Source: Variimorphobacter saccharofermentans (GTDB lineage: Bacteria > Bacillota > Clostridia > Lachnospirales > Lachnospiraceae). From it: a stretch of 64,000 nt of DNA. The first letter of the stretch is position 1. Every line of letters begins with the position of its first letter. Positions 1-64,000 of this stretch are shown piece by piece. Where the stretch lies: contig NZ_JACEGA010000001.1 of the NCBI RefSeq assembly GCF_014174405.1, positions 2,509,001 through 2,573,000 of the forward strand, written 5' to 3'. A program made the translations under genes and the position numbers. Below the pieces are notes generated by a model that saw only the letters and a list, made by a program, of their open reading frames with translations, did no database searches and was not told the DNA's origin.

Positions 1-98
1 GTGAAGACGATCTCGCCTACTGCTTCGTGCTTTGCACCAAAGCTCTTTCCTTTAAATATATCACCATTTTCTAATACTAAATATAATTCCTCTGACAT
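1..98 (-). CDS. carA: Carbamoyl phosphate synthase small subunit, N-terminal part (cut by window edge)
   Basis: This is the first 30 or so codons of a minus-strand gene that continues past base 1. The reading LVLENGDIFKGKSFGA followed by VGEIVF matches the N-terminus of the CarA glutaminase subunit, which supplies ammonia for carbamoyl phosphate used in pyrimidine and arginine synthesis. The start is ambiguous. The ATG at 98 lies 11 bases after an AGGGGAG box; an ATG at 107 is only 2 bases after it, and a TTG at 104 is also possible. The gene follows gltD by about 23 bases on the same strand, so it is probably co-transcribed with gltBD. The identification rests on a short stretch, so the catalytic residues cannot be checked. 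Confidence 0.75.
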   Translation of the reverse strand, partial: MSEELYLVLENGDIFKGKSFGAKHEAVGEIVF

Positions 99-121
99 AT
101 CCAACATATCTCCCCTATCTG

Positions 122-1591
122 CTACCTAACAGCTATGTGACGATCAATTGCTTCTGCAGCTCTTTTTCCTTCTGCCATACCCCACACTACTAAGCTTTGT
201 CCTCTTCTGGCATCACCACAGGCAAAAACATTATTACGGTTGGTTTCATATGTGTGAGTATCTGCCTGGATATTTCCTCGATTATCTGTAGCCAAATCAA
301 GCTCCTCGATGATAGTATGCTCAGGTCCCAGAAATCCCATGGCGATTAAAACAAGATCTGCCTGATAGAAGGCTTCACTTCCTGCAATCGGTATCGCAAC
401 AGGCTTACCATTCCGTAGCTTCCATTCCAGTTTTACGGTATTAAGACCTTTTACAGCCCCATTCTCCGCTTTTACTATTTCTGTAGTAGATATATCGTAT
501 ATTCTCGGATCCTCTCCAAATACATGGATGGCTTCCTCCTGACCGTAATCAGTCTTGAGTACCCTGGGCCATTCCGGCCATGGATTATTCGTACTATTTC
601 TTTGATCTGCTGGTTTGGAGGTAATCTCAAATTGATGAACTGATTTTGCTCCTTGACGGATGGCCGTTCCAACACAATCCGTACCAGTATCTCCACCCCC
701 GATTACTATGACATGCTTATCCCTCGCGTCCATATCAGGGTCAATGGAATAATCGTTCTCCAATAGATGTCTGGTACTTGCTTTCAGATAATCAATGGCC
801 AGGTATACTCCCTTTGCATCCATCCCCGGAACATTCAGGTTTCTTGCCTTCGTTGCTCCTACTGCAAGAAGTACCGCATCATAATCCTCCAATAAATCAG
901 AAGCCTTGACATCCTTTCCTACTTCCTTATTACACTGGAAATCTACTCCCAGCTTCTCCATAAGATCCAGTCGCCTTCGTACAATCTTTTTATCGAGCTT
1001 CATGTTCGGAATTCCATACATCAATAGTCCACCCGGCTCTTCCTGTCTTTCAAAAACGGTAACCTTATGCCCACGGATTGCCAGATACCATGCTGCAGAA
1101 AGTCCTGCGGGACCTGAACCAACAATTGCTACCCGTTTTCCTGTATCAGGTTGTTTTTCTGCCTGTACCCAGTTATTTGCAAAGGCTCTCTCAATAATCT
1201 CATATTCAATGTTACATATGGATACCGATTTTGTTACATGTCCTTCCGTACAGGAACCCTCACAAGGAGCGGGACACACCCTTGCGGTAAATTCAGGAAA
1301 GGGACTGGTACGACTAAGTCTGCGGTAAGCCTCTTCCCAGTTGCCATGATAAACCAGATTGTTCCATTGAGGGATTAGGTTGTTTAGTGGACAACCAGAT
1401 ACCATACCATTTAACATAATACCGCTATGGCAAAAGGGTATTCCGCAATCCATACATCTGGCTGCCTGTAATTGTAGCTCCTCTTCGCTGTAATGCCCTT
1501 TTAATTCCTCCCAATCCCCGATCCGTAACATGGGATCTCTCTTTTGGGGATCATAACGATCATATTCTAAAAATCCAGTTGGTTTTCCCAT
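122..1591 (-). CDS. gltD: Glutamate synthase (NADPH) small subunit
   Basis: This is the 489-residue FAD-dependent beta subunit of glutamate synthase, which passes electrons from NADPH to the large subunit GltB. The N-terminal region (about residues 45-115) carries the cysteine motifs CMDCGIPFC and CPAPCEGSC for Fe-S clusters. A dinucleotide-binding motif GSGPAGLSAA follows near residue 158, and a second site with GGGDTGTD lies near residue 300. The length is normal for the family. I chose the ATG at 1591 (MGKPTGF) because that is the conserved family start; an in-frame ATG at 1603 lies only 1 base after the AAAGG box. The gene lies 99 bases downstream of gltB and just upstream of carA, all on the minus strand. 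Confidence 0.96.
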   Translation of the reverse strand: MGKPTGFLEYDRYDPQKRDPMLRIGDWEELKGHYSEEELQLQAARCMDCGIPFCHSGIMLNGMVSGCPLNNLIPQWNNLVYHGNWEEAYRRLSRTSPFPEFTARVCPAPCEGSCTEGHVTKSVSICNIEYEIIERAFANNWVQAEKQPDTGKRVAIVGSGPAGLSAAWYLAIRGHKVTVFERQEEPGGLLMYGIPNMKLDKKIVRRRLDLMEKLGVDFQCNKEVGKDVKASDLLEDYDAVLLAVGATKARNLNVPGMDAKGVYLAIDYLKASTRHLLENDYSIDPDMDARDKHVIVIGGGDTGTDCVGTAIRQGAKSVHQFEITSKPADQRNSTNNPWPEWPRVLKTDYGQEEAIHVFGEDPRIYDISTTEIVKAENGAVKGLNTVKLEWKLRNGKPVAIPIAGSEAFYQADLVLIAMGFLGPEHTIIEELDLATDNRGNIQADTHTYETNRNNVFACGDARRGQSLVVWGMAEGKRAAEAIDRHIAVR

Positions 1592-1690
1592 ATTAATTAC
1601 CATGCCTTTCTATACAGCCTGTAAGCCTATGACAACAGGCACAAATTGACGTAAATAATATCATTTGCTCTATAACGCTATTCATACAAA

Positions 1691-4600
1691 CTATAGTGAA
1701 AAGAGTGAATGAAAAGCCTCCTGTAGAGCTTCATCTCCCGAAAAGCCCTTTTCTTTGGCTTCCTTAATCTTCTCCTGCATAACCTGATATTCCTTCGGGA
1801 TTACTAAGGAAAACTGATTCTTGTATTCCGTCCAGTTCTCCAGGATATGTTTTCCTTTACGGCTGTCGGTATAGATGACATGCTTCTTTAACAGATGATA
1901 TATTTCTTCTAAATCTTCATCAGAGGTCTTTCTTACATGAACCATATCACGATTGCATAAGGACTGGTTCATATTCAGAATATATGCTTTCCCTCCGGAC
2001 ATTCCGGCAGCAAAATTCTGACCAATCGGGCCAAGAATTAATACGGTTCCTCCAGTCATATATTCACAGCCATGGTTTCCGCAGCCTTCCGTTACTGCCG
2101 TTGCACCAGAATTTCTAACACAGAAGCGCTCTCCTGCTAAACCATTCAGATATACTTCACCAGAAGTAGCACCATATAATATAACATTACCTGCTATCAT
2201 ATTTTCTTCTGCCTGGTACTTGGCTTCCTTTGGAGTAATAACAGCAATCTTTCCTCCACTGAGACCCTTTCCAAGATAATCGTTGGCATCTCCGATTAAT
2301 TTAATCGTGATACCACGAGGTAGGAATGCACCTAGGCTCTGACCCGCAGTACCTACAAAGGTAAACTGGATGGTGTCTTCCGGAAGGCCTTCTTTTCCAT
2401 ATACTCTGGATACCTCGCTTCCGACCATGGTACCAACGCTACGATGAATGTTCTCAATCCTTAACTTACTTCTTACAGGATATCCGTATTGTAAAGCTGG
2501 TCTTGCGATTGCTAGAAGCTTTTTCTGATCTAAGCTGTCCTCTAGTTCATGATTTTGCTCAACCATCTTACGGGTACCGGTTCCGCTCTCTGCATAAGGC
2601 TGGAATAGTATGGAAGAAAGGTTTAAGGACTTGCTCTTCCAGTTTTTCATCGACACATTCTCATGGAGACAATCCGTTCTTCCAATCATTTCATCCACAT
2701 TGGTAAATCCTAGCTTCGCCATCCACTCTCTAAGATCTGCCGCGATAAACTTCATAAAGTTCTCTACATATTCCGGTTTTCCGGTAAAGCATTTTCTTAG
2801 TCTTTCATCCTGTGTAGCAATTCCAACAGGACAGGTATTCAGACTACATACTCTCATCATGACACAACCAAGAGCTACCAATGGACCTGTAGCAAATCCG
2901 AATTCCTCTGCACCAAGAAGTGCTGCGATGGCTACATCCTTACCTGTTAATAATTTACCATCTACCTCTAGCTTCACTTTCTCTCTAAGTCGATTTAATA
3001 CAAGAGTCTGATGTGTTTCCGCCAGACCAAGCTCCCATGGCAAGCCTGCATTTTGAATACTGGTCTTTGGTGCTGCACCCGTTCCTCCGTCATATCCACT
3101 GATTAATATCACATCGGCTTTGGCTTTAGCCACACCTGCTGCTATAGTACCAATACCGGCTTCCGATACAAGCTTTACATTGATTTCTGCATTTCGGTTG
3201 GCATTTTTCAAGTCATAGATTAACTCCTTAAGGTCCTCAATGGAGTAGATATCATGATGGGTAGGCGGGGAAAGTAAGCTAACTCCAGGTGTTGAATGTC
3301 TTAGCCTTGCCACCTCCGGGAATACCTTTCCGCCTGGCAGGTGTCCACCTTCACCTGGTTTCGCCCCCTGAGCCATCTTTATCTGAATTTCTCTAGAATT
3401 AACCAGGTAATGACTGGTTACTCCAAATCGTCCGGATGCTACCTGCTTCACAGCACTGATCTTCGTATCTCCATTCGGAAGAGGCTGAAATCTTGCTTCA
3501 CTCTCTCCACCTTCACCTGTATTACTTTTTCCTCCCAGACGATTCATCGCAATCGCCAGACATTCATGGGCTTCCTTACTGATTGATCCATAGGACATTG
3601 CTCCTGTTTTAAAGCGTTTTACAATGCTCTCCACCGATTCCACCTCTTCTATCGGAATTGGCTGTCGGTTGTTTCCGATCTCAAATAAGGATCTTAATGT
3701 AATCTGCGATTCATTGATCTGAGCTGCGAACTGCTTATAGAGCTGATAATCTCCTTCTCTACAGGCTTTTTGCAGTAAATATATAGTTTCTGCGTTATAT
3801 AGATGTTCTTCTCCATCCGCAGTCACCTGGAAATAGCCGCCGGTTTCTAAGGTATCACGATTATTGTAGCTTGTCGAATATGCCGTATCATGACGCATTT
3901 GATTCTCTTTTTCAATCTCTTCAAGACCAACACCCTCCAATCTGGTTGGTGTGCCGGTAAAATATTGATTAATTACCGAAGAACTGATACCAATAGCTTC
4001 AAAGATCTGAGCGCCATGATAACTGTTCATCTTTGTAATACCCATTTTTGTTATGATCTTCAACATACCATCCACGCTGGCATGTATAAAGTTATTCACT
4101 GCAGTTTCCAGAGTTATATTATCCAATCTGCCTTCTTTATGAAGCAATTCAATTGCATTGTATGCCATATACGGATGAATTGCGGTAGCTCCATAACCAA
4201 CCAGAGTACTGAAGTGATGTACCTCTCTCGGTTCTCCGGAATCTACCACCAGACCTACTCCGGTTCGATTCTCTATGCCTACTAAATGATGATGTAATCC
4301 GCTGGTAGCTAATAAGGCCGGTATTGCCATATGGTCTTTATCAATGCCACGATCCGACAAAATCAGGATGGTTACGCCCTGCGCAATTGCTTCTTCAGCC
4401 TCCATGTATATCCTACGCAAAGCACGTTTCATTCCGTTTACACCACTTCCAGCCTTATAGAGTAAGGAAAGAACCTTTGTTTTGATCCGTTTCTCAGAAG
4501 GATACAACAGTTTCTCAAACTCTTCGGTAGAGAGAATTGGACTAGAAAGAAGTATGGAAAGACTGTTCTTTTTCTCAGGCTTTAATAAATTTCCTGCTTC

Positions 4601-6274
4601 ACCAAGTATCATAGCAGAAGACATTACTATGTCTTCTCTCAGACCATCAATAGGAGGATTGGTCACTTGGGCAAATAATTGCTTAAAATACAGATATAGA
4701 GGCTGTGGCTTTTCGGATAACACAGCCAGAGGAGTATCCGCTCCCATGGATCCAATCGCTTCCTTACCCGTAGCTGACATAGGCAGAATGGTTTTCTCCA
4801 CATCTTCATAGGTATATCCAAAGGCTTTCATCTGATGAACTAATTCCAATGATGAGAGCTCTTCTTTTGGTAATTTCTTAGCAGCTGTTATTTCTTCCAG
4901 AGATTTTACCTGTTCCCTTCTCCATTTATCATATGGATGTGCATGTGCAACCTGCTTTTTGATCTCTTCGTCACTGATTACTCTGCCTTTATCCATATCG
5001 ATAAGAAGCATCTTACCTGGTTCAAGACGTCCTTTGTATAGGATATCTTCTTCTTTTACTGCTACAACACCAACCTCAGAAGCAAGAATAATGCGATTGT
5101 TTTTCGTCTGATAATAGCGCGCCGGTCTTAATCCATTTCTGTCAAGCATTGCGCCAATCACATGTGAATCTGTAAAACCAATTACCGCTGGTCCGTCCCA
5201 AGGTTCCATCATCGTTTCACCAAAGGCATAGAAATTCTTAACATCCTCAGGCATTAAATCATTTTTTTCCCATGGTTCCGGTATTAATAGCATCATAGTC
5301 TCCGGGAGACTTCTTCCTGTTAAATGCATGAATTCCAGACAGTTATCAAACATAGAGGAGTCGCTTCCCTGCTCATCAATAATCGGGAATATATCCTCGA
5401 CATTTCCTTCGCTCATCTCTTTCGGTAACTCGTTGCGTAGTGACTTCTGTCTTGCTCTCATCCAGTTAACATTTCCTCGGATGGTATTAATCTCCCCATT
5501 ATGAACGGTGTAACGGTTTGGATGTGCTCTTTCCCAGCTTGGGAATGTATTGGTACTGAACCGAGAATGCACCATAGCCAGCTTCGTCTTAAAGTCCATA
5601 TCAGAAAGGTCTAGATAAAATCCCGATAGCTGACTTGCTGTCAACATTCCCTTATATACTATTGTTCTACTTGATAAGCTCTGAAAGTAAAAGATACCGC
5701 CATTCTCCCTGCTTAAAGGAGTAATCTTATTTTCCGCTTGTTTTCGAATCACATAGAGCTTGCGCTCAAATGCCATTTCATCCAACTGCTGACCGTTTTT
5801 TCCTATGAAGATTTGCACAAAGCGAGGCATTACTCGCTTTGCTGCTTCTCCCACATGGGTTGTATCAATCGGTACCTGACGTAAGCCTAATACCTTCAGA
5901 CCATTCTCCTCTATGATATCACTTAATATCCTCATCTGGATTTCATGAATGGAATCATAGCGGTGTGTATATAGCATTCCAACCGCATACTCACCCTCCT
6001 CGGGAAGTTCAAATCCCAACACCTTACACTCTCGATAGAAGTATTCGTGAGGAATTTGCAGCATAATTCCGGCACCATCTCCGGTATCTTCATCCGCTCC
6101 CTTTGCTCCCCGATGATCCAGCTTTTTTAATAACGAAAGCGCATCTTCAAGAATTTCGTAACTTTTATTTCCATTGATATCTACGATAAATCCTACTCCA
6201 CATGCGTCGTGTTCCATCGCCGGATCATATAATCCTTGCGCTTTTGGTAAACCACATTGTTGTAAGTGACTCAT
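1691..6274 (-). CDS. gltB: Glutamate synthase large subunit
   Basis: The 1527-residue alpha subunit converts glutamine and 2-oxoglutarate into two glutamates. After a 24-residue propeptide, Cys25 (in DACGVGF) is the expected N-terminal nucleophile of the class II glutamine amidotransferase domain, which spans roughly residues 25-430. A central domain follows, then an FMN-binding synthase domain (about 820-1200) with the 3Fe-4S motif CSLNTCPVGIATQ, and a C-terminal GXGXG beta-helix domain containing GCGNHGCEYMTGG. The start has a strong AAAGGAG box seven bases away. A 149-bp palindromic repeat ends 30 bases upstream of the start codon. The gene heads a gltB-gltD-carA unit, with glnN upstream on the same strand, so ammonia assimilation genes are clustered here. 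Confidence 0.98.
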   Translation of the reverse strand: MSHLQQCGLPKAQGLYDPAMEHDACGVGFIVDINGNKSYEILEDALSLLKKLDHRGAKGADEDTGDGAGIMLQIPHEYFYRECKVLGFELPEEGEYAVGMLYTHRYDSIHEIQMRILSDIIEENGLKVLGLRQVPIDTTHVGEAAKRVMPRFVQIFIGKNGQQLDEMAFERKLYVIRKQAENKITPLSRENGGIFYFQSLSSRTIVYKGMLTASQLSGFYLDLSDMDFKTKLAMVHSRFSTNTFPSWERAHPNRYTVHNGEINTIRGNVNWMRARQKSLRNELPKEMSEGNVEDIFPIIDEQGSDSSMFDNCLEFMHLTGRSLPETMMLLIPEPWEKNDLMPEDVKNFYAFGETMMEPWDGPAVIGFTDSHVIGAMLDRNGLRPARYYQTKNNRIILASEVGVVAVKEEDILYKGRLEPGKMLLIDMDKGRVISDEEIKKQVAHAHPYDKWRREQVKSLEEITAAKKLPKEELSSLELVHQMKAFGYTYEDVEKTILPMSATGKEAIGSMGADTPLAVLSEKPQPLYLYFKQLFAQVTNPPIDGLREDIVMSSAMILGEAGNLLKPEKKNSLSILLSSPILSTEEFEKLLYPSEKRIKTKVLSLLYKAGSGVNGMKRALRRIYMEAEEAIAQGVTILILSDRGIDKDHMAIPALLATSGLHHHLVGIENRTGVGLVVDSGEPREVHHFSTLVGYGATAIHPYMAYNAIELLHKEGRLDNITLETAVNNFIHASVDGMLKIITKMGITKMNSYHGAQIFEAIGISSSVINQYFTGTPTRLEGVGLEEIEKENQMRHDTAYSTSYNNRDTLETGGYFQVTADGEEHLYNAETIYLLQKACREGDYQLYKQFAAQINESQITLRSLFEIGNNRQPIPIEEVESVESIVKRFKTGAMSYGSISKEAHECLAIAMNRLGGKSNTGEGGESEARFQPLPNGDTKISAVKQVASGRFGVTSHYLVNSREIQIKMAQGAKPGEGGHLPGGKVFPEVARLRHSTPGVSLLSPPTHHDIYSIEDLKELIYDLKNANRNAEINVKLVSEAGIGTIAAGVAKAKADVILISGYDGGTGAAPKTSIQNAGLPWELGLAETHQTLVLNRLREKVKLEVDGKLLTGKDVAIAALLGAEEFGFATGPLVALGCVMMRVCSLNTCPVGIATQDERLRKCFTGKPEYVENFMKFIAADLREWMAKLGFTNVDEMIGRTDCLHENVSMKNWKSKSLNLSSILFQPYAESGTGTRKMVEQNHELEDSLDQKKLLAIARPALQYGYPVRSKLRIENIHRSVGTMVGSEVSRVYGKEGLPEDTIQFTFVGTAGQSLGAFLPRGITIKLIGDANDYLGKGLSGGKIAVITPKEAKYQAEENMIAGNVILYGATSGEVYLNGLAGERFCVRNSGATAVTEGCGNHGCEYMTGGTVLILGPIGQNFAAGMSGGKAYILNMNQSLCNRDMVHVRKTSDEDLEEIYHLLKKHVIYTDSRKGKHILENWTEYKNQFSLVIPKEYQVMQEKIKEAKEKGFSGDEALQEAFHSLFSL

Positions 6275-6304
6275 AGCTTTCTCCTTTCTTTCTAGTAGTT
6301 ACTT

Positions 6305-6453
6305 AGGTAATTGTGAAACGAATTATATGTGGTGATTGTGTTTACAGTGGATACATGTTCCGAAGCAAACCATAGCGGAAGGAGCGGGTTTGCAAAGGAA
6401 TATGTATCTGCTGTTTACACAATTAAGAGTTCTTCAGAGTTTCGCAATTTCCT
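6305..6453. repeat. R1 palindromic MITE-like element, copy A
   Basis: This 149-bp imperfect palindrome has ends AGGTAATTGTGAAAC and GTTTCGCAATTTCCT, which match as 15-bp inverted repeats with two mismatches. Inner arms (TGTGTTTACAG ... CTGTTTACACA) extend the hairpin. The 40-base centre, 6354-6393, is identical, in inverted orientation, to 22117-22156 of a second copy. The second copy has exactly the same length. It lies in the glnN-gltB gap, 30 bases before the gltB start codon. No transposase is encoded and I see no clear target duplication. Confidence 0.85.
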
Positions 6454-6486
6454 GTAGTAGTTTACTACCCAAAGCTTTGCTAATCT

Positions 6487-8580
6487 TTATTGCACGCTAT
6501 TCAAAAGCTCTCCATAGGTGGGATAATTCCAGTACTTTGAAGGTATTAAGGACTCTAATTCATCCACCACATCTCGTAGCTTTATCATATTAGGTATCAC
6601 TACATCTTTAAAATACTCCGCTGTCTCCAATGCATCTGAATATGATTTTGCATTCTGTACTGACTTCTCCAAATCCTCAAGATATTGAGACAGTTTACTG
6701 GACAGTGAAGATATACTGCTGATCATCTTTTCTTCCATATCTTTACTTACTTCTAAATCAAGAGATTTCTTCTTAGTCCAGACATCCACTAATTCTCCCT
6801 GGAAGCTTAGAACCGAATCAATCACACCTTTTTTAATCATATCAATTAACGTCAATGCTTCAATCTGTACCGTCTTGTAATAGTTCTCTAATAGAATTTC
6901 ATATCTGGAATGAATTTCTGATTCTGTAAATACATGATGCTTCGTAAACAACTCGATACTCTTATCTGATACAAAGGAAGGCAGTGCATCAACAGTTGTC
7001 TTAAGGTTAGCCAATCCTCTTCTCTCGGCTTCTTTGGTCCATTCGTCTTCATAACCATTACCATTAAAGATAATTCTCTTATGATTTTTGATGGTAGATT
7101 GAATTAACTTATTCAAATCCTCCTGGAAGTCATTGCTCTTTTCCAGAACATCTGCAAATTGTGAGAAAATTTCTGCTACTATTGTATTTAATACAATATT
7201 AGGGCCTGAGATGGAGAAATTCGATCCAAGCATACGGAACTCAAAGCGATTTCCTGTAAATGCAAAAGGTGAAGTTCTGTTTCGATCTGTTGAATCCTTC
7301 TGGAAATGAGGTAATACACTGGCTCCTATTTCCATAAAATCTTTTTCTTTATCCTGATAACACTTTCCTGTTTCAATTGCATCCAAAATTGCTGTCAGCT
7401 CTTCTCCTAAGAATATGGATATAATTGCTGGAGGAGCCTCACTGGCACCAAGACGATGATCATTACCTGCACTGGCTGCAGATACACGGAGTAATTCCTG
7501 ATAATCATCCAAAGCCTTAATAACTGCAACTAATATAAGTAAGAACTGTGCATTCTGAGATGGGGTAATTCCCGGATCTAATAAATTAATTCCTGTGTCT
7601 GTTGAAATTGACCAGTTAATGTGCTTACCGCTTCCATTAATACCAGCAAAGGGCTTCTCATGTAATAAGCAAACCATATCGTGTCTACTTGCAACATTTT
7701 TCATTAACTCCATGGTTAATTGATTATGATCGGCTGCAATATTCGCTGTAGTAAAGATTGGAGCTAGCTCATGTTGTGCCGGTGCTACTTCATTATGCTT
7801 TGTTTTGGCAAGTACTCCAAGCTTCCATAATTCTTCATCAAGCTCCTGCATATAAGCCGCTACTCTTGGTTTAATCTTTCCAAAATAGTGGTCTTCCATT
7901 TCCTGTCCCTTTGGAGGCTTTGCACCAAATAGGGTTCTGCCAGTGTAAATCAAGTCAGGACGCTTTTCATAAACACTTTTATCAATTAAGAAATATTCCT
8001 GTTCTGGCCCTACTGTTGAAATCACTCTCTTCGCATCTTCATTACCAAATAATCTTAGGATACGGAGAGCTTGCTTATTTAATGCTTCCATTGAACGTAA
8101 CAAAGGTGTTTTCTTATCCAACGCATCTCCACTGTAAGAACAGAATGCTGTTGGAATACATAAAACATTATCTTTAATAAAGGCATATGATGATGGATCC
8201 CAAGCAGTATATCCTCTCGCCTCGAAGGTTGCACGTAAACCTCCAGAAGGGAAGGAGGATGCATCTGGCTCACCCTTTACTAATTCTTTTCCTGCGAATT
8301 CCATAATTACCTTACCATTTCCGGTAGGAGTTATGAAGCTCTCATTCTTTTGAGCAGTAACACCTGTCATCGGCTGGAACCAATGGGTATAGTGGGTTAC
8401 ACCTTTTTCAACTGCCCAATCCTTCATCGCATTTGCTACTACATTTGCGACATCAACCTCCAGATGAGTGCCCTTTTCCATGGTCTTCTTTAAGGCTTTA
8501 TAAATATCCTTAGGAAGCCTTTCTCTCATCACTTCATCATTAAATACATTAGAACCAAACATTTCAGGTAATCGTTTCAT
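6487..8580 (-). CDS. glnN: Glutamine synthetase type III
   Basis: This 697-residue enzyme is an ATP-dependent glutamine synthetase of the GSIII class, much longer than the GSI form of about 450 residues. It makes glutamine from glutamate and ammonium in the cytoplasm. The GSIII-type signature [14 protein letters not shown] is present near residue 270, as is [20 protein letters not shown], the active-site region near residue 435. The ATG at 8580 is favoured because an AAGGAGGA box lies 7 bases upstream; an upstream in-frame codon at 8598 lacks a ribosome binding site. The purA terminator lies just upstream. No strong terminator was seen downstream other than the R1 hairpin, so readthrough into gltB is possible. 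Confidence 0.96.
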
Positions 8581-8628
8581 AGTCTTATCCTCCTTCATTC
8601 ATTGTTTTAAATTTTTAAGTATAAAAAA

Positions 8629-8652
8629 GACGCTACTTATAAATAGTAGCGC
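8629..8652 (-). terminator. Rho-independent terminator of purA
   Basis: On the minus strand a GCGCTACT/AGTAGCGT stem with an AT-rich loop is followed by a run of six T residues (A residues at 8623-8628 on the plus strand). It sits 35 bases after the purA stop codon and before glnN. Confidence 0.85.
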
Positions 8653-8686
8653 CTTTGCTATTGATGATTTTATTTATGAAATTAAT

Positions 8687-9961
8687 TTATAGCTTGATTA
8701 TTTCGTTTCTTCCCGGTCCGTTGGATACCATCGTAATCGGTACCTTAAGCTCTGCTTCTATGAATTTTATATATTTCTTGCAATTCTCCGGCAGATCCTC
8801 AAACTTCCTGACACCTCTGATATTTTCCTTCCAACCCGGCAAATACTCATATACCGGTTTTGATTTTGCTAACTTAACAGTAGTCGGAAAATCCTTTGTG
8901 ATCACTCCATCAATCTCATATCCTACACATACCGGAATAACATCCAAATAATCAAGTACGTCTAATACTGTCAATGCTACTTGGGTAGCTCCCTGTATTC
9001 TACAGCCATATCTGGTAGCCACACAATCAAACCATCCCATTCGTCTTGGTCTTCCGGTAGTTGCTCCATATTCTCCAGCATCACCACCGCGTCTTCTAAG
9101 TTCATCCGCTTCTTCGCCAAATATCTCACTGACGAATGCTCCGGCACCTACCGCACTGGAATAACATTTTACCACTGCCAGGATATCCTTAATCTCATAG
9201 GGAGGAACACCTGTACCGATTGCTCCATATGCTGCCAAAGTGGAAGATGATGTAACCATTGGGTAGATACCGAAATCCGGATCCTTAAGTGAACCAAGCT
9301 GTCCTTCCAGCAAGATATTTTTTCCTTCGGCAATTGCCTGGTGAAGGAATGCTGATACATCACATACATAGGGTTCAATCATTTCTCTATAAGATATTAA
9401 GGTTTCAAACAATTCATTCGGATCTAATGCTGGTTTATGATATAAATGTTCTAATAATACATTTTTTATTTCACATACCCGATCGATCTTTTCCTTCAAC
9501 ACCTCATCATCAAATAATTCGGATACCTGAAAACCGATCTTTGCATATTTATCTGAATAGAATGGAGCGATACCTGATTTCGTAGAACCGAAGGAACTTT
9601 CCTTTAATCGCTCTTCTTCATATTTATCTAATAATATATGATACGGCATCAATATCTGTGCTCTGTCAGATATTTTAATATTTGGCATCGGTACACCGCC
9701 ATCAGTCAAAGCTTTTAACTCTTTCATCAGATAAGGAATGTTAAGTGCCACACCATTTCCTATCACATTCGTTGTGTGACTATAAAATACACCGGATGGG
9801 AGCAAATGAAGTACAAACTTACCATAATCATTAATAATCGTGTGCCCTGCATTGCTGCCACCTTGAAATCGAACAATGATATCTGCTTCCATTGCCAGCA
9901 TATCAGTGAGTTTACCTTTTCCTTCATCGCCCCAATTAGCGCCTACAATTGCTCTTATCAT
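8687..9961 (-). CDS. purA: Adenylosuccinate synthetase
   Basis: This 424-residue GTP-dependent enzyme joins IMP and aspartate to form adenylosuccinate, the first committed step to AMP. The N-terminal glycine-rich loop GANWGDEGKGK and the following GGSNAGHTI are the diagnostic IMP and GTP binding motifs, and GTTGRPRRMGW-type residues (seen as GATTGRPRRMGW) occur near residue 305. The length is typical. I start at the ATG at 9961 because GGAG lies 6 bases upstream. A conserved promoter lies about 100 bases upstream, and a terminator closes the gene, so it is probably a single-gene unit. Confidence 0.97.
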   Translation of the reverse strand: MIRAIVGANWGDEGKGKLTDMLAMEADIIVRFQGGSNAGHTIINDYGKFVLHLLPSGVFYSHTTNVIGNGVALNIPYLMKELKALTDGGVPMPNIKISDRAQILMPYHILLDKYEEERLKESSFGSTKSGIAPFYSDKYAKIGFQVSELFDDEVLKEKIDRVCEIKNVLLEHLYHKPALDPNELFETLISYREMIEPYVCDVSAFLHQAIAEGKNILLEGQLGSLKDPDFGIYPMVTSSSTLAAYGAIGTGVPPYEIKDILAVVKCYSSAVGAGAFVSEIFGEEADELRRRGGDAGEYGATTGRPRRMGWFDCVATRYGCRIQGATQVALTVLDVLDYLDVIPVCVGYEIDGVITKDFPTTVKLAKSKPVYEYLPGWKENIRGVRKFEDLPENCKKYIKFIEAELKVPITMVSNGPGRNEIIKL

Positions 9962-10018
9962 AACACTCTCCATTCTGCCGAAGCTACATGCCTACCATAA
10001 TTCCCGTTTCATGATTGA

Positions 10019-10089
10019 ATTATATCATGGCAAATGACATATATAAAATTAATATATTTAATGTTAGCCATAAGTTTTCATTATGTCAA
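10019..10089 (-). promoter_or_regulatory. purA promoter region, two candidate promoters
   Basis: On the minus strand TTGACA (10084-10089) and TAACAT (10061-10066) are separated by 17 bases. Closer to the gene is an extended -10 TGATATAAT (10019-10027) without a clear -35. Either could drive purA; this comes from sequence pattern only. Confidence 0.6.
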
Positions 10090-10129
10090 ATTATTATTAA
10101 TCTTTTAAATTCGTTTATACCAGAGTGGA

Positions 10130-11740
10130 CTAATCCTTATTTGTAAGTTCTAAGGCTGAAGATACCAGCCCCAGAAATAGGGGATGAGGCTTATTGGGCC
10201 GGCTCTTGAATTCAGGATGATATTGCACTCCTATATAGAACGTATGCCCGGGTATTTCTACTGCCTCCACCAAATGGTCATCTGGCGAGGTTCCACAAAT
10301 CGCCATACCATTTTCCGTTATGATTTCTCTATATTTATTATTAAACTCATATCTATGTCGATGCCGCTCACTGATGAGTTCCTTACCATATAAGCTCTGG
10401 AGCTTTGACCCAGTCTTTGTTTTACATGGATAAGCACCAAGCCTCATGGTTCCACCCTTCTTCGTTACCTCTACCTGATCTTCCATCAGATCAATAACCG
10501 GATGAGCACAGCCCTCTTTTATTTCAGTAGAATGAGCATCCTCTAATCCGCATACATTACGTGCATATTCTATCACTGCGATCTGCATACCGAGGCATAT
10601 TCCTAAATAAGGGATATTATTGGTTCTGGCATAATTGCTTGCGATTATTTTCCCATCAATTCCTCTGTCGCCAAAGCCACCGGGTACTATCATACCATGA
10701 ATTCCATTTAACATATCAGAAGCATTCTCTTTTTTAAGTTCTTGACTATCAATCCATTTTATTTTCACTTTGGAGCAGGTATCAAATCCTGCATGGTTCA
10801 GGCTTTCTATAATGGATAGATAGGCATCATGGAGCTTCACATATTTTCCTACAATCGCAATAACAACCTCTTTATGCCTCTCATTTATTTTCGTTATCAT
10901 GTTCTTCCATTCACTCAGGTTCGGCTGAGCAGTTTGCAGATTGAGTTCCCTGCACACCACCTCATCCAGACCTCTGTCATGCAACATAAGAGGAGCTTCA
11001 TAAAGACAAGGCAGGGTAAGATTTTCAATAACACAATCTGGTTTCACATTACAGAATAATGAGATTTTTGCTTTTATACCATCATCAAGGGGCTCATCGG
11101 CACGGGCAATAATAATATCCGGCGAAATTCCCATTGATCGAAGTTCTTTCACTGAATGCTGTGTGGGTTTCGATTTATGTTCATTGGAGCCTCTCAGATA
11201 CGGAACCAGTGTCACATGAATAAAGAGACAATTCTCTCTACCCTGGGTAAGAGAAATCTGGCGAATTGCCTCAAGGAAGGGCTGACTTTCAATGTCACCC
11301 GTCGTACCTCCTATCTCTGTAATCAGCACATCTGCATCGCTCTTTTTTGCTCCATCATATATAAAGTTGATAATCTCGCCTGTAATATGGGGAATCACTT
11401 GAACTGTCTCACCCAAATAACCACCCGTTCGCTCGCGGTTTAGTACATTCCAATACACCTTACCGGAGGTCAAATTCGAAAATCTGGTCAAATCTTCATC
11501 AATAAACCGTTCGTAATGCCCTAAGTCAAGATCCGTTTCCGCACCGTCATCCGTAACAAATACTTCACCGTGCTGAAAAGGGCTCATTGTTCCCGGGTCT
11601 ACATTCATATATGGATCCAGCTTTTGAGCCGCTACCTTTAAGCCTCTCTGTTTTAAAAGTCTTCCGAGACTTGCAGCTGTAATTCCTTTTCCCAGTCCTG
11701 ATACTACACCACCGGTAATAAAAATGAATTTCGCCTTCAT
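10130..11740 (-). CDS. pyrG: CTP synthase
   Basis: This 536-residue enzyme aminates UTP to CTP using glutamine. The N-terminal synthetase domain (residues 1-265) begins [19 protein letters not shown], with the ATP-binding loop. The C-terminal class I glutamine amidotransferase domain has the nucleophile motif GICLGMQ and a later HPEF for the His-Glu pair. The start at 11740 has an AGGAGGAG box; an upstream in-frame codon at 11776 has none. The gene stands alone. Its upstream region contains an 80-bp palindrome that could form an RNA hairpin in the leader, but I do not see an obvious regulatory logic. Confidence 0.97.
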
Positions 11741-11841
11741 TATGCTCCTCCTTTTCTGTTTCTTATAGTATGCCAAATTTATAAAGCTTTCACCACTATA
11801 TGCGATAATATAGTCGGGTAATCATAGTATTACTTTATATA

Positions 11842-11921
11842 AACTAAGGCGCCCATCACATAGTACAAGGTAATAAACTACTACAGTTTACTAGCTGTAC
11901 TATTTGATGAACGCCTTAGTT
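11842..11921. repeat. 80-bp palindrome between the Nudix gene and pyrG
   Basis: The ends AACTAAGGCG and CGCCTTAGTT are perfect 10-bp inverted repeats, and the stem continues inward with gaps (ATAGTAC/GTACTAT). It lies about 100 bases upstream of pyrG and 100 bases downstream of the Nudix stop. It may be a terminator for the Nudix gene, a leader structure for pyrG, or a small mobile repeat. The T-run expected of a terminator is weak. Confidence 0.6.
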
Positions 11922-12025
11922 CATAATGTATATCTTATTATAAGGATAAAAAAGTGTCAAGTATAAATTTTAAATTTTATGATTAGACGAAAGGGAGTAT
12001 AGTATACAATGCACGGACCCCAGTA

Positions 12026-12574
12026 TTACGATACGAAGGAGTTACCCTCCAAAGTAATTGACTTAATTTCTCCATACTCTTTCATACTATTATGATATTT
12101 ATTAATTATGTAATCATCCGCTTTAAAAGCTAACGGAGGCAGTTCCTTATCAATAGGAAACCAGGCTGCTTCTGATATGTCATCCCCTGGTACTAAAGGA
12201 TTTTCTTCCTTATAATATGCAAGTAGTACGACCACTAATGAGCTTATATTATTCTCCAACTCGTTGGAAACTACATTAATAATACCGATGGGTTCAATAT
12301 CTATTCCAATCTCTTCCTTCGCTTCTCTTATACCTGCAGCTACGTAAGACTCACCATATTCAATATACCCACAAGGCAAGCACCATTTACCTGGATAAAT
12401 CGAAGAAGGATGTCTTTTTCCTAAAGCAATCTCGTTTCTCTGGTTTACTACTAACAGTGACACACAGGGATATGGGTTCCGATAACTTACATAATTGCAT
12501 GAAGGACAACGGTGTCTTAGAATACCATTATCATTAAATTCTTCACATTGAATACCGCATTTTGTACAAAACAT
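12026..12574 (-). CDS. Nudix hydrolase with N-terminal zinc ribbon
   Basis: This 182-residue protein has an N-terminal zinc ribbon (CTKC at residues 3-6 and CPSC at 23-26), then a Nudix fold. The Nudix box is visible as GYIEYGESYVAAG followed by REAKEEIGI, with the metal-binding REXXEE glutamates intact. The layout resembles the last two domains of NADH pyrophosphatase (NudC) but lacks its larger N-terminal domain. It probably hydrolyses a nucleoside diphosphate derivative; the substrate cannot be told. The start has a GGGGGAG box 4 bases away. It has no clear operon partner. Confidence 0.9.
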   Translation of the reverse strand: MFCTKCGIQCEEFNDNGILRHRCPSCNYVSYRNPYPCVSLLVVNQRNEIALGKRHPSSIYPGKWCLPCGYIEYGESYVAAGIREAKEEIGIDIEPIGIINVVSNELENNISSLVVVLLAYYKEENPLVPGDDISEAAWFPIDKELPPLAFKADDYIINKYHNSMKEYGEIKSITLEGNSFVS

Positions 12575-12667
12575 ATTACTCCCCCTATCATACTATATTA
12601 CTCCCTAATATTACATCATATTACAAATAAATACCAGTATTTATCAACTTATTCTCTTATAAATGAA

Positions 12668-12739
12668 GGACTGTTACACATTATATCAAAAGAGATTATG
12701 TCTGTTCATAATTTCTTCTGATATATTACATAACAGTCC
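12668..12739. terminator. Imperfect hairpin downstream of the GH127 gene
   Basis: GGACTGTTA and TAACAGTCC are perfect 9-bp ends of an imperfect stem of about 25 bp that includes ATATATCA-like arms. It lies 22 bases past the GH127 stop on the minus strand. The T-run is poor, so termination is only suggested. Confidence 0.5.
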
Positions 12740-12761
12740 CACATGTAAATTATTGATATAT

Positions 12762-14624
12762 TTATCTTCTTTTTATTTGGAAATATATCTGATATGGTTC
12801 ATAACCAATATCCCGAATTCTTCTTAACTGTATGACGGGATCCTGATTAACCGTTTTAAAGAAATACCGCCAGCTACCCCACTCACGTTCATTTTCCATC
12901 ATGATCTCTGACTCGATCTTGTCATTTTCAACATATAGAATTCGCTCCGACTCACAGATACCTGCTAATACCTCCGGACCATAACGAAATGCTCCTGTAT
13001 TCGCATCATCGGGAAGCGGGATAAAACGAATTCCAATGGGAAGGATTATACTTACTCGATCGCCATCCTGCCATTCTTTTTCTATCTTATAAAATACAGA
13101 ACTATCCTTTGTTTTGTCATAAAGCTCATCATTCAAATAAATCACTGCCTCTGAAATAATCCACTCCGGTATTCGAAAGTTAAGAGCCAGTTTCATCGGA
13201 TTCGATACATGAATATCAAAATCATACTTTCTATACTTCGGCAGATTTTCCTGTTGTTCTGCAATCTCACTGTATGTCTGATACCCGGCTGTATTAGATG
13301 AAAATAACATATTTCCACTTAACTTGTCCTGCTTTTGATGAAGTCTTATCTCTTTCCCATCAATCTCCGTCTTCAGCTCCGAATCAAAGTATTGGCAGAT
13401 GTAAATATCATGTTTCTCTTGATAATATAAATTACGATTTAAGGCTGCATTCGCCTGAACCATGGTTCCATGACAACAGAAGAAGCTGTCGGTCTCACCG
13501 CTCCAATCCTTATGTAAGCCAGCCTTCATCGGAAGAAAATAGGTCAATAATCCAGTCTCGGGATTGTTATGCTTGTTGCCCGTTAAACTATATTCCTGAT
13601 AATAAGCCTGAGCCATAATACCGTTATAAAGATTATATTCGATATACTGCATATAGGCAGGATCCCCCGTATGTCTGAACAGAAACTCTGCCAAGCGCAT
13701 CATATTATAGACCGTGCAATGCTCCTGATTCTTATCACCCAGGCGAGCCTTCATTTTCATTTTAGGCATCCATACTTCACCGGAAGTCTGCCCTCCCGTC
13801 GCCAGACAGCCTCTTTCCGTAACCGCACAGTTCCAATATGCTTTAACAATATCCATCCAAAGCGGTTCCCCTGTCACCTCATATGCTCTGGCACAACCCA
13901 GTACTTCAGGGATTGTGGTATTGGCATGCATATTGGTAAGTGGGTCCTTCCCCTCTAATAATGGTTGGAATAGTCTTTTACGATAATATCTCTCCAGTAA
14001 AAGCTTATATTTATCCGATCCGGTAATCTGAAGCAGCTCAGCCCATACCTCCAGTAACCCGCCTGTTTCAACATCCAGAATATCATCAAATTTCTCTCTG
14101 GAGTAGCTACTACTCCACTCTACAAACCAATCAGCAAAATGATCTGCTACCTCCAGAGCTTTCTGGTTTTCTGTATAAAGGTATAGATCTACCAGCCCCA
14201 TAAACAGCTTGTGAATATTGTATTGTGGAGCCCATATGCTTTTGCCATTGGCAATCCAATATAGATATTTCTCCGGGATTGGTCCTACCCACTTTCCTCC
14301 ATTATCCCTCTGACATTCTGCCAATTCATCAACGATTTTATCCGCTTTTACTTTTAGCTCCATATTGCCGGTCTCATAATAATTTATCGCTGCAGCAGAT
14401 AGCCAATGCCCAAGAAAATGCCCTCGAAGCTGACATACAGGAGACTCCCATCCTGTATGTGCTCCCTCCGGAACTTCTCGTCCATGAAATCTGCCAGCCT
14501 CTACTTGATAATTTAGCAGTAAATTATCACTGGACAACTTCATAAGATATTCTCTGTTTTTTTCTTCTCTTCTTCTTAATTCATCATCATTTATTATTAC
14601 ATTCTTCCCTTTAAGCTCTAACAT
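12762..14624 (-). CDS. GH127-family beta-L-arabinofuranosidase (DUF1680)
   Basis: This 620-residue protein matches the DUF1680/GH127 (or related GH146) retaining beta-L-arabinofuranosidases that act on arabinan and hydroxyproline-linked arabinose. The family uses a cysteine nucleophile in a zinc site formed by one Glu and three Cys. All appear present: E301 and C303 in NQEHCTVYNM and the pair C383-C384 in FFCCHGT. No signal peptide is seen, so it likely acts in the cytoplasm on imported oligosaccharides. The ATG at 14624 has GGAGG 8 bases upstream. Its own promoter lies inside the end of the preceding gene. No sugar transporter is adjacent. Confidence 0.9.
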   Translation of the reverse strand: MLELKGKNVIINDDELRRREEKNREYLMKLSSDNLLLNYQVEAGRFHGREVPEGAHTGWESPVCQLRGHFLGHWLSAAAINYYETGNMELKVKADKIVDELAECQRDNGGKWVGPIPEKYLYWIANGKSIWAPQYNIHKLFMGLVDLYLYTENQKALEVADHFADWFVEWSSSYSREKFDDILDVETGGLLEVWAELLQITGSDKYKLLLERYYRKRLFQPLLEGKDPLTNMHANTTIPEVLGCARAYEVTGEPLWMDIVKAYWNCAVTERGCLATGGQTSGEVWMPKMKMKARLGDKNQEHCTVYNMMRLAEFLFRHTGDPAYMQYIEYNLYNGIMAQAYYQEYSLTGNKHNNPETGLLTYFLPMKAGLHKDWSGETDSFFCCHGTMVQANAALNRNLYYQEKHDIYICQYFDSELKTEIDGKEIRLHQKQDKLSGNMLFSSNTAGYQTYSEIAEQQENLPKYRKYDFDIHVSNPMKLALNFRIPEWIISEAVIYLNDELYDKTKDSSVFYKIEKEWQDGDRVSIILPIGIRFIPLPDDANTGAFRYGPEVLAGICESERILYVENDKIESEIMMENEREWGSWRYFFKTVNQDPVIQLRRIRDIGYEPYQIYFQIKRR

Positions 14625-14666
14625 ATCATTTACCTCCAATACTTGCCCGCTATATGGTTTATCTAT

Positions 14667-14696
14667 ATTATAGCGTTACGCCCCCCTCTGAAACAA
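14667..14696 (-). promoter_or_regulatory. Candidate promoter of the GH127 gene
   Basis: On the minus strand TTGTTT (14691-14696) and TATAAT (14667-14672) are 18 bases apart, 43 bases before the start codon. The -10 overlaps a small CGCTATA/TATAGCG inverted repeat. Confidence 0.6.
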
Positions 14697-14735
14697 TGAT
14701 ATATACGAATGGAAAATTGACTTATTATCATAAAA

Positions 14736-15302
14736 TCATGCTCTCAATGAGCCACGAAACCCTCTGGCACTATAATAAGAATCAGCGCCATTATGATACA
14801 CAAATACTTTTCCGTATCGGAAATCACCGAATATGGCACCGCCGAGTTTTCTAATGTCAGAAGGTGTCTTCAACCAACTGGATGTTTTCGTATCAAAAGC
14901 ACCAAGCTCTTGCAGATGTCGATATTGTTCCTCTGTTAATAGTTCAATACCCATGGCAGATGCCATATCCACCACATTATTCTTAGGTTTATTTGCCTTT
15001 CTTGCTTCTAATGCTTCCCGATCGTAGCAAACACTTCTGCGTCCTGTGGGACTTTCTGTTGAACAATCATAAAAGATGAATTCACCTGCCCTCGTATCAT
15101 AATCAACTACGTCCGGCTCTCCTCCGGTGTTCTCCATCTCATTGAGTGACCATAATTTCTCTGGATTTGCCAATAACTTCGCTTCGATGTCAGCCCATTC
15201 AAAGTCTTTGTGACGGTTCCGGTGTTTCTCAAAACGGGCTTGCAAGGTCTTGAGTAATTCCTCTCGCTGTGCAGAAGACAACTCTCTTTTATGGGTCTCC
15301 AT
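14736..15302 (-). CDS. DUF4256 family protein
   Basis: This 188-residue soluble protein resembles the DUF4256 family, whose function is unknown to me. Features that recur in the family are an N-terminal helical part with LLKTLQARFEKH, a middle SLNEMENTGGEPDVV, the segment FYDCSTESPTGRRSVCYD, and a C-terminal YHNGADSYYSARGFRG. There is no signal peptide or membrane segment. The ATG at 15302 is preceded by GGAGGAG with an 8-base gap. It lies 65 bases after an aldo/keto reductase on the same strand and may share its transcript. Confidence 0.8.
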   Translation of the reverse strand: METHKRELSSAQREELLKTLQARFEKHRNRHKDFEWADIEAKLLANPEKLWSLNEMENTGGEPDVVDYDTRAGEFIFYDCSTESPTGRRSVCYDREALEARKANKPKNNVVDMASAMGIELLTEEQYRHLQELGAFDTKTSSWLKTPSDIRKLGGAIFGDFRYGKVFVYHNGADSYYSARGFRGSLRA

Positions 15303-15367
15303 CCTAATATCTCCTCCATTCATGTCACTGATACTTACAAACTATTGTTACGAATAATTATTCTAAT

Positions 15368-16327
15368 TTATAAAGCTCCTACAATTTTATGAGGAACATA
15401 TAATTCTTCAAGATACTTGATATCTTCCTCACTAAGAGTAACGTTGAAGCTGCCCACAGCATCATCAAAGTACTTCGCTTTCGTTGCTCCGATAATAGGA
15501 GCTGTTACCCCTTTTGCAAAATGCCATGCCAATGCAATTTGTGTCATGGTGCAGTTATGTTTTGATGCCAGCTCAGCAACCCGATTCACAATATTAATGT
15601 CCGAATCCATCGTGTTGTCATATTTTCCTTTTGCCACTACATCTGTCTGGCTACGTAGAGTATCTGCTGACCAAGGTCTGGATAATCTTCCTGCTGCCAG
15701 TGGACTGTAGGGTGTTAATACTACCCCCTGTTCCCGACAGATTGGAATTAACTCTCTTTCATCTTCACGATACAGGAGATTGTAGTGATTTTGCATGGAT
15801 ACAAACTTCGTCCAGCCATTCTTCTCCGCAGTATTCTGAAGCTTAGCAAACTGATATCCGTACATAGCGGAGGCACCGATCGCACGGACCTTTCCAGACT
15901 GTACCACCTTATGAAGTGCTTCCATGGTTTCTTCAACCGGTGTATTATAATCAAACCGGTGGATAATTAATAGGTCAACATAGTCCATACCCAGTCGTTT
16001 TAATGATCCCTCAAGCTCCCTTGGAATTGCTTCTTTTGAGAGATTTCCTTCATTAAAATATACCTTTGTTGCAATAACAACCTTATCACGAGATATATTA
16101 TTCTTAATCGCCTTACCCAGATATTCCTCACTGGTTCCTGCTGAATAGCTGTTTGCCGTATCAAAGAAGTTAATACCAAGTTCCAAGGCGTGTTTAATAA
16201 TTGCTTCGCTTTCAGATGAATTTAGGGTCCAGGCATGCATTTTACTTGCCGGGTCTCCAAAACTCATACATCCCACACATAATCGGGATACCTCAATTCC
16301 AGAATAACCTAGCTTTGCATATTCCAT
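15368..16327 (-). CDS. Aldo/keto reductase
   Basis: This 319-residue (beta/alpha)8 NADPH-dependent oxidoreductase has the full catalytic tetrad pattern: Asp in FFDTANSYS, Tyr in the same loop, Lys in VVIATKVYF and His in LLIIHRFD. The cofactor region near the C-terminus reads APIIGATKAKYFDDAVGS. The physiological substrate cannot be deduced. The ATG at 16327 follows an AAAGGAG box by 8 bases. It is 39 bases downstream of the DUF1801 gene and upstream of DUF4256, all on the minus strand. Confidence 0.93.
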   Translation of the reverse strand: MEYAKLGYSGIEVSRLCVGCMSFGDPASKMHAWTLNSSESEAIIKHALELGINFFDTANSYSAGTSEEYLGKAIKNNISRDKVVIATKVYFNEGNLSKEAIPRELEGSLKRLGMDYVDLLIIHRFDYNTPVEETMEALHKVVQSGKVRAIGASAMYGYQFAKLQNTAEKNGWTKFVSMQNHYNLLYREDERELIPICREQGVVLTPYSPLAAGRLSRPWSADTLRSQTDVVAKGKYDNTMDSDINIVNRVAELASKHNCTMTQIALAWHFAKGVTAPIIGATKAKYFDDAVGSFNVTLSEEDIKYLEELYVPHKIVGAL

Positions 16328-16366
16328 CTCATTTGCTCCTTTCATATTTTCGTTTGCTTTTATGAC

Positions 16367-16777
16367 TTAATGGTGGTTATTGGTCTGGTAGCACCATTGT
16401 GCTATTTCTGCGATTAACTCCAAGGGAAGTGGCTTACTATATGGAAACTGTACCGCGCCTTTACTTGTCTTATACTCTGTGAGTCTGTCTGCAAAATGCT
16501 CCATAGCCTTATCTCCGGGATATAACCCGATATGCTTCTTAAAAGCAGCAAAGTGGATAATATTATGCTTTCTCCAGTAGGTCGGCATTCTCCATGAGAT
16601 TCTCTCCTGTGCATCAGGAAGTACGGCCCGGAGTGTATCTCGTACTTGATGCAATAAAGGTTGGATATCATCAGATTGCTCTGCAATATATGCATCGATT
16701 GAATTAACCACTTCGTCACAGAAGTGATTTTGGTTCAGATTCTTAAACTCACGTCCGCATTTATCACATTTCCACAT
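16367..16777 (-). CDS. DUF1801 family protein with N-terminal zinc-finger-like segment
   Basis: This 136-residue protein has a DUF1801 domain (about residues 25-130), recognised by the ISWRMPTYW, HFAAFKKHIGLYPG and VQFPYSKPLP segments. The first 20 residues carry CDKCGREF and a later HFC, which looks like a small zinc-binding knuckle and is not part of the basic DUF1801 fold. Related proteins have been linked to iron handling in Bacillus, but the role here is unknown. The ribosome binding site is AGAGGTGAT. It likely starts a transcript that includes the aldo/keto reductase downstream. Confidence 0.85.
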   Translation of the reverse strand: MWKCDKCGREFKNLNQNHFCDEVVNSIDAYIAEQSDDIQPLLHQVRDTLRAVLPDAQERISWRMPTYWRKHNIIHFAAFKKHIGLYPGDKAMEHFADRLTEYKTSKGAVQFPYSKPLPLELIAEIAQWCYQTNNHH

Positions 16778-16884
16778 TTCATATCACCTCTTTTTTTGAT
16801 ATAGTAACGTTGACTTTCATACATTATATTTAGTATATTGTAACACTTTTTAACAGAATAATATACCATGTAATGAATATTTAA

Positions 16885-16925
16885 AATACCGGCCACGATG
16901 ACATCACATCATCACAGCCGGTATT
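16885..16925 (-). terminator. Terminator of the lactate operon
   Basis: AATACCGGC (16885-16893) and GCCGGTATT (16917-16925) form a 9-bp stem followed on the minus strand by TTTTAAAT. It lies 22 bases beyond the lactate dehydrogenase stop codon. Confidence 0.85.
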
Positions 16926-16946
16926 GATCACAGAATAATAAATCTA

Positions 16947-18350
16947 TTACATTTGGCAAACCTTATGAGGATTTAAAATATTCTTAGGATCAAATGCCGC
17001 TTTGATTCCTCTCATGATTTCAACAGTTGCCGGATCCATTGATTGTAGAAGGTAGGATTTTTTCGCATAACCGATACCATGTTCTCCTGATACCTGTCCA
17101 TTCAGTTCCCGTGCCTTTGCATAGATTAAATCCATGGCCTCATTCATTAACTTTTCCCATTCTTCATCGCTCAGATCATCCTTCAGAACATAGGCATGTA
17201 AATTACCGTCGCCAGCGTGGCCGAAGCTTTTAATCCGGATATTTACTTTCTCATGAAGGCTATGGATATATTCAACCATCTCATTTACAGAGCTTCTTGG
17301 AACGACAACGTCTACCTCATCCATATAGGTTGTGGAGCCTTTTATTGCCTCCAGGAATGCTCCTCTCGCTTTCCAGATAGACTCTTCTCTCTCTGTTGTA
17401 TCAGAAATGAATATGTCTAGCGCTCCCTGTTCCATGCAAATCTTTGCTACACTGTCGTATGCTCTTTCAATTTCTTCTGTAGAATTGCCGTCAAACTTAA
17501 GTAAAAGATACGCATCGGAGGAGTTATCAGGGAACTTCTTACCAAGGTATTTTTCCGCATCCATGATTACCTCTCTCTGCATGAACTCGATAGCAGTAGG
17601 AATGGACTTTGACTTAATAATCAGGGGTACCGTACGAATTGCCTGTTCCAGGGAAGGAAATGGTATTAATAAGCTGATGGCTTTCTTAGGTAATGGGAGT
17701 AGCTTCAATATTGCTTTCGTAATAATACCCAGAGTACCCTCGGAGCCTACCATTAAATCCTTCATGGCATATCCGGTACTGTTTTTTACAACCTTACCGC
17801 CAAATTCTACTACAGTACCATTGGGGAGTACGACCTCCAAACCTCTCACATAATCTCTGGTTACTCCATATTTTACTGCTCTCATTCCTCCGGCATTGGT
17901 ACTGATATTTCCACCGATGGTCGCTGATTTCTCTCCTGGATCCGGAGGATAGAATAAGTCTCTATCCTGTACGTATGCTGCAAGCTCCATTAATAACACA
18001 CCTGGTTCTACTGTAATTGTCAGATTATCTTCATCCAATTCCAGAACATGGTTCATCAAGCTGGTATCTATCATAATTCCATGTTCCATCGCTACAGAAG
18101 CCCCCACCAGACCGGTACCGGATCCTCTTGGAGTAACCGGAATATTATTCTCATATGCATATTTCATTATACTGGAAACCTCTTCTGTTGATATAACTTT
18201 AACCACCACATCTGGATAGCTCTCTGTATCACTTAATTCATCGTGGCTGTATTCTTCATTTATATTCTCACCAAATAGTATTCGTTCAGGATCATTTATA
18301 AGATTTCTAATGAATTCCATATCCTGATGATCAATCTTTTTATATTCCAT
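16947..18350 (-). CDS. lctD: FAD-linked lactate dehydrogenase (EtfAB-dependent type)
   Basis: This 467-residue flavoprotein oxidises lactate to pyruvate. It has an FAD_binding_4 domain (about residues 40-180, with [12 protein letters not shown] and [14 protein letters not shown]) and an FAD-oxidase C-terminal domain with HAGDGNLH (378-385) and GEHGIG (422-427). No N-terminal Fe-S domain is present. The preceding genes are EtfA and EtfB. In Acetobacterium woodii a homologous LctBCD complex drives lactate oxidation with NAD by flavin-based electron confurcation using reduced ferredoxin; I infer the same role here. Glycolate oxidase GlcD is a paralogous alternative, but the permease and Etf genes favour lactate. 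GGAGG lies 7 bases before the ATG at 18350. Confidence 0.88.
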
Positions 18351-18401
18351 CTTTATACCTCCATACAAGTAATAAATAATGTGACGTCTATTTTACGAAA
18401 G

Positions 18402-19598
18402 TTATGCCGATATTTCCTTACCCTGTTTTAACTGATGAATTAAATTTGGTACGATTTCATATAGATCCCCAATTAAACCATAATGTGCTGTTTTAAAGAT
18501 CGAAGCATTCTCGTCCTTATTAATTGCTATAATATGTTCCGAGTTATTCATTCCGGCAGTGAATTGAACCGATCCAGATACTCCTACTGTAATAATCAGC
18601 TTAGGACGTACGGTTCTACCACTTAATCCAACCTGGCGTTTTGCATCGATCCAGCCAGCTTCCATCAAAGGTCTTGTACAAGCCAGCTGTCCGCCCAGTA
18701 AATCAGCCAACTCCTGAACCATCTGTAAATCTTCTTCTTTTTTTATCCCTCTGCCTGCTACTACTAATACCTCTGCGGCTTCGATAAATTGTTCTTTTTC
18801 TTTCTCAATGATATCTATTACCACTACATTGCTGCTTAACTTCTCTTCTGATATCTCACATGGAACGATTTCTCCGCTTTCCTCTTCATTTCTCTTTGGT
18901 GCATCCATCACCTTGTAACGAACCGTCGCCATCTGAGGTCTATGATTCGGAGTTACAATCTGGGCCATGATATTACCACCGAAGGCTGGCCGTATCTGAA
19001 TTAAATCCGTATCTTCATTGATATCAAGGATGGTACAGTCTGCAGTTAAGCCGGTTCTTAATCTCGCTGCCAATCTAGGTGCAAGCTGGCGTCCAACCGG
19101 AGTTGCTCCCATCAAAATTGCAGTTGGCTTAATTTTCTGTACGAAATCCTCAAATACTTTCGTATAAGGTTCTATCTTGAAACGGTCCAGTTGTGGATAA
19201 TCATAAACAAATACCTTATCTACCGCATAATGGCATAGCTCACGACATTGCCCCGTGATATTGCTACCCATGATCACTGCGTATACGGGATGATTAATCT
19301 TGGCAGCGAGCTCCTTAGCCTTTCCAATTAACTCATAGGTAACAGGATGAATTTGTCCATCAATATGGTCAACATACACTGCAATTCCGTTCCATAAGCT
19401 TTTATCGATTGCTTCAACAGCCTCTTCCACATATTCAACAGCACCCTTAGGGCCCTTTTTCACACATATTTTACACATTTTACAGGCTGAATTGATGGTC
19501 AACTCACCATTCTTTTCTTCCATCGCGCCAAAAGGACAAAGACTGATCATATCGTTGATATTTCCTACTAGCTTTTGATTGATAACTAATTTAGCCAT
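18402..19598 (-). CDS. lctC: Electron transfer flavoprotein alpha subunit with ferredoxin-like domain
   Basis: This 398-residue EtfA is extended at its N-terminus by about 65 residues holding four cysteines (C21, C39, C42, C45; seen as CPFGA and CKMCKIC), consistent with one 4Fe-4S cluster. The C-terminal third contains the FAD-binding part with VAGRGIKKEED, GLSGRTVRP and GVSGSVQFTAGM. Such Fe-S-extended EtfA proteins are found in electron-bifurcating complexes. It pairs with EtfB 13 bases upstream and feeds the lactate dehydrogenase 51 bases downstream. The start is supported by AGGGGGAAT. Confidence 0.93.
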   Translation of the reverse strand: MAKLVINQKLVGNINDMISLCPFGAMEEKNGELTINSACKMCKICVKKGPKGAVEYVEEAVEAIDKSLWNGIAVYVDHIDGQIHPVTYELIGKAKELAAKINHPVYAVIMGSNITGQCRELCHYAVDKVFVYDYPQLDRFKIEPYTKVFEDFVQKIKPTAILMGATPVGRQLAPRLAARLRTGLTADCTILDINEDTDLIQIRPAFGGNIMAQIVTPNHRPQMATVRYKVMDAPKRNEEESGEIVPCEISEEKLSSNVVVIDIIEKEKEQFIEAAEVLVVAGRGIKKEEDLQMVQELADLLGGQLACTRPLMEAGWIDAKRQVGLSGRTVRPKLIITVGVSGSVQFTAGMNNSEHIIAINKDENASIFKTAHYGLIGDLYEIVPNLIHQLKQGKEISA

Positions 19599-19611
19599 AC
19601 TTTAATTCCCC

Positions 19612-20400
19612 CTATGCAAACTTTAATTCGTTCAGCTTTTTATATAGCTGGTTTGATATCTCTGCTGATGTTCCATTCCAGATTTCCCTGTGATCATTTA
19701 CCTCAGGCGGGAATATCCTCTGCACCTGTGTGGGTGATCCGTTTAATCCGTAATTCTTCTCGTTCTTGTCTTCCAAATCCGCAAGGCTTATGACTCTAAC
19801 CTCTCTGTTCTTCGTCTCTTGTTTCTTAACATAGGATGGAAGCCTGGGCATTACGATATCTTTGTCTACTGCTAATAAACATGGAAATTGAATTTTTGCT
19901 ATCTCGATATCGTGAGTCATATCCATTTCTACCACTAAATCAGAATCATTGATTTCTGCTATCTTTGATACATTGGATAAGGACGGAATATTCAACCACT
20001 CCGCTATTTCCGGTCCTACCTGTGCCGTATCACCATCGGTGGTCTGCTTTCCACATAGGATAAGATCAAACTCTCCCATCATTTTAATACCCTGTGATAT
20101 GGTATAGCTGGTAGCAAGAACATCAGCACCACCGAATTTACGATCCGAAATCAATGCACCATGATCTACACCCATTGCAAATGCTTCTCTGATAATTGCT
20201 TCTGCTTGTCCGGGTCCCATGGAAATAACACTGACAGTTCCACCCTTTTCTTCTTTTATTCGAAGTGCAGTCTCAATTGCATAGAGATCGTAGGGATTCA
20301 TTTTAGATTCCACACCATTTCTCTTAAGTACTCCTGTAACTGGATCTACTTCAACCTTATTGCTGTCCGGTACCTGTTTAATACAAACTAAAATATTCAT
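19612..20400 (-). CDS. lctB: Electron transfer flavoprotein beta subunit
   Basis: This 262-residue EtfB begins MNILVCIKQVPDSNKVEVDP, which is typical of the family, and holds the nucleotide-binding segment LCGKQTTDGDTAQVGPEIAEWL near residues 125-150. In bifurcating Etfs this subunit binds the FAD that splits or merges electrons and contacts NAD. GGAGGATAAC precedes the ATG at 20400. It lies 76 bases after the permease gene and shares the operon with EtfA and the lactate dehydrogenase. Confidence 0.93.
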   Translation of the reverse strand: MNILVCIKQVPDSNKVEVDPVTGVLKRNGVESKMNPYDLYAIETALRIKEEKGGTVSVISMGPGQAEAIIREAFAMGVDHGALISDRKFGGADVLATSYTISQGIKMMGEFDLILCGKQTTDGDTAQVGPEIAEWLNIPSLSNVSKIAEINDSDLVVEMDMTHDIEIAKIQFPCLLAVDKDIVMPRLPSYVKKQETKNREVRVISLADLEDKNEKNYGLNGSPTQVQRIFPPEVNDHREIWNGTSAEISNQLYKKLNELKFA

Positions 20401-20476
20401 GTTATCCTCCATTCTTGTTATTACAATATTTAAATGATAAATTTTTACGAGTCCATTGAAGTACTGATTTCTTTGA

Positions 20477-22024
20477 TTACGATAAACCTAGTAGCTTAGC
20501 ACCTATGAAGGTTACTATACCGACAATCACCAAAAACAGTATAAAGTGTTTAATTGTGCCCTTTATTAGATCGCTTTCCTTTCCCTGTAAATTAACGGCA
20601 GCCACCGCTATTGCTATGTTTTGCGGAGAGATCATTTTAGCGGTTATAGCGCCCGCCGTATTCGATGCTGCAATCCATGCCTGATTAAAATTCAGGGCAT
20701 TTGCTGTTTCAACCTGAAGTCCTCCAAATAAAACACTTGCTGAAGTACCACTTCCTGTTACGAAAGTTCCAATCGCTCCCAGTATTGGAGCAAATAGCGG
20801 ATAGAAGGATCCGGTTACCGTAACAAATACGATTGAAATGGATGGAATCATTCCGCTATATCCCATAATCTTTGCTGTGGCCATTATGCAAACTATTGTA
20901 ATAATTGTTTTATACAATTGAATTACTGTTTTCCCAAAAATGTTAAATATCTCTTTTAGGCTGGCTCCCTGAATTTTACCACCAATAATTGCTGCAATAA
21001 TAATCCAAAGTCCTGGTGTAGCCAACCATGAAAATGTATAGGGATCTGCTCCTTCTCCTGAATAGATATTCACTGTTGTTTTAACACTAGCTAACAGCTC
21101 GTTAAGCGGTGGAATTATCTTTGAAGTTGACACTAAGAAGATAAATATCAGTATGAACGGGCTCCAGGCAACTAGTGCCTCCTTCCCTGATACTCCTTTT
21201 TTATCGATCTCACCTAAACGAAATTCCGGATCAATTTCTTTTTGTCCAAATGTCTTTGCCGCCCAAATGGTGCATAACATGGAGCATACAGAACCTATTA
21301 CCACAGGAAGCTCCGCACCAAGGAATTTCGATACGACATACTCTGTAACCAGAAATGACATACCTGATATGAATGTTATTAACCAGATCCCTTTCAAAGC
21401 CTTTTTACCTTTCCCGGTCAGTAATACTAGGATAAACGGTGTCAGCACAATCAGGGGAGCCAATATAATAACGGTATTCGTTGATAATCCGATTACCTCC
21501 AGACCGGTTATCTTCGCAAGTGTTGTTGTCGGAATACCGATGGAACCAAAAGCGGTCGGAGTAGCATTGGCAATGAGACAAACGATGGCAGCAAATACCG
21601 GATTGAAACCCAATCCCCATAGCATACTGGCAGGAATAGCAACCGCTGTTCCGAATCCAGCCATACCTTCCATAAAGCCACCGAAACCCCAGGCAATAAT
21701 TAATACCAATACTCTTTTATCGTTTGTAACACCGGCTAACATTCTTTTGATGACTTCCATCTTCCCGGTATGAACACATACGTTATAGGTAAAAATAGCT
21801 GCTATAATTACAATAATGATTGGCCAGAGTGCCAATGCAGCTCCTTCCACTATTGCAGTTATGCTGTTGCCGATGGGCATTTTCCATACAATAACTGCAA
21901 GAGCATATGCTATTACCAATGCAATCGTACATGCTTTGAACCCGGGAAGCTTCATGAAGGTCAGCGCTACTATTAACCAGATAATCGGAAGTAATGCTAA
22001 AATAAATTCAAGTACCATTTCCAT
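20477..22024 (-). CDS. lctP: L-lactate permease
   Basis: This 515-residue polytopic membrane protein of the LctP/LldP family imports lactate with protons. Long hydrophobic segments cover most of the length, and family patterns such as GGFMEGMAGFGTAVAIP, ATPTAFGSIGIPTTT and GTFVTGSGTSASVLFGGLQ are visible. The ATG at 22024 has an AGAGGAG box 6 bases upstream. It is the first gene of the permease-EtfB-EtfA-lactate dehydrogenase operon. Its untranslated leader is long (about 540 bases from the best promoter) and carries the R1 repeat copy B and a second GntR operator. Confidence 0.95.
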   Translation of the reverse strand: MEMVLEFILALLPIIWLIVALTFMKLPGFKACTIALVIAYALAVIVWKMPIGNSITAIVEGAALALWPIIIVIIAAIFTYNVCVHTGKMEVIKRMLAGVTNDKRVLVLIIAWGFGGFMEGMAGFGTAVAIPASMLWGLGFNPVFAAIVCLIANATPTAFGSIGIPTTTLAKITGLEVIGLSTNTVIILAPLIVLTPFILVLLTGKGKKALKGIWLITFISGMSFLVTEYVVSKFLGAELPVVIGSVCSMLCTIWAAKTFGQKEIDPEFRLGEIDKKGVSGKEALVAWSPFILIFIFLVSTSKIIPPLNELLASVKTTVNIYSGEGADPYTFSWLATPGLWIIIAAIIGGKIQGASLKEIFNIFGKTVIQLYKTIITIVCIMATAKIMGYSGMIPSISIVFVTVTGSFYPLFAPILGAIGTFVTGSGTSASVLFGGLQVETANALNFNQAWIAASNTAGAITAKMISPQNIAIAVAAVNLQGKESDLIKGTIKHFILFLVIVGIVTFIGAKLLGLS

Positions 22025-22056
22025 AGTAAGCTCCTCTCTTTGATTCAAATTCATTT

Positions 22057-22205
22057 AGGCAATTGCGAAACTCTGAAGATATCTTCATTGTGTATACAGC
22101 ATATACATATTCCTGCGCAAACCCGCTCCTTCCGCTATGGTTTGCTTCGGAACATGAATCCACTGTATACACAATGGCAACTAATATTAAGTTTCGCAAT
22201 TACTT
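22057..22205. repeat. R1 palindromic MITE-like element, copy B
   Basis: This is a 149-bp copy of the R1 element, inverted relative to copy A at 6305. The ends AGGCAATTGCGAAAC and GTTTCGCAATTACTT are inverted repeats (13 of 15 match). The 40-bp centre 22117-22156 is the exact reverse complement of 6354-6393. It ends 32 bases before the lctP start codon, inside the predicted operon leader. Confidence 0.85.
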
Positions 22206-22291
22206 GAGTCTAATTCTAAAAAAATCTTGTTGTCAGTTTATTTTCTTTTGTATGAATAACTATTTTTGTTATAATTTAACTTATATTACTT

Positions 22292-22306
22292 ATTGGTACT
22301 ACCAAT
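22292..22306. promoter_or_regulatory. GntR-family operator, distal site
   Basis: ATTGGTACTACCAAT is a perfect palindrome of the TGGTnnnACCA type bound by FadR/LldR/PdhR-like GntR regulators. It lies inside the predicted lct leader, 270 bases before lctP. A plus-strand TTGTAT-16-TATAAT pair (22248-22275) lies just beside it. The rest of the leader (22307-22540) holds an ACGTAGTTGTTGT/ACAACAACGTA-type hairpin at about 22417-22453 and otherwise no gene that I recognise. Confidence 0.65.
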
Positions 22307-22544
22307 TTGAGCGCAAAAAAGGAACTGTAGCAAAATGGATCAACAGAATTTGAAAAGGACTTACCTACATTCAAGTAGAAGTACACATTATTGATTTTGA
22401 ATGCCTCCGATTAACGTAGTTGTTGTCATTATTTAAATCACAACAACGTATTCTTCCAACATCGTATTATTGTAAGTCTTAACCTCTGCATATCCATTCT
22501 GCAACAGCCCCTTCTATGTTCGCTCTGTGATTTGTCTCGGTAAT

Positions 22545-22596
22545 TGGTAGGACCAGTTTGTAAATTTATTATACCTTGCCTAGCAAAAAAGGTCAA
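22545..22596 (-). promoter_or_regulatory. lct operon promoter and proximal GntR operator
   Basis: On the minus strand TTGACC (22591-22596) and TATAAT (22568-22573) are 17 bases apart. The palindrome TGGTAGGACCA (22545-22555) begins just after the predicted start of transcription, a position expected to block polymerase. The regulator encoded immediately upstream is the likely ligand-responsive repressor. Confidence 0.8.
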
Positions 22597-22648
22597 CAAA
22601 TGTCACCTTTTTCACAATCATTCCGTCACTTTGTACAATAGGGGTGTC

Positions 22649-23359
22649 TTATTTCATTGAATTCGTATGATATTCCTTTAGCTTTTCGTCAATTGTACCA
22701 AAATGATTATTAATCGCCTCATATGCTAATTCTTTATCCCGATTGACAATACTCATTACCATATCATTATGAGCTTTCATTAGTCTCTCTCTACTATCCT
22801 CTTCGCTTAATATTTCTTTTCTTAGGTCGTATATGAATTTATCAAGTAAATCGGACAGGGCCTGTAGGATGTCAAATATCAAAACATTTCTCGACGCTTT
22901 TGCAATGGTGTAATGTAATTTCTTATCCAAAATGATATTATTTTCCTCTGTTTGCTTTTCCAATAACGTAATAATCCGCTTCAGTTCTTCAATTTCCTGA
23001 TCTGATATATGATCAATCGCAAGCCATATTGCCTGCATTTCAAGTCCTCGCCGTAGCTGGCTGATTTGATTGTAATCAATCTTATTTAGTAAAAACATCA
23101 TGGATATGGACTCTACCAGATTATTTTCAAAATTACCAATCAGATAATTACCGGCACCCTGCTGACTGGATATTACTCCCATGATATCCAATGTCCGTAT
23201 TGCTTCTCTCACCGAGTTCCTACTGATGCCAAGCCTCTCAGACAACTCCCGCTCTGCAGGCAGTTTGCTTCCAATTTGTAACGCTCCGGTTTGTATTTGC
23301 TCCTTGATATAATCAATAACCTTTGTGTAAGATTTCTTCTGAATGCCGATATCGTTCAT
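22649..23359 (-). CDS. GntR family regulator, FadR/LldR subgroup, likely lactate operon repressor
   Basis: This 236-residue protein has an N-terminal winged helix (about residues 8-75; ERELSERLGISRNSVREAIRTLDIMGVI) and an all-helical FCD ligand-binding domain (about 90-225) with the His residues that usually hold a metal. Such proteins sense carboxylates such as lactate. The gene ends 53 bases upstream of the lct promoter and is read in the same direction. Two TGGTnnnACCA sites in the intergenic region fit its family. The ATG at 23359 is preceded by AAGGAGAG. Confidence 0.9.
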   Translation of the reverse strand: MNDIGIQKKSYTKVIDYIKEQIQTGALQIGSKLPAERELSERLGISRNSVREAIRTLDIMGVISSQQGAGNYLIGNFENNLVESISMMFLLNKIDYNQISQLRRGLEMQAIWLAIDHISDQEIEELKRIITLLEKQTEENNIILDKKLHYTIAKASRNVLIFDILQALSDLLDKFIYDLRKEILSEEDSRERLMKAHNDMVMSIVNRDKELAYEAINNHFGTIDEKLKEYHTNSMK

Positions 23360-23428
23360 TAAGTCTCTCCTTGTCTCCATTCTCTTTCAGAATTATCACT
23401 ATAATATTAGCACTGAATATGATTGATT

Positions 23429-23842
23429 TCATTTTATTTGCGTAATTGAAAGATTTACTTTATAGTTACCGTACTTGAGTATTCTATCCAATAACTCTAC
23501 TAACTCCTCTTGATTCGAAGTATGTACCTTCAATAGATAGCAGCCTTCCCCACTTACCCGATGAGCCTCATCTACGATTGTGTTCGCCTTGAGGAAATCA
23601 TGAAAGGCATTATGATCCGTTGTTTTCATATAGACTGTTATAAATGCGGTTACATCAATCCCCAATTTTTGGAGATCCAGTTTAATTGTATAACCTTCAA
23701 TCACACCTAATTTCTCCATGCGGTCAATTCTATTCTTCACTGCCTGTCCGGTCAGATGTACCTGTTCTCCTATCTCCTGCCACTGCATTCTTGAGTTACT
23801 TAAGAGTAGCTCTAATATTTTCAAATCTGTTTGATCAAGCAT
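23429..23842 (-). CDS. Lrp/AsnC family transcription regulator
   Basis: This 137-residue protein has an N-terminal helix-turn-helix (LDQTDLKILELLLSNSRMQW, then GQAVKNRIDRMEKLGVIEGY) and a C-terminal RAM ligand domain of about 70 residues. The length is close to usual. It is divergent from the truncated metallo-hydrolase at 24000, which was probably its target. An imperfect TA-rich palindrome at about 23939-23975 lies in the shared promoter region and may be its operator. The ribosome binding site AAAGGAT is about 11 bases from the ATG. Confidence 0.9.
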   Translation of the reverse strand: MLDQTDLKILELLLSNSRMQWQEIGEQVHLTGQAVKNRIDRMEKLGVIEGYTIKLDLQKLGIDVTAFITVYMKTTDHNAFHDFLKANTIVDEAHRVSGEGCYLLKVHTSNQEELVELLDRILKYGNYKVNLSITQIK

Positions 23843-23999
23843 AACTCAAAAATCCTTTCACCATTCAAGTGTTAATCCCATAATTATTTATCGAATCAAG
23901 TGACTTTTCGACTATACTTGGGATAAATCAACTACTGTATTAGTAATAATATCGTTTGCCTCGTTATTATTAGTATAGTAAAGAAATGGAGGAAAAACA

Positions 24000-24212
24000 A
24001 TGAAAATTACACACATTCGTCATGCAACCTTCCTTTTACAGATCGGAGGGAAAAAAATCCTGGTAGACCCTATGCTAAATAATAAGGGGACTTATCGAGC
24101 AGTCGAAAAAGTCCCTAATACGAATATGAATCCTCTTGTTGAATTACCTGTTACCATTGAAACCCTCTCACAAGATTATAGAACACTTTTAGCTCAGCTT
24201 TTCTTTCTATAG
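24000..24212 (+). pseudogene. Truncated metallo-beta-lactamase-fold hydrolase (N-terminal fragment)
   Basis: The first 55 or so codons (MKITHIRHATFLLQIGGKKI, then LVDPMLNNKGTY) match the N-terminus of UlaG-like metallo-beta-lactamase-fold hydrolases of roughly 250 residues. The reading then changes to unrelated residues and stops after 70 codons, so the metal-binding HxHxDH motif is missing. A good GGAGG site precedes it. The downstream break region has short palindromes (CTTTCTATAGAAAG at 24203-24216 and CTAAGAACTTAG at 24255-24266) and a repeated TTAGCTCA, which hint at a deletion scar. It is probably non-functional. Confidence 0.75.
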
Positions 24213-24271
24213 AAAGTAAGTTCTTATTTACACCTTGTATGGCGCCCTCAAAAACTAAGAACTTAGCTCAA

Positions 24272-24841
24272 TTAACATTCCAGCATTTTGATCATCAGAA
24301 GTCTTATTGCTTGTTCTTTTGCTTTTATGTTCTTTTCATCCTGGTCATGAAGTACTGCACTGATTCCATAGAGTAAAAAGTCAGTTAATAAGCCAATGTC
24401 AACTTCAGGTAGAGCGATTTCTCCTCGTAGAATGCGTTCCTTTAGTAAATCGCAAAAAACAGGTTTTAATGTTAACAATGTTTGCTGATGCAGTAATGTT
24501 AGCATTTGCTTATTAACTGCCCCACGGTTCATATGTGCATATTCATATAACGAGTCTTCCAAATCTGAAAATACAAGCTCCATTAATTCTAAAATAGGAG
24601 TCTTATTTTCCTTTGCTATTAGATTTTTAACCTTATTAATGTACTGCTTATTGTATTGCTCCAGTACTTCATGAAAAATCTCTTCTTTCGAAGAAAAGTG
24701 ATGATAAAACATACCAATCTCACCCTTCGCCTCTCCTACGATGGAGCGAATCGAGGTTTTATGATATCCCTGCTGTAAAAACTGACGAAATGCTATCTCA
24801 ATTAATTCTTGCTTTCTCAACTCAGGTTGCATTCGGGCCAT
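24272..24841 (-). CDS. TetR family regulator
   Basis: This 189-residue regulator has an N-terminal TetR helix-turn-helix (KTSIRSIVGEAKGEIGMFYHHFSSKEEIF, about residues 25-55) and a helical ligand domain. It lies 7 bases after the nitrilase gene and is translated from an AAAGGAT box at the end of that gene, so both are one operon. Two identical-armed palindromes upstream of the nitrilase are the likely operators, which implies autoregulation. Confidence 0.92.
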   Translation of the reverse strand: MARMQPELRKQELIEIAFRQFLQQGYHKTSIRSIVGEAKGEIGMFYHHFSSKEEIFHEVLEQYNKQYINKVKNLIAKENKTPILELMELVFSDLEDSLYEYAHMNRGAVNKQMLTLLHQQTLLTLKPVFCDLLKERILRGEIALPEVDIGLLTDFLLYGISAVLHDQDEKNIKAKEQAIRLLMIKMLEC

Positions 24842-24848
24842 TACTTTC

Positions 24849-25802
24849 TTATCCTTTCCGTAATGTATTTAAATACAAAACATGTTCTTTATTATAGCTG
24901 CGTATTCCCTTTCTGACCACCATAGGTAGTACGACATATCGAAACAATGCATTGCCCGGATGGAGCCACTTTTTATGATAAACAGTAGGTACTACCGGAG
25001 TCATAGAGTTGGGACCTATGGTAATGGCAGATACTTCATATCCTTCTTCACTGCCCATTTTAGAAACGATCTCACCCTCTGCATTCGTAACTAATGAACC
25101 ACCCATGAGACAGAAATTCTGATTATAGCTTTTCACACCGAGGCCTCCCATAAATTCTGGAAATGTCCCTACTGCATTAGCAAAAATCGTAGGTACTCTC
25201 AAATAGTTGGAATAGGATGCCGCAACCGTATAAGGTTGTTCTTCAAATAACTGCCGGTCACTCTCCGATATTTGTGTGTTAGATTTGTAAGGTGCGGGGC
25301 TCGCATGTGGCATCAGCATAAAATCAATGTTCGCACTTTTCATTCTATTAAGTCTGTCAATATTATGGTTATCGGCACATATTCCTATCCCAATTCTACC
25401 GATATCCGTATCAATGTATGTATCACCCTTACTGCGCTTAAAGCAATAGGCTTCTGCATCTTCTTTCCGTATTATACCACATATTTTTCCTTGTGGATTG
25501 CTTAGCAGGTATGAATTATAAAAATCCTTACCATCTGTCTCAATAAATCCTGCTCCAATATATATTCCTAATTGTGCAGAAAGCTCACACGCCCATTGCG
25601 CTGTCTTTCCATCTGCTGGTTCCGCATACTGCCAAATTGATTGGTTCGGAATATACCCGCATCCAGAAAGCTCCGGAAGAACAGCAATACTTATGCCTTG
25701 ATCAGCAGCCCGTGTAATCAAAGCTGTTGCCTTATCGTATCCTGCCATCTGATTTTCATAATAATTCTTTAACTGGATGATAGCAACCTTTATTATTTTC
25801 AT
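24849..25802 (-). CDS. Carbon-nitrogen hydrolase (nitrilase superfamily)
   Basis: This 317-residue cytoplasmic amidase or nitrilase-like enzyme shows the Glu-Lys-Cys catalytic triad: E44 in VLPELSGCGY, K113 in IIRKEDAEAY and C142 in GIGICADNH. The substrate is unknown. The ATG at 25802 follows AAGGAGGA. It is the first gene of a two-gene unit with the TetR regulator, so its expression is probably induced by a ligand of that regulator. About 50 C-terminal residues extend beyond the usual nitrilase core. Confidence 0.88.
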   Translation of the reverse strand: MKIIKVAIIQLKNYYENQMAGYDKATALITRAADQGISIAVLPELSGCGYIPNQSIWQYAEPADGKTAQWACELSAQLGIYIGAGFIETDGKDFYNSYLLSNPQGKICGIIRKEDAEAYCFKRSKGDTYIDTDIGRIGIGICADNHNIDRLNRMKSANIDFMLMPHASPAPYKSNTQISESDRQLFEEQPYTVAASYSNYLRVPTIFANAVGTFPEFMGGLGVKSYNQNFCLMGGSLVTNAEGEIVSKMGSEEGYEVSAITIGPNSMTPVVPTVYHKKWLHPGNALFRYVVLPMVVRKGIRSYNKEHVLYLNTLRKG

Positions 25803-25817
25803 ATGAAATCCTCCTTT

Positions 25818-25861
25818 ACAGAACATTGTTCTGTAATAATTTTAACAGAACAACGTTCTGT
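25818..25861. promoter_or_regulatory. Twin TetR operators upstream of the nitrilase
   Basis: ACAGAACATTGTTCTGT (25818-25834) and ACAGAACAACGTTCTGT (25845-25861) share identical 7-base arms ACAGAAC and GTTCTGT and are centred 27 bases apart. The second lies in the spacer of a TCGACA-18-TAAAAT promoter read on the minus strand; the first abuts the ribosome binding site. Confidence 0.85.
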
Positions 25862-25915
25862 ATGTCGATTACTTTTTATCAGATGGATTGACCGGTGCAG
25901 GTTAGCCACCTATAC

Positions 25916-25949
25916 CTATAGGACACTACCAGAGATTAGTATCCTATAG
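25916..25949. repeat. Short inverted repeat
   Basis: CTATAGGA (25916-25923) and TCCTATAG (25942-25949) form a perfect 8-bp stem with an 18-base loop between the TetR operators and R2 copy 1. The role is unknown. Confidence 0.5.
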
Positions 25950-25958
25950 AATAGTAAA

Positions 25959-26151
25959 AGGTGCTGTTGCATAATATACGTGCAGGGAATATGACTTACC
26001 ATAATGCACTGTCGGAAGAACAGATTGTTGATTTTATATGGATAAGGCGAACTTTTTGTCCGCCTGAGACATATAAAATCAGCAATGTGTTACTTCCGTC
26101 TGTGTGTGAGGTAAGTCATATTCCCTGCACGTATATTATGCAACAGCACCT
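25959..26151. repeat. R2 palindromic MITE-like element, copy 1
   Basis: This 193-bp element has perfect 42-bp inverted ends (25959-26000 and 26110-26151) beginning AGGTGCTGTTGCATAATATA. The palindrome continues imperfectly to a small central loop. Its inner core (ACTTACC, CTGTCGGAAGAACA, then CTTCCGTCTGTGTGTGAGGT) recurs at 37108 and 40995. No reading frame of note is inside. It fills most of the gap between the nitrilase promoter and the nucleotidyltransferase gene. Confidence 0.9.
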
Positions 26152-26202
26152 ATACTAATATCGTCTCAACCTTCTAAATCAGCTTAATAGTTTCCCTATA
26201 AA

Positions 26203-26988
26203 TTAAATGTCAGCTATGGGAACCGCTCCATCCACCCAATTTAGTTGATTGTCCATCATAAACTGCTCCGTCCAATGTCTGTCCAGGGTATACCAATTAT
26301 GGAAATTTATTATACATTGATATAGTGCTTCTACGGATGCACTGTCTTTGTGCTCAACTACTTGATTAATTATCTGGATCAATTGATCAGGTTTCTTCTC
26401 CACAGATTCCAATACCCTTATAAACCATTTATAAGAAGGATATAATGTTTCATTATAGGTCAGTATAAGTCGACCAGCAAACAAAATATAATTTGAGAGA
26501 CAATAATCCATAAGGAATTTATTCTTTTTTCTCAATCCCTCATAGTAATACCATTTCCATGTTTCAAATTGTGCATAAAATTTATTCATATTCTCCTGTT
26601 TATTTTCAACGGGATAACGGGAGGCATCCCTGATTAGCTGCTCCAAATTGTCAATTTCAGAATATGAAATAAAAGCACCTTGGAAAGCAAATTTTGCTGG
26701 TTCACTACCATATTCGGCAACCTTTTTCATATAATCTACGCTGGTACATTTTCCATCGATATATCCGCCCTCATAAGCACAGGATTCCGTCTCATAATAG
26801 AATGCTCTATTCTCTTTGAGTGCTTTTTGATAATCCTCGTCGGATAGAACGATCATGATATCGATGTCTGAATCTTCACTGGCATATCCATGGGCGATTG
26901 AGCCGCCAATAATAATACCAAGAACATCGTCTCTTACTTTAAGCTTGTTTGTTATAGTCTCAATTGCTAATTGATGATGTTTCAGCAT
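26203..26988 (-). CDS. Nucleotidyltransferase-fold protein
   Basis: This 261-residue protein has the polymerase-beta-like nucleotidyltransferase signature near residue 28: GGSIAHGYASEDSDIDIMIV, which gives the GGS and DxD residues. The C-terminal two-thirds is helical with many aromatic residues (YAQFETWKWYYYEGLRKKN). This looks like the fold of antibiotic nucleotidyltransferases and related uncharacterised proteins, but no substrate can be assigned. AGGGAGAATT precedes the ATG. It lies 30 bases downstream of the aldo/keto reductase-ferredoxin gene and likely shares its transcript. Confidence 0.8.
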   Translation of the reverse strand: MLKHHQLAIETITNKLKVRDDVLGIIIGGSIAHGYASEDSDIDIMIVLSDEDYQKALKENRAFYYETESCAYEGGYIDGKCTSVDYMKKVAEYGSEPAKFAFQGAFISYSEIDNLEQLIRDASRYPVENKQENMNKFYAQFETWKWYYYEGLRKKNKFLMDYCLSNYILFAGRLILTYNETLYPSYKWFIRVLESVEKKPDQLIQIINQVVEHKDSASVEALYQCIINFHNWYTLDRHWTEQFMMDNQLNWVDGAVPIADI

Positions 26989-27018
26989 ACAATTCTCCCT
27001 TCCATGTCCTAAATTAGT

Positions 27019-28164
27019 CTACGCCTGAAACAGTTGAGCCGCCTTTTCCATCCTTTCGGCTATGGATACTCCAAAGGGGCATCGCGTCTCACAGGCTTGA
27101 CAACCGATACAGTCCGATGCATTGGCTGAAAGACTCGTATAATGAGCTCTAACTGTGGCTGGAATCTCCTCTTGCATTAGTGCCAAATCATATAGTTTAT
27201 TCACCATTGCAATATCTATATTGGATGGACATGGTGCACAATGACCACAATAGGTACATTGACCGGAATATGAATGGTAAGGTGCATTTGCAAGTACTGT
27301 TGCATAATCCTTCTCTTCCTCAGTAGCAGTTTCATATGCAACCGCTGCATCTACATGTTCCGGTGTGCTGAAGCCAGTCATAACAGCTGCAACAGCTGGA
27401 CGCGTCAGTGCATAATGAAGGCACTGAACTGGAGTTAATGCCACTCCAAATGGAGAATTCTCTGCACTAAACAACCTTCCTCCTGCGTATGCCTTCATTA
27501 CAGTGATGCCCACATTCTCCCGTTCGCATATCTGATAGAGTTCTTCTCGTTCCGGCGCAATCCCTTTTAGTTCCTCATTATAATGTTCACTAAAGAGAAG
27601 ATTGATATCTTCGGATGCCGGAAGCATATCGAATGCCGGATTCAGACTAAATAAAATCATTTCTATTTCTCCGCTCAATGCTGCTAACTTTCCAACAACC
27701 GGATTATGAGTACTGAGTCCGATATGATGGATTTTGCCATTTCTCTTTAGCTCTCTGACATATTCCATGAATTCTCCACTTAAAATACGATGAAACTCTG
27801 CTGCCTCATCCACAAAATGAATCATTCCTAAATCTATGTAATCCGTCTGAAGTCGGCTTAATAAATCTTCAAAAGCCTCCTTCACTATTTCCAAATCACG
27901 CGTTTTTACGTATTGACCATTCTGCCAGGTAGAACCGATATGTCCCTGAATAATCCATTTGTCCCGATTCCCGGCAATCGCTACACCAATATTGGAGCGT
28001 ACATTTGGTTCAGACATCCAACAATCCAAAATATTAATTCCATATGCTTCACTACGATCAATCACTGCCTTTACTTCTGCTGCACTTTGTCGTTCCAGCC
28101 ATTCGCCTCCAAGTCCAATTTCACTTACAAGTAGCCCTGTCCTACCCAACATCCTGTACCTCAT
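27019..28164 (-). CDS. Aldo/keto reductase-like protein fused to a ferredoxin domain
   Basis: This 381-residue protein has an aldo/keto reductase barrel (about residues 1-290) followed by a C-terminal Fe-S part with CTYCGHCAPCP and CIGCQACETRCP. Proteins with this layout are known (COG1453-type). In the barrel, D47 and H116 of the tetrad are in place, but the Tyr loop reads DCWMSEPN and the Lys strand reads IIQGHIG, so the catalytic Tyr and Lys seem to be missing. It may have a different redox chemistry, with electrons from the Fe-S clusters, or be non-catalytic. The ribosome binding site is GAGGAG. Confidence 0.82.
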   Translation of the reverse strand: MRYRMLGRTGLLVSEIGLGGEWLERQSAAEVKAVIDRSEAYGINILDCWMSEPNVRSNIGVAIAGNRDKWIIQGHIGSTWQNGQYVKTRDLEIVKEAFEDLLSRLQTDYIDLGMIHFVDEAAEFHRILSGEFMEYVRELKRNGKIHHIGLSTHNPVVGKLAALSGEIEMILFSLNPAFDMLPASEDINLLFSEHYNEELKGIAPEREELYQICERENVGITVMKAYAGGRLFSAENSPFGVALTPVQCLHYALTRPAVAAVMTGFSTPEHVDAAVAYETATEEEKDYATVLANAPYHSYSGQCTYCGHCAPCPSNIDIAMVNKLYDLALMQEEIPATVRAHYTSLSANASDCIGCQACETRCPFGVSIAERMEKAAQLFQA

Positions 28165-28313
28165 ATTTCTACTCCTCTCCGTATCTGAATAATCTCTGAA
28201 CGTAATAAACGATTGTCTAATTATTATACCAATATCCTCCTGTCATAGCAATGAAATATTGGAAGATATATTCAAATACGAACGATGCAAAGAAGCTTTC
28301 TATCATAAATAAA

Positions 28314-28364
28314 AATGGAGAAAATATGAACGGTCCATAATAGACATTTCATCTTTTCTCCATT
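28314..28364 (-). terminator. Rho-independent terminator after the nitroreductase gene
   Basis: AATGGAGAAAA (28314-28324) and TTTTCTCCATT (28354-28364) form an 11-bp stem followed on the minus strand by TTTATTTATG. It closes the operon that ends with the nitroreductase gene. Confidence 0.85.
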
Positions 28365-28372
28365 CTATATTC

Positions 28373-29251
28373 CTAATATCTACCCAAAATAGTATCCTTA
28401 ACATCCCATCTTTGCGGAGCATAAGGTGTCTGATCCCCATACCCCACATCTACATAGGTAACTAATCGTATGTAATCCGGTAATTGGAATCTTTCTTTCA
28501 GACGCTTGCACATTTCCTCACTAAAGGTCAGCCATACACCCTCTAATCCAACAGCATGGGCTGCAAGTACAATGTTCTGTCCGGCTGCACCTGCATCTAA
28601 TAACTGATTACGTACCGGTGTGAAAGAATTTGCCCGATAGCAGCGCATATCCTGTAAAATTACTAAATGAACAGGGCCTCCTGGCACATCGCTTCCTCGG
28701 AATAGTCCAGGCTCATTCTTATCCCGTACCACAATATAACGGATCGATTGCACATTACATCCGTGAGCAGCCCAGATACCCGCCTCCAGCACTTTATCAA
28801 TCAGCTCATCCGGCACCTCCTGGTCTGTGAACTCCCGGACAGAGCGACGCTCCTTGACAATGGTAAAGAACGCTTTCTCCATCTCCGGTGTAACCGGTGT
28901 AGGCTTGAATTCATCAAAACTAACTTTTTCTCCTTTTGCTAATCTGTCAGCAGCATTCACTAGAAATGATGCATAACGATACTCCGGTAAATCTGTTGAA
29001 AGTCCTCTTTTCACCCACAATTCCAATAGGTGTTTCGTGTAATCCGCCTGTTGTGGTCTTAAAGTACCCCCTCTGTAGGCAGTAGCATAGACTTGGATTT
29101 CCAATGTATGATGGGACCGTTCCCGAACCCTTGCACGAAACTCCACCTCATCCATTGCTAAGAATTCTTCATCTGTCAATCTCATATTCTTATCCCATAT
29201 TTCTCTTGCTTCTTCCTTCGATAAATAATCCATACTTGTGTCTCGAAACAT
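28373..29251 (-). CDS. Nitroreductase family protein with N-terminal extension
   Basis: This 292-residue protein has a C-terminal nitroreductase FMN domain (about residues 120-290), recognised by KERRSVREFTDQEVPDELI and by GAAGQNIVLAAHAVGLEGVW. About 110 extra helical residues precede it. The preferred start is the ATG at 29251, 12 bases after AAAGG; an ATG at 29263 overlaps that box. It probably reduces a nitro, quinone or similar substrate with NAD(P)H. It lies 110 bases after the transporter ATPase gene and may be the last gene of that operon. Confidence 0.85.
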   Translation of the reverse strand: MFRDTSMDYLSKEEAREIWDKNMRLTDEEFLAMDEVEFRARVRERSHHTLEIQVYATAYRGGTLRPQQADYTKHLLELWVKRGLSTDLPEYRYASFLVNAADRLAKGEKVSFDEFKPTPVTPEMEKAFFTIVKERRSVREFTDQEVPDELIDKVLEAGIWAAHGCNVQSIRYIVVRDKNEPGLFRGSDVPGGPVHLVILQDMRCYRANSFTPVRNQLLDAGAAGQNIVLAAHAVGLEGVWLTFSEEMCKRLKERFQLPDYIRLVTYVDVGYGDQTPYAPQRWDVKDTILGRY

Positions 29252-29361
29252 CTTTCTTACCATCCTTTCATAATCTCTATACTTTTATCATTTACTAACT
29301 ACTTTCTCAGCTTATCTAATATCACGTATCATATATTTCCATCCGTGTATTTCTAAGTTTC

Positions 29362-30147
29362 TTATAGGTTTCCATAATTATTACTCGGAATCTGTGCTCC
29401 GTTACGATTGATATCCATCATAATCTGTGATGCAATATCCACCAACTCTTTAGAATTACGATTTCTCCTATGTGGAAATGGAACATCGTATATTTGTTGT
29501 ATTTTACCCGGTCTCGGACTTAAAAGTATGATTCGGTTAGCAAGGAAAACTGCTTCATTGATATCATGGGTGACAAAGAGTATATTCTTTTCTTCTCTCT
29601 CCCATATTTGAATTAGTTCCTCCTGTAACGAGCATCTAGTCAGGTGATCCACTGCACTGAATGGTTCATCCATAAGGATTACCTTGGGTTCCATTGCGAG
29701 TGTTCGGGCAATTCCCACTCTCTGTCGCATACCGCCGGAAAGCTGGGAAGGATATTTATGTTCGAAACCCTTCAGGTTGACCATGTTGATGTATTTTTCC
29801 AGTCGTTTGTTCTGTATTTCCTTAGGTATCTTTGCAATCTCCATACCAAAGGTAATGTTTTTTTGAACAATCCTCCAAGGGAAAAGTGATGCATCCTGAA
29901 ACACCACACCAATATCACGGCTTGTTCCGTTAACCTTAACTCCATCTAATAATATCTCACCACTCGTTGCATCTAAGAGACCGGCCACAATTTCAAGAAG
30001 TGTAGATTTCCCGCAGCCGCTGGGTCCGACAATACATACAAATTCACCATCATTAATTGTCAGGTTAATGTCCTGTAATGCGTGAACTTCATTTCCATCC
30101 GAACTGGTATATAATTTGTTTATATTCTTCACTTCTATTTTTGGCAT
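29362..30147 (-). CDS. ABC transporter ATPase (SsuB/TauB type)
   Basis: This 261-residue ATPase has Walker A GPSGCGKST, the signature LSGGMRQR and Walker B VILMDEPFSAVD, and the FQDASLFPWRIV Q-loop region typical of the nitrate/sulfonate/taurine branch. It energises the permease encoded at 31326. It follows the binding protein gene by 14 bases. The ribosome binding site is GAGGT. Confidence 0.94.
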   Translation of the reverse strand: MPKIEVKNINKLYTSSDGNEVHALQDINLTINDGEFVCIVGPSGCGKSTLLEIVAGLLDATSGEILLDGVKVNGTSRDIGVVFQDASLFPWRIVQKNITFGMEIAKIPKEIQNKRLEKYINMVNLKGFEHKYPSQLSGGMRQRVGIARTLAMEPKVILMDEPFSAVDHLTRCSLQEELIQIWEREEKNILFVTHDINEAVFLANRIILLSPRPGKIQQIYDVPFPHRRNRNSKELVDIASQIMMDINRNGAQIPSNNYGNL

Positions 30148-30161
30148 ATTGATAACCTCGC

Positions 30162-31295
30162 TTATTTTTTCTCCGGATCAGTGAGCCCTAATGTTTCAGC
30201 TGCAACAATTGCAAACTCATTGGTAAAGGTATCCGTATAATCAACACCCTCTTCAACCCAGCCATATTCTCTTAAGTAATTAAATGTTGTTTCAATACGA
30301 TCACTAGGAATAACTGGATAGTCACGCCATACATCAATTTCTGATTCAACTGCTTTTCTCATGGTCTCCGGTGATGTGCTCATCTTCTCAGCAGCCCAGT
30401 TAATAAATTCATCATAGTATTCGTTTTTCACCTTCTCATGTACCTGATAGTAGGCTGTGATAAATCTCTGTAAGTTTTCCGGGTTATTTTCGATAATATC
30501 ATTACTTGCAATGATGGTTCCTGTATAATAATCCGGTATATAGTCCCAGGCTCTTCCTAATGAATGACCAATTCCTTCTTCCTCCGCCAGAATTGCATAA
30601 GGATTATGAATGATTGTAGCATCCACTTCACCGGACTGTAATGTAGCATAAGCTTCCTGATAGGTTCCATTGGCAACAAGTGTTACCTCATCTGCACTGA
30701 TATTGTTTTTCTCCAGCATTTTAAGTACGGAAAGCTTCATACCACCGGCTGCCCCCTGGGTACCTATGGTCTTACCCTTTAAATCCTCAAAGCTCTTGAT
30801 CTCATTATTAGCGACAAGCCAATAGCAGCCTGAATATCTCCACATATTACCTACAAGCTTCGCAGGTACTCCGTTATATATCCCGGGAATATATGAGCTC
30901 GGATCGCCATCGGCTACATCAATTTCTCCTCTGGTAATTAAGGAAAGCACTCCTGAATTACCTGAAGTGTTCTGAACTAGTTCAAAATCGATGCCAAGTT
31001 CCTTATAAAATCCCTTTTCAATGGCAAAGTTATTAACCGCGCCGGTCATACCCTGTGCAAAGCAAGCTCGAAGGACAATTGGTTCCAGCTCATTGGAGGC
31101 ACTTTCCTGCGCATCCTCTGAAGTATCCGATGCCGGAGTTGTTATATCCTCCGTGGTATTTTCCGCCTGTGTATCATTTGTCTGACTTTCGGTAGTCTCT
31201 TTGCTCGATGCAACCTCTGTTTTATTTCCGCAGCCTGCCAGAAGTCCTACTATAACACTTAAAGATAAAATGAGTCCTACTAATTTCTTTTTCAT
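30162..31295 (-). CDS. ABC transporter substrate-binding lipoprotein (SsuA/NMT1-like)
   Basis: This 377-residue protein starts with a lipoprotein signal peptide ending LLAGC, so Cys22 is the expected lipid anchor. A low-complexity linker rich in Glu, Thr and Ser (residues 25-70) follows, then a type II periplasmic-binding fold of the NMT1/SsuA family with DLKGKTIGTQGAAGG. Members bind sulfonates, nitrate, taurine or thiamine pyrimidine precursors. The adjacent ATC-hydrolase-like and M20 genes make a sulfur or nitrogen heterocycle a reasonable guess. AAAGGAGAG precedes the ATG. Confidence 0.93.
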   Translation of the reverse strand: MKKKLVGLILSLSVIVGLLAGCGNKTEVASSKETTESQTNDTQAENTTEDITTPASDTSEDAQESASNELEPIVLRACFAQGMTGAVNNFAIEKGFYKELGIDFELVQNTSGNSGVLSLITRGEIDVADGDPSSYIPGIYNGVPAKLVGNMWRYSGCYWLVANNEIKSFEDLKGKTIGTQGAAGGMKLSVLKMLEKNNISADEVTLVANGTYQEAYATLQSGEVDATIIHNPYAILAEEEGIGHSLGRAWDYIPDYYTGTIIASNDIIENNPENLQRFITAYYQVHEKVKNEYYDEFINWAAEKMSTSPETMRKAVESEIDVWRDYPVIPSDRIETTFNYLREYGWVEEGVDYTDTFTNEFAIVAAETLGLTDPEKK

Positions 31296-31325
31296 AAAAT
31301 TCTCTCCTTTTTCTTATATTGATCT

Positions 31326-32123
31326 TTATACTCGGCTCCATTTATGGCAAACCGCATATTCGATTACAGAAATGAATTTAACAAGTAACACAGATATGAC
31401 TGTTACTAAAATGATAATAAAGAATATAATTGGTGTATTTAATAATGATTGTGCCTGTGAAAGTAAAAAACCAAGCCCCGCCTTCGCTGCCTGCATTTCC
31501 GAGAAAACTACACCGGTTAAGGATGTAGCTGCTGCAAGTCGTAATCCGTTAAATATAGAGGGAAGTGCGGATGGAATGATAACTTTAAATACCGTTTGAA
31601 AACGATTTGCCTGGAACACTCTGGCCACCTTTAAGTACTCCACTTTACATTGCTTAGCCCCTGTGACGGTGTTATATAAGATTGTGAAAACACTAAACAG
31701 GATAATTAAAATAACCTTTGATTTAAAACCAATTCCAAACCATAGGATGAGTAATGGAAGGATGGCTGTCTTTGGTATTGCCATAATGGTTGCACAGAAT
31801 AAATTCATATATTCCTCGATGGTAGGAAACAGAACCCAGATTAACCCGAATACAATACCAATAACCAATGCAATTCCATATCCAACCAGTAACTCCTTTA
31901 AGGTAACCCAAAGATGTGGAAGCAGTGTTCCATCTGCAATTATGCCAAAGCCCTTCTGTACAATAGAAGAAGGAGAGGCAAGGAATACCTTTTGTACGCT
32001 TCCGCTATCCACAGCTACCTGCATATAGACTAGAATTGCCAGAATAGTAAGTACCTGCAAAAGATTGATGAAAGTGAATTTCTTTTTCCCTGGCTTTATA
32101 CTAGGCTTAATCTTTGCTGCCAT
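31326..32123 (-). CDS. ABC transporter permease (SsuC type)
   Basis: This 265-residue inner-membrane protein has about six hydrophobic segments and the ATPase-contact loop FKVIIPSALPSIFNGLRLA (the EAA-like loop of the binding-protein-dependent permease family). It overlaps the end of the upstream ATC-hydrolase-like gene by 17 bases, with a GGGGAG box in the overlap, which shows tight operon coupling. Confidence 0.93.
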   Translation of the reverse strand: MAAKIKPSIKPGKKKFTFINLLQVLTILAILVYMQVAVDSGSVQKVFLASPSSIVQKGFGIIADGTLLPHLWVTLKELLVGYGIALVIGIVFGLIWVLFPTIEEYMNLFCATIMAIPKTAILPLLILWFGIGFKSKVILIILFSVFTILYNTVTGAKQCKVEYLKVARVFQANRFQTVFKVIIPSALPSIFNGLRLAAATSLTGVVFSEMQAAKAGLGFLLSQAQSLLNTPIIFFIIILVTVISVLLVKFISVIEYAVCHKWSRV

Positions 32124-32646
32124 AGGTATACTCCCCTTTCTTCACATTGTCACTCTCAAAGTATTCTCTCTTACAGCTATCGCCCTGCAATATGACATTT
32201 TGTGTAATCCGGTGAGATAAATGTCCCGAAAAATTCTCAATTGTAGTTGTATCAATGACATCACAGTAGAATGTTGCCAGTTCACTAAACCAGGGATACT
32301 TCGTTATGTACTCTCTCCATACTTCCGCATATGGACAATGGTCCTTTCCCCATTCAGGCACCCAGCCGAGAAATGGTAAATCAATCACTTTGCGAAAATC
32401 CTCAACTGTCTCTGTCGGAAGGCCCTGAGCCAATGCTTTCTCCTTCATTTGATCGGATCGATCCACTGCCTGTTCGAATACAACTCTTTGTATAATTTCC
32501 TTCGCCTGTTCTAATCCAAATTGTTCATATAATACCTTGCTGAAGTGAAAATAGAGTAGGGCAAATTGTCTTGCTGCTTTTCTTACCTCATTTACCGCAT
32601 ATTCTTTATCAATAGTACCTTCTATTTTAAAGCTATCCTTTCCCAT
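32107..32646 (-). CDS. ATC-hydrolase-like protein
   Basis: This 179-residue soluble protein resembles the L-2-amino-thiazoline-4-carboxylate (ATC) hydrolase family. Supporting segments are an N-terminal helical part (RKAARQFALLYFHFSKVLYE), HCPYAEVWREYITKYPWF, and ATFYCDVID. ATC hydrolase opens the thiazoline ring to N-carbamoyl-cysteine in some Pseudomonas species. The assignment is from memory of the family pattern and should be treated as moderate. It lies between the M20 amidohydrolase and the ABC permease genes, so it is likely part of the same catabolic unit. Confidence 0.6.
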   Translation of the reverse strand: MGKDSFKIEGTIDKEYAVNEVRKAARQFALLYFHFSKVLYEQFGLEQAKEIIQRVVFEQAVDRSDQMKEKALAQGLPTETVEDFRKVIDLPFLGWVPEWGKDHCPYAEVWREYITKYPWFSELATFYCDVIDTTTIENFSGHLSHRITQNVILQGDSCKREYFESDNVKKGEYTYGSKD

Positions 32647-32699
32647 TCCATTTACTCCCTTTCTTTTTGAATTGTTGATAGTATAAACAATAAATAATC

Positions 32700-34019
32700 T
32701 TATTCTCCTTCTTCGATATAGTTGAATTGATTCATAAAGGCGATATATTCTTCTTTGTTTTTAAACTTAGGCTCATAGTCTTCCACTACGTTTTTTGCTA
32801 CTACTGCATTACTTTGAAGTAAACGATAGGTACTTAGTGCAAATATCTTTGCTGTAATGATATAAGCCTCTTCCTCATCAACGACATCAAAATCAACTTG
32901 ATGAAAGCCTCCTTCTATTCCTCCTGTATGAAAGGTCAATACCGGCATAAGGTGTTGTACATCTCCAACATCGGTGGAACCACCGCCATGTTTCTTTGTA
33001 TCAACAATAGAAACCTTTTCTTCACCTAAAAGTTCCTTGGCTATATCAATGACTTCCTTCGGAAATTGCTGTGGTAACCCCGGCAGATAACCCGGCATCG
33101 TTTCAATACGATATCCCGCTCCCATTGCGAACGCTCCTGCCTTAAACGAACGGTCCGTTTTCGCCGATGCATCGGCAAAGGCCTCCAGTGTCTTTCCACG
33201 TACCAAGGTTTCCAGCACCACCTGATCCGGTATTACATTAACTAAGTCACCACCCTTTGTCATAATCGGATGTACCCTCACACAATCCTCATCCCGGAAG
33301 GTTTCCCTATTAAGCCCAAGTGCCTGTAAGCCAATGGAAGCAGCTGATAAAGCATTTACTCCTTTCTCCGGACTGCCTGCTGCATGTGACGCCTTTCCTT
33401 TGATTTTTATTACCTTTGATACAAAGCCATTGTTACTTCCACTTCCGAAGGATATTCCCTCATTTATAGAATGATGTGCCAAACATAGATCAACATCATC
33501 AAAAGCACCAATACGGAGCAGTTCACATTTGCCACCACCATATTGAATTTTACCTTCTTCCACTAATTTGTTTTTAAATTCTACCTCTCCATACTCCTCA
33601 GCGGGGACAGCAAAGAATATCACTTGGCCATCCAATGCAGACGAGATTTCAGGGTCCGTCAAAGCAAGTGCTGCACCGATCAATCCTGTAAGTTGTGCAT
33701 GATGACCGCAACAGTGGGCCGCCTGGGTTTCCGGATTCACATGGGCATGCTGTGGAATACACAGTGCATCCAGTTCTCCGATAAGAGCCAGGGATAGATT
33801 ACTTGCCTTTTCCTTATTTAAATATGCTTTTGCACCGGTAATGGCAAGATTTTTTTCCACTGGAAGATTTAATCCTTCCATGAATGAAACAAACTTCTCT
33901 GACGTACGGAATTCCTTGTAGCCGAGTTCGGCATGATTATAAATATCTCTACCGAATTCCAGAATAGTGTTTCGATTCTCATCAATTAATTGCACAATTT
34001 TTTGTTCAATAGAATTCAT
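32700..34019 (-). CDS. M20 family amidohydrolase/peptidase (AbgB-like)
   Basis: This 439-residue metal-dependent amidohydrolase matches the M20D/AbgB-like branch: GELDAL near residue 82, the metal-loop HCCGHHAQL, PAEEYGEVEF, the dimerisation motif HAAGSPEKGVNAL and the C-terminal GGGSTDVGDV. The usual CGHDxH is replaced by CGHHAQ, so metal binding may differ. Hydrolases of this type cleave N-acyl or N-carbamoyl amino acids. It is the first gene of the transporter operon, after a promoter and leader hairpin; AAAAGGAGG precedes the ATG. Confidence 0.88.
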   Translation of the reverse strand: MNSIEQKIVQLIDENRNTILEFGRDIYNHAELGYKEFRTSEKFVSFMEGLNLPVEKNLAITGAKAYLNKEKASNLSLALIGELDALCIPQHAHVNPETQAAHCCGHHAQLTGLIGAALALTDPEISSALDGQVIFFAVPAEEYGEVEFKNKLVEEGKIQYGGGKCELLRIGAFDDVDLCLAHHSINEGISFGSGSNNGFVSKVIKIKGKASHAAGSPEKGVNALSAASIGLQALGLNRETFRDEDCVRVHPIMTKGGDLVNVIPDQVVLETLVRGKTLEAFADASAKTDRSFKAGAFAMGAGYRIETMPGYLPGLPQQFPKEVIDIAKELLGEEKVSIVDTKKHGGGSTDVGDVQHLMPVLTFHTGGIEGGFHQVDFDVVDEEEAYIITAKIFALSTYRLLQSNAVVAKNVVEDYEPKFKNKEEYIAFMNQFNYIEEGE

Positions 34020-34064
34020 GGTCCCCTCCTTTTAGGAATGTTTAATTCCTGATTTATCTGAAAA

Positions 34065-34101
34065 ACTGTTTCTTCATCTGATGAGATAAACAAGAAACAG
34101 T
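34065..34101 (-). promoter_or_regulatory. Leader hairpin before the M20 operon
   Basis: On the minus strand ACTGTTTCTT and AAGAAACAGT form a perfect 10-bp stem followed by five T residues, like a terminator, 45 bases before the start codon and about 40 bases after the predicted transcription start. Flanking AATTCCT (just upstream) and AGGAATT (just downstream) could pair and enclose the hairpin. This resembles an attenuator or a small leader switch. The ligand, if any, is unknown. Confidence 0.5.
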
Positions 34102-34145
34102 ATTTCATACTATGTTGATAGGAATTATATGTTTAATTTCGGATT

Positions 34146-34174
34146 ATTATATGGCATATAAATCCATTTGTCAA
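34146..34174 (-). promoter_or_regulatory. Promoter of the M20-transporter operon
   Basis: On the minus strand a perfect TTGACA (34169-34174) is 17 bases from a perfect TATAAT (34146-34151). The transcript would start near 34138, giving a leader of about 120 bases. Confidence 0.85.
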
Positions 34175-34269
34175 CAGCAAAAATAAAAAAATTAAAAATA
34201 CATTATAAATGCAAAATTCGTACCTCATCTGTTTCTCTTAAGTTAATGCTTTGAAGTATATGTTTATTC

Positions 34270-34330
34270 AAAAGAAGGGCGTGTTTCAATCCTAACGAAA
34301 AATGTTAGTTTTGAAACACGCCCTTCTTTT
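34270..34330. terminator. Bidirectional terminator hairpin
   Basis: AAAAGAAGGGCGTGTTTCAA (34270-34289) pairs perfectly over 20 bp with 34311-34330, and the loop contains a second CTAAC/GTTAG pairing. A and T runs flank both sides. It closes the EFR1 gene on the minus strand and could also block plus-strand transcription. Confidence 0.85.
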
Positions 34331-34348
34331 TCTTAATATCATGAAAGG

Positions 34349-35110
34349 TTATTTTATTAAATCATGAGAAAACTGATATCGCTTCCTTTTCTCTGTAGAT
34401 TTACCATATTGAATTGCCGCCTGTTTACATCCATGTATACATTTGAGGCAAAAGGTACACTCACCCTCCCAAACCAGTTCACCATTCTTCATATGAATTA
34501 CATTACAGGGACATTCTCTTACACACTGCTCACAGCCGTTACATGCTGAGGTTGTATAAAACTTTTTCACGTGATCTGTTTTCCTATAAGCATATCCTGT
34601 AATCGGTGTCACAAATGCGATGATACCTTTTTTGAGATACTCAGTATTCTCTTTGCGTTCTATAAAAGTAATGATTTTATCTATTTCAACCTCAGCCCGC
34701 CTTAAGGTTACTTTCCGCTTTTCTTCTTTCGCAATATCATATCCTACTACATAATTGTCAACCATTTTAACTCCGAATTTCCCATACAGTGGGAGCTGCC
34801 TTTCGCCCAATAATCGAGATAAACGATCCATAACATTCCCCGCAGCAATACCATAGGTTGCCACTGCATAAACATATTGGTTACGATAGCCTGGCAGCTT
34901 CAGCTGATGAATGAAGCGCTCCATTATGGTTGGGATACAGTACCAATATACCGGAAATACAAAACCTATTCTCTCCTCTTCATTCACTTCGAATACTTCA
35001 TTCTTTTTCATGATGTCTTCCGAAATAAATACGGTTCTTTCCCCAGTACTTTTGGCAATTTTCTCTGCAACATGCTTTGAATTTCCTGTTCCACTGAAAT
35101 AAAATATCAC
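34349..35110 (-). CDS. EFR1-type flavodoxin-ferredoxin protein
   Basis: This 253-residue protein combines an N-terminal flavodoxin-like domain (MIFYFSGTGNSKHVAEKIA at the FMN loop; about residues 1-150) with a C-terminal 2[4Fe-4S] ferredoxin domain (CNGCEQCVRECPC and CTFCLKCIHGC). Such EFR1 proteins are common in Clostridia and are thought to be electron carriers, though the partner is usually unknown. It lies 15 bases after a MarR gene and is likely regulated by it. Confidence 0.92.
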   Translation of the reverse strand: MIFYFSGTGNSKHVAEKIAKSTGERTVFISEDIMKKNEVFEVNEEERIGFVFPVYWYCIPTIMERFIHQLKLPGYRNQYVYAVATYGIAAGNVMDRLSRLLGERQLPLYGKFGVKMVDNYVVGYDIAKEEKRKVTLRRAEVEIDKIITFIERKENTEYLKKGIIAFVTPITGYAYRKTDHVKKFYTTSACNGCEQCVRECPCNVIHMKNGELVWEGECTFCLKCIHGCKQAAIQYGKSTEKRKRYQFSHDLIK

Positions 35111-35125
35111 TCTTCCTGTTCCCCC

Positions 35126-35563
35126 TTATCTACCTTTATTCTCCAATCTTTTCACTAATTCATTAAAAATCCGTTCCACAACCTGCAGTTCTTCTTGATT
35201 TGCTGCGATATCCGCTATATTATCTACAACCCATTTATATATAGCATTATCTCCCTGTAAAATACGTCTTCCCTTATCAGTTAATTCAACATAATATATT
35301 CTTTTATCCTCGATTGATTGGGATTTGCTAACTAAGTCCATACTAATCAACTTTCTAATGATTACTGATACAGCGGGTTTTGTGATGGATAATTTTTCTG
35401 CTATTTGTGAGAAATTAGGCTTCTGCAATGATTGTATGACAAGTAAATAGTAATAATCATTATTCGAGAATTTATTTGCTTCCTCTTCCGTTAATATTGT
35501 ATTCAAATTAAGTATACAGGCTTCCCATAATAGATTTACAAGTGACGAAAATTTCTGTTCCAT
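35126..35563 (-). CDS. MarR family regulator
   Basis: This 145-residue protein has the winged-helix motif FSQIAEKLSITKPAVSVIIRKL (about residues 55-75) and the beta-wing SIEDKRIYYVELTDKGRR. It is the first gene of a two-gene unit with the EFR1 gene. GGAGGATAT precedes the ATG. A perfect 15-bp palindrome just after its predicted promoter is a good autoregulatory operator. Confidence 0.92.
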   Translation of the reverse strand: MEQKFSSLVNLLWEACILNLNTILTEEEANKFSNNDYYYLLVIQSLQKPNFSQIAEKLSITKPAVSVIIRKLISMDLVSKSQSIEDKRIYYVELTDKGRRILQGDNAIYKWVVDNIADIAANQEELQVVERIFNELVKRLENKGR

Positions 35564-35594
35564 ATATCCTCCATATAACCCTATGTTTTCTATT

Positions 35595-35616
35595 ACTTAC
35601 TATGTAAGTGATTATA
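35595..35616 (-). promoter_or_regulatory. MarR promoter and operator
   Basis: A TATAAT (35611-35616 on the minus strand) is followed by the perfect palindrome ACTTACTATGTAAGT (35595-35609). Further upstream an AGTTAA/TTAACT inverted repeat and two TTAATTAAATA direct repeats (35617-35665) could be extra sites. The remaining stretch to 35777 is AT-rich and shows nothing else I can name. Confidence 0.6.
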
Positions 35617-35777
35617 GTTAAATAATTTTAATTAAATAAACTTAATTAAATATAATTAACTATATACCATAGTAAGGATGTACTGTCAATAACAATGTGC
35701 GTACATTAAAATAGAAATTTGCTGACGTAAATATTCCAGATTAGCTTCATATACAACAAGAAATTATTAGCAATTTA

Positions 35778-35806
35778 TTTACATTCACCTTTTTATATAG
35801 TATAAT
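35778..35806 (+). promoter_or_regulatory. Promoter of the serine hydrolase gene
   Basis: TTTACA (35778-35783) and TATAAT (35801-35806) are separated by 17 bases on the plus strand, giving a leader of about 95 bases before the start codon. Confidence 0.8.
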
Positions 35807-35908
35807 AACAGAACATATTCAATGGAAAAATTATGCATTTTTAATGGTTCGGGATGATCTGAGGTAACATTATAAAATTGTTGCCAGGTGGCAAGATGGG
35901 AGGCGTAT

Positions 35909-37075
35909 ATGGTAAGTCTTAAAACTGAGTACTCAGCAATGGATGTTGGGTATGACCCGAAGCGAGTAGAGTATCTGACTCACTTTTTTGAGGATTTGAT
36001 TGAAAAGAAAAAGATATTATCCGCAAATTATTGTCTGGCGAGGGATGGCAAGGTATTTGCGAATAATGCAGTCGGAAAATTGTCTTTCCGTGAAGAAGAT
36101 TCAAGAGAACTACAACCCGATACAATTCAGAAAATTGCCTCGATTACAAAGCTCTTTACCGCAGTAGCTATCTGGCAGTTAGTTGAGGATGGCAGGCTCC
36201 GTGTGAACCAAAAGGTTGGAGAAATCATCGAGGAATTCTCCTTTCCACCTTTTGATGAGATTACCGTTGCTCATCTTCTATCCCATACCTCCGGTTTGCA
36301 GCCGGATTACAATTGTTTTGAGTATAAATATCAAGTTAGCCAATGGAATTTCATTCAAGAGGATAAGGGTAACAACTGGATCGCTGCTTCCTTACGTAGT
36401 GGTCTGCGCTGCAAGCCCGGAGTGGAATGGGCTTATAGCACCTTTGGCTTTGTAATTCTGGGTGAGATTATCTCAAGAGTCAGCGGTGAATTTGCCAATG
36501 ATTATATTATGGAGCATATTGTTAAACCCTGCGGACTCAAGGATACTGGTTTTGATTACTGTAAGAAGGAAATAATCTCCCGGATGAACATTCCTCATGA
36601 ACGTAGGGAAAAGCAGGTAAATGAAGTATTAGGCGGAACTTACATAGACACGGATGAAGGAACCGTGTGGGAGAAGATCCCTGCAACTGGTGGCGGTCTC
36701 TATTCGACTTCGTATGATCTCTGCCGTTTCGGCACCATGCTTCTTCAGGGCGGATACATTGATGGAAATCGTATTCTCGGAAGAAAAGCAATTGAAAAGA
36801 TGACAACCATTTATCCACATCCCGATGTCAAGGATTATTGCTGGAATGCAGGAGGGGTGTATCATCCATGTGGTCTGGGACCGGATATGCGCTGTAACGA
36901 CGCTAGTATCTATACACCAGGTACCTACTTCCATGAGGGTGCAGGCGGATGTTGCCTGATTATCGACCCTACGGAGAAGATGGTTGCCGCCTGGTTCGTT
37001 CCCTATATCAATGATGTTTGGTGTATTGAGTCTCAATTTCATGCTGCTGCTGTGATATGGTCAGGGATCATATAA
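35909..37075 (+). CDS. Serine hydrolase of the beta-lactamase/class C family
   Basis: This 388-residue protein belongs to the beta-lactamase-like serine hydrolases (esterases and D-peptidases). It shows the nucleophile motif SITK (S78-K81), the second tyrosine motif YST (Y176) and a late HEGAGG in place of the KTG/HxG box. No signal peptide is visible, so it is probably cytoplasmic, as with EstB-like esterases. I chose the ATG at 35909 because GGGAGG lies 5 bases upstream; an upstream GTG at 35888 has no such site. It stands alone, followed by R2 copy 2. Confidence 0.87.
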   Translation: MVSLKTEYSAMDVGYDPKRVEYLTHFFEDLIEKKKILSANYCLARDGKVFANNAVGKLSFREEDSRELQPDTIQKIASITKLFTAVAIWQLVEDGRLRVNQKVGEIIEEFSFPPFDEITVAHLLSHTSGLQPDYNCFEYKYQVSQWNFIQEDKGNNWIAASLRSGLRCKPGVEWAYSTFGFVILGEIISRVSGEFANDYIMEHIVKPCGLKDTGFDYCKKEIISRMNIPHERREKQVNEVLGGTYIDTDEGTVWEKIPATGGGLYSTSYDLCRFGTMLLQGGYIDGNRILGRKAIEKMTTIYPHPDVKDYCWNAGGVYHPCGLGPDMRCNDASIYTPGTYFHEGAGGCCLIIDPTEKMVAAWFVPYINDVWCIESQFHAAAVIWSGII

Positions 37076-37107
37076 TCAAGATAGAGAATCTTGTATAAAG
37101 TATCAGA

Positions 37108-37211
37108 AGGGACAATCACTTACCCTGATACACTATCGAAAGAAGCGTGTTACTGTCTTATGTATAATCAGTAATATGTTCTTCCGATGTGTGAAGTAAG
37201 TGATTGTCCCT
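37108..37211. repeat. R2 palindromic MITE-like element, copy 2 (short form)
   Basis: AGGGACAATCACTTAC (37108-37123) and its perfect inverse (37196-37211) bound a 104-bp palindrome whose core (ACTATCGAAAGAAG ... TTCTTCCGATGTGTGA) matches the cores of copies 1 and 3. The outer arms seen in those copies are absent. It lies between the 3' ends of two convergent genes. Confidence 0.8.
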
Positions 37212-37265
37212 GCTTATTATTCTCCCCTATTGATTTCGTGTGTAGCCTATTAATTGAATGTTAAC

Positions 37266-38243
37266 CTATTTATTTTTTACAATATTATTAATTTCTTCTA
37301 CCTGCTGCTTCGTTAATGGTCCGAAATCAAGCGCTTTGATGTTGGATTCAACCTGTTTTACTGTCTTAAATCCGGGAATCGGTACCATATACGGGCTTCT
37401 TGCCCAGTTCCAAGCCAATGCTCCCTGTGCCATGGTACGTCCATCCGATGTGAGAATCTCTTTGATAGCATCCAGCTTCTTTAGTAATTGACTGTTGGGA
37501 ACTCCCTGATTAAAATATATCATCCATTCCATAGTTGTGGAACGAATATCATCTTCCGGTAGCCTGCTGTCAGAGTTATACTTACCGGATAGTAATCCCA
37601 TAGCTAAGGGCTGTCTATTTAACCCCATAATTTGATTCTCATCAATAAGCTGTATCATTTCTTCGTTATTCGCAAAGATATTTAAGTCAAACTGGATCGC
37701 ACTACATGCAGGATATTTCATGATTGCCTTCGCTTTCACAGGAGAATCAGTACTCCATCCATAACTACGGATATAGCCTTTCTCCCTAAGAATTTCAAGG
37801 GTCTCCACTACATCATCAATTTGCTCTACTGTAACAGACTGAATATGAAGCTGATAGATATCAATATAGTCCGTACGAAGTCTTCTTAAGGAGTCGTGGC
37901 ATTCTGCGATTATGGATTCTCTTTCAATACTTTCTCCCTTACCTACTTTTTTGACATCATCACATGGACATCCAAACTTGGTAGCGATTATGACTTTATC
38001 TCTCACATCATGTAACGCTTCGCCTAGTACCTTTTCGCTATGACCATACCCATAGGTAGCAGCTGTATCAAATAATGTGATTCCACTATCATATGCATAT
38101 CTCAATGCTCTGATTGATTCCTGATCATCCACTTTCGACCAGCCAAGAGGAAGACCTTCCGGCCCCCAAGTACCGCCGATTGCCCAACATCCCATACCCA
38201 GCGGTTTAATAGCTTGATTTAATTGCTTAATTTGAAGTTTCAT
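37266..38243 (-). CDS. Aldo/keto reductase
   Basis: This 325-residue NADPH-dependent reductase shows the tetrad in LFDTAATYGYGHSE (Asp and Tyr), VIIATKFG (Lys) and IYQLHIQ (His), and the cofactor segment PYMVPIPGFKTVKQVESN. It has its own TTGAAT-17-TATTAT promoter. An operator shared with another aldo/keto reductase lies about 20 bases upstream of the -35, so the MocR regulator at 38364 is its likely activator. The substrate is unknown; a pyridoxal reductase role is an inference from the MocR context only. Confidence 0.93.
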   Translation of the reverse strand: MKLQIKQLNQAIKPLGMGCWAIGGTWGPEGLPLGWSKVDDQESIRALRYAYDSGITLFDTAATYGYGHSEKVLGEALHDVRDKVIIATKFGCPCDDVKKVGKGESIERESIIAECHDSLRRLRTDYIDIYQLHIQSVTVEQIDDVVETLEILREKGYIRSYGWSTDSPVKAKAIMKYPACSAIQFDLNIFANNEEMIQLIDENQIMGLNRQPLAMGLLSGKYNSDSRLPEDDIRSTTMEWMIYFNQGVPNSQLLKKLDAIKEILTSDGRTMAQGALAWNWARSPYMVPIPGFKTVKQVESNIKALDFGPLTKQQVEEINNIVKNK

Positions 38244-38284
38244 TTTATACCTCCCGATAGTTACTATGTAATATCAACACCAAC

Positions 38285-38347
38285 ATAATAATTTCGGGTA
38301 ATGGTTTATTCAAGGTCCACTTTTCACATAATTTAATGGTACCAATT
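38285..38347 (-). promoter_or_regulatory. MocR-site and promoter of the aldo/keto reductase at 37266
   Basis: On the minus strand TTGAAT (38308-38313) is 17 bases from TATTAT (38285-38290). Upstream, AATTGGTACCATT (38335-38347 on the plus strand as AATGGTACCAATT) and a following GTGAAA stretch match a site at 39766 that faces the second aldo/keto reductase. Confidence 0.7.
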
Positions 38348-38363
38348 AATGATCAAAAAATCG

Positions 38364-39752
38364 TCAGTGTTCTAATGCCATTCTTAATCTTTTTACGCCC
38401 TCTTCTATCTCGCTGTTACTTAATTCTCCATATCCCAATACTAGTTCATTTTTATGATTTCCCTTTATTATGGAATAGTTCTCCACAAAGTCAACAATTA
38501 CACCAGCATCTTCTAACGACTGAATATCCTGATCTGTAAAATTTCTCTCGTATTGAAAAAGCAGATGTAAACCTGCATACTCCCCGGATACCTTCGCATG
38601 AGCTCCGAATTCCTTCTCGATACATTTGATCAGATGCAACCGCTTCTTTTCATAGACCTTCTTCATTTTGTAGATGTGTTTATCCAAATACTTTAATTCA
38701 AGAAATTCTGCCAATGCCAGCTGTAAGGTGGAATTGACCCACTGGTTAGAGAGTTCCATTTGTCGAGTCACAATATCACATAAATGATGTGGCACAATCA
38801 TATATCCGATACGAAGCGAGGGGGAGAATATTTTACTAAAGCTTCCTAGATAGATAACACGTTCCGGATCCAGATTTCGAAGTGGCTGTATTGGCTCACC
38901 CTTATATCGGAACTCACAGTCATAATCGTCTTCCATCACATAGGCATTTTGCTCTTTGGCATATTGCAGTAAAGCAATACGACGTGCAACGGGAAGAATG
39001 CCTCCAATGGGGAATTGATGGGAGGGAACCACATAGATCAAGTCCGTATTTGGGATTTTGTGTAAGGCTTCCACCTGCATTCCCTGCGTATCTACTGATA
39101 CAGGCAATACCTCATATCCATAATTAGAGAACGTATTAATAACAAAATGGATACAGGGATCTTCCAGTACCATTTTATTAAAGTACTTTTTGAAGGTTTT
39201 TGCTATGAGCTCCACTCCACCAGAGGTTCCCGGTGTAATTATGATCTGATGATAGTCGCATACAATTCCTTTTACTCTATATACATAATCACAGATCGCT
39301 CTTTGTAGTTTTTCCATTCCAGTGAAGTTGCAATAAGCGTTTGTTTCATCTTCCTCATCCATACAGGCCTGCTTTAACAGCTTTGACCATATGGTCTTGG
39401 GAAATAGACTGGAGTCTGGATTACCGGCATTAAAGGAAATACTGTTGTCTTTCCTATGTACTTCACTCTTATTATAAAGAATTGTTTCATTATAAGATTG
39501 TGTGTATTTACCTATGTCTACAACATAAGTCCCTGACCCCTCCGTACTAGTCAGATAGCCTTCCGCAATAAGTTGCTCATATACTTGTATCACTGTATTT
39601 CGCGATATCCCCATTTCATTTGCCATACTTCTGGAGGATGGTAGACGTTCTCCGGCAATCAGTTTGCCGTCTAAGATAGATTTTCTTATTTGATTTTGCA
39701 ACTGTTTTGAAATTGATAATGGACTCGATCTATCAATTTCTAATCCATACAT
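38364..39752 (-). CDS. MocR/PdxR-type regulator (GntR fused to aminotransferase)
   Basis: This 462-residue protein has an N-terminal GntR winged helix (about residues 10-75; SRSMANEMGISRNTVIQVYEQL) and a C-terminal class I aminotransferase-like domain. The PLP-binding Lys is present in YLGSFSKIFSPSLRIGY, with the Asp in MEDDYDCEFRY. MocR regulators sense PLP or amino compounds. The gene lies between two aldo/keto reductases. It shares a near-identical operator region with both, and the site by its own start would also allow autoregulation. GGAGGTG precedes the ATG. Confidence 0.94.
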   Translation of the reverse strand: MYGLEIDRSSPLSISKQLQNQIRKSILDGKLIAGERLPSSRSMANEMGISRNTVIQVYEQLIAEGYLTSTEGSGTYVVDIGKYTQSYNETILYNKSEVHRKDNSISFNAGNPDSSLFPKTIWSKLLKQACMDEEDETNAYCNFTGMEKLQRAICDYVYRVKGIVCDYHQIIITPGTSGGVELIAKTFKKYFNKMVLEDPCIHFVINTFSNYGYEVLPVSVDTQGMQVEALHKIPNTDLIYVVPSHQFPIGGILPVARRIALLQYAKEQNAYVMEDDYDCEFRYKGEPIQPLRNLDPERVIYLGSFSKIFSPSLRIGYMIVPHHLCDIVTRQMELSNQWVNSTLQLALAEFLELKYLDKHIYKMKKVYEKKRLHLIKCIEKEFGAHAKVSGEYAGLHLLFQYERNFTDQDIQSLEDAGVIVDFVENYSIIKGNHKNELVLGYGELSNSEIEEGVKRLRMALEH

Positions 39753-39765
39753 CCTATCACCTCCG

Positions 39766-39778
39766 AATTGGTACCATT
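39766..39778. promoter_or_regulatory. MocR-site upstream of the aldo/keto reductase at 39953
   Basis: AATTGGTACCATT (39766-39778), followed by AAATAATTGTGAAATGG, matches the reverse complement of the 38335 site in the same orientation relative to its reductase gene. A TATAAT lies at about 39825 without a good -35 on the plus strand, as expected of an activated promoter. Confidence 0.65.
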
Positions 39779-39952
39779 TAAATAATTGTGAAATGGCTCT
39801 TTATATTCCTCTTCATAATTATATAATAATAGCCATCATTATACAAATAATGAAATTATGTTACAACTCAATTCTTGTTATTATTCATATATTACCATAA
39901 ATCCAGTAGTATATGAACGACTATATTACATAAGTAGGAGGTATGAGGTATT

Positions 39953-40960
39953 ATGAAATACGTTAATCTAGGTAGTACCAAAGAAAAGGTAAGTGAATTT
40001 TGCTTTGGAGCAATGATGTTAGGAACAGCAATGGATAAAAGCTCTTCTTTCAAAGCTCTCGATCATTTCTATGATGAAATGGGCGGAAATTTCATTGATA
40101 CCGCCAATTGCTATGCGTGGTGGTTAGGAACCGGTGAATTTATCGGTGACGAGAGCGAAAATGTTCTGGGAGAATGGATGAAGGCACGAAAGAACAGAGA
40201 TAAATTATTTATTGCCACAAAGGTAGGTGCACGCCTTAAGGATCCGTATCACATCAGAAATTCCAAGGGTGAGGTATACTGGGATCGAGTAAAAGATGAA
40301 TATGAAGGTTTAACAAAGGAGGTCATTCTTCGGGAAATCGATAACAGCTTACTCCGATTAAAAACAGATTATATTGATTTATATTATACTCATGTCTATG
40401 ACAAAAATACGCCCATTGACGAGACCATGGATACTCTGAACACGTTAATTAAGGCGGGAAAGATCCGATATCTTGGAGCAAGTAATCTATCAGCGAATCA
40501 ACTCCGAAATGCGAATCAAGTAAGTGAAGCTCATAATCTTCAGAAATATAGTGTATTGCAGGCGGAGTATTCCTACATTCATCCGAAAGAGGGAACAAAT
40601 GCCGATTCAGAAACACATGCCGGTAAGGAAATGTTTGATTATGTAGCCTCCGAAGGAATGGCATTTTGTGCTTACTCACCGCTACTTAAGGGTATTTACA
40701 CCAATCGGGAAAAGAGAAATCAATACTATAATTGGCATCTGTATAATTCTGAGGAAGCCCGCAGAAGATTGGATCTCATTGAGAATATTTCGCAGAAGCT
40801 CAATATTACAGGCAATCAGTTGGTTCTTGCCTGGATGCTCCGTCATAATCCACAGATCATTCCAATTCTTGGATTTAGTAAAATGGAACAGTATTTTGAA
40901 AATATTCAAGCATGTAATATTAATATTCCAGAGGAGTATCTAACTCTTTTGAATGCATAG
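39953..40960 (+). CDS. Aldo/keto reductase
   Basis: This 335-residue reductase has the tetrad residues in FIDTANCYAWW (Asp, Tyr), LFIATKVG (Lys) and YYTHVYD (His). The cofactor segment is PQIIPILGFSKMEQYFEN. The active-site loop insertion (AWWLGTGEFIGDESE) is longer than usual and might define substrate choice. Its promoter region carries the same operator as the reductase at 37266, so it is likely part of the same MocR regulon. AGGAGG lies about 11 bases before the ATG. Confidence 0.93.
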   Translation: MKYVNLGSTKEKVSEFCFGAMMLGTAMDKSSSFKALDHFYDEMGGNFIDTANCYAWWLGTGEFIGDESENVLGEWMKARKNRDKLFIATKVGARLKDPYHIRNSKGEVYWDRVKDEYEGLTKEVILREIDNSLLRLKTDYIDLYYTHVYDKNTPIDETMDTLNTLIKAGKIRYLGASNLSANQLRNANQVSEAHNLQKYSVLQAEYSYIHPKEGTNADSETHAGKEMFDYVASEGMAFCAYSPLLKGIYTNREKRNQYYNWHLYNSEEARRRLDLIENISQKLNITGNQLVLAWMLRHNPQIIPILGFSKMEQYFENIQACNINIPEEYLTLLNA

Positions 40961-40994
40961 CATCATGAGTAGAAGCAAGGAATTCGGATAGAGA

Positions 40995-41190
40995 AAGGGG
41001 ATGTTTCATAATGCATCAGCGGGGATAATTACTTACCATAATGCGCTGTCGGAAGAACATATTGCTGTATTTTGGATGAATCAGGCGAATATTTATGTTC
41101 GTCTGATTCATATAAAATAAGTAATATGTCCTTCCGTCTGTGTGTGAGGTAAGTAATTGTCCTCGCAAATGTATTATGAAACATCCCCTT
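40995..41190. repeat. R2 palindromic MITE-like element, copy 3
   Basis: This 196-bp palindrome begins AAGGGGATGTTTCATAAT and ends with the inverse (ATTATGAAACATCCCCTT). The core (ATTACTTACC, CTGTCGGAAGAACA, then CTTCCGTCTGTGTGTGAGGT) is nearly identical to copy 1, while the arms differ somewhat. It sits between convergent genes, 35 bases past one stop codon and 39 bases past the other. Confidence 0.9.
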
Positions 41191-41228
41191 ATAGTACCAG
41201 TCTTCTTTCGTACCTCTCTTAATCCATA

Positions 41229-41804
41229 TTATTTTTTCTTAAAACCATAAACTGTAGTACTCCAAAATGTATTTTGTCCATTAAAGTAGTATTTAAAACC
41301 ACTTACAAAGTCGTTAAATACCTGCATATATTCACGGCCTGTATGGGGATCCATATACCAAATATAATTTACACCATCCCGTGTATCACAGGCGGTTATT
41401 ACAACAGAATGTCCGACAATGGAATTACGAAATACTAAATTGGCGATTATTGGTCTTTTAGCTTTTATTTCTGATTTAACAGTTGCAAAATCTAGAAATC
41501 TTGAACTAGTTTTACAGCTATAACCATAATCATTAAATACCTGTGCTATCTGTAAATACGAAGCACCTTCTTCTGGTATGTATGATTTCGTATCTCTAAC
41601 AATTGTACTCTGAGATATATTTCTGCCAAAAGTACCTCTTAATACCGATTCGCAACATGCTGCCCAACACCAAGTAGGACCTCCTTGCTCAACACCAGGA
41701 ATAAGAATATAATCGGCAGCAGCAAATGCATTTTGATAAGGTAATACTACGAAGAGCAAAGCAAGCATTAATGCTATACATTTTGTAAACCTCTTTTTTA
41801 ACAT
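41229..41804 (-). CDS. Secreted papain-like cysteine peptidase
   Basis: This 191-residue protein has a signal peptide (MLKKRFTKC then a hydrophobic stretch, likely cleaved near FAAA) and a papain-like catalytic domain. The motif QGGPTWCWAACCES gives C46 as nucleophile, with H132 in VGHSVVI and D152 in YMDPHTG as the other active-site residues. The pattern suggests the papain-like C39/C70 group. The start at 41804 has a GAAGGTG box. It is probably extracellular. The substrate is unknown, and no immunity or secretion genes flank it. Confidence 0.8.
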   Translation of the reverse strand: MLKKRFTKCIALMLALLFVVLPYQNAFAAADYILIPGVEQGGPTWCWAACCESVLRGTFGRNISQSTIVRDTKSYIPEEGASYLQIAQVFNDYGYSCKTSSRFLDFATVKSEIKAKRPIIANLVFRNSIVGHSVVITACDTRDGVNYIWYMDPHTGREYMQVFNDFVSGFKYYFNGQNTFWSTTVYGFKKK

Positions 41805-41911
41805 ATGAACACCTTCTTCTCTTGTTTTTTTGTAAAACATCTTTCGAAATATTTATTACTTGATCAAGCCAAAAGGAATTCCTAATAAACATCTTACATT
41901 ATATGTATTTT

Positions 41912-41998
41912 TATGTCAATATATAACACCCCATATAGACTAGTATACGATAGGATAATAGCACTAGGAACTATACGTCCGGTGAAGCCAATACGGAC
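41912..41998 (-). pseudogene. Possible decayed MATE-transporter fragment
   Basis: One minus-strand frame reads GRIVPSAIILSYTSLYGV, which resembles RIPSALILSSTSLGINGI near the C-terminus of the intact MATE gene next to it. The DNA 41947-41967 matches 18 of 21 bases of the corresponding MATE stretch near 42136. No start codon or longer homology is present. It may be a leftover of a second MATE copy. Confidence 0.4.
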
Positions 41999-42016
41999 AT
42001 ATAACACATATAATAT

Positions 42017-43366
42017 CTATAGCTCTTCTTTATATTTATTACACGAGATGATATACCACATAGCCAGAACAACTCCCTTCATTATGCTGGTAATGCTGAG
42101 AGCCCACCAAATTCCATTAATTCCAAGGCTTGTCGACGATAGAATAAGTGCACTAGGTATTCGAAGTGAGTTGAATACAATATCGACTATGGATGGCGGT
42201 GTTGTCCTGCCCAGTCCATTAAATGCGCCGGCTGTTGTTATCTCAATACACATGAACAACTGCGAAAATCCAACTATCTTTAGATACTGGATTCCATAAA
42301 GTATCGCTTCCTCCTCCTGAACAAATATGGAAAATAAGGTTCTTGAACCGAAAAAGAATAGCACAGTGGCAAACACTCCGATGAAGGATACAATGATCAT
42401 TCCTATTGTATATCCTTTGTCCACCCTCTCCCATTTCCTTGCACCATAATTTTGACCGATAAAGGCACTCATGGCAGATTGAAATCCTCCGGCACTCATC
42501 CAAGATATCGCTTCAATCTGTGAGCCAATTTTTTGCACTGCAATCGCTGTCGGTCCCCACATTGCTATTATTCTTGCCACTATCATTGATATAATCGTAA
42601 AAAGCCCGCTCTGAACAGCAACCGGTAACCCCAGCTTTACGATTACCCGAATATGTAAAAGATCTGGTTTATGAAATAAGGAAATATCCGAAAAAATCAC
42701 CGATGTTTTTCTTGCTTTTATCACAAACAGGAGTGTTGCTATCGCTTGAGATAGTATCGTAGCTATAGCAGCGCCTATCACTCCTAATCTTGGAAATGGC
42801 CCAATTCCTATAATTAGCAATGGATCAAGTATCACATTAATAACAAGACCGATGGAATTAATCACGAATGGAGACTTGCTGTCCCCATAACCATTGAAGA
42901 TGGAAGTAAATATCGGATTAATAAAAAAGAACACAAATCCCAATGATACAATGACAAGGTAATCAATTGCAGCAAGGATAATTTCCTCATCACCAAGATT
43001 GAAAAAGCCAATCAAACCTTTACGAAAGATTATCATGACTAATCCATAGATTAGTGCAAGGAAGATTCCCATTTGAATACTATGTTTGACATGTTTTTTT
43101 ACTTCCACCATATCTTTTTGTCCAGTAGCTTGCGCAACACCCACCTCTGCCCCAATCTTGGGTATCAGAATGAATGCATTCGCAAGCCAGGTGTAGAATC
43201 CCGCGGTACCAACTGCGGCTACCGCTCCTGTTCCTATCCTGCCAACCCAGAGCATATCAATAAGGCTATACGACATTTGAACAAAGCTTGTCCCCATAAT
43301 CGGAAGAGCCAACTTAAACAATGTTTTTGCTATGCTGCCCTCTGTTAAATGTGCTGTCTTTTCCAT
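42017..43366 (-). CDS. MATE family efflux transporter
   Basis: This 449-residue membrane protein has about twelve hydrophobic segments in two similar halves, with MATE patterns LPIMGTSFVQMSYSLIDMLWVG at the N-terminus and GAFNGLGRTTPP in the C-terminal half. It probably exports drugs or cationic compounds using an ion gradient. The ATG at 43366 follows AGGAGAG by 7 bases; the ATG at 43369 is also possible. It stands alone on the minus strand, beside a possible decayed partner. Confidence 0.92.
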   Translation of the reverse strand: MEKTAHLTEGSIAKTLFKLALPIMGTSFVQMSYSLIDMLWVGRIGTGAVAAVGTAGFYTWLANAFILIPKIGAEVGVAQATGQKDMVEVKKHVKHSIQMGIFLALIYGLVMIIFRKGLIGFFNLGDEEIILAAIDYLVIVSLGFVFFFINPIFTSIFNGYGDSKSPFVINSIGLVINVILDPLLIIGIGPFPRLGVIGAAIATILSQAIATLLFVIKARKTSVIFSDISLFHKPDLLHIRVIVKLGLPVAVQSGLFTIISMIVARIIAMWGPTAIAVQKIGSQIEAISWMSAGGFQSAMSAFIGQNYGARKWERVDKGYTIGMIIVSFIGVFATVLFFFGSRTLFSIFVQEEEAILYGIQYLKIVGFSQLFMCIEITTAGAFNGLGRTTPPSIVDIVFNSLRIPSALILSSTSLGINGIWWALSITSIMKGVVLAMWYIISCNKYKEEL

Positions 43367-43610
43367 CATGTTTCTCTCCTGTATCTAAAATTCGTACCGC
43401 TCTCCCTAAGTACCTTAATTATGGTTTCATTATACACCTTATTCAAATACTGGTTCAATATACTCTTTAATTAATTTGATACTGTCCTTTGCATGCGGTG
43501 TAAAGTAAGCCGCTATGGAAATTACCGTATGGTATTTGGAAAATCATTTTGTAACATTATAGTGAATGATAGCATATTTTTATAGTAGTAATAATAATAG
43601 GAGGTGTACT

Positions 43611-43955
43611 ATGATATTTCAGCTTTTTCAGTTTTTTCTCGTTCTAATAGTTCCGGGGTTAATTGGCGCTTTATTCTTTAGTATATTTGCTCGATTAACA
43701 ACTGAAATTGATTGGCGAGTAGCTTTCATATTCGATTTGTTTACTTTTACTACAATGATTATCGGCTTATATTATTTTCAAGATATACTCAATGTAGAAG
43801 ATTTATTAGTTCACTTTAATTGCTTAAGCTTTACAAGAAAATATATACTTCTCAGCATTGTGATCAACATCTTTTATGGTATTATCTTCGGTCTATTACG
43901 AAGAGTATTCTTCTGGATCAGAAGAAGACCATTATTCTCCGGCATTATCTCATAG
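43611..43955 (+). CDS. Small hypothetical membrane protein
   Basis: This 114-residue protein has three or four hydrophobic segments (FQLFQFFLVLIVPGLIGALF, a central FIFDLFTFTTMIIGLYYF, and ILLSIVINIFYGIIFGLL) and ends with a basic tail RRVFFWIRRR. I do not recognise a family. AGGAGG lies 6 bases before the ATG at 43611, which supports it as a real gene. It stands alone on the plus strand, followed by a strong hairpin. Confidence 0.6.
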   Translation: MIFQLFQFFLVLIVPGLIGALFFSIFARLTTEIDWRVAFIFDLFTFTTMIIGLYYFQDILNVEDLLVHFNCLSFTRKYILLSIVINIFYGIIFGLLRRVFFWIRRRPLFSGIIS

Positions 43956-44014
43956 CGTAAGAGAAGTAAATAGCAATATCTCAATGGGTTATTAATATTT
44001 GAATACTACGTAAA

Positions 44015-44059
44015 TGAATAAGGGATGTTGCTTATACATTATGCAACATCCCTTATTCA
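44015..44059. terminator. Bidirectional hairpin, short relative of R2
   Basis: GAATAAGGGATGTTGC (44016-44031) and its exact inverse (44043-44058) form a 17-bp stem including the flanking T-A pair, with an 11-base loop. The sequence AAGGGATGTTGC ... ATTATGCAACATCCCTT matches the outer arms of R2 copies 1 and 3 without the core. It lies between convergent genes and probably ends both transcripts. Confidence 0.75.
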
Positions 44060-44098
44060 CTGTGTAACTGTACTATTAAAATCAGTTTTTATATTCAA

Positions 44099-45118
44099 TT
44101 ATTCTCTCCAACCGACCAATTCATTTTGGATAAAATCAATACCCAGTAATTTCTCTTTTATTTCTTCTATCGATAATCTCCTTGTATTATTGGAGTTATA
44201 TTCCTCCTCCTTTGAGAGCTTTTGATCTCCTTCAATAAAATATTTATCATAATATAAATCTCTTTTATCGGCTGGTATTCGATAAAAATCACCTTTATCC
44301 TCGGCAACATGGTACTCTTCTCTGGTCATAAGTGTTTCATATAGTTTTTCACCATGTCTGGTTCCGATTATCTTAATTGTGTTGTCTGCACGGAATAGTT
44401 CTAGCAAAGCCTTTGCTAAATCAAGAATCGTACAGGCAGGTGACTTTTGAATCATAATATCACCGTTTTGACCATGCTCGAACGCAAATTCCACTAGACC
44501 GACCGCTTCTTCTAAGCTCATTAGGAACCTTGTCATATTCGGATTGGTTATAGTGATGGAATTCCCCTGTTTTATCTGCTCTACAAAAAGTGGTATTACG
44601 GACCCTCTTGAAGCACAGACATTCCCGTACCTGGTACCGCATATTGTCGTTTTATCAGGGTCCACAGTCTTTGACTTGGCAATAAACACCTTTTCCATCA
44701 TAGCCTTTGAAATCCCCATTGCATTAATGGGATAGGCAGCTTTATCAGTTGATAGGCATATTATTTTTCTAACTTGATATTCAATGGCTGCAGTCAATAC
44801 ATTATCTGTTCCGAGAATATTGGTTTTTACAGCCTCAAGGGGGAAGAACTCACAGGATGGAACCTGCTTTAATGCGGCTGCATGAAAGATATAGTCAACA
44901 CCGTACATTGCATTTTTTATCGATGATAGATCTCTTATATCTCCTATATAGAATTTGATCTTATCATTTTTATAATACCTGCGCATATCATCCTGCTTTT
45001 TTTCATCTCTTGAAAATATACGAATTTCACCTATATCTGAATTCAAAAATCTTTTTAATATGGCATTACCAAAAGAACCAGTGCCACCGGTAATGAGTAA
45101 TATTCTATCCTTATACAT
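44099..45118 (-). CDS. capE: UDP-N-acetylglucosamine 4,6-dehydratase/5-epimerase (CapE-type)
   Basis: This 339-residue short-chain dehydrogenase converts UDP-GlcNAc to a 4-keto-6-deoxy sugar as in the L-FucNAc pathway. The NAD loop is GGTGSFGNA near residue 11. The active-site segment STDKAAYPINAMGISKAMMEK shows the M-x3-K variant typical of this group, and GTRYGNVCASRGSVIPLF and GTRHGEKLYETL are family signatures. It is the last gene of the polysaccharide locus. The CapF and CapG partners needed for L-FucNAc are not in the window. GAGGGATT precedes the ATG. Confidence 0.9.
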   Translation of the reverse strand: MYKDRILLITGGTGSFGNAILKRFLNSDIGEIRIFSRDEKKQDDMRRYYKNDKIKFYIGDIRDLSSIKNAMYGVDYIFHAAALKQVPSCEFFPLEAVKTNILGTDNVLTAAIEYQVRKIICLSTDKAAYPINAMGISKAMMEKVFIAKSKTVDPDKTTICGTRYGNVCASRGSVIPLFVEQIKQGNSITITNPNMTRFLMSLEEAVGLVEFAFEHGQNGDIMIQKSPACTILDLAKALLELFRADNTIKIIGTRHGEKLYETLMTREEYHVAEDKGDFYRIPADKRDLYYDKYFIEGDQKLSKEEEYNSNNTRRLSIEEIKEKLLGIDFIQNELVGWRE

Positions 45119-45128
45119 ACTTAATCCC

Positions 45129-46631
45129 TCAGATATTCTTAATTAATGATTTTTCATAATGATTGAGTGACATTTTCCATAATAATATGATATATAAAAC
45201 AACAATAAAGGTTCCTTTTATCAGAAAAATCCATAAAGAATATGCTGTAAAATGATTGATTATGATCCCGACAATTAATGTGATTAACATAGGAGGAGCC
45301 ATATCAATATAGCAGGCCTTAATAAAGGAAAAAATATTAATATGAAGTACTTTATAATAGATAATGTTCATAATGATAAGTCTTATGAAATATACCAGAC
45401 AGATGGAGATGGCTGCCCCCAAAGCTCCAAAATATTGAGAAAGAATACTGGAGAATAATATATTTAAAATTGCTACTATTACATATATAAAAGCTTGAAT
45501 TCTAACCTTATTCATAGCAATTATGGTAATACTAGCAATTTGCTGAGGAACTCGAAAAACCCCAGGTAACATCATCAGTAATGCACAATAGTATGCCAGA
45601 TCAAAGTCTTTACCCATCCATAAATAGATAAATTCTTTGCCAACAACAGTAAAACCAATAAAAATAAGACCGATAATACTATATTGGATTCGCCCAACTT
45701 TAATCATGAGTGGTAATACATCCTTACCGTCATTTTTATTAGTAAGAATCTTAGAAACCTTAGGAAGGAACATACCATTTACAGCTCCAGATATGATATA
45801 GGCATAGGATTCCAATGTACTGGCAACTCCAAATATAGCAATTTGCGACGAACCGGATACCGCACCAAGGATCGAAGGAATAATACTAAATATAAAACGA
45901 TTGGCAAAGGTGGAAACCGTTGACCAAATGGAAAAACCAAAGACCTCTTTTAGTAGCTTTGTTTCCCAGAACTTAATATTTACCTTAATTGGAAGTGTAT
46001 TGTGTATATAGAACAGTTTAATCACAATGATCAATAGACCGGCAAAGACATTGACTAATACTAAGGCATATAATTTATAACCTAACATTAATGCTATCAC
46101 CATTAATGTTAAAACGATTAGCTTGTGAACCAGATCACTTAATTTTAGCGTCTTAAATTTCTCATAGGAAGTTAATATGCCATTGAGAGTAATAAAAGGC
46201 AATGAGATAATGCTAAAGGCAGATGTTATCATATAGATAACCTTAAACTTATCTATTTCCTCCGGTGTTAGTTCCGAATAAATAACAGGGATAAAGAAGT
46301 ACATGATGATGAGTAATAAGAATATTAGCAAATCTATGAAAAAATATAGCTTGTATATTAAACCAAGAAAATCATTTACCTTCTGCTGATTCCCTTCTGC
46401 ATTATATTTACTTATGAATCTGGATACTGCTTCGCTTATGCCAAAGTCAATCAGAAATATACTAATCAGGGATGTGGCCAAGGTATATAAACCGTAATCG
46501 TTCACTCCGATTTGCTTTACCATCCAAGGAGTATATAACAAACCTGAAAGTAGACTTACGCCAATCGCAAGGTATGATATCATAGCTCCTTTTTTTATTT
46601 GATTCATACTATTATCATATCTCGATTTCAA
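45129..46631 (-). CDS. wzx: Polysaccharide flippase (Wzx/RfbX-like)
   Basis: This 500-residue membrane protein has about fourteen hydrophobic segments and the MATE/MVF-like fold of oligosaccharide-lipid flippases (YLAIGVSLLSGLLYTPWMVKQIG at the N-terminus, then an SRFISKYNAEG loop). It moves the lipid-linked repeat unit across the membrane for Wzy polymerisation. The start is likely the TTG at 46631, with GGAGG four bases before it inside the end of the formyltransferase gene and immediately after that gene's stop; an ATG at 46607 lacks a good site. Confidence 0.9.
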   Translation of the reverse strand: MKSRYDNSMNQIKKGAMISYLAIGVSLLSGLLYTPWMVKQIGVNDYGLYTLATSLISIFLIDFGISEAVSRFISKYNAEGNQQKVNDFLGLIYKLYFFIDLLIFLLLIIMYFFIPVIYSELTPEEIDKFKVIYMITSAFSIISLPFITLNGILTSYEKFKTLKLSDLVHKLIVLTLMVIALMLGYKLYALVLVNVFAGLLIIVIKLFYIHNTLPIKVNIKFWETKLLKEVFGFSIWSTVSTFANRFIFSIIPSILGAVSGSSQIAIFGVASTLESYAYIISGAVNGMFLPKVSKILTNKNDGKDVLPLMIKVGRIQYSIIGLIFIGFTVVGKEFIYLWMGKDFDLAYYCALLMMLPGVFRVPQQIASITIIAMNKVRIQAFIYVIVAILNILFSSILSQYFGALGAAISICLVYFIRLIIMNIIYYKVLHINIFSFIKACYIDMAPPMLITLIVGIIINHFTAYSLWIFLIKGTFIVVLYIILLWKMSLNHYEKSLIKNI

Positions 46632-47468
46632 TTAGCCTCCCCCTCCCTCTATCTCATAATGAATCGGGGTTAAATATCCATCCATTAATTTAATTTCACC
46701 TTTCACCGGATCCGTCCTTGCTGACCATATTCGTATTATTTTATCTCCTGCTTTATAGTATGCTCCCGGATAAGGATGGGTAACTGCTCTGACCAATTTA
46801 TCTGCCTCGTCCATGGTCATGCTATGAAAAATCTCACCATCCTCCGGCCTTCTTCCAGGCCATTCTGTGGCTTTCGCCTCATCCTGCTTCGTTAAGGTAA
46901 TTCTATCATTTACGATATCATCCCAATATCTTGAGATCAGTACAATGTGCATTTCATTCACTTTACGATACAATTGCGTCGCTGTTGTTTTGTCATCAAG
47001 TTCTATTTTTCCTTGTCCTATGATATCACCTGTATCCACACCTTCATCCAATTTGAACATTGTTACGCCAGTTTGGTGAAGCCCCTTTAATATTGCCCAT
47101 GGGATGGCTGCTCTTCCCCTGCCAACCGGTAGAAGAGTCGGATGCATACCAATACATCCTTTTCTGGGTGTATTAAGGATTTCCTTTCTAGCAATTTGTG
47201 ACCAACCAATGATAAATAGCCAGTCTATTTCCTCCTTCTTTAAGGCTACTATTACCTCTGGATCATTGATATTATTGATTTTTATAAGCGGTATATTATA
47301 CTTTTTTGCTATCTCATCAAGATAAATCCTACCCGATTTACTCTTGGCCTTCTCATCCTTCAGGGTAATAAGCAAATCGAGTTCTCCATTCATACGAAGG
47401 ATCTCCTCGATACAGCTAAGCCCCAGTTGTACACAGGTTGCAAATGCAATCCTCCTCTTCTTCACCAT
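46632..47468 (-). CDS. Sugar N-formyltransferase-like protein
   Basis: This 278-residue protein has the formyltransferase fold of Fmt and ArnA. The HPTLLPVGRGRAAIPWAIL segment holds His109, and GVDTGD holds Asp145. The Asn usually two residues before the His is a Gly here (CIGMHP), a variant I believe recurs in polysaccharide loci. It would transfer a formyl group from N10-formyltetrahydrofolate to an amino sugar. The PIG-L deacetylase 14 bases upstream would provide the free amine. GGAGGAGGGGAT precedes the ATG. A C-terminal domain of about 70 residues follows the core. Confidence 0.82.
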   Translation of the reverse strand: MVKKRRIAFATCVQLGLSCIEEILRMNGELDLLITLKDEKAKSKSGRIYLDEIAKKYNIPLIKINNINDPEVIVALKKEEIDWLFIIGWSQIARKEILNTPRKGCIGMHPTLLPVGRGRAAIPWAILKGLHQTGVTMFKLDEGVDTGDIIGQGKIELDDKTTATQLYRKVNEMHIVLISRYWDDIVNDRITLTKQDEAKATEWPGRRPEDGEIFHSMTMDEADKLVRAVTHPYPGAYYKAGDKIIRIWSARTDPVKGEIKLMDGYLTPIHYEIEGGGG

Positions 47469-47482
47469 ATCCCCTCCTCCGA

Positions 47483-48163
47483 CTACAGTCCTCTTCGAAA
47501 CACACTTTCAAATGCCTCTGCGTAAATCATACCCGCCTGCCCTCCACGATATATTGCTAATCCTCTTAATGCTTCATTACTGCGAGGATGCGGATAATCT
47601 CTCATGACACCCCGATACTGAGCAAGCGCTTCTATCTTCTTATCGATTGCTTGTTCCCCCACTTCCACAAAGGTATTAGGATTAAACTGATTCAATGCTT
47701 TGTTCAGTGCCCAATCCGTAGCCGACAACACTTCCATAAACAATAATTCTACAATTGGATGAATGTCAGGCTTTCTCTGGAATATTCTAACTGCAGCCTG
47801 ACACGCAATTGACGTATGTATATGATCATTATTCAAATCTGCAGGATGATGTGTGAATATCACTTCCGGCTTCGTATCCATCATTGCTTTTTCAATAAAT
47901 TGTACCAATTGTAAATGTGGCACAGTATTAAACTCAATATTGGGAAAGTTTCCTTTGATTACTTTTTCTACCCCCAACAGGTTGAGTGAGCTGTGAACAT
48001 CGATATTCAGCTCCTTTATACTGGGTCGATTATTTCGCGCATTTACCTCACCGGACAAAATGCAAACATTTACGGAATGACCTTCCTTTGCAAGCTTATA
48101 CATGGTCGCTCCTGCACCTAGAATTTCATCATCCGGATGTGCTACTACGATTAGATACACCAT
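47483..48163 (-). CDS. PIG-L family deacetylase
   Basis: This 226-residue zinc-dependent N-deacetylase has the AHPDDE motif (residues 8-13) and HHPADLNNDH (105-114), the two metal and catalytic motifs of the PIG-L/LmbE family. Members remove acetyl groups from GlcNAc-type sugars. The ATG at 48163 is preceded by GGGGAGG 9 bases away and overlaps the end of the upstream glycosyltransferase gene by 35 bases. Pairing with a formyltransferase suggests acetyl-to-formyl exchange on an amino sugar of the glycan. Confidence 0.9.
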   Translation of the reverse strand: MVYLIVVAHPDDEILGAGATMYKLAKEGHSVNVCILSGEVNARNNRPSIKELNIDVHSSLNLLGVEKVIKGNFPNIEFNTVPHLQLVQFIEKAMMDTKPEVIFTHHPADLNNDHIHTSIACQAAVRIFQRKPDIHPIVELLFMEVLSATDWALNKALNQFNPNTFVEVGEQAIDKKIEALAQYRGVMRDYPHPRSNEALRGLAIYRGGQAGMIYAEAFESVFRRGL

Positions 48164-49376
48164 AGTGAATTGCCTCCCCACCACTTAATTCATGATAGAG
48201 CTTACTATATTCATTCAGACATTTGGTTTTGTTAAAGTTCTCGTTGGCATAATGTATACAATGCTTGCTATAATAGCTTTTGGTATTCCTGTAAACCTGA
48301 TTTATTTTCTCAAAAAGGTCCTCCCTATTATTTTCATCCACTACATAGCCACAACCATCCCCTATTTGCTCCGGGTTCGAAGTAGAGTTCATTGCTATAA
48401 CCGGTGTACCACATGCTAATGCTTCGATTGTTGCCCTTCCACAGGCCTCTTCCATTGATAAATTCAAAAGCACATCTGCCATGGAATAGAACTTCACCAT
48501 ACTGTTGACATCATGGGTTTCTCTAATATGTACAATGTTCTTATAAGCTTCCAGATTGTCTTTCATATTCCCTATCAAAACAATGACCATATATTCTGGT
48601 AGCTGTTTTGATAAACGAAGAAATTCAAATAAGCCCTTATCCACTGTCCAAAAGCTTGCGACTCCCAGGATCATAAACTTATGACTTAAGCCCATACTAC
48701 GGCGTAAATCCTCCGTATCAACCGGCTTATAGACATTAAAATCTACCCAGTTATAGATTCTGGTTATGATTTTAGCCTTCCCTAGTAAGGATTGCTTCGC
48801 TTCCTCTGTAATCCAATCGGATACCCCTACTACTGCCAGATGATTGATCCGTCCAAGCAAATCCCTTTTATCATGATACATTTTCCTGCTTTTATCAAAA
48901 AACCAACTTGGATTATCCCTATGAATCCTTGGACAATGATTACATTCCTCTTTCCATTTGTAACACTGGGTTACCGTAAAATGAAAGCATTTCCCTGTGA
49001 AGAACCAGCAATCATGCAACGTCAAAACAGTAGGAATATTCTTTCTGGTAATATATCTTAGTAGCATTATGATATTAATATAGTTCCCATGAAGATTATG
49101 AAGGTGAATGATATCCGGTTCTAAGAGCTCAATATATTTTAGTAGCCGGTAAGTTTCCAACACCGAGAAATATCCCTGTTTTCCAGTGATTCTGGATAAT
49201 AGAGCATGACACTTACGGTCGAATTTATTGCCTATTTTATAGCCTCGTGCTTTGATTCCATCCGAATATGCGATGTATCCTTTATGACCATTGTCATTAA
49301 GAAATTCTATGATTTCTGAGCATATCCTACCAGTACTACGAATACCACTTACGGCATTAATATGAAGAATTTTCAT
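48129..49376 (-). CDS. Family 4 glycosyltransferase
   Basis: This 415-residue GT-B enzyme has an N-terminal acceptor domain (MKILHINAVSGIRSTGR start) and a C-terminal GT4 nucleotide-sugar domain, with MEEACGRATIEALACGTPVIA as the EX7E motif. A cysteine group (CFHFTVTQCYKWKEECNHCP) near residue 140 is like that of WcaC/colanic-acid-type transferases. It adds one sugar to the lipid-linked repeat unit on the cytoplasmic side. The donor cannot be told. Confidence 0.9.
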   Translation of the reverse strand: MKILHINAVSGIRSTGRICSEIIEFLNDNGHKGYIAYSDGIKARGYKIGNKFDRKCHALLSRITGKQGYFSVLETYRLLKYIELLEPDIIHLHNLHGNYINIIMLLRYITRKNIPTVLTLHDCWFFTGKCFHFTVTQCYKWKEECNHCPRIHRDNPSWFFDKSRKMYHDKRDLLGRINHLAVVGVSDWITEEAKQSLLGKAKIITRIYNWVDFNVYKPVDTEDLRRSMGLSHKFMILGVASFWTVDKGLFEFLRLSKQLPEYMVIVLIGNMKDNLEAYKNIVHIRETHDVNSMVKFYSMADVLLNLSMEEACGRATIEALACGTPVIAMNSTSNPEQIGDGCGYVVDENNREDLFEKINQVYRNTKSYYSKHCIHYANENFNKTKCLNEYSKLYHELSGGEAIHYGVSNRSSTSG

Positions 49377-49396
49377 AGTCCCTCCGTTCTACATAT

Positions 49397-50218
49397 CTAT
49401 AACTTACACCTGATAATATTATGGCTTGGCCGCCTCTCTTCTTCCGGCGGAAGCTTGCGGATATCACCAAACCTGGACTTAAGAAATGCTCTATAGTGCT
49501 TTGAGACGAGAAAACGTAAGCCCATGAATTCCATCTCAATTAATTCCTGATAAACCTTTCGATTCAGCGGTCTGAATTTACGATTTGGATTGCATAACTC
49601 ATAGTAGTACTTACAAGGGAAGGGGTTTAATATATTGCATATCAAATCGATAGAGACGTTAATCCACCTCAACGGAAGAAGCGCTAATATCTGATAGATC
49701 CATAACTTCAATCGATTTTTAGTGATCTCTTCTTTTTTCTTATATAAACGATTTAATTTCATACCTCTGGCACCGGTGAGCGATCCGATAAGAGCAATCT
49801 GCAGCCTTAATACCGGCAGAAAAATATGATCAACAGGAAAAATATCGATAAACAAGCCATGATGTATCTTTAAATGCTCTGTATTATCCTGAACATATAA
49901 GGTACCCTTCCTATGTATCTTGGAGTAACTAAGCGGGAAATCTCTTACCGTCCGGTTATTTTGAAGGAAAAAATCTTCCTTTAACTCCGATCTGCATATT
50001 TTTAAAAACTTTTCATATTCCTTTCGCTCCATTACAATATCAATATCATCATCCCATGGAACAAAGCCCTTATACTTAATGGCTCCAAGTAAAGTACCCC
50101 CTTCTAAGGAATACCTAATATGATGCTTTCTACAGATTCGATCCACCTCAATTAATATCGTGAATAACTTATCCTGTACCTCTTTGATATCATATTGGCA
50201 TATCTTATATTGACACAT
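49397..50218 (-). CDS. LicD family phosphotransferase
   Basis: This 273-residue protein has the LicD signature: RYSLEGGTLLGAIKYKGFVPWDDDIDI, cited here as GGTLLG followed by PWDDDID. LicD proteins transfer phosphocholine or similar phosphodiester-linked groups to glycans. No choline kinase or CDP-choline gene is visible nearby, so the substituent is uncertain. The ATG at 50218 follows an AGGTG box; a GTG at 50224 is the alternative. It lies in the middle of the polysaccharide operon. Confidence 0.9.
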   Translation of the reverse strand: MCQYKICQYDIKEVQDKLFTILIEVDRICRKHHIRYSLEGGTLLGAIKYKGFVPWDDDIDIVMERKEYEKFLKICRSELKEDFFLQNNRTVRDFPLSYSKIHRKGTLYVQDNTEHLKIHHGLFIDIFPVDHIFLPVLRLQIALIGSLTGARGMKLNRLYKKKEEITKNRLKLWIYQILALLPLRWINVSIDLICNILNPFPCKYYYELCNPNRKFRPLNRKVYQELIEMEFMGLRFLVSKHYRAFLKSRFGDIRKLPPEEERRPSHNIIRCKL

Positions 50219-50235
50219 AGGCACCTCGCTCTTAC

Positions 50236-51405
50236 TTATTTCATATTATTCGGAAACCAATCTTCCTTTACAATATATGCTCTGCTGCATGGCCCATTGT
50301 GATACCATATGCGTTTTCCATGTAAAAGATTTATTGATATTTCAATCAAACGAGAAGCTGCAACCTCCGGATTCCACGTGTGAACCATAGTGTCATATGC
50401 CTTCGTTCCATAGATGGTTTGTAGCTTCGGATGATTTATTAGCCTTCTTACTTTATGATATAGATCACCATTATTTCCTGATTGATAGATAAGACCATTC
50501 TTTTTGTGTTCTATGAGATATGGCACGCTTCCCACAGCATGACTTGCCACCACTGCACAGCCACAGCTCATCGCTTCATTGATAACCGCACCCCATCCCT
50601 CCATAAAATTACTGGTAGAGATAAATATATTGGCTTCTTCCATATACTTTTTCACTCTGTCAGGGGGCATTGAACCTAATAAATGAACCCTTTCCGATAA
50701 TCCTAAAGCTTTCACTAACATACGTAATCTATTCTCATAATTACCGGTCCCTATGATATTAATGGTAAAGTCTATATTCTGACTCATTAATTTTCTTGCC
50801 AGTAATATTACATCTTTGGTACGTTTCCATCTGATCAATCGTCCAACCCATAAAATGCTGCAATGGGGGTTCTCCTTCTTTTTCATTAATTCAGAGATAT
50901 CCGCGTTCGGTACCTCTGTGAAATAGCCCCATTGATAGCATGGCTTCCGATATCCACACAGGTATAAATCATAGGATGCATAAGCGCTGGCACATAGAAC
51001 ATACAGCTTCTTATCCTGATATCTCACTACTCTGTTTTGTATTTTTTTACGTGTTGAAGGTATGAATCTGCACCATAATCCATTTTTCAAGAAGCGTTCC
51101 GTGTAAAGAAAGCTAAGCTTATCCCTACTCATTCTTAATTCAATTAGTTTGGAAGGACAGGCACCAAATATTACTACATCGAATGTCATAATGATTCTAT
51201 AGACTAGTCTCCTTTGTTGGTTATTCTCATACATATTGATTGCATAGGAATACTTTGAGTTCATATCTTCGTAGCCAATCTTCAATCTTTCTCTCGGAAT
51301 TTGCCCAGTGCAAACAAAATAAAATTCCTCACAATGCATATACAACTGGTTACATAAATGTAATTGATGATGATTTAAATAGTTCGAAACAAAAGCAATC
51401 CTCAA
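50236..51405 (-). CDS. Family 4 glycosyltransferase
   Basis: This 389-residue GT-B enzyme has the C-terminal GT4 domain with WVGRLIRWKRTKDVI, IIGTGNYENRL and MEGWGAVINEAMSCGCAVVA as the EX7E region. The likely start is a TTG at 51405, 7 bases after AGG, because no in-frame ATG has a site. It probably adds one sugar of the repeat unit. The donor and linkage are unknown. Confidence 0.9.
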   Translation of the reverse strand: MRIAFVSNYLNHHQLHLCNQLYMHCEEFYFVCTGQIPRERLKIGYEDMNSKYSYAINMYENNQQRRLVYRIIMTFDVVIFGACPSKLIELRMSRDKLSFLYTERFLKNGLWCRFIPSTRKKIQNRVVRYQDKKLYVLCASAYASYDLYLCGYRKPCYQWGYFTEVPNADISELMKKKENPHCSILWVGRLIRWKRTKDVILLARKLMSQNIDFTINIIGTGNYENRLRMLVKALGLSERVHLLGSMPPDRVKKYMEEANIFISTSNFMEGWGAVINEAMSCGCAVVASHAVGSVPYLIEHKKNGLIYQSGNNGDLYHKVRRLINHPKLQTIYGTKAYDTMVHTWNPEVAASRLIEISINLLHGKRIWYHNGPCSRAYIVKEDWFPNNMK

Positions 51406-51426
51406 GATTAAACCTACCTTTCTGTT

Positions 51427-52482
51427 TTATTGCCAAAAAAACATATACGCAGGGTTGTTCCTAATCAGCAAAAAAATTAATGTAGCACTAGCAACGAAAA
51501 AAACAAAGAATCTTTCTTTTTTCGGAAAGGAATTGATAAGCTCCGGAACTAACAGGATAATGAATAGTGAAAAATATTGAATAATTCGCATTGCGGAAGG
51601 ATTAATAAACGTAAAAGGTACAAGCAATACTGCTATTAACAGTGCATTCATATACTGTATCGCCTGCGTATTATTGGTCAAAATCTCTTTTCGTTTCATT
51701 AAAGTAACAATGGCTAATGCGATTAGGAAAATCGAAAATGTCCAGGTAGCTGCCCCTTCATATGGTTGATACTGATCATATCCGATTATTCTGCTACCCA
51801 ATCGAAACAAACTATCTTTCAATACTAAAGTTCCAGCAAAGGTACATCCATAAAGGACCAGATACTTATTAGTAAGCTTCTTATTCGTAATAAAATAAAA
51901 GGGTAAAAAACACATTGCTGATAAATGAATCGTACTAGCTATCAGAACCAGTAATATGAATTTCCATATATTTCGTTCTTTAATAAACTCATACCCCACG
52001 AATACCACTATGGCAGTTGCTATGGTCTGTCTGATCCCTGTTATCGAGAAAAAGGAATAAAACAACGATGAATATATCAGAAAGCTCATAAATGGGTCAT
52101 GCGAGTATCTATATATCCATATTCCAAGCGGCACTGTAAATATAACTGCGATAAGTATTAAATAAATGCGATAATCCGTGGATAATAATTGAAAGAGCTT
52201 CTGAAACACGATATATCCCGGATCCTTACCCATGGATCCGTGAATAAAAATATTTACTCGCTCATTCCATAGGGTACTCCACGATATATTTTGGGCCTGC
52301 TCAAATATATAACCGTATTTTATCGTATCTGCACCAATCGTTAAGTGACGAAGACCGGATAGTAAAATCCAGTTTATTGATGCCAGTATGCAGAATATCT
52401 TGTTATTTCTCTGCGATGATTCATGTAAAAAAATCACTTTATATAAAATCAATAGCACGATATTGATTAAATAAATTATCAA
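51427..52482 (-). CDS. wzy: EpsG-like polysaccharide polymerase (Wzy)
   Basis: This 351-residue membrane protein has about ten hydrophobic segments and the EpsG family patterns GLRHLTIGADTIKYGYIF and TGIRQTIATAIVVF. It probably joins the repeat units on the outside of the membrane. Translation seems to start at a TTG at 52482, which has GAGGTGAG five bases upstream. It lies between two glycosyltransferases. Low sequence similarity among Wzy proteins means the assignment rests on the motifs and context. Confidence 0.87.
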   Translation of the reverse strand: MIIYLINIVLLILYKVIFLHESSQRNNKIFCILASINWILLSGLRHLTIGADTIKYGYIFEQAQNISWSTLWNERVNIFIHGSMGKDPGYIVFQKLFQLLSTDYRIYLILIAVIFTVPLGIWIYRYSHDPFMSFLIYSSLFYSFFSITGIRQTIATAIVVFVGYEFIKERNIWKFILLVLIASTIHLSAMCFLPFYFITNKKLTNKYLVLYGCTFAGTLVLKDSLFRLGSRIIGYDQYQPYEGAATWTFSIFLIALAIVTLMKRKEILTNNTQAIQYMNALLIAVLLVPFTFINPSAMRIIQYFSLFIILLVPELINSFPKKERFFVFFVASATLIFLLIRNNPAYMFFWQ

Positions 52483-52500
52483 ATAAACTCACCTCATATA

Positions 52501-53784
52501 TCATTTCCCATGTAATAGAGTCTTCAAATCATTTTCTAAGGTACTCTGTATATGCTTTCTCTGATGATTTCTCCATCCACATTCCCAAGATTGTTTCGCA
52601 TATTTTTTTCTGAGGCTTGGTGAATTAATCAGTCGGCTTAATTTCCGTATTATCTCACTTTTCTTATAGGCAATGACTGCCCCATGGTTTTTCGATAAAT
52701 ACTCTATTGAGGCTATGTCTTTGTTTCCGACAGCGAAAATGCACCTGCCACTATAAAAATAATCTACAAGCTTAGTGGAAAATGATAATCGAACCTTGAA
52801 ACGCTGCTTAAGATCAAAGCCTTCTACATGAATTAATATATCAGCCTCCTGTTGAATGGCTGCTATTTCTTCTGACGGAACGGATTTCATTCTATGAATG
52901 CTTTCCGGATAATCTAATAAGCGTCTCATTTTAAGATTAAGCGGAGTGGAGGTGTAAATATATAATACTGCCTTTATCCCATCCCTATTTATTTCATGTA
53001 AAGCAGAGCCTATCAGTGCTAGTGTTTTATAACGTCCCGTACCGATATTTCCGGAATACACCAGCTTTACAGGCTGGTTCTTGATTTCATAGGTGGGCTG
53101 CTCCTCGAAATCATAACCTTTATATAAGATTCTACAACTACGTCCGAATAATCTGGAATACTCCATCCTTTGCTTTTCGGATATGACATACATAAGAGAG
53201 CTTAATTCAGATAATTTCCTTAATTTCTTTCTCTGAAGGAAGCGATTGATCCAGAAAATGGGTGACAAGGAAAACTGCTTTAATGTATATACATCATCCC
53301 AAGCGTAAACTACTACGGGGACCTTGGTATATTCCTTTAGAAAAAATAACATTTCATTTAAATACCCTCGATCCAGAAAGTGTGCAAAAATAATGTCTGG
53401 ATTAAATTGATCTACAAAATCTTTTAAATCATCACAAATCCAGTTCTTAAAGCTCCAAATTAAATCTCTCAATAAAAAGAATAGCTGTAATCGATGGGAA
53501 CGCATGAAATCAACTGCTTTCTTCCTTTTATCAAGGGCTCTCATATCCTGATTACTAGAAGTAATGATACGGCAGCATTTGTGTTTAGGATTAATCAAAT
53601 TCTTAAGAATATTTCGTTCACTGATATGCAGATGGTATTTCACAAAATCGACATCCGGAGTTCCCCCGCCGCAGCAAATATGAGCAATTTCTATATCTTC
53701 CATACCATTAAATAGATTGGTATAGGTATTCCCGATACTATTATCCTTTCTCCATGGATTACAAGATACAACCAATATTCTCAT
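52501..53784 (-). CDS. Glycosyltransferase (GT-B fold, uncertain family)
   Basis: This 427-residue protein begins MRILVVSCNPWRKDNSIGNT and has a C-terminal nucleotide-sugar domain with VYSGNIGTGRYKTLALIG, SVPSEEIAAIQQEADILIHVEG and FSTKLVDYFYSGRCIFAVG. The usual GT4 EX7E motif is not clear, so the family is uncertain. Context in the polysaccharide operon supports a sugar transferase. GGAG lies 8 bases before the ATG. Confidence 0.82.
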   Translation of the reverse strand: MRILVVSCNPWRKDNSIGNTYTNLFNGMEDIEIAHICCGGGTPDVDFVKYHLHISERNILKNLINPKHKCCRIITSSNQDMRALDKRKKAVDFMRSHRLQLFFLLRDLIWSFKNWICDDLKDFVDQFNPDIIFAHFLDRGYLNEMLFFLKEYTKVPVVVYAWDDVYTLKQFSLSPIFWINRFLQRKKLRKLSELSSLMYVISEKQRMEYSRLFGRSCRILYKGYDFEEQPTYEIKNQPVKLVYSGNIGTGRYKTLALIGSALHEINRDGIKAVLYIYTSTPLNLKMRRLLDYPESIHRMKSVPSEEIAAIQQEADILIHVEGFDLKQRFKVRLSFSTKLVDYFYSGRCIFAVGNKDIASIEYLSKNHGAVIAYKKSEIIRKLSRLINSPSLRKKYAKQSWECGWRNHQRKHIQSTLENDLKTLLHGK

Positions 53785-53807
53785 ACTCTAATCTCCATCA
53801 TACTTTC

Positions 53808-55949
53808 TTAGTTATTGAAGTACTGCGCATTATTTTCACCAAACGGTTTCCTTTTTGATAATTGCTTTACCAAATGGATTCGATTCTGTAATAGCTTTTG
53901 TGCAAATATTTTTGCATCAAAACGACTTTTTACATATTCATGTGCTGCTTTACCATATCGGTATCGTTTCTCGTCATCATTCACCAGCTCTTCCACTGCA
54001 GCTACAATGGCATTCGTATTCTTTACAGGTATAGTAATCCCGGTAACATTCTTAATCATTGCATTCGCAGGCCCCGGTATATCGGTTACAATGACAGGTA
54101 CCTCCATAGCTTGGGCTTCCACTACTGACATACCAAATCCCTCTCTGTAGCTGGGAAGGATAAAGATATCCATTGCAGCAATATGTCTTTCCACATCAGT
54201 AACCCGGTTTGTTTTTATAATACGATCATTTTGATAAAACCACTCCAATAATACAGGATCAATCGTGTCCTCCTTTTCAATGGGACCGACAAAAAGTAGC
54301 TTCAATTTCGGACACTTTTCTTCTAATAATTTGAACGCCTCGAATAGTTCAACACATCCCTTTTCTTTACCTAATCGACCAACAAATCCTAGGACAATAC
54401 TATTCTCCTCGATACCATATTTATTGCGAATCTCCCTGCGATAAATCTCTTTCTGTCCAATATCGAATTTATCAAAATCAACTCCCTTTGCACTACCGTT
54501 CCATATCACACTGCTTTTCTTTTTCGAATAAAACCTTCTTTTTCTACAATAATGTAAATTCCCATAGCTGTCCGGTTGTACCCGGGTAGATAATAAGCAC
54601 ACGATTCGTTCTATCGTTTGGAACAGGATTCGCTTTAAGCCTTTCATAGTCACATGAACCATACCCCACTGACAGTATAAGCGTATAGGTATTCTGGCCA
54701 GACAGGATGCAATAGCCGCATAAAAGCTTGCATTTGGCGTGGAATATTGAGCCATATGAAAGTTACCTTGTTTAAGTGCCCTATATAAATAATAGACTGC
54801 CTTTAAGGATCCCAGAAGATCAATTCCCCTTGGCATAGGGATTGAAATGGCTTTTATATAGGGGTAGCTATATAGTAGCTCCTGTTTATATTCCTCTGTC
54901 ATATTGCATATCACTGTTACGTCAAAGCCATACTCGTTATATAATGGCAAAAATGGTTTTATCCAATAATCAATGGAGCTGGATATGGTGGTTATGATGC
55001 AGTATCGATATCGATAACCTGCTTTTCGCTTAGATCGATTATATTGCTCTATAAAATTCTTTATATTACTCTTAATAAGACTATAGAGCCGATCTGCTGT
55101 CTTATCCGAGGTATAAGAATTATGCGGTGTTATTATGACATTCTCAAAATCCCATAATGGGCTCTCACTACTTAATGGTTCTTCTTCAAATGCATCCAGA
55201 GCAGCACCATGAATTCTTTTCCTTTGTAATGCATTTATTAAAGCCTTCTCATCAACAAGTGCTCCTCTTGATACATTAATTAGGATACTGCTTTTCTTTA
55301 GCATCGATATCCTCTCGTTATTCATGAAATGATGGGTTTTCTCTGTAACCGGTAACGAAAGAATAAGAATATCCGCCCTATCTAACACATGATCCAATTG
55401 ATCATATGTATAAAACTCATCGGTTAGGTTGGATTTCTGAAAGACTAAATCAATTCCAATAATATATAAATCAAAGGCTCTCAATCGTTTTGCAACCTCT
55501 CTGCCTACGCTGCCAAAACCAACAATAATTGCAGTTTTACCATTTAATTCAAGTATGTCTCTTTGCTTCATCCATTCATGATTTGTCTGCAACCGATAAA
55601 ACACTTTACTTTTTTTATAGAAATGTAAAATCATTAATATAACCCATTCAGCCATTGGAATGCTATATACTCCCTTAGCATTTTCCACCCGAATACTGGT
55701 GGATTTGATATATTCTATAGGAATCCTGTCAAAACCCGCACTTGTAAGTTGAATAAATTTCAAATTCTTGAATCTATCGATAGAGTTGTATAAGAATAAG
55801 CCATTACAGACTACCAGCTCGATGTCCGATACCTCTGTAGTAATTTCAGTTCTCTCATCCTTTATGTAGATAACTTCTCCTGCTATTTCTTCTAGTTCCC
55901 TTATTTGCTCTGCTGTATATGAAAAAACACCAGTCAATAACAGCTTCAT
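53808..55949 (-). CDS. D-2-hydroxyacid dehydrogenase fused to a family 4 glycosyltransferase
   Basis: This 713-residue protein has two enzyme parts in one frame. Residues 1 to about 305 form a D-isomer-specific 2-hydroxyacid dehydrogenase with NAD loop GFGSVG (144-149) and the catalytic set R228 (NVSRGALVD), E257 (AFEEEP) and H276 (TPHNSY). Residues from about 312 form a GT-B glycosyltransferase, with GFVGRLGKEKG and REGFGMSVVEAQAME as the donor-site motif. No stop or frameshift divides them. The start codon overlaps the stop of the upstream fusion gene by 4 bases (ATGA). The dehydrogenase could reduce a 2-keto acid, perhaps the product of the aldolase domain next door; this is inference. Confidence 0.88.
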   Translation of the reverse strand: MKLLLTGVFSYTAEQIRELEEIAGEVIYIKDERTEITTEVSDIELVVCNGLFLYNSIDRFKNLKFIQLTSAGFDRIPIEYIKSTSIRVENAKGVYSIPMAEWVILMILHFYKKSKVFYRLQTNHEWMKQRDILELNGKTAIIVGFGSVGREVAKRLRAFDLYIIGIDLVFQKSNLTDEFYTYDQLDHVLDRADILILSLPVTEKTHHFMNNERISMLKKSSILINVSRGALVDEKALINALQRKRIHGAALDAFEEEPLSSESPLWDFENVIITPHNSYTSDKTADRLYSLIKSNIKNFIEQYNRSKRKAGYRYRYCIITTISSSIDYWIKPFLPLYNEYGFDVTVICNMTEEYKQELLYSYPYIKAISIPMPRGIDLLGSLKAVYYLYRALKQGNFHMAQYSTPNASFYAAIASCLARIPIRLYCQWGMVHVTMKGLKRILFQTIERIVCLLSTRVQPDSYGNLHYCRKRRFYSKKKSSVIWNGSAKGVDFDKFDIGQKEIYRREIRNKYGIEENSIVLGFVGRLGKEKGCVELFEAFKLLEEKCPKLKLLFVGPIEKEDTIDPVLLEWFYQNDRIIKTNRVTDVERHIAAMDIFILPSYREGFGMSVVEAQAMEVPVIVTDIPGPANAMIKNVTGITIPVKNTNAIVAAVEELVNDDEKRYRYGKAAHEYVKSRFDAKIFAQKLLQNRIHLVKQLSKRKPFGENNAQYFNN

Positions 55950-57388
55950 TGAACTTCCCTGCCTTTTTTCAGCTTCTCTTCTATTTCAGCCACCTTCTTT
56001 TTTAATACTCTCTGATTTCTCAAAAAATATCGATAATCCTTCCTGCGTATCCTGTCTTCAAGGCATCGAATCTCCTTCAATCCCTCCTGAAAGACCTTTT
56101 CTATCGTTTCGTAACCCTCCTCCTGATCACAAAAGCTTCTGGATAAGATGGCCATACTACATCCAAGGCGATATATCTCACCGACTAAGTATTCTGCTGG
56201 TATCAAGCCCTCTCCCGGTCTTGTAATTCCTCCAAAGCCGTAAGGAATTCCCTTCGCTCTGAATTTATTACAGATTGCTTCCACTGTGCCATCCGCTAAC
56301 AAGGAAAACATAAAGATGCGTTTATAACCAAGGTGAAGATCATTGATTCCAATATGTGCATAATCAATTCCGGGAACACTTAAAATTGCATCAATATTCT
56401 TTACAGCCTCCGGAGTTTCAAAAAGCAAGCAGGTTTTTACCCTTCTATTAATATAAGCCATAAACTCTTCCACTTCTTTTTTTGTTTTAAAGAACGGAAG
56501 CATGATAATGTCAGCCCCATTTTCAATCGCTTCATTAATCTCATCCTTTGAACCGTCATATATGGGGTTAACACGTACTATAATTTTCGCTTTCTTTATA
56601 TTTTCTTTTATTTTTCCGATATCTACTATTCTATGATTGGAAATTCGGGTATCCAGATGCCCTTGCCTCTCTTTTTTTCCTATAATCTCCAGATCAATCC
56701 ATATCCAGTCAACACCGCTGTCCTCTGCAATCTTGGCTATTTTTGTGTCGTTTGTTCCATACATAAGCCTGATATAAGGGTAATCCTTACTCTTTTTTAC
56801 CGTTTCAGCTATGTTTAAATTACTATTCATAGTGAGAACCTTAAAGATTGTGATAAACACAATTTTCATATCCAGAAGAAAGCTGAAACGCTCCACATAT
56901 TCGATATCATACTCGATACGTCTGTCCCAATCCAAACCCTTTCTTCCATGTATTTGCGCTAATCCTGTAATTCCCGGGAGCACCATAAATCGCTTCTTCT
57001 GTAAGGCTGTGTATTCGTAAAACTTCCATGGATGATAGGTAAGGGGAGGTCTGGGTCCGATAAAGGACATATCTCTTTTTAAAATATTAATTAATTGAGG
57101 AAATTCATCAATGCTGGTTCTTCTTAATATTCTTCCTACTTTGGTTACTCGTTTATCTCCTTTTCGTTCATAGACCCCTTCTTTTTCTGCGCCTAGATAC
57201 ATCGTACGAAATTTATACATGCTGAATTCTCTCCCGTGTAATCCCAAACGTGACTGCTTATAGATGATTGGGCCTTTTGATTCTAGCTTAATGGATATTG
57301 CGACAATAACAAAAAGTGGTAGTAGAATAATTAGACCAAAGATAGAGCCCATCATATCTAATGTTCTCTTTACACTTCTATATCCCAT
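55946..57388 (-). CDS. Initiating sugar transferase fused to HpcH/HpaI-type aldolase
   Basis: This 480-residue protein has an N-terminal bacterial sugar transferase (residues 1 to about 190; one membrane helix, SMYKFRTM, DEFPQLINIL and FIGPRPP) that loads the first sugar phosphate on undecaprenyl phosphate. Residues 205-450 form an HpcH/HpaI aldolase/citrate lyase barrel, with metal ligands E324 (LFETPEA) and D350 (GINDLHLG) and R272 (VRVNP). The His of the DxEH motif of HpaI is replaced (DLEIIG), so the chemistry is uncertain. A helical tail follows. It starts a sub-operon after a terminator; GAGGGG is about 11 bases from the ATG. Confidence 0.87.
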   Translation of the reverse strand: MGYRSVKRTLDMMGSIFGLIILLPLFVIVAISIKLESKGPIIYKQSRLGLHGREFSMYKFRTMYLGAEKEGVYERKGDKRVTKVGRILRRTSIDEFPQLINILKRDMSFIGPRPPLTYHPWKFYEYTALQKKRFMVLPGITGLAQIHGRKGLDWDRRIEYDIEYVERFSFLLDMKIVFITIFKVLTMNSNLNIAETVKKSKDYPYIRLMYGTNDTKIAKIAEDSGVDWIWIDLEIIGKKERQGHLDTRISNHRIVDIGKIKENIKKAKIIVRVNPIYDGSKDEINEAIENGADIIMLPFFKTKKEVEEFMAYINRRVKTCLLFETPEAVKNIDAILSVPGIDYAHIGINDLHLGYKRIFMFSLLADGTVEAICNKFRAKGIPYGFGGITRPGEGLIPAEYLVGEIYRLGCSMAILSRSFCDQEEGYETIEKVFQEGLKEIRCLEDRIRRKDYRYFLRNQRVLKKKVAEIEEKLKKGREVQ

Positions 57389-57540
57389 AAAATCATGAAC
57401 CCCTCACATATCGTCATAGATTTAATATATGAAAGGGATCCATTTTTGTGCCGCTTATAAGCCGATGTAACATATATTGCGACTACTGTTGTAACGATGA
57501 AAGCTACTTTGCGAACATTCTATTATTATGAATAAAAAAA

Positions 57541-57568
57541 GGATCATGGCCTTCCTCACTCATGATCC
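57541..57568 (-). terminator. Terminator between the CapD-type gene and the fusion genes
   Basis: GGATCATG (57541-57548) and CATGATCC (57561-57568) form a perfect stem followed on the minus strand by seven T residues. It lies 38 bases past the CapD-type stop codon. Readthrough or an internal promoter (region 57389-57540) would be needed to express the rest of the locus. Confidence 0.85.
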
Positions 57569-57605
57569 CTGTTGCTTTATACTAATATCGTCTCTTCTGG
57601 CAAAG

Positions 57606-59453
57606 TTATAGTTCCGTTGATTTTTGAAATGTTGGTACAGCCATAATTAAGGCATTTTTAATCTGCATCATATCCTTTGTATCAAGTGCTTTTTTAAGAC
57701 TTTTTATCTTCTCTTCAATTTCTTCCTGTGAAATTGTGTAATGCTTCTCAATGAAAATCTTAGCATCCTCAGTTTCTGACAGGTCATCGTTATGCATTAA
57801 CAGCTCTTCATTTAATTTTTCTCCCTGTCGTATTCCAATTTCTTCAATTGGAATTTCTTTATATGGAACATATCCCATTAACCGTATTAAGTTCTCGGCT
57901 AATGTTAATATATTGACCGGCTGCCCCATGTCTAATACATAGGTTTCCGATTGGGTATTCATAGAACAGGCTCTCAGAACCAATTGTGCTGCCTCAGATA
58001 TCGTCATAAAGTAACGGTTTGCTCTCTTATCCGTGATTGTCACCGGGCCGCCCTGTTCAATCTGTCGTCGGAAAAGCGGGATCACTGAACCGTTCGATCC
58101 CAATACATTCCCAAAACGGACTGTAATATAATCTGTGTCGCTTTCTTCCTTCATACTTTGAACGATCATTTCACATACTCTTTTACTTGCCCCCATCATA
58201 CTGGTTGGGTTAACTGCTTTATCCGTGGAAATAAGTACGAATTTCTTAGCATGATAACGATGTGCTGCATGGACCGTATAATAGGTTCCAAAGATATTAT
58301 TCTTAATTGCTTCATCGGTGCAATCCTCCATAAACGGAACATGCTTATGGGCAGCTGCATGGAATACAATCTCCGGTCTGTACTTCTCAAATAATGCATT
58401 AATCTTATCTTTATCCTGCACCGATGCAATCTCAACGGATAATCTTAGAGAATCATTGTACTGTGCGATTAATTCCTGCTGTATGTCAAAGGCATTATTT
58501 TCATAATTATCAATTATTATTAAATGCTTCGGACCTGACCTGGCTAGTTGACGGCATAATTCGGAACCAATGGAACCACCTCCGCCAGTCACCATAATGA
58601 TTCTCTTCTTAAAATAGCATTGGATCTCCGTCTCATCAAATGAAACGGACCTCCTTCCTATAAGTTCTTCTACCTTAAACTCCCGCACGCAAGATAATAA
58701 ATTAGATCCATTTTGCAGGATAGAGATCAGATCCGGCAGGAACTTCACTTTGACTTCTGACTTCGTAACAAGCTCTAATATTTCTCTCTTTCTTATCTCA
58801 CTTAGTGAGGGTATCGCTATAATTATCTCACTAACTGGCATTTCTTGTATAATGTCATGAAAACGATTGATTGGACCATATACCATGACATTTCGTATTT
58901 TCTTACCTATTTTTTCAATATCATCATCAATAAAATAGCGAACAGAATAATTTGATTTATGATTATATAGAATTTCATCATATATAAGTACCCCTGCACT
59001 ACCCGCGCCAATGATTGCTATGGGCAATCTGTACCTTGACATACGAGTAAGAAAATTGCGATATTTTCTATATAGGAAACGTATCAATAGCATAAGCAGG
59101 ATGGATACAGCACATGAGGATACAGAAAAAATAAGGGATGTTTTCTTTTTGAATAGAAAGCTGTTTATCAGGAAATAAATCAAAAAACCGAAGGTTATAC
59201 CAAACATTAATTTTATATATTCATTATACTCAGCATATTTCCAAATAATTTTATAGCTTTTTATTTTTATTTGAATGATGGTAATACATAATAAGATAGA
59301 AAATATATGGCTTAGAAAAACCTTAAAGTCAGATCCACTAAGTTGATATTGGATGCTATGAGGTATCCGATAGTAGATAATATAACAAGTAATATAAATA
59401 ATAAAGCAATCTATGATAAATAATATTATGGATTTCAGTTTGCTTAATTTCAT
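57606..59453 (-). CDS. Membrane-bound nucleotide-sugar 4,6-dehydratase (CapD/PglF/FlaA1 type)
   Basis: This 615-residue protein has four N-terminal membrane helices (about residues 10-125), a Rossmann linker (IAIIGAGSAGVLIYDEIL) and a C-terminal SDR domain (from about 280) with VTGGGGSIGSELCRQLA and STDKAVNPTSMMGASKRVCEM. Members convert UDP-GlcNAc to a 4-keto-6-deoxy sugar used for QuiNAc, FucNAc or bacillosamine-type residues. The gene follows cpsB, with 1 base between stop and start, so the two are coupled. Confidence 0.92.
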   Translation of the reverse strand: MKLSKLKSIILFIIDCFIIYITCYIIYYRIPHSIQYQLSGSDFKVFLSHIFSILLCITIIQIKIKSYKIIWKYAEYNEYIKLMFGITFGFLIYFLINSFLFKKKTSLIFSVSSCAVSILLMLLIRFLYRKYRNFLTRMSRYRLPIAIIGAGSAGVLIYDEILYNHKSNYSVRYFIDDDIEKIGKKIRNVMVYGPINRFHDIIQEMPVSEIIIAIPSLSEIRKREILELVTKSEVKVKFLPDLISILQNGSNLLSCVREFKVEELIGRRSVSFDETEIQCYFKKRIIMVTGGGGSIGSELCRQLARSGPKHLIIIDNYENNAFDIQQELIAQYNDSLRLSVEIASVQDKDKINALFEKYRPEIVFHAAAHKHVPFMEDCTDEAIKNNIFGTYYTVHAAHRYHAKKFVLISTDKAVNPTSMMGASKRVCEMIVQSMKEESDTDYITVRFGNVLGSNGSVIPLFRRQIEQGGPVTITDKRANRYFMTISEAAQLVLRACSMNTQSETYVLDMGQPVNILTLAENLIRLMGYVPYKEIPIEEIGIRQGEKLNEELLMHNDDLSETEDAKIFIEKHYTISQEEIEEKIKSLKKALDTKDMMQIKNALIMAVPTFQKSTEL

Positions 59454-59454
59454 T

Positions 59455-60189
59455 TTAGTTCACTTCCCTTAACATGAATTGACCGGTATCATTTCTAATC
59501 ATTTTCCCCTTTATTATTAATTTTGCATTTTGCTGTAATCGGTCACAATAATCTCTTCCAATCTCCTTCTCAATAATAACAAAGGCATCCCTTAGATTTG
59601 GAGGCCTTTGGAACATGTTGTGACAGTCACTTCCAACTACATCGATATATCCCTTTTTGATATAATGAAGTGCTGTTTTTCTCTGCTTTTTATCAATAAT
59701 GGTGTTTGCATTTATTTGCATAACACACCCCATATTTATTAATTGCTTTATATGCTGTTTACTTTTCCAAAGGAAATGGTACCTTTCAATATGAGCAAGA
59801 ACCGGTATCACCTGAAATAAATTCATCAGCTTTTCGATACTTTCGACATCCAAATCACCCCAATGATCTTTATAAGGCAGTTCCAGTAAAAGATACCTCG
59901 TATTATGAATACATAGCTGATCAAGATCAGAATATTGATACAGCATATCACGATATAGTGTCTCACTTCCAGAAATCAGGGTAATTCTGGATGAATTCAT
60001 TGTCAGAATTGCTTTTTCTCTTTTTGCAGTAAAATCCTCTAAAGAAATCTTTGCAGAATCAAAATGAGGAGTACATACCGCTGCGTGTATCTGTTGTGAT
60101 TCTAAGCACTCCGTCATTATTAGGGCTTCCTCTATATTCTTTGCACCATCATCAATATAAGGTAAGATATGAGTATGAATATCAATCAT
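59455..60189 (-). CDS. cpsB: Tyrosine-protein phosphatase of the PHP family (CpsB/YwqE)
   Basis: This 244-residue metal-dependent phosphatase removes phosphate from the tyrosine cluster of the CpsD kinase. Metal-binding residues are visible in MIDIHTHILPYIDDGAK at the N-terminus, in VCTPHF, in VLAHIERYHFL and in VGSDCHN. The ATG at 60189 overlaps the end of the kinase gene by 8 bases, with GGAG 6 bases upstream; an ATG at 60201 is possible. It is the phosphatase half of the capsule length-control switch. Confidence 0.93.
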   Translation of the reverse strand: MIDIHTHILPYIDDGAKNIEEALIMTECLESQQIHAAVCTPHFDSAKISLEDFTAKREKAILTMNSSRITLISGSETLYRDMLYQYSDLDQLCIHNTRYLLLELPYKDHWGDLDVESIEKLMNLFQVIPVLAHIERYHFLWKSKQHIKQLINMGCVMQINANTIIDKKQRKTALHYIKKGYIDVVGSDCHNMFQRPPNLRDAFVIIEKEIGRDYCDRLQQNAKLIIKGKMIRNDTGQFMLREVN

Positions 60190-61579
60190 GCGATGCTCCA
60201 TAATGAGAATAATAGTAATTTAATTTCTTTCCACGATTTATTGATACATCATTTAGTACAAATCCCAGTATGTTTCCATGGGATAGCATTAGTTTCTCTA
60301 ATGCATTGGTTAAATTAGGATGTGAAGTCATGCCCTCTCTGACAACGATGAGTAACCCATCAGAATACTTTACCAGGCTAAGGGAATCGGATAGTACATT
60401 CACAGGCGGTGTATCAAAAATAATGTAGTTATACTCCTTTTCAAGATTCAATAAGAGCTTCTCCATCTGACTACTTGCCAATAGTTCAGACGGGTTTGGA
60501 GATATGGAGCCCAATGGAATTATGTCCAGGTTATCATAAGAGGTTTTTATAATGACATCTTTTAGTTCTGCCATTCCTGACAGGGCATCACTAAGTCCCG
60601 GCTTATATTTTAAATTAAAGTAATTGTGTATCTTACCCTTTCGTAAATCACAATCTATAATCAGAACCCTGAAGCCTGCCTGAGATAACGTGATACCCAG
60701 ATTAACACTCGTGGTGCTTTTTCCGTCTGAGGGTAATGGACTGCTGATAATGATTTTTTTACATCCCTCTTTAACTAATGTAAAACGTAGATTTGTCCGA
60801 AGAGATTTGAACGATTCACTAAAAATGACTTTTGAATTATCATCAAAACCATTATTATTGTAATGCTTTTTATTTTTCGACTTAAATAAAATTCTCTTAT
60901 GTATCCCTCTTTCCTTTGACAGATCATAACTCGGTATTTCTCCCAGTATCGGGAATGGGTGATGTGTAGCTAAATCCTCCTTGCTCTTGATATTAACGTC
61001 CAGTATTTCAACTAAAAAAATTATGATAACCGAAGCTGCGAGACCGAGTAGTCCTCCAATCAGCGTATTCCTTAATATATTGGGTCCGGACGGTACCTTT
61101 GGGAAAATCACCGGATCAACCACACTGATCTTTGCAGATGGCTTGATTGTTTGTATTAATTCAGGTGCAATTCTCTCCATACTTTCTGCTAAAGTATAGG
61201 AATCATCTGCACTAAATGAAGTTACGCTAATTTGAAATATTTCTGTATTATTAATACTTTTTACTGTTGTCATATTTTTTAATTGACCTATGGAGTAACC
61301 CAGCATAGTATCATCCTGTATCTTCTCATAGAAAACATTCGTATTTAGAAAATTGATATAGGTTGTTACCACCTTCTGTGCATAATTCAATTCATTCAAA
61401 TTGAGACTGGCTTCCGAATCATTGGGTATTACATATAGCTTCACAGAAGTTGTATAGGAAGGATTTATTATAAATTTACTAAATATAAACGATAGTAATA
61501 ATCCAGCAAATAGACTAATAGTAATCCAGATGATTCTTTTTAGTACTAAGTTTATCATTTCTTTTACGGTAAACTCCAT
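60182..61579 (-). CDS. Fused CpsC-CpsD chain-length regulator and BY-kinase
   Basis: This 465-residue protein joins a Wzz-type membrane domain (two helices near residues 15-37 and 172-192) to a cytoplasmic tyrosine autokinase. The kinase shows Walker A PLPSDGKSTT (281-290), Walker A' VLIIDCDLRKG and a C-terminal tyrosine cluster NYYYSHYG (Y455-Y457 and Y460). In many Firmicutes these parts are separate proteins, so the fusion resembles proteobacterial Wzc. It controls export and chain length. GGAGGATTTGAGGA precedes the ATG; the upstream 250 bases contain a TATAAC-type -10 as a weak promoter candidate for the locus. Confidence 0.93.
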   Translation of the reverse strand: MEFTVKEMINLVLKRIIWITISLFAGLLLSFIFSKFIINPSYTTSVKLYVIPNDSEASLNLNELNYAQKVVTTYINFLNTNVFYEKIQDDTMLGYSIGQLKNMTTVKSINNTEIFQISVTSFSADDSYTLAESMERIAPELIQTIKPSAKISVVDPVIFPKVPSGPNILRNTLIGGLLGLAASVIIIFLVEILDVNIKSKEDLATHHPFPILGEIPSYDLSKERGIHKRILFKSKNKKHYNNNGFDDNSKVIFSESFKSLRTNLRFTLVKEGCKKIIISSPLPSDGKSTTSVNLGITLSQAGFRVLIIDCDLRKGKIHNYFNLKYKPGLSDALSGMAELKDVIIKTSYDNLDIIPLGSISPNPSELLASSQMEKLLLNLEKEYNYIIFDTPPVNVLSDSLSLVKYSDGLLIVVREGMTSHPNLTNALEKLMLSHGNILGFVLNDVSINRGKKLNYYYSHYGASHD

Positions 61580-61786
61580 TCCTCAAATCCTCCATCCAAT
61601 ATTGCACATGCCTTATTACGTTTCTTACAGTTATAATATGTCGATAAAAGAATTAAGTGCTATGAATAAAATTATTTCGTTAAACCACTTTAACCGGACT
61701 CTGCATATATAAGCAATCATATTTATTGAGTTTCTATTAGTTGACTTTTACTGATTAATATATCAAAACAATTAGTTGAAATATAT

Positions 61787-61811
61787 ATACATACATGTTA
61801 GTATGTATAAT
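61787..61811 (+). promoter_or_regulatory. TetR gene promoter and operator
   Basis: ATACATAC (61787-61794) and GTATGTAT (61801-61808) form a 22-bp palindrome that overlaps a TATAAT box (61806-61811). Binding there would block transcription of the TetR-CPBP unit. Confidence 0.8.
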
Positions 61812-61828
61812 ATAAAGGAGGTACAGTG

Positions 61829-62431
61829 ATGAGAAGAACGAAAGACGATGCCGAAATGACGAGACGTGCCATTCTGAAAGCTGCCCTGAATTTATTCAGT
61901 AAGAATGGATATACCAATACCAATCTTCAAGAGATCGCTGTCTGTGCAGGAGTCACCAGGGGTGCAATTTACTGGCATTTTGAAAGTAAAGCCAATCTGT
62001 ATTGTACCTTAATCGATGAGGCTAATAATCGTGGAGATTATGTAATTGAGCAGGCTATGAAAGCTGGTGGTTCCTTTAGGGAAATATGCAAGAGAATTAT
62101 GGTTGCACAGTGGCTTCTTCTGGAAGAAGACGAAATATATAGAGACACCTTTATTCTTGCTATGTTTAATACAGGTGTCGCACCCGAATTAGAGAAAAGC
62201 AGACAGAAACTGCTTGATAATGCGAAACAGCTTATCGAAACTGTTTCAGCTTATATGAAGGTAGGGATAGAAGCAGGAGAACTAAGAAATGATAAAACGC
62301 CTATTGAATTAGCAAACGCTTATCTTGCTTATCAACAGGGTGTAGCAGTGAACTGGCTTCAGGATCCAACACGTTTTTCTATCAAAGAATCGGCATCCGC
62401 ATTGGCAGACATCTTCATAAATGGGATGTAA
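61829..62431 (+). CDS. TetR/AcrR family regulator
   Basis: This 200-residue protein has an N-terminal helix-turn-helix (AILKAALNLFSKNGYTNT, then VTRGAIYWHFESKANLY) typical of AcrR-like repressors, and a C-terminal ligand domain. The ATG at 61829 has GGAGG 7 bases upstream. It is followed 59 bases later by a CPBP membrane protease gene on the same strand and is preceded by its own palindromic operator. Confidence 0.92.
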   Translation: MRRTKDDAEMTRRAILKAALNLFSKNGYTNTNLQEIAVCAGVTRGAIYWHFESKANLYCTLIDEANNRGDYVIEQAMKAGGSFREICKRIMVAQWLLLEEDEIYRDTFILAMFNTGVAPELEKSRQKLLDNAKQLIETVSAYMKVGIEAGELRNDKTPIELANAYLAYQQGVAVNWLQDPTRFSIKESASALADIFINGM

Positions 62432-62490
62432 TATTATTGAATAAATGCATCGACCTAATTCTATGGTAGTAGTTCACGAAGGAGGATATT

Positions 62491-63276
62491 ATGAGATCAA
62501 GTATTTCATCAGATGTGGAATTAAGAAAGCCTATGTATCTTAGTAATTCTTTGCTTTGGTTTGGAGGATGGGCAGCCACTTTCATCTTAAGTGTATATGT
62601 CTTAATGCCTCGATTATCAGACTCTCTATCTGAGTTCGAGAGGTTTTCAGTTGCTATGACTCTTCCACTGGTACTTATGTTTATTACAGCAATAGTAATC
62701 TATAGAATACAATATGGCAGGAGCCTGCAAGGATTTAAGACTTCTTATCGTATTCATCATATAAGATTAATGGACATAGTATGGGGTATCATTATATCTG
62801 TTATCGCTATGGCATGCATGGGCGCTTTTTCTGCATTGAGTAATTATCTTATCTCATTGGGAATTATCCCTGTCCCCAATAATCTTCCATTGATTCTTAA
62901 CCCAAATGCTGAGTTTAATCATGCTACTCTTAGCCATATGGTGGGTGGTCAAATCCTGGGTAATTGGAGGGTTATCGTTATTTATTTTATCATGCTGTTT
63001 TTTAATATTACAGCAGAGGAGCTTTTATGGAGAGGCTACATTTTACCAAGACAGGAACTGGCATATGGCAAGAAGGCATGGCTCATTCATGGATTATTGT
63101 GGACACTGTTTCACAGTTTTAAATGGTGGGACATGATTAGTCTATTACCTGTATGCCTGCTCATTTCATATATTGCACAAAAGCGTCAAAGCATTTGGCC
63201 TGGATTTATTGCTCATTATATCGTGAATGGTATGGGATTGATTATGTTTCTGGCTGCAGTGCTCGGTGTACTATAG
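62491..63276 (+). CDS. CPBP family intramembrane glutamic protease
   Basis: This 261-residue protein has about eight hydrophobic segments and the conserved CAAX-protease-like (Abi/CPBP) motifs: EELLWRG (E176, E177, R181), LFHSFKW (H208) and FIAHYIVN (H242, N246). Such enzymes cleave within the membrane and are often linked to bacteriocin self-immunity or maturation, but no bacteriocin gene is nearby. GGAGG precedes the ATG. It is probably co-transcribed with the TetR gene. Confidence 0.9.
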   Translation: MRSSISSDVELRKPMYLSNSLLWFGGWAATFILSVYVLMPRLSDSLSEFERFSVAMTLPLVLMFITAIVIYRIQYGRSLQGFKTSYRIHHIRLMDIVWGIIISVIAMACMGAFSALSNYLISLGIIPVPNNLPLILNPNAEFNHATLSHMVGGQILGNWRVIVIYFIMLFFNITAEELLWRGYILPRQELAYGKKAWLIHGLLWTLFHSFKWWDMISLLPVCLLISYIAQKRQSIWPGFIAHYIVNGMGLIMFLAAVLGVL

Positions 63277-63339
63277 AAGCTCATACTTAGTTACTAATTA
63301 TAGTATTATCTTCTTGAGAAACATACACAAAAATAAAGC

Positions 63340-63370
63340 AAGGGTGGGGCCAGCATCGGTTCCCACCCTT
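63340..63370. terminator. Bidirectional terminator
   Basis: AAGGGTGGG (63340-63348) and CCCACCCTT (63362-63370) form a 9-bp GC-rich stem. ATTTTCTATTT follows on the plus strand and GCTTTATTTTTG on the minus strand, so it can end both the CPBP gene and the short-chain dehydrogenase gene. Confidence 0.85.
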
Positions 63371-63390
63371 ATTTTCTATTTCCGGTTTGA

Positions 63391-64000
63391 TTATTTTATT
63401 GATTGGTTTTTACGATGAATTGAAACTAATATATTCTCTCTTACACGATCTGGTAACATAATCAGTACGGTGTATATTAATGGTAATGCAATCTTATACC
63501 GTGCTTTCAGCCTTTTCTTCTCAAGTATTTTACATATGTCTTTTGAAGCCTTCCTTACATCCGCACGTCCTTGATTTTTTCTAAAATTTAAATCACTTTG
63601 ATAAAAACTGCTGTAAGGTGACATTTCATTTTTCATTTTCTGATCTGAGTTTTTTGATAATGTTTTGAAGAAATCCGTATCCATTGCTCCTGGTTCAAGC
63701 ACGGTAACTTGGATTCCGAAGCTCTGTAATTCAAGTCTTGCAGCGTCACTGATTGCTTCTACCGCATGCTTTGATGCGCTATAACCGCCATTTACATATC
63801 CGGTCAGCTTACCTGAAACTGATCCAATGTTAATAATCCTTCCGGAATTCTGCCTTCTCATATAGGGTGATACCACCTGTATCATACGGATAAGCCCAAA
63901 GACATTAACATCAAACATATCCGACAAATCCTCCAAATCAATCTCTTCAATTGCTGATCTTATCGAATATCCTGCATTATTAATCAAAATATCTATCCTA
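63391..64000 (-). CDS. Short-chain dehydrogenase/reductase (cut by window edge)
   Basis: At least 203 codons of this minus-strand gene are in the window; the N-terminus with the GxxxGxG loop lies past base 64000. The visible part has DILINNAG, IINIGSVSG with the catalytic Ser, and YSASKHAVEA with the Tyr and Lys. The C-terminus has a hydrophobic segment (YKIALPLIYTVLIMLP), which suggests membrane contact. The substrate is unknown. Confidence 0.9.
   Translation of the reverse strand, partial: RIDILINNAGYSIRSAIEEIDLEDLSDMFDVNVFGLIRMIQVVSPYMRRQNSGRIINIGSVSGKLTGYVNGGYSASKHAVEAISDAARLELQSFGIQVTVLEPGAMDTDFFKTLSKNSDQKMKNEMSPYSSFYQSDLNFRKNQGRADVRKASKDICKILEKKRLKARYKIALPLIYTVLIMLPDRVRENILVSIHRKNQSIK

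Follow-up and report, generated by a model that had tools for sequence, protein, structure and literature searches.

Two enzyme–glycosyltransferase fusions in a clostridial polysaccharide operon appear to belong to a recurrent module that may build a branched sugar

We analyzed a window of DNA (the whole stretch of 64,000 nucleotides) from Variimorphobacter saccharofermentans in which one gene joins a phosphoglycosyl transferase (PGT) to an HpcH/HpaI-type aldolase and the next joins a D-2-hydroxyacid dehydrogenase (HADH) to a GT4 glycosyltransferase. The two fusions look like part of a recurrent and apparently undescribed enzyme set. With somewhat better than even confidence, we propose that the product of this module is a 6-deoxy amino sugar branched at C4, formed through a pyruvate aldolase, a reduction and loading by the PGT. 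The observations behind this proposal are the domains and their intact catalytic residues, the linkage of the genes, the swapping of partners between loci, the association with the dehydratase PglF and the match between the PGT tree and the partner genes.

The two fusion genes and their operon

The aldolase fusion is transcribed before the dehydrogenase fusion (Table 1). In the protein of 480 residues, Pfam places Bac_transf (PF02397) at residues 7–185 with 218 bits and HpcH_HpaI (PF03328) at 213–352 with 49.8 bits, against a gathering cut-off of 25. In the protein of 713 residues, 2-Hacid_dh_C (PF02826) is at 105–277 with 184.4 bits, 2-Hacid_dh is also matched, and Glycos_transf_1 is at 504–670 with 123 bits. 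The open frames and these domains confirm the order of fusions given in the original prediction, as the ATGA shared by the genes confirms their overlap of 4 bases. The search for the same domain layouts that it had proposed found both Pfam domains in 106 of 120 homologues of the aldolase fusion (the best 120 of 6997, P0001 being the window's own) and in 20 of the 120 homologues of the dehydrogenase fusion among the matches listed (P0121 being the window's own). Among the 94 loci described below, the window counted, the aldolase fusion is found as one frame in 9 and the dehydrogenase fusion in 7, and a single protein, P0154, is a PGT-HpcH-GT4 fusion. Mobilisporobacter senegalensis (L008) has both fusions, and Bacillus niameyensis (L009) is another carrier. 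Since the same layouts recur in homologues and in other loci, it is confirmed that both fusions are genuine and not assembly joins.

Table 1. Features of the operon in the window (all on the reverse strand)
Feature	Position	Strand	Remarks
Wzz/AAA-type chain length and kinase-like protein	60182..61579	-	operon start
CpsB/CapC phosphatase	59455..60201	-	
PglF/CapD-type membrane UDP-GlcNAc 4,6-dehydratase	57606..59453	-	PF02719, 374.7 bits; proposed source of the 4-keto sugar
Aldolase fusion ORF	55946..57388	-	480 aa, open throughout
PGT domain (PglC-like monotopic, Bac_transf)	56828..57388	-	residues 1–187 of the 480-aa fusion
HpcH/HpaI-type class II aldolase domain	55949..56770	-	residues 207–480 of the 480-aa fusion
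Overlap between the fusion genes (ATGA)	55946..55949	-	
Dehydrogenase fusion ORF	53808..55949	-	713 aa, open throughout
HADH domain	55035..55949	-	about residues 1–305 of the 713-aa protein
GT4 glycosyltransferase domain	53850..55004	-	about residues 316–700 of the 713-aa protein
Protein without Pfam or NCBIfam match	52501..53784	-	in close relatives, found near the module (cluster 7)
EpsG-family membrane protein	51427..52482	-	profile match; likely polymerase
Remaining operon	44099..51405	-	GT4, LicD, GT4, PIG-L deacetylase, formyltransferase, flippase-like, FnlA/CapE-type dehydratase
Flippase-like protein	45129..46631	-	
FnlA/CapE-type dehydratase	44099..45118	-	

The original prediction had remarked that the aldolase lacks the usual His and that this weakens a simple aldolase role. 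The absence itself is constant: position 235, which aligns with the His of YfaU in the region that we take to be the His45 site of HpaI, is Tyr in 53 homologues, Ile in 48, Thr in 7, Val in 6 and another residue in six, never His in the 120, so that no catalytic His follows the DxE segment. The consequence drawn from it did not hold up as well. Asp232, Glu234, Lys238, Arg241, Gln242, Arg272 and Glu324 are kept in all 120 listed homologues and Asp350 in 119 of 119; by analogy with HpaI and YfaU, Glu324 and Asp350 presumably bind the metal and Arg272 the substrate. With these residues unchanging and the His region replaced by a DxExxGKxxRQ stretch peculiar to the family, the alignment suggests that loss of the His need not make the aldolase dead. 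In structure comparison the fold matches YfaU (2vws, E 4.5e-10, TM by target 0.63) and also resembles HpaI and the pyruvate kinase barrel. Pfam score, metal and substrate residues and fold thus all place the domain in the HpcH/HpaI class II superfamily, with scores under the NCBIfam cut-offs of HpaI (21.7 vs 368.8 bits) and RhmA (25.8 vs 441 bits). The intact R/E/H set reported for the HADH was borne out, as all 20 dehydrogenase fusions among the matches listed have R228, E257 and H276; together with PF02826 this set identifies a D-2-hydroxyacid dehydrogenase. The PGT domain has PF02397, the PglC fold and D94-E95, which we take to be the DE dyad, as in monotopic PglC-like PGTs.

Among the operon proteins scanned, we found no DegT aminotransferase, no PglD acetyltransferase that would accompany DegT in the bacillosamine route, no separate RmlD/WreQ-type 4-ketoreductase and no Asn-synthetase-like or other carboxylate-activating gene. 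The genome has 14 DegT-family matches, all of them outside the window, and an Rfam search of positions 40000–64000 gave no match.

A recurrent set of neighbours around the aldolase

One genome collection contains 246 stretches encoding close or distant relatives of the aldolase. We counted neighbours within 9 kb of the aldolase in 94 loci, mostly from Bacillota, using HMMs (the SDR24 model being a narrow one) that were made from gene clusters in this very set, which means that distant members of the neighbour families can be missed. Left out before counting were two rows that are the window itself (L001 and L084), the plasmid locus L082, the short loci L083 and L085–L093, for which longer stretches were substituted, and L156, L159 (both by hand) and L157 (by script), which share contigs with L008, L081 and L031.

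In 85 of the 94 loci a PGT is encoded on the strand of the aldolase and no more than 1.6 kb from it. Aldolase and dehydrogenase, which the original prediction had held to be unusual in glycan assembly, are less so than thought, as the set reappears beside a PGT from locus to locus. HADH was found in 59 loci, always within 2.2 kb and in 50 within 200 bp. Other loci have a class IV aminotransferase (10/94, nine of them with a LysA-like decarboxylase, which was never found without it), an ATP-grasp protein (5/94) or Ldh_2 (4/94, in L076 and L081 some kilobases off the aldolase). No locus has two of these four partners together within 9 kb, and 16 have none. This exclusivity has a hypergeometric probability of 1e-10 when relatedness is ignored and is not significant when it is allowed for (median p 0.5, 6 supported pairs). 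An Asn-synthetase-like protein is present in 17 loci, 16 times alongside HADH, and the model of one member matches the hydroxyamidotransferase TsnB9 and beta-lactam synthetase, which are carboxylate-activating enzymes. L175–L177, labelled by hand as having AsnB only, read HpcH-PGT-AsnB, and the other four partners are absent from the available stretch. The alternative partners are of kinds that would suit a 2-keto acid or the carboxylate of one. When plasmids were searched with the aldolase of L048, records from Pseudohalocynthiibacter and Roseovarius were found, with asnB adjoining in one that was examined; at 37% identity they were set aside as too distant.

PglF makes UDP-4-keto-6-deoxy-GlcNAc from UDP-GlcNAc, and the usual consumer of this ketone is DegT. 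We searched for PglF in the genomes of 50 of the 80 named loci and found it in 48, two being without; these genomes come mostly from lineages other than the family used as control sample. PglF is common anyway, occurring in 189 of 299 sampled genomes of the window's family, with 9/9 among those with the aldolase vs 180/290 among the others (p 0.03); in another class it was present in 6/6 aldolase genomes. PglF-type matches lie within 9 kb of the aldolase in 45 of the 94 loci. DegT lies close to PglF in 2 of the 34 loci that have PglF along with the aldolase vs 9 of 20 PglF loci without aldolase (p 0.001), the controls being the best-scoring PglF loci of the window's family, on stretches no longer than about 18 kb (L145, L147 and L153 shortened by contig ends) that replaced stretches of 3.7–4.8 kb, which were too short. 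The gene order PglF-DegT-PGT is seen in L166, the second PglF locus of one genome. Eight of the 94 loci have, close to the aldolase, a WreQ-like 4-ketoreductase (SDR24), which could be a rival user of the same 4-keto sugar; six of the eight are close relatives of the window (L002, L004–L008); no close copy was found in the window's genome.

To study how partners follow the two core enzymes, we built trees for 73 loci, 21 of the 94 having been dropped for want of a defined partner or of a full-length PGT within 3 kb. Along the PGT tree the tailoring label switches 6 times (shuffled labels: mean 19.4, minimum 16), and along the aldolase tree 16 times (mean 19.4, minimum 17), so that the latter too keeps a trace of the label. 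The PGT tree joins eight aminotransferase loci, with a support of 44 in the 73-row set and 93 in a 105-row set; a single clade for them is rejected by the aldolase data (AU p 0.001; a ninth, L048, was excluded). The PGTs of L076, L080 and L081 group among control PGTs. Since the PGT tree tracks the partner and the aldolase tree barely does, the PGT seems, from these phylogenies, to read the tailored product, with the aldolase as the common step.

A proposed route and its alternatives

In the route that we favour, PglF would convert UDP-GlcNAc to UDP-2-acetamido-2,6-dideoxy-4-hexulose. The HpcH domain, as a metal-dependent pyruvate aldolase, would add pyruvate to the C4 ketone to give a -CH2-CO-COO- arm, and the HADH domain would reduce the keto group of the arm, leaving a D-2-hydroxy acid. 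Once the branched sugar is complete, the PGT domain would load it as its 1-phosphate onto undecaprenyl phosphate, and the fused GT4 would attach the next sugar. Among relatives, this arm may instead be reduced by Ldh_2, transaminated and decarboxylated by the class IV aminotransferase and the LysA-like enzyme, ligated by ATP-grasp or amidated by AsnB-type proteins. We infer the donor, the acceptor, the order of steps and the product. The original prediction had an aldol product, a 2-keto acid, reduced to a 2-hydroxy acid in connection with glycan initiation. This two-step logic gains comparative support because some loci lacking HADH carry Ldh_2 or an aminotransferase, which are also 2-keto-acid enzymes. 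Rather than a separate small molecule with which the glycan is decorated, as had been suggested, the acid would probably be a side arm formed on the very sugar handled by the PGT. Known HpcH/HpaI enzymes mostly accept aldehydes, not ketones; we counted this against the route, along with the missing His, the SDR24 reductases, the general commonness of PglF and the loci that have no PglF nearby or none of the four partners.

The reading closest to the original prediction has pyruvate joined to a free aldehyde, e.g., formaldehyde to give 4-hydroxy-2-oxobutanoate, and the product turned by HADH into a 2-hydroxy acid or by the aminotransferase into an amino acid, to be attached as an acyl, ether or glycoside. 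It agrees with the aldehyde acceptors usual for HpcH enzymes, and the Asn-synthetase-like (17/94) and ATP-grasp (5/94) proteins are possible carboxylate activators in some loci. However, no activating enzyme is shared by most loci, none was among the window proteins scanned, and the link to PglF, the missing DegT and the match of PGT tree and tailoring are left unexplained. We regard it as unlikely. It is still less probable that the sugar is built by extension of another carbonyl, or that the PGT comes first and the aldolase works on a 4-keto sugar already carried by undecaprenyl-PP. Fusion of PGT and HpcH (9/94) and their adjacency (85/94) suit either order, but the PGT groups are split by tailoring partner, which is easier to understand if the PGT meets a tailored sugar, and the arm of shewanellose sits on C4 (PMC4052302). 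The absent His would also suit HpcH and HADH domains that are catalytically dead and act as scaffolds or regulators for assembly of the operon's enzymes. This we consider very improbable, given metal and substrate residues invariant in 120 homologues, R/E/H in 20/20, and a swap for unrelated 2-keto-acid enzymes that makes little sense for dead domains.

We give even chances to a more general version of the favoured route: one keto-acid sugar from the HpcH aldolase, swappable tailoring (reduction to either hand, amination, decarboxylation, ligation, amidation) and dedicated PGTs, as the basis of shewanellose and of unseen branched sugars with carboxyl, hydroxy or amino arms in Bacillota and beyond. 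If true, this would be TPP-free C-C branching on a nucleotide sugar without loss of CO2, would give a genetic handle on shewanellose, and would make several new surface sugars predictable by gene content alone.

Comparison with known systems

We know of no gene for the synthesis of shewanellose. This sugar of the Shewanella putrefaciens A6 polysaccharide, 2-acetamido-2,6-dideoxy-4-C-(3'-carboxamide-2',2'-dihydroxypropyl)-D-galactose, is known by structure only, and its C4 arm is a pyruvamide hydrate on a 2-acetamido-2,6-dideoxyhexose (PMC4052302). It would be the expected product of PglF, a pyruvate aldolase and AsnB amidation; if so, the module could explain how this rare branched sugar is made. 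The window has PglF, aldolase and PGT; its arm would be reduced, and no AsnB-type amidating gene was seen among the operon proteins scanned. We sought Shewanella through the decahaem cytochrome family TIGR03507, present in 9 of 369 genomes of a class sample; their loci have a GC of 0.53–0.69 and none was recognised as Shewanella, and a plasmid search with one of the nine gave no match.

The bacillosamine route (PglF-PglE-PglD-PglC) has its PglF start in common with the window, where PglE and PglD (DegT and acetyltransferase) are apparently replaced by aldolase and dehydrogenase; a distant GT4 relative, P0210, is named PglA-type by its source. PglC-like PGTs with a fused extra domain are a recognised class, Bi-PGT (PMC10942596), and HpcH as the partner was not found in the literature searched, which did not include the main survey of PGT fusions. 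BshA and VanH, which use 2-hydroxyacids, share the GT4 and D-2-hydroxyacid dehydrogenase superfamilies with the window, whose domains score well under the curated cut-offs (68.2 vs 273.7 bits for BshA, 110.4 vs 540 for VanH). The class II pyruvate aldolases YfaU/RhmA, HpaI and GarL have the fold and the metal and substrate residues in common with the window aldolase, which differs in its replaced His, its own DxExxGKxxRQ stretch and its PGT neighbour. YerE-type synthesis of yersiniose and paulomycose puts a pyruvate-derived carbon on C4 of a keto-sugar, followed by side-chain ketoreduction and, in paulomycin, by acylation (PMC4753412). YerE is a TPP-dependent flavoprotein that yields a two-carbon acetyl branch, whereas the proposed metal aldolase would add three carbons and keep the carboxylate.

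Distribution and layout of the module

We kept 80 of 246 aldolase relatives and added further loci, which gave a set of 94 after duplicates were taken out. Among the 77 with a phylum in the record, 74 belong to Bacillota and one each to Pseudomonadota, Synergistota and Bacteroidota. A PglC-like phosphoglycosyl transferase (PGT) adjoins the HpcH/HpaI-type aldolase (HpcH) in 85 of the 94 loci, and a D-2-hydroxyacid dehydrogenase (HADH) lies at most 2.2 kb from it in 59. The two enzyme-glycosyltransferase fusions of the original prediction are borne out, as parts of a real module that recurs across these loci. Fused genes are rare (PGT-HpcH in nine loci and HADH-GT4 in seven, both counts including the window), and the commonest layout has unfused genes in the order PGT-HpcH-HADH, often with GT4 next. 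This distribution argues that the fusions are neighbouring genes that were joined. One metagenomic protein (P0154) carries PGT, HpcH and GT4 in a single chain. In the open-access literature searched, which does not include the main survey of PGT fusions, no account of a PGT-HpcH fusion turned up.

A relative of the window GT4, P0141 (766 aa), reads as a tandem pair of similar GT4 domains, and such lengths are common among the matches listed. The 427-aa operon protein gave no match in Pfam and NCBIfam scans; its relatives (cluster 7) occur in 22 of 82 gene sets. The hairpin upstream of the fusion genes is only a little more stable than shuffled sequences (z -1.2) and is absent from the terminator scan output; it may attenuate transcription into these genes.

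Coordinates of features in the window and in comparison loci
Feature	Location	Strand	Description
427-aa protein	window 52501-53784	-	operon protein
HADH-GT4	window 53808-55949	-	713 aa
PGT-HpcH	window 55946-57388	-	480 aa
Hairpin	window 57534-57568	-	perfect 8-bp hairpin then T run, between PglF and PGT-HpcH genes
PglF	window 57606-59453	-	UDP-GlcNAc 4,6-dehydratase
L166	contig C1 3355500-3373500		second polysaccharide locus of the window's genome
L073 family	L073:11718-13298		about 530 aa; modelled member resembles TsnB9, beta-lactam synthetase, AsnB
L174	L174:7038-12536		one run of PglF, HpcH, aminotransferase, decarboxylase, PGT; genome of about 1.5 Mb
L082	8165-11905		Roseovarius pelagicus plasmid; distant HpcH relative (37%) flanked by asnB and NeuB-like synthase; HisF/HisH and N-acetyl sugar amidotransferase nearby

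Catalytic residues and partner enzymes

In the alignment of the best 120 of 6997 homologues, the aldolase residues Asp232, Glu234, Lys238, Arg241, Gln242, Arg272 and Glu324 are unchanged, and Asn349, Asp350, Gly386, Gly387 and Arg417 are conserved in all 119 homologues having a residue at the position. The lack of the usual His, pointed out earlier for the window's aldolase, extends to all 120 homologues. Since the key residues are kept though this His is never present, the aldolase, which scores below the curated HpaI and RhmA cut-offs of NCBIfam, looks from its sequence like a distinct yet working branch of the HpcH/HpaI superfamily. The R/E/H set of the dehydrogenase, likewise described as intact, is conserved in 20 of 20 HADH-GT4 fusions.

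Loci lacking HADH have other enzymes within 9 kb: a class IV aminotransferase (10 of the 94 loci), an ATP-grasp protein (5) or the malate/L-lactate dehydrogenase Ldh_2 (4, two of them some kilobases from the aldolase). A LysA-like decarboxylase accompanies the aminotransferase in nine of ten cases and was never seen without it in the 94 loci. None of the 94 has two of these four partners, a pattern for which a relatedness-aware test gives no confirmation, and 16 have none. The substrate type common to all four families is a 2-keto acid or its carboxylate. We consider it very probable that the module both forms a 2-keto acid and acts on it further.

Eight loci, all with HADH, encode an acyltransferase-3 protein; an Asn-synthetase-like protein is present in 17, of which 16 have HADH. 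The predicted structure of one Asn-synthetase-like member (pLDDT 89.6) matches TsnB9, beta-lactam synthetase and AsnB. The consensus of the L073 family has no Cys at position 2, and the member scanned had no Pfam or NCBIfam match.

Site and timing of the predicted arm

PglF produces a C4 ketone, an activity established for its family; the normal users of this ketone are a DegT aminotransferase or a reductase. We found PglF in 48 of the 50 aldolase genomes tried and in six of six further ones; in the window's family it is present in 9/9 aldolase genomes versus 180/290 other sampled genomes. DegT lies near PglF in 2 of 34 aldolase loci versus 9 of 20 controls, and DegT or SDR24 (a narrow model for WreQ-like 4-ketoreductases) in 7 versus 12, in sets that differ in lineage because the controls are the best-scoring aldolase-less PglF loci of the window's family. 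The window's genome holds both forms: PglF-DegT-PGT (L166) and, in the window, PglF, PGT-HpcH and HADH-GT4. On balance, we favour the reading that the PGT transfers a sugar bearing the 2-keto acid as an arm at C4. The nearest alternatives are that the acid decorates the glycan as a small molecule instead of forming a sugar arm, or that the acceptor carbonyl or the sequence of steps differs. Counter-evidence to the C4 arm comes from SDR24, found near the aldolase in 8 of the 94 loci, including six that are closely related to the window.

The PGT and aldolase trees bear on the order of steps. Were the arm already on the sugar when the PGT acts, one would expect PGTs to differ by tailoring enzyme; aldolases, all making one common intermediate, need not. 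In quick trees of 73 loci, where the PGTs are short, the tailoring label changes 6 times for the PGT and 16 times for the aldolase; with shuffled labels, both trees average 19.4 changes, and the lowest counts are 16 for the PGT and 17 for the aldolase. The aldolase data reject placing eight aminotransferase loci in one clade (AU p 0.001; L048 left out), and the PGT tree already joins the aminotransferase loci (support 44 with 73 rows, 93 with 105). The PGT data do not reject the 53 HADH loci as one clade (p 0.36). With the aldolase gene most often in the middle, flanked by PGT and HADH, simple linkage fails to explain this contrast. In the 105-row tree, the PGTs of control loci form groups separate from the main HADH, aminotransferase, ATP-grasp and AsnB ones, with exceptions at four loci (L041, L076, L080, L081) whose PGTs are placed among the controls.

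Comparison with shewanellose and YerE

Shewanellose of S. putrefaciens A6 is given in PMC4052302 as 2-acetamido-2,6-dideoxy-4-C-(3'-carboxamide-2',2'-dihydroxypropyl)-D-galactose. Its arm can be read chemically as the hydrated amide of pyruvate, bonded to C4 through the pyruvate methyl carbon; the open-access literature searched held no description of its pathway. Of 369 genomes from the class to which L048 (Candidatus Thiosymbion) belongs, 7 have the aldolase. Three of these (L175-L177) have HpcH-PGT-AsnB, with the four other partners absent within the stretch examined, a gene content that would be expected for shewanellose production. YerE, as described in PMC4753412, offers a precedent for a pyruvate-derived C4 branch followed by ketoreduction.
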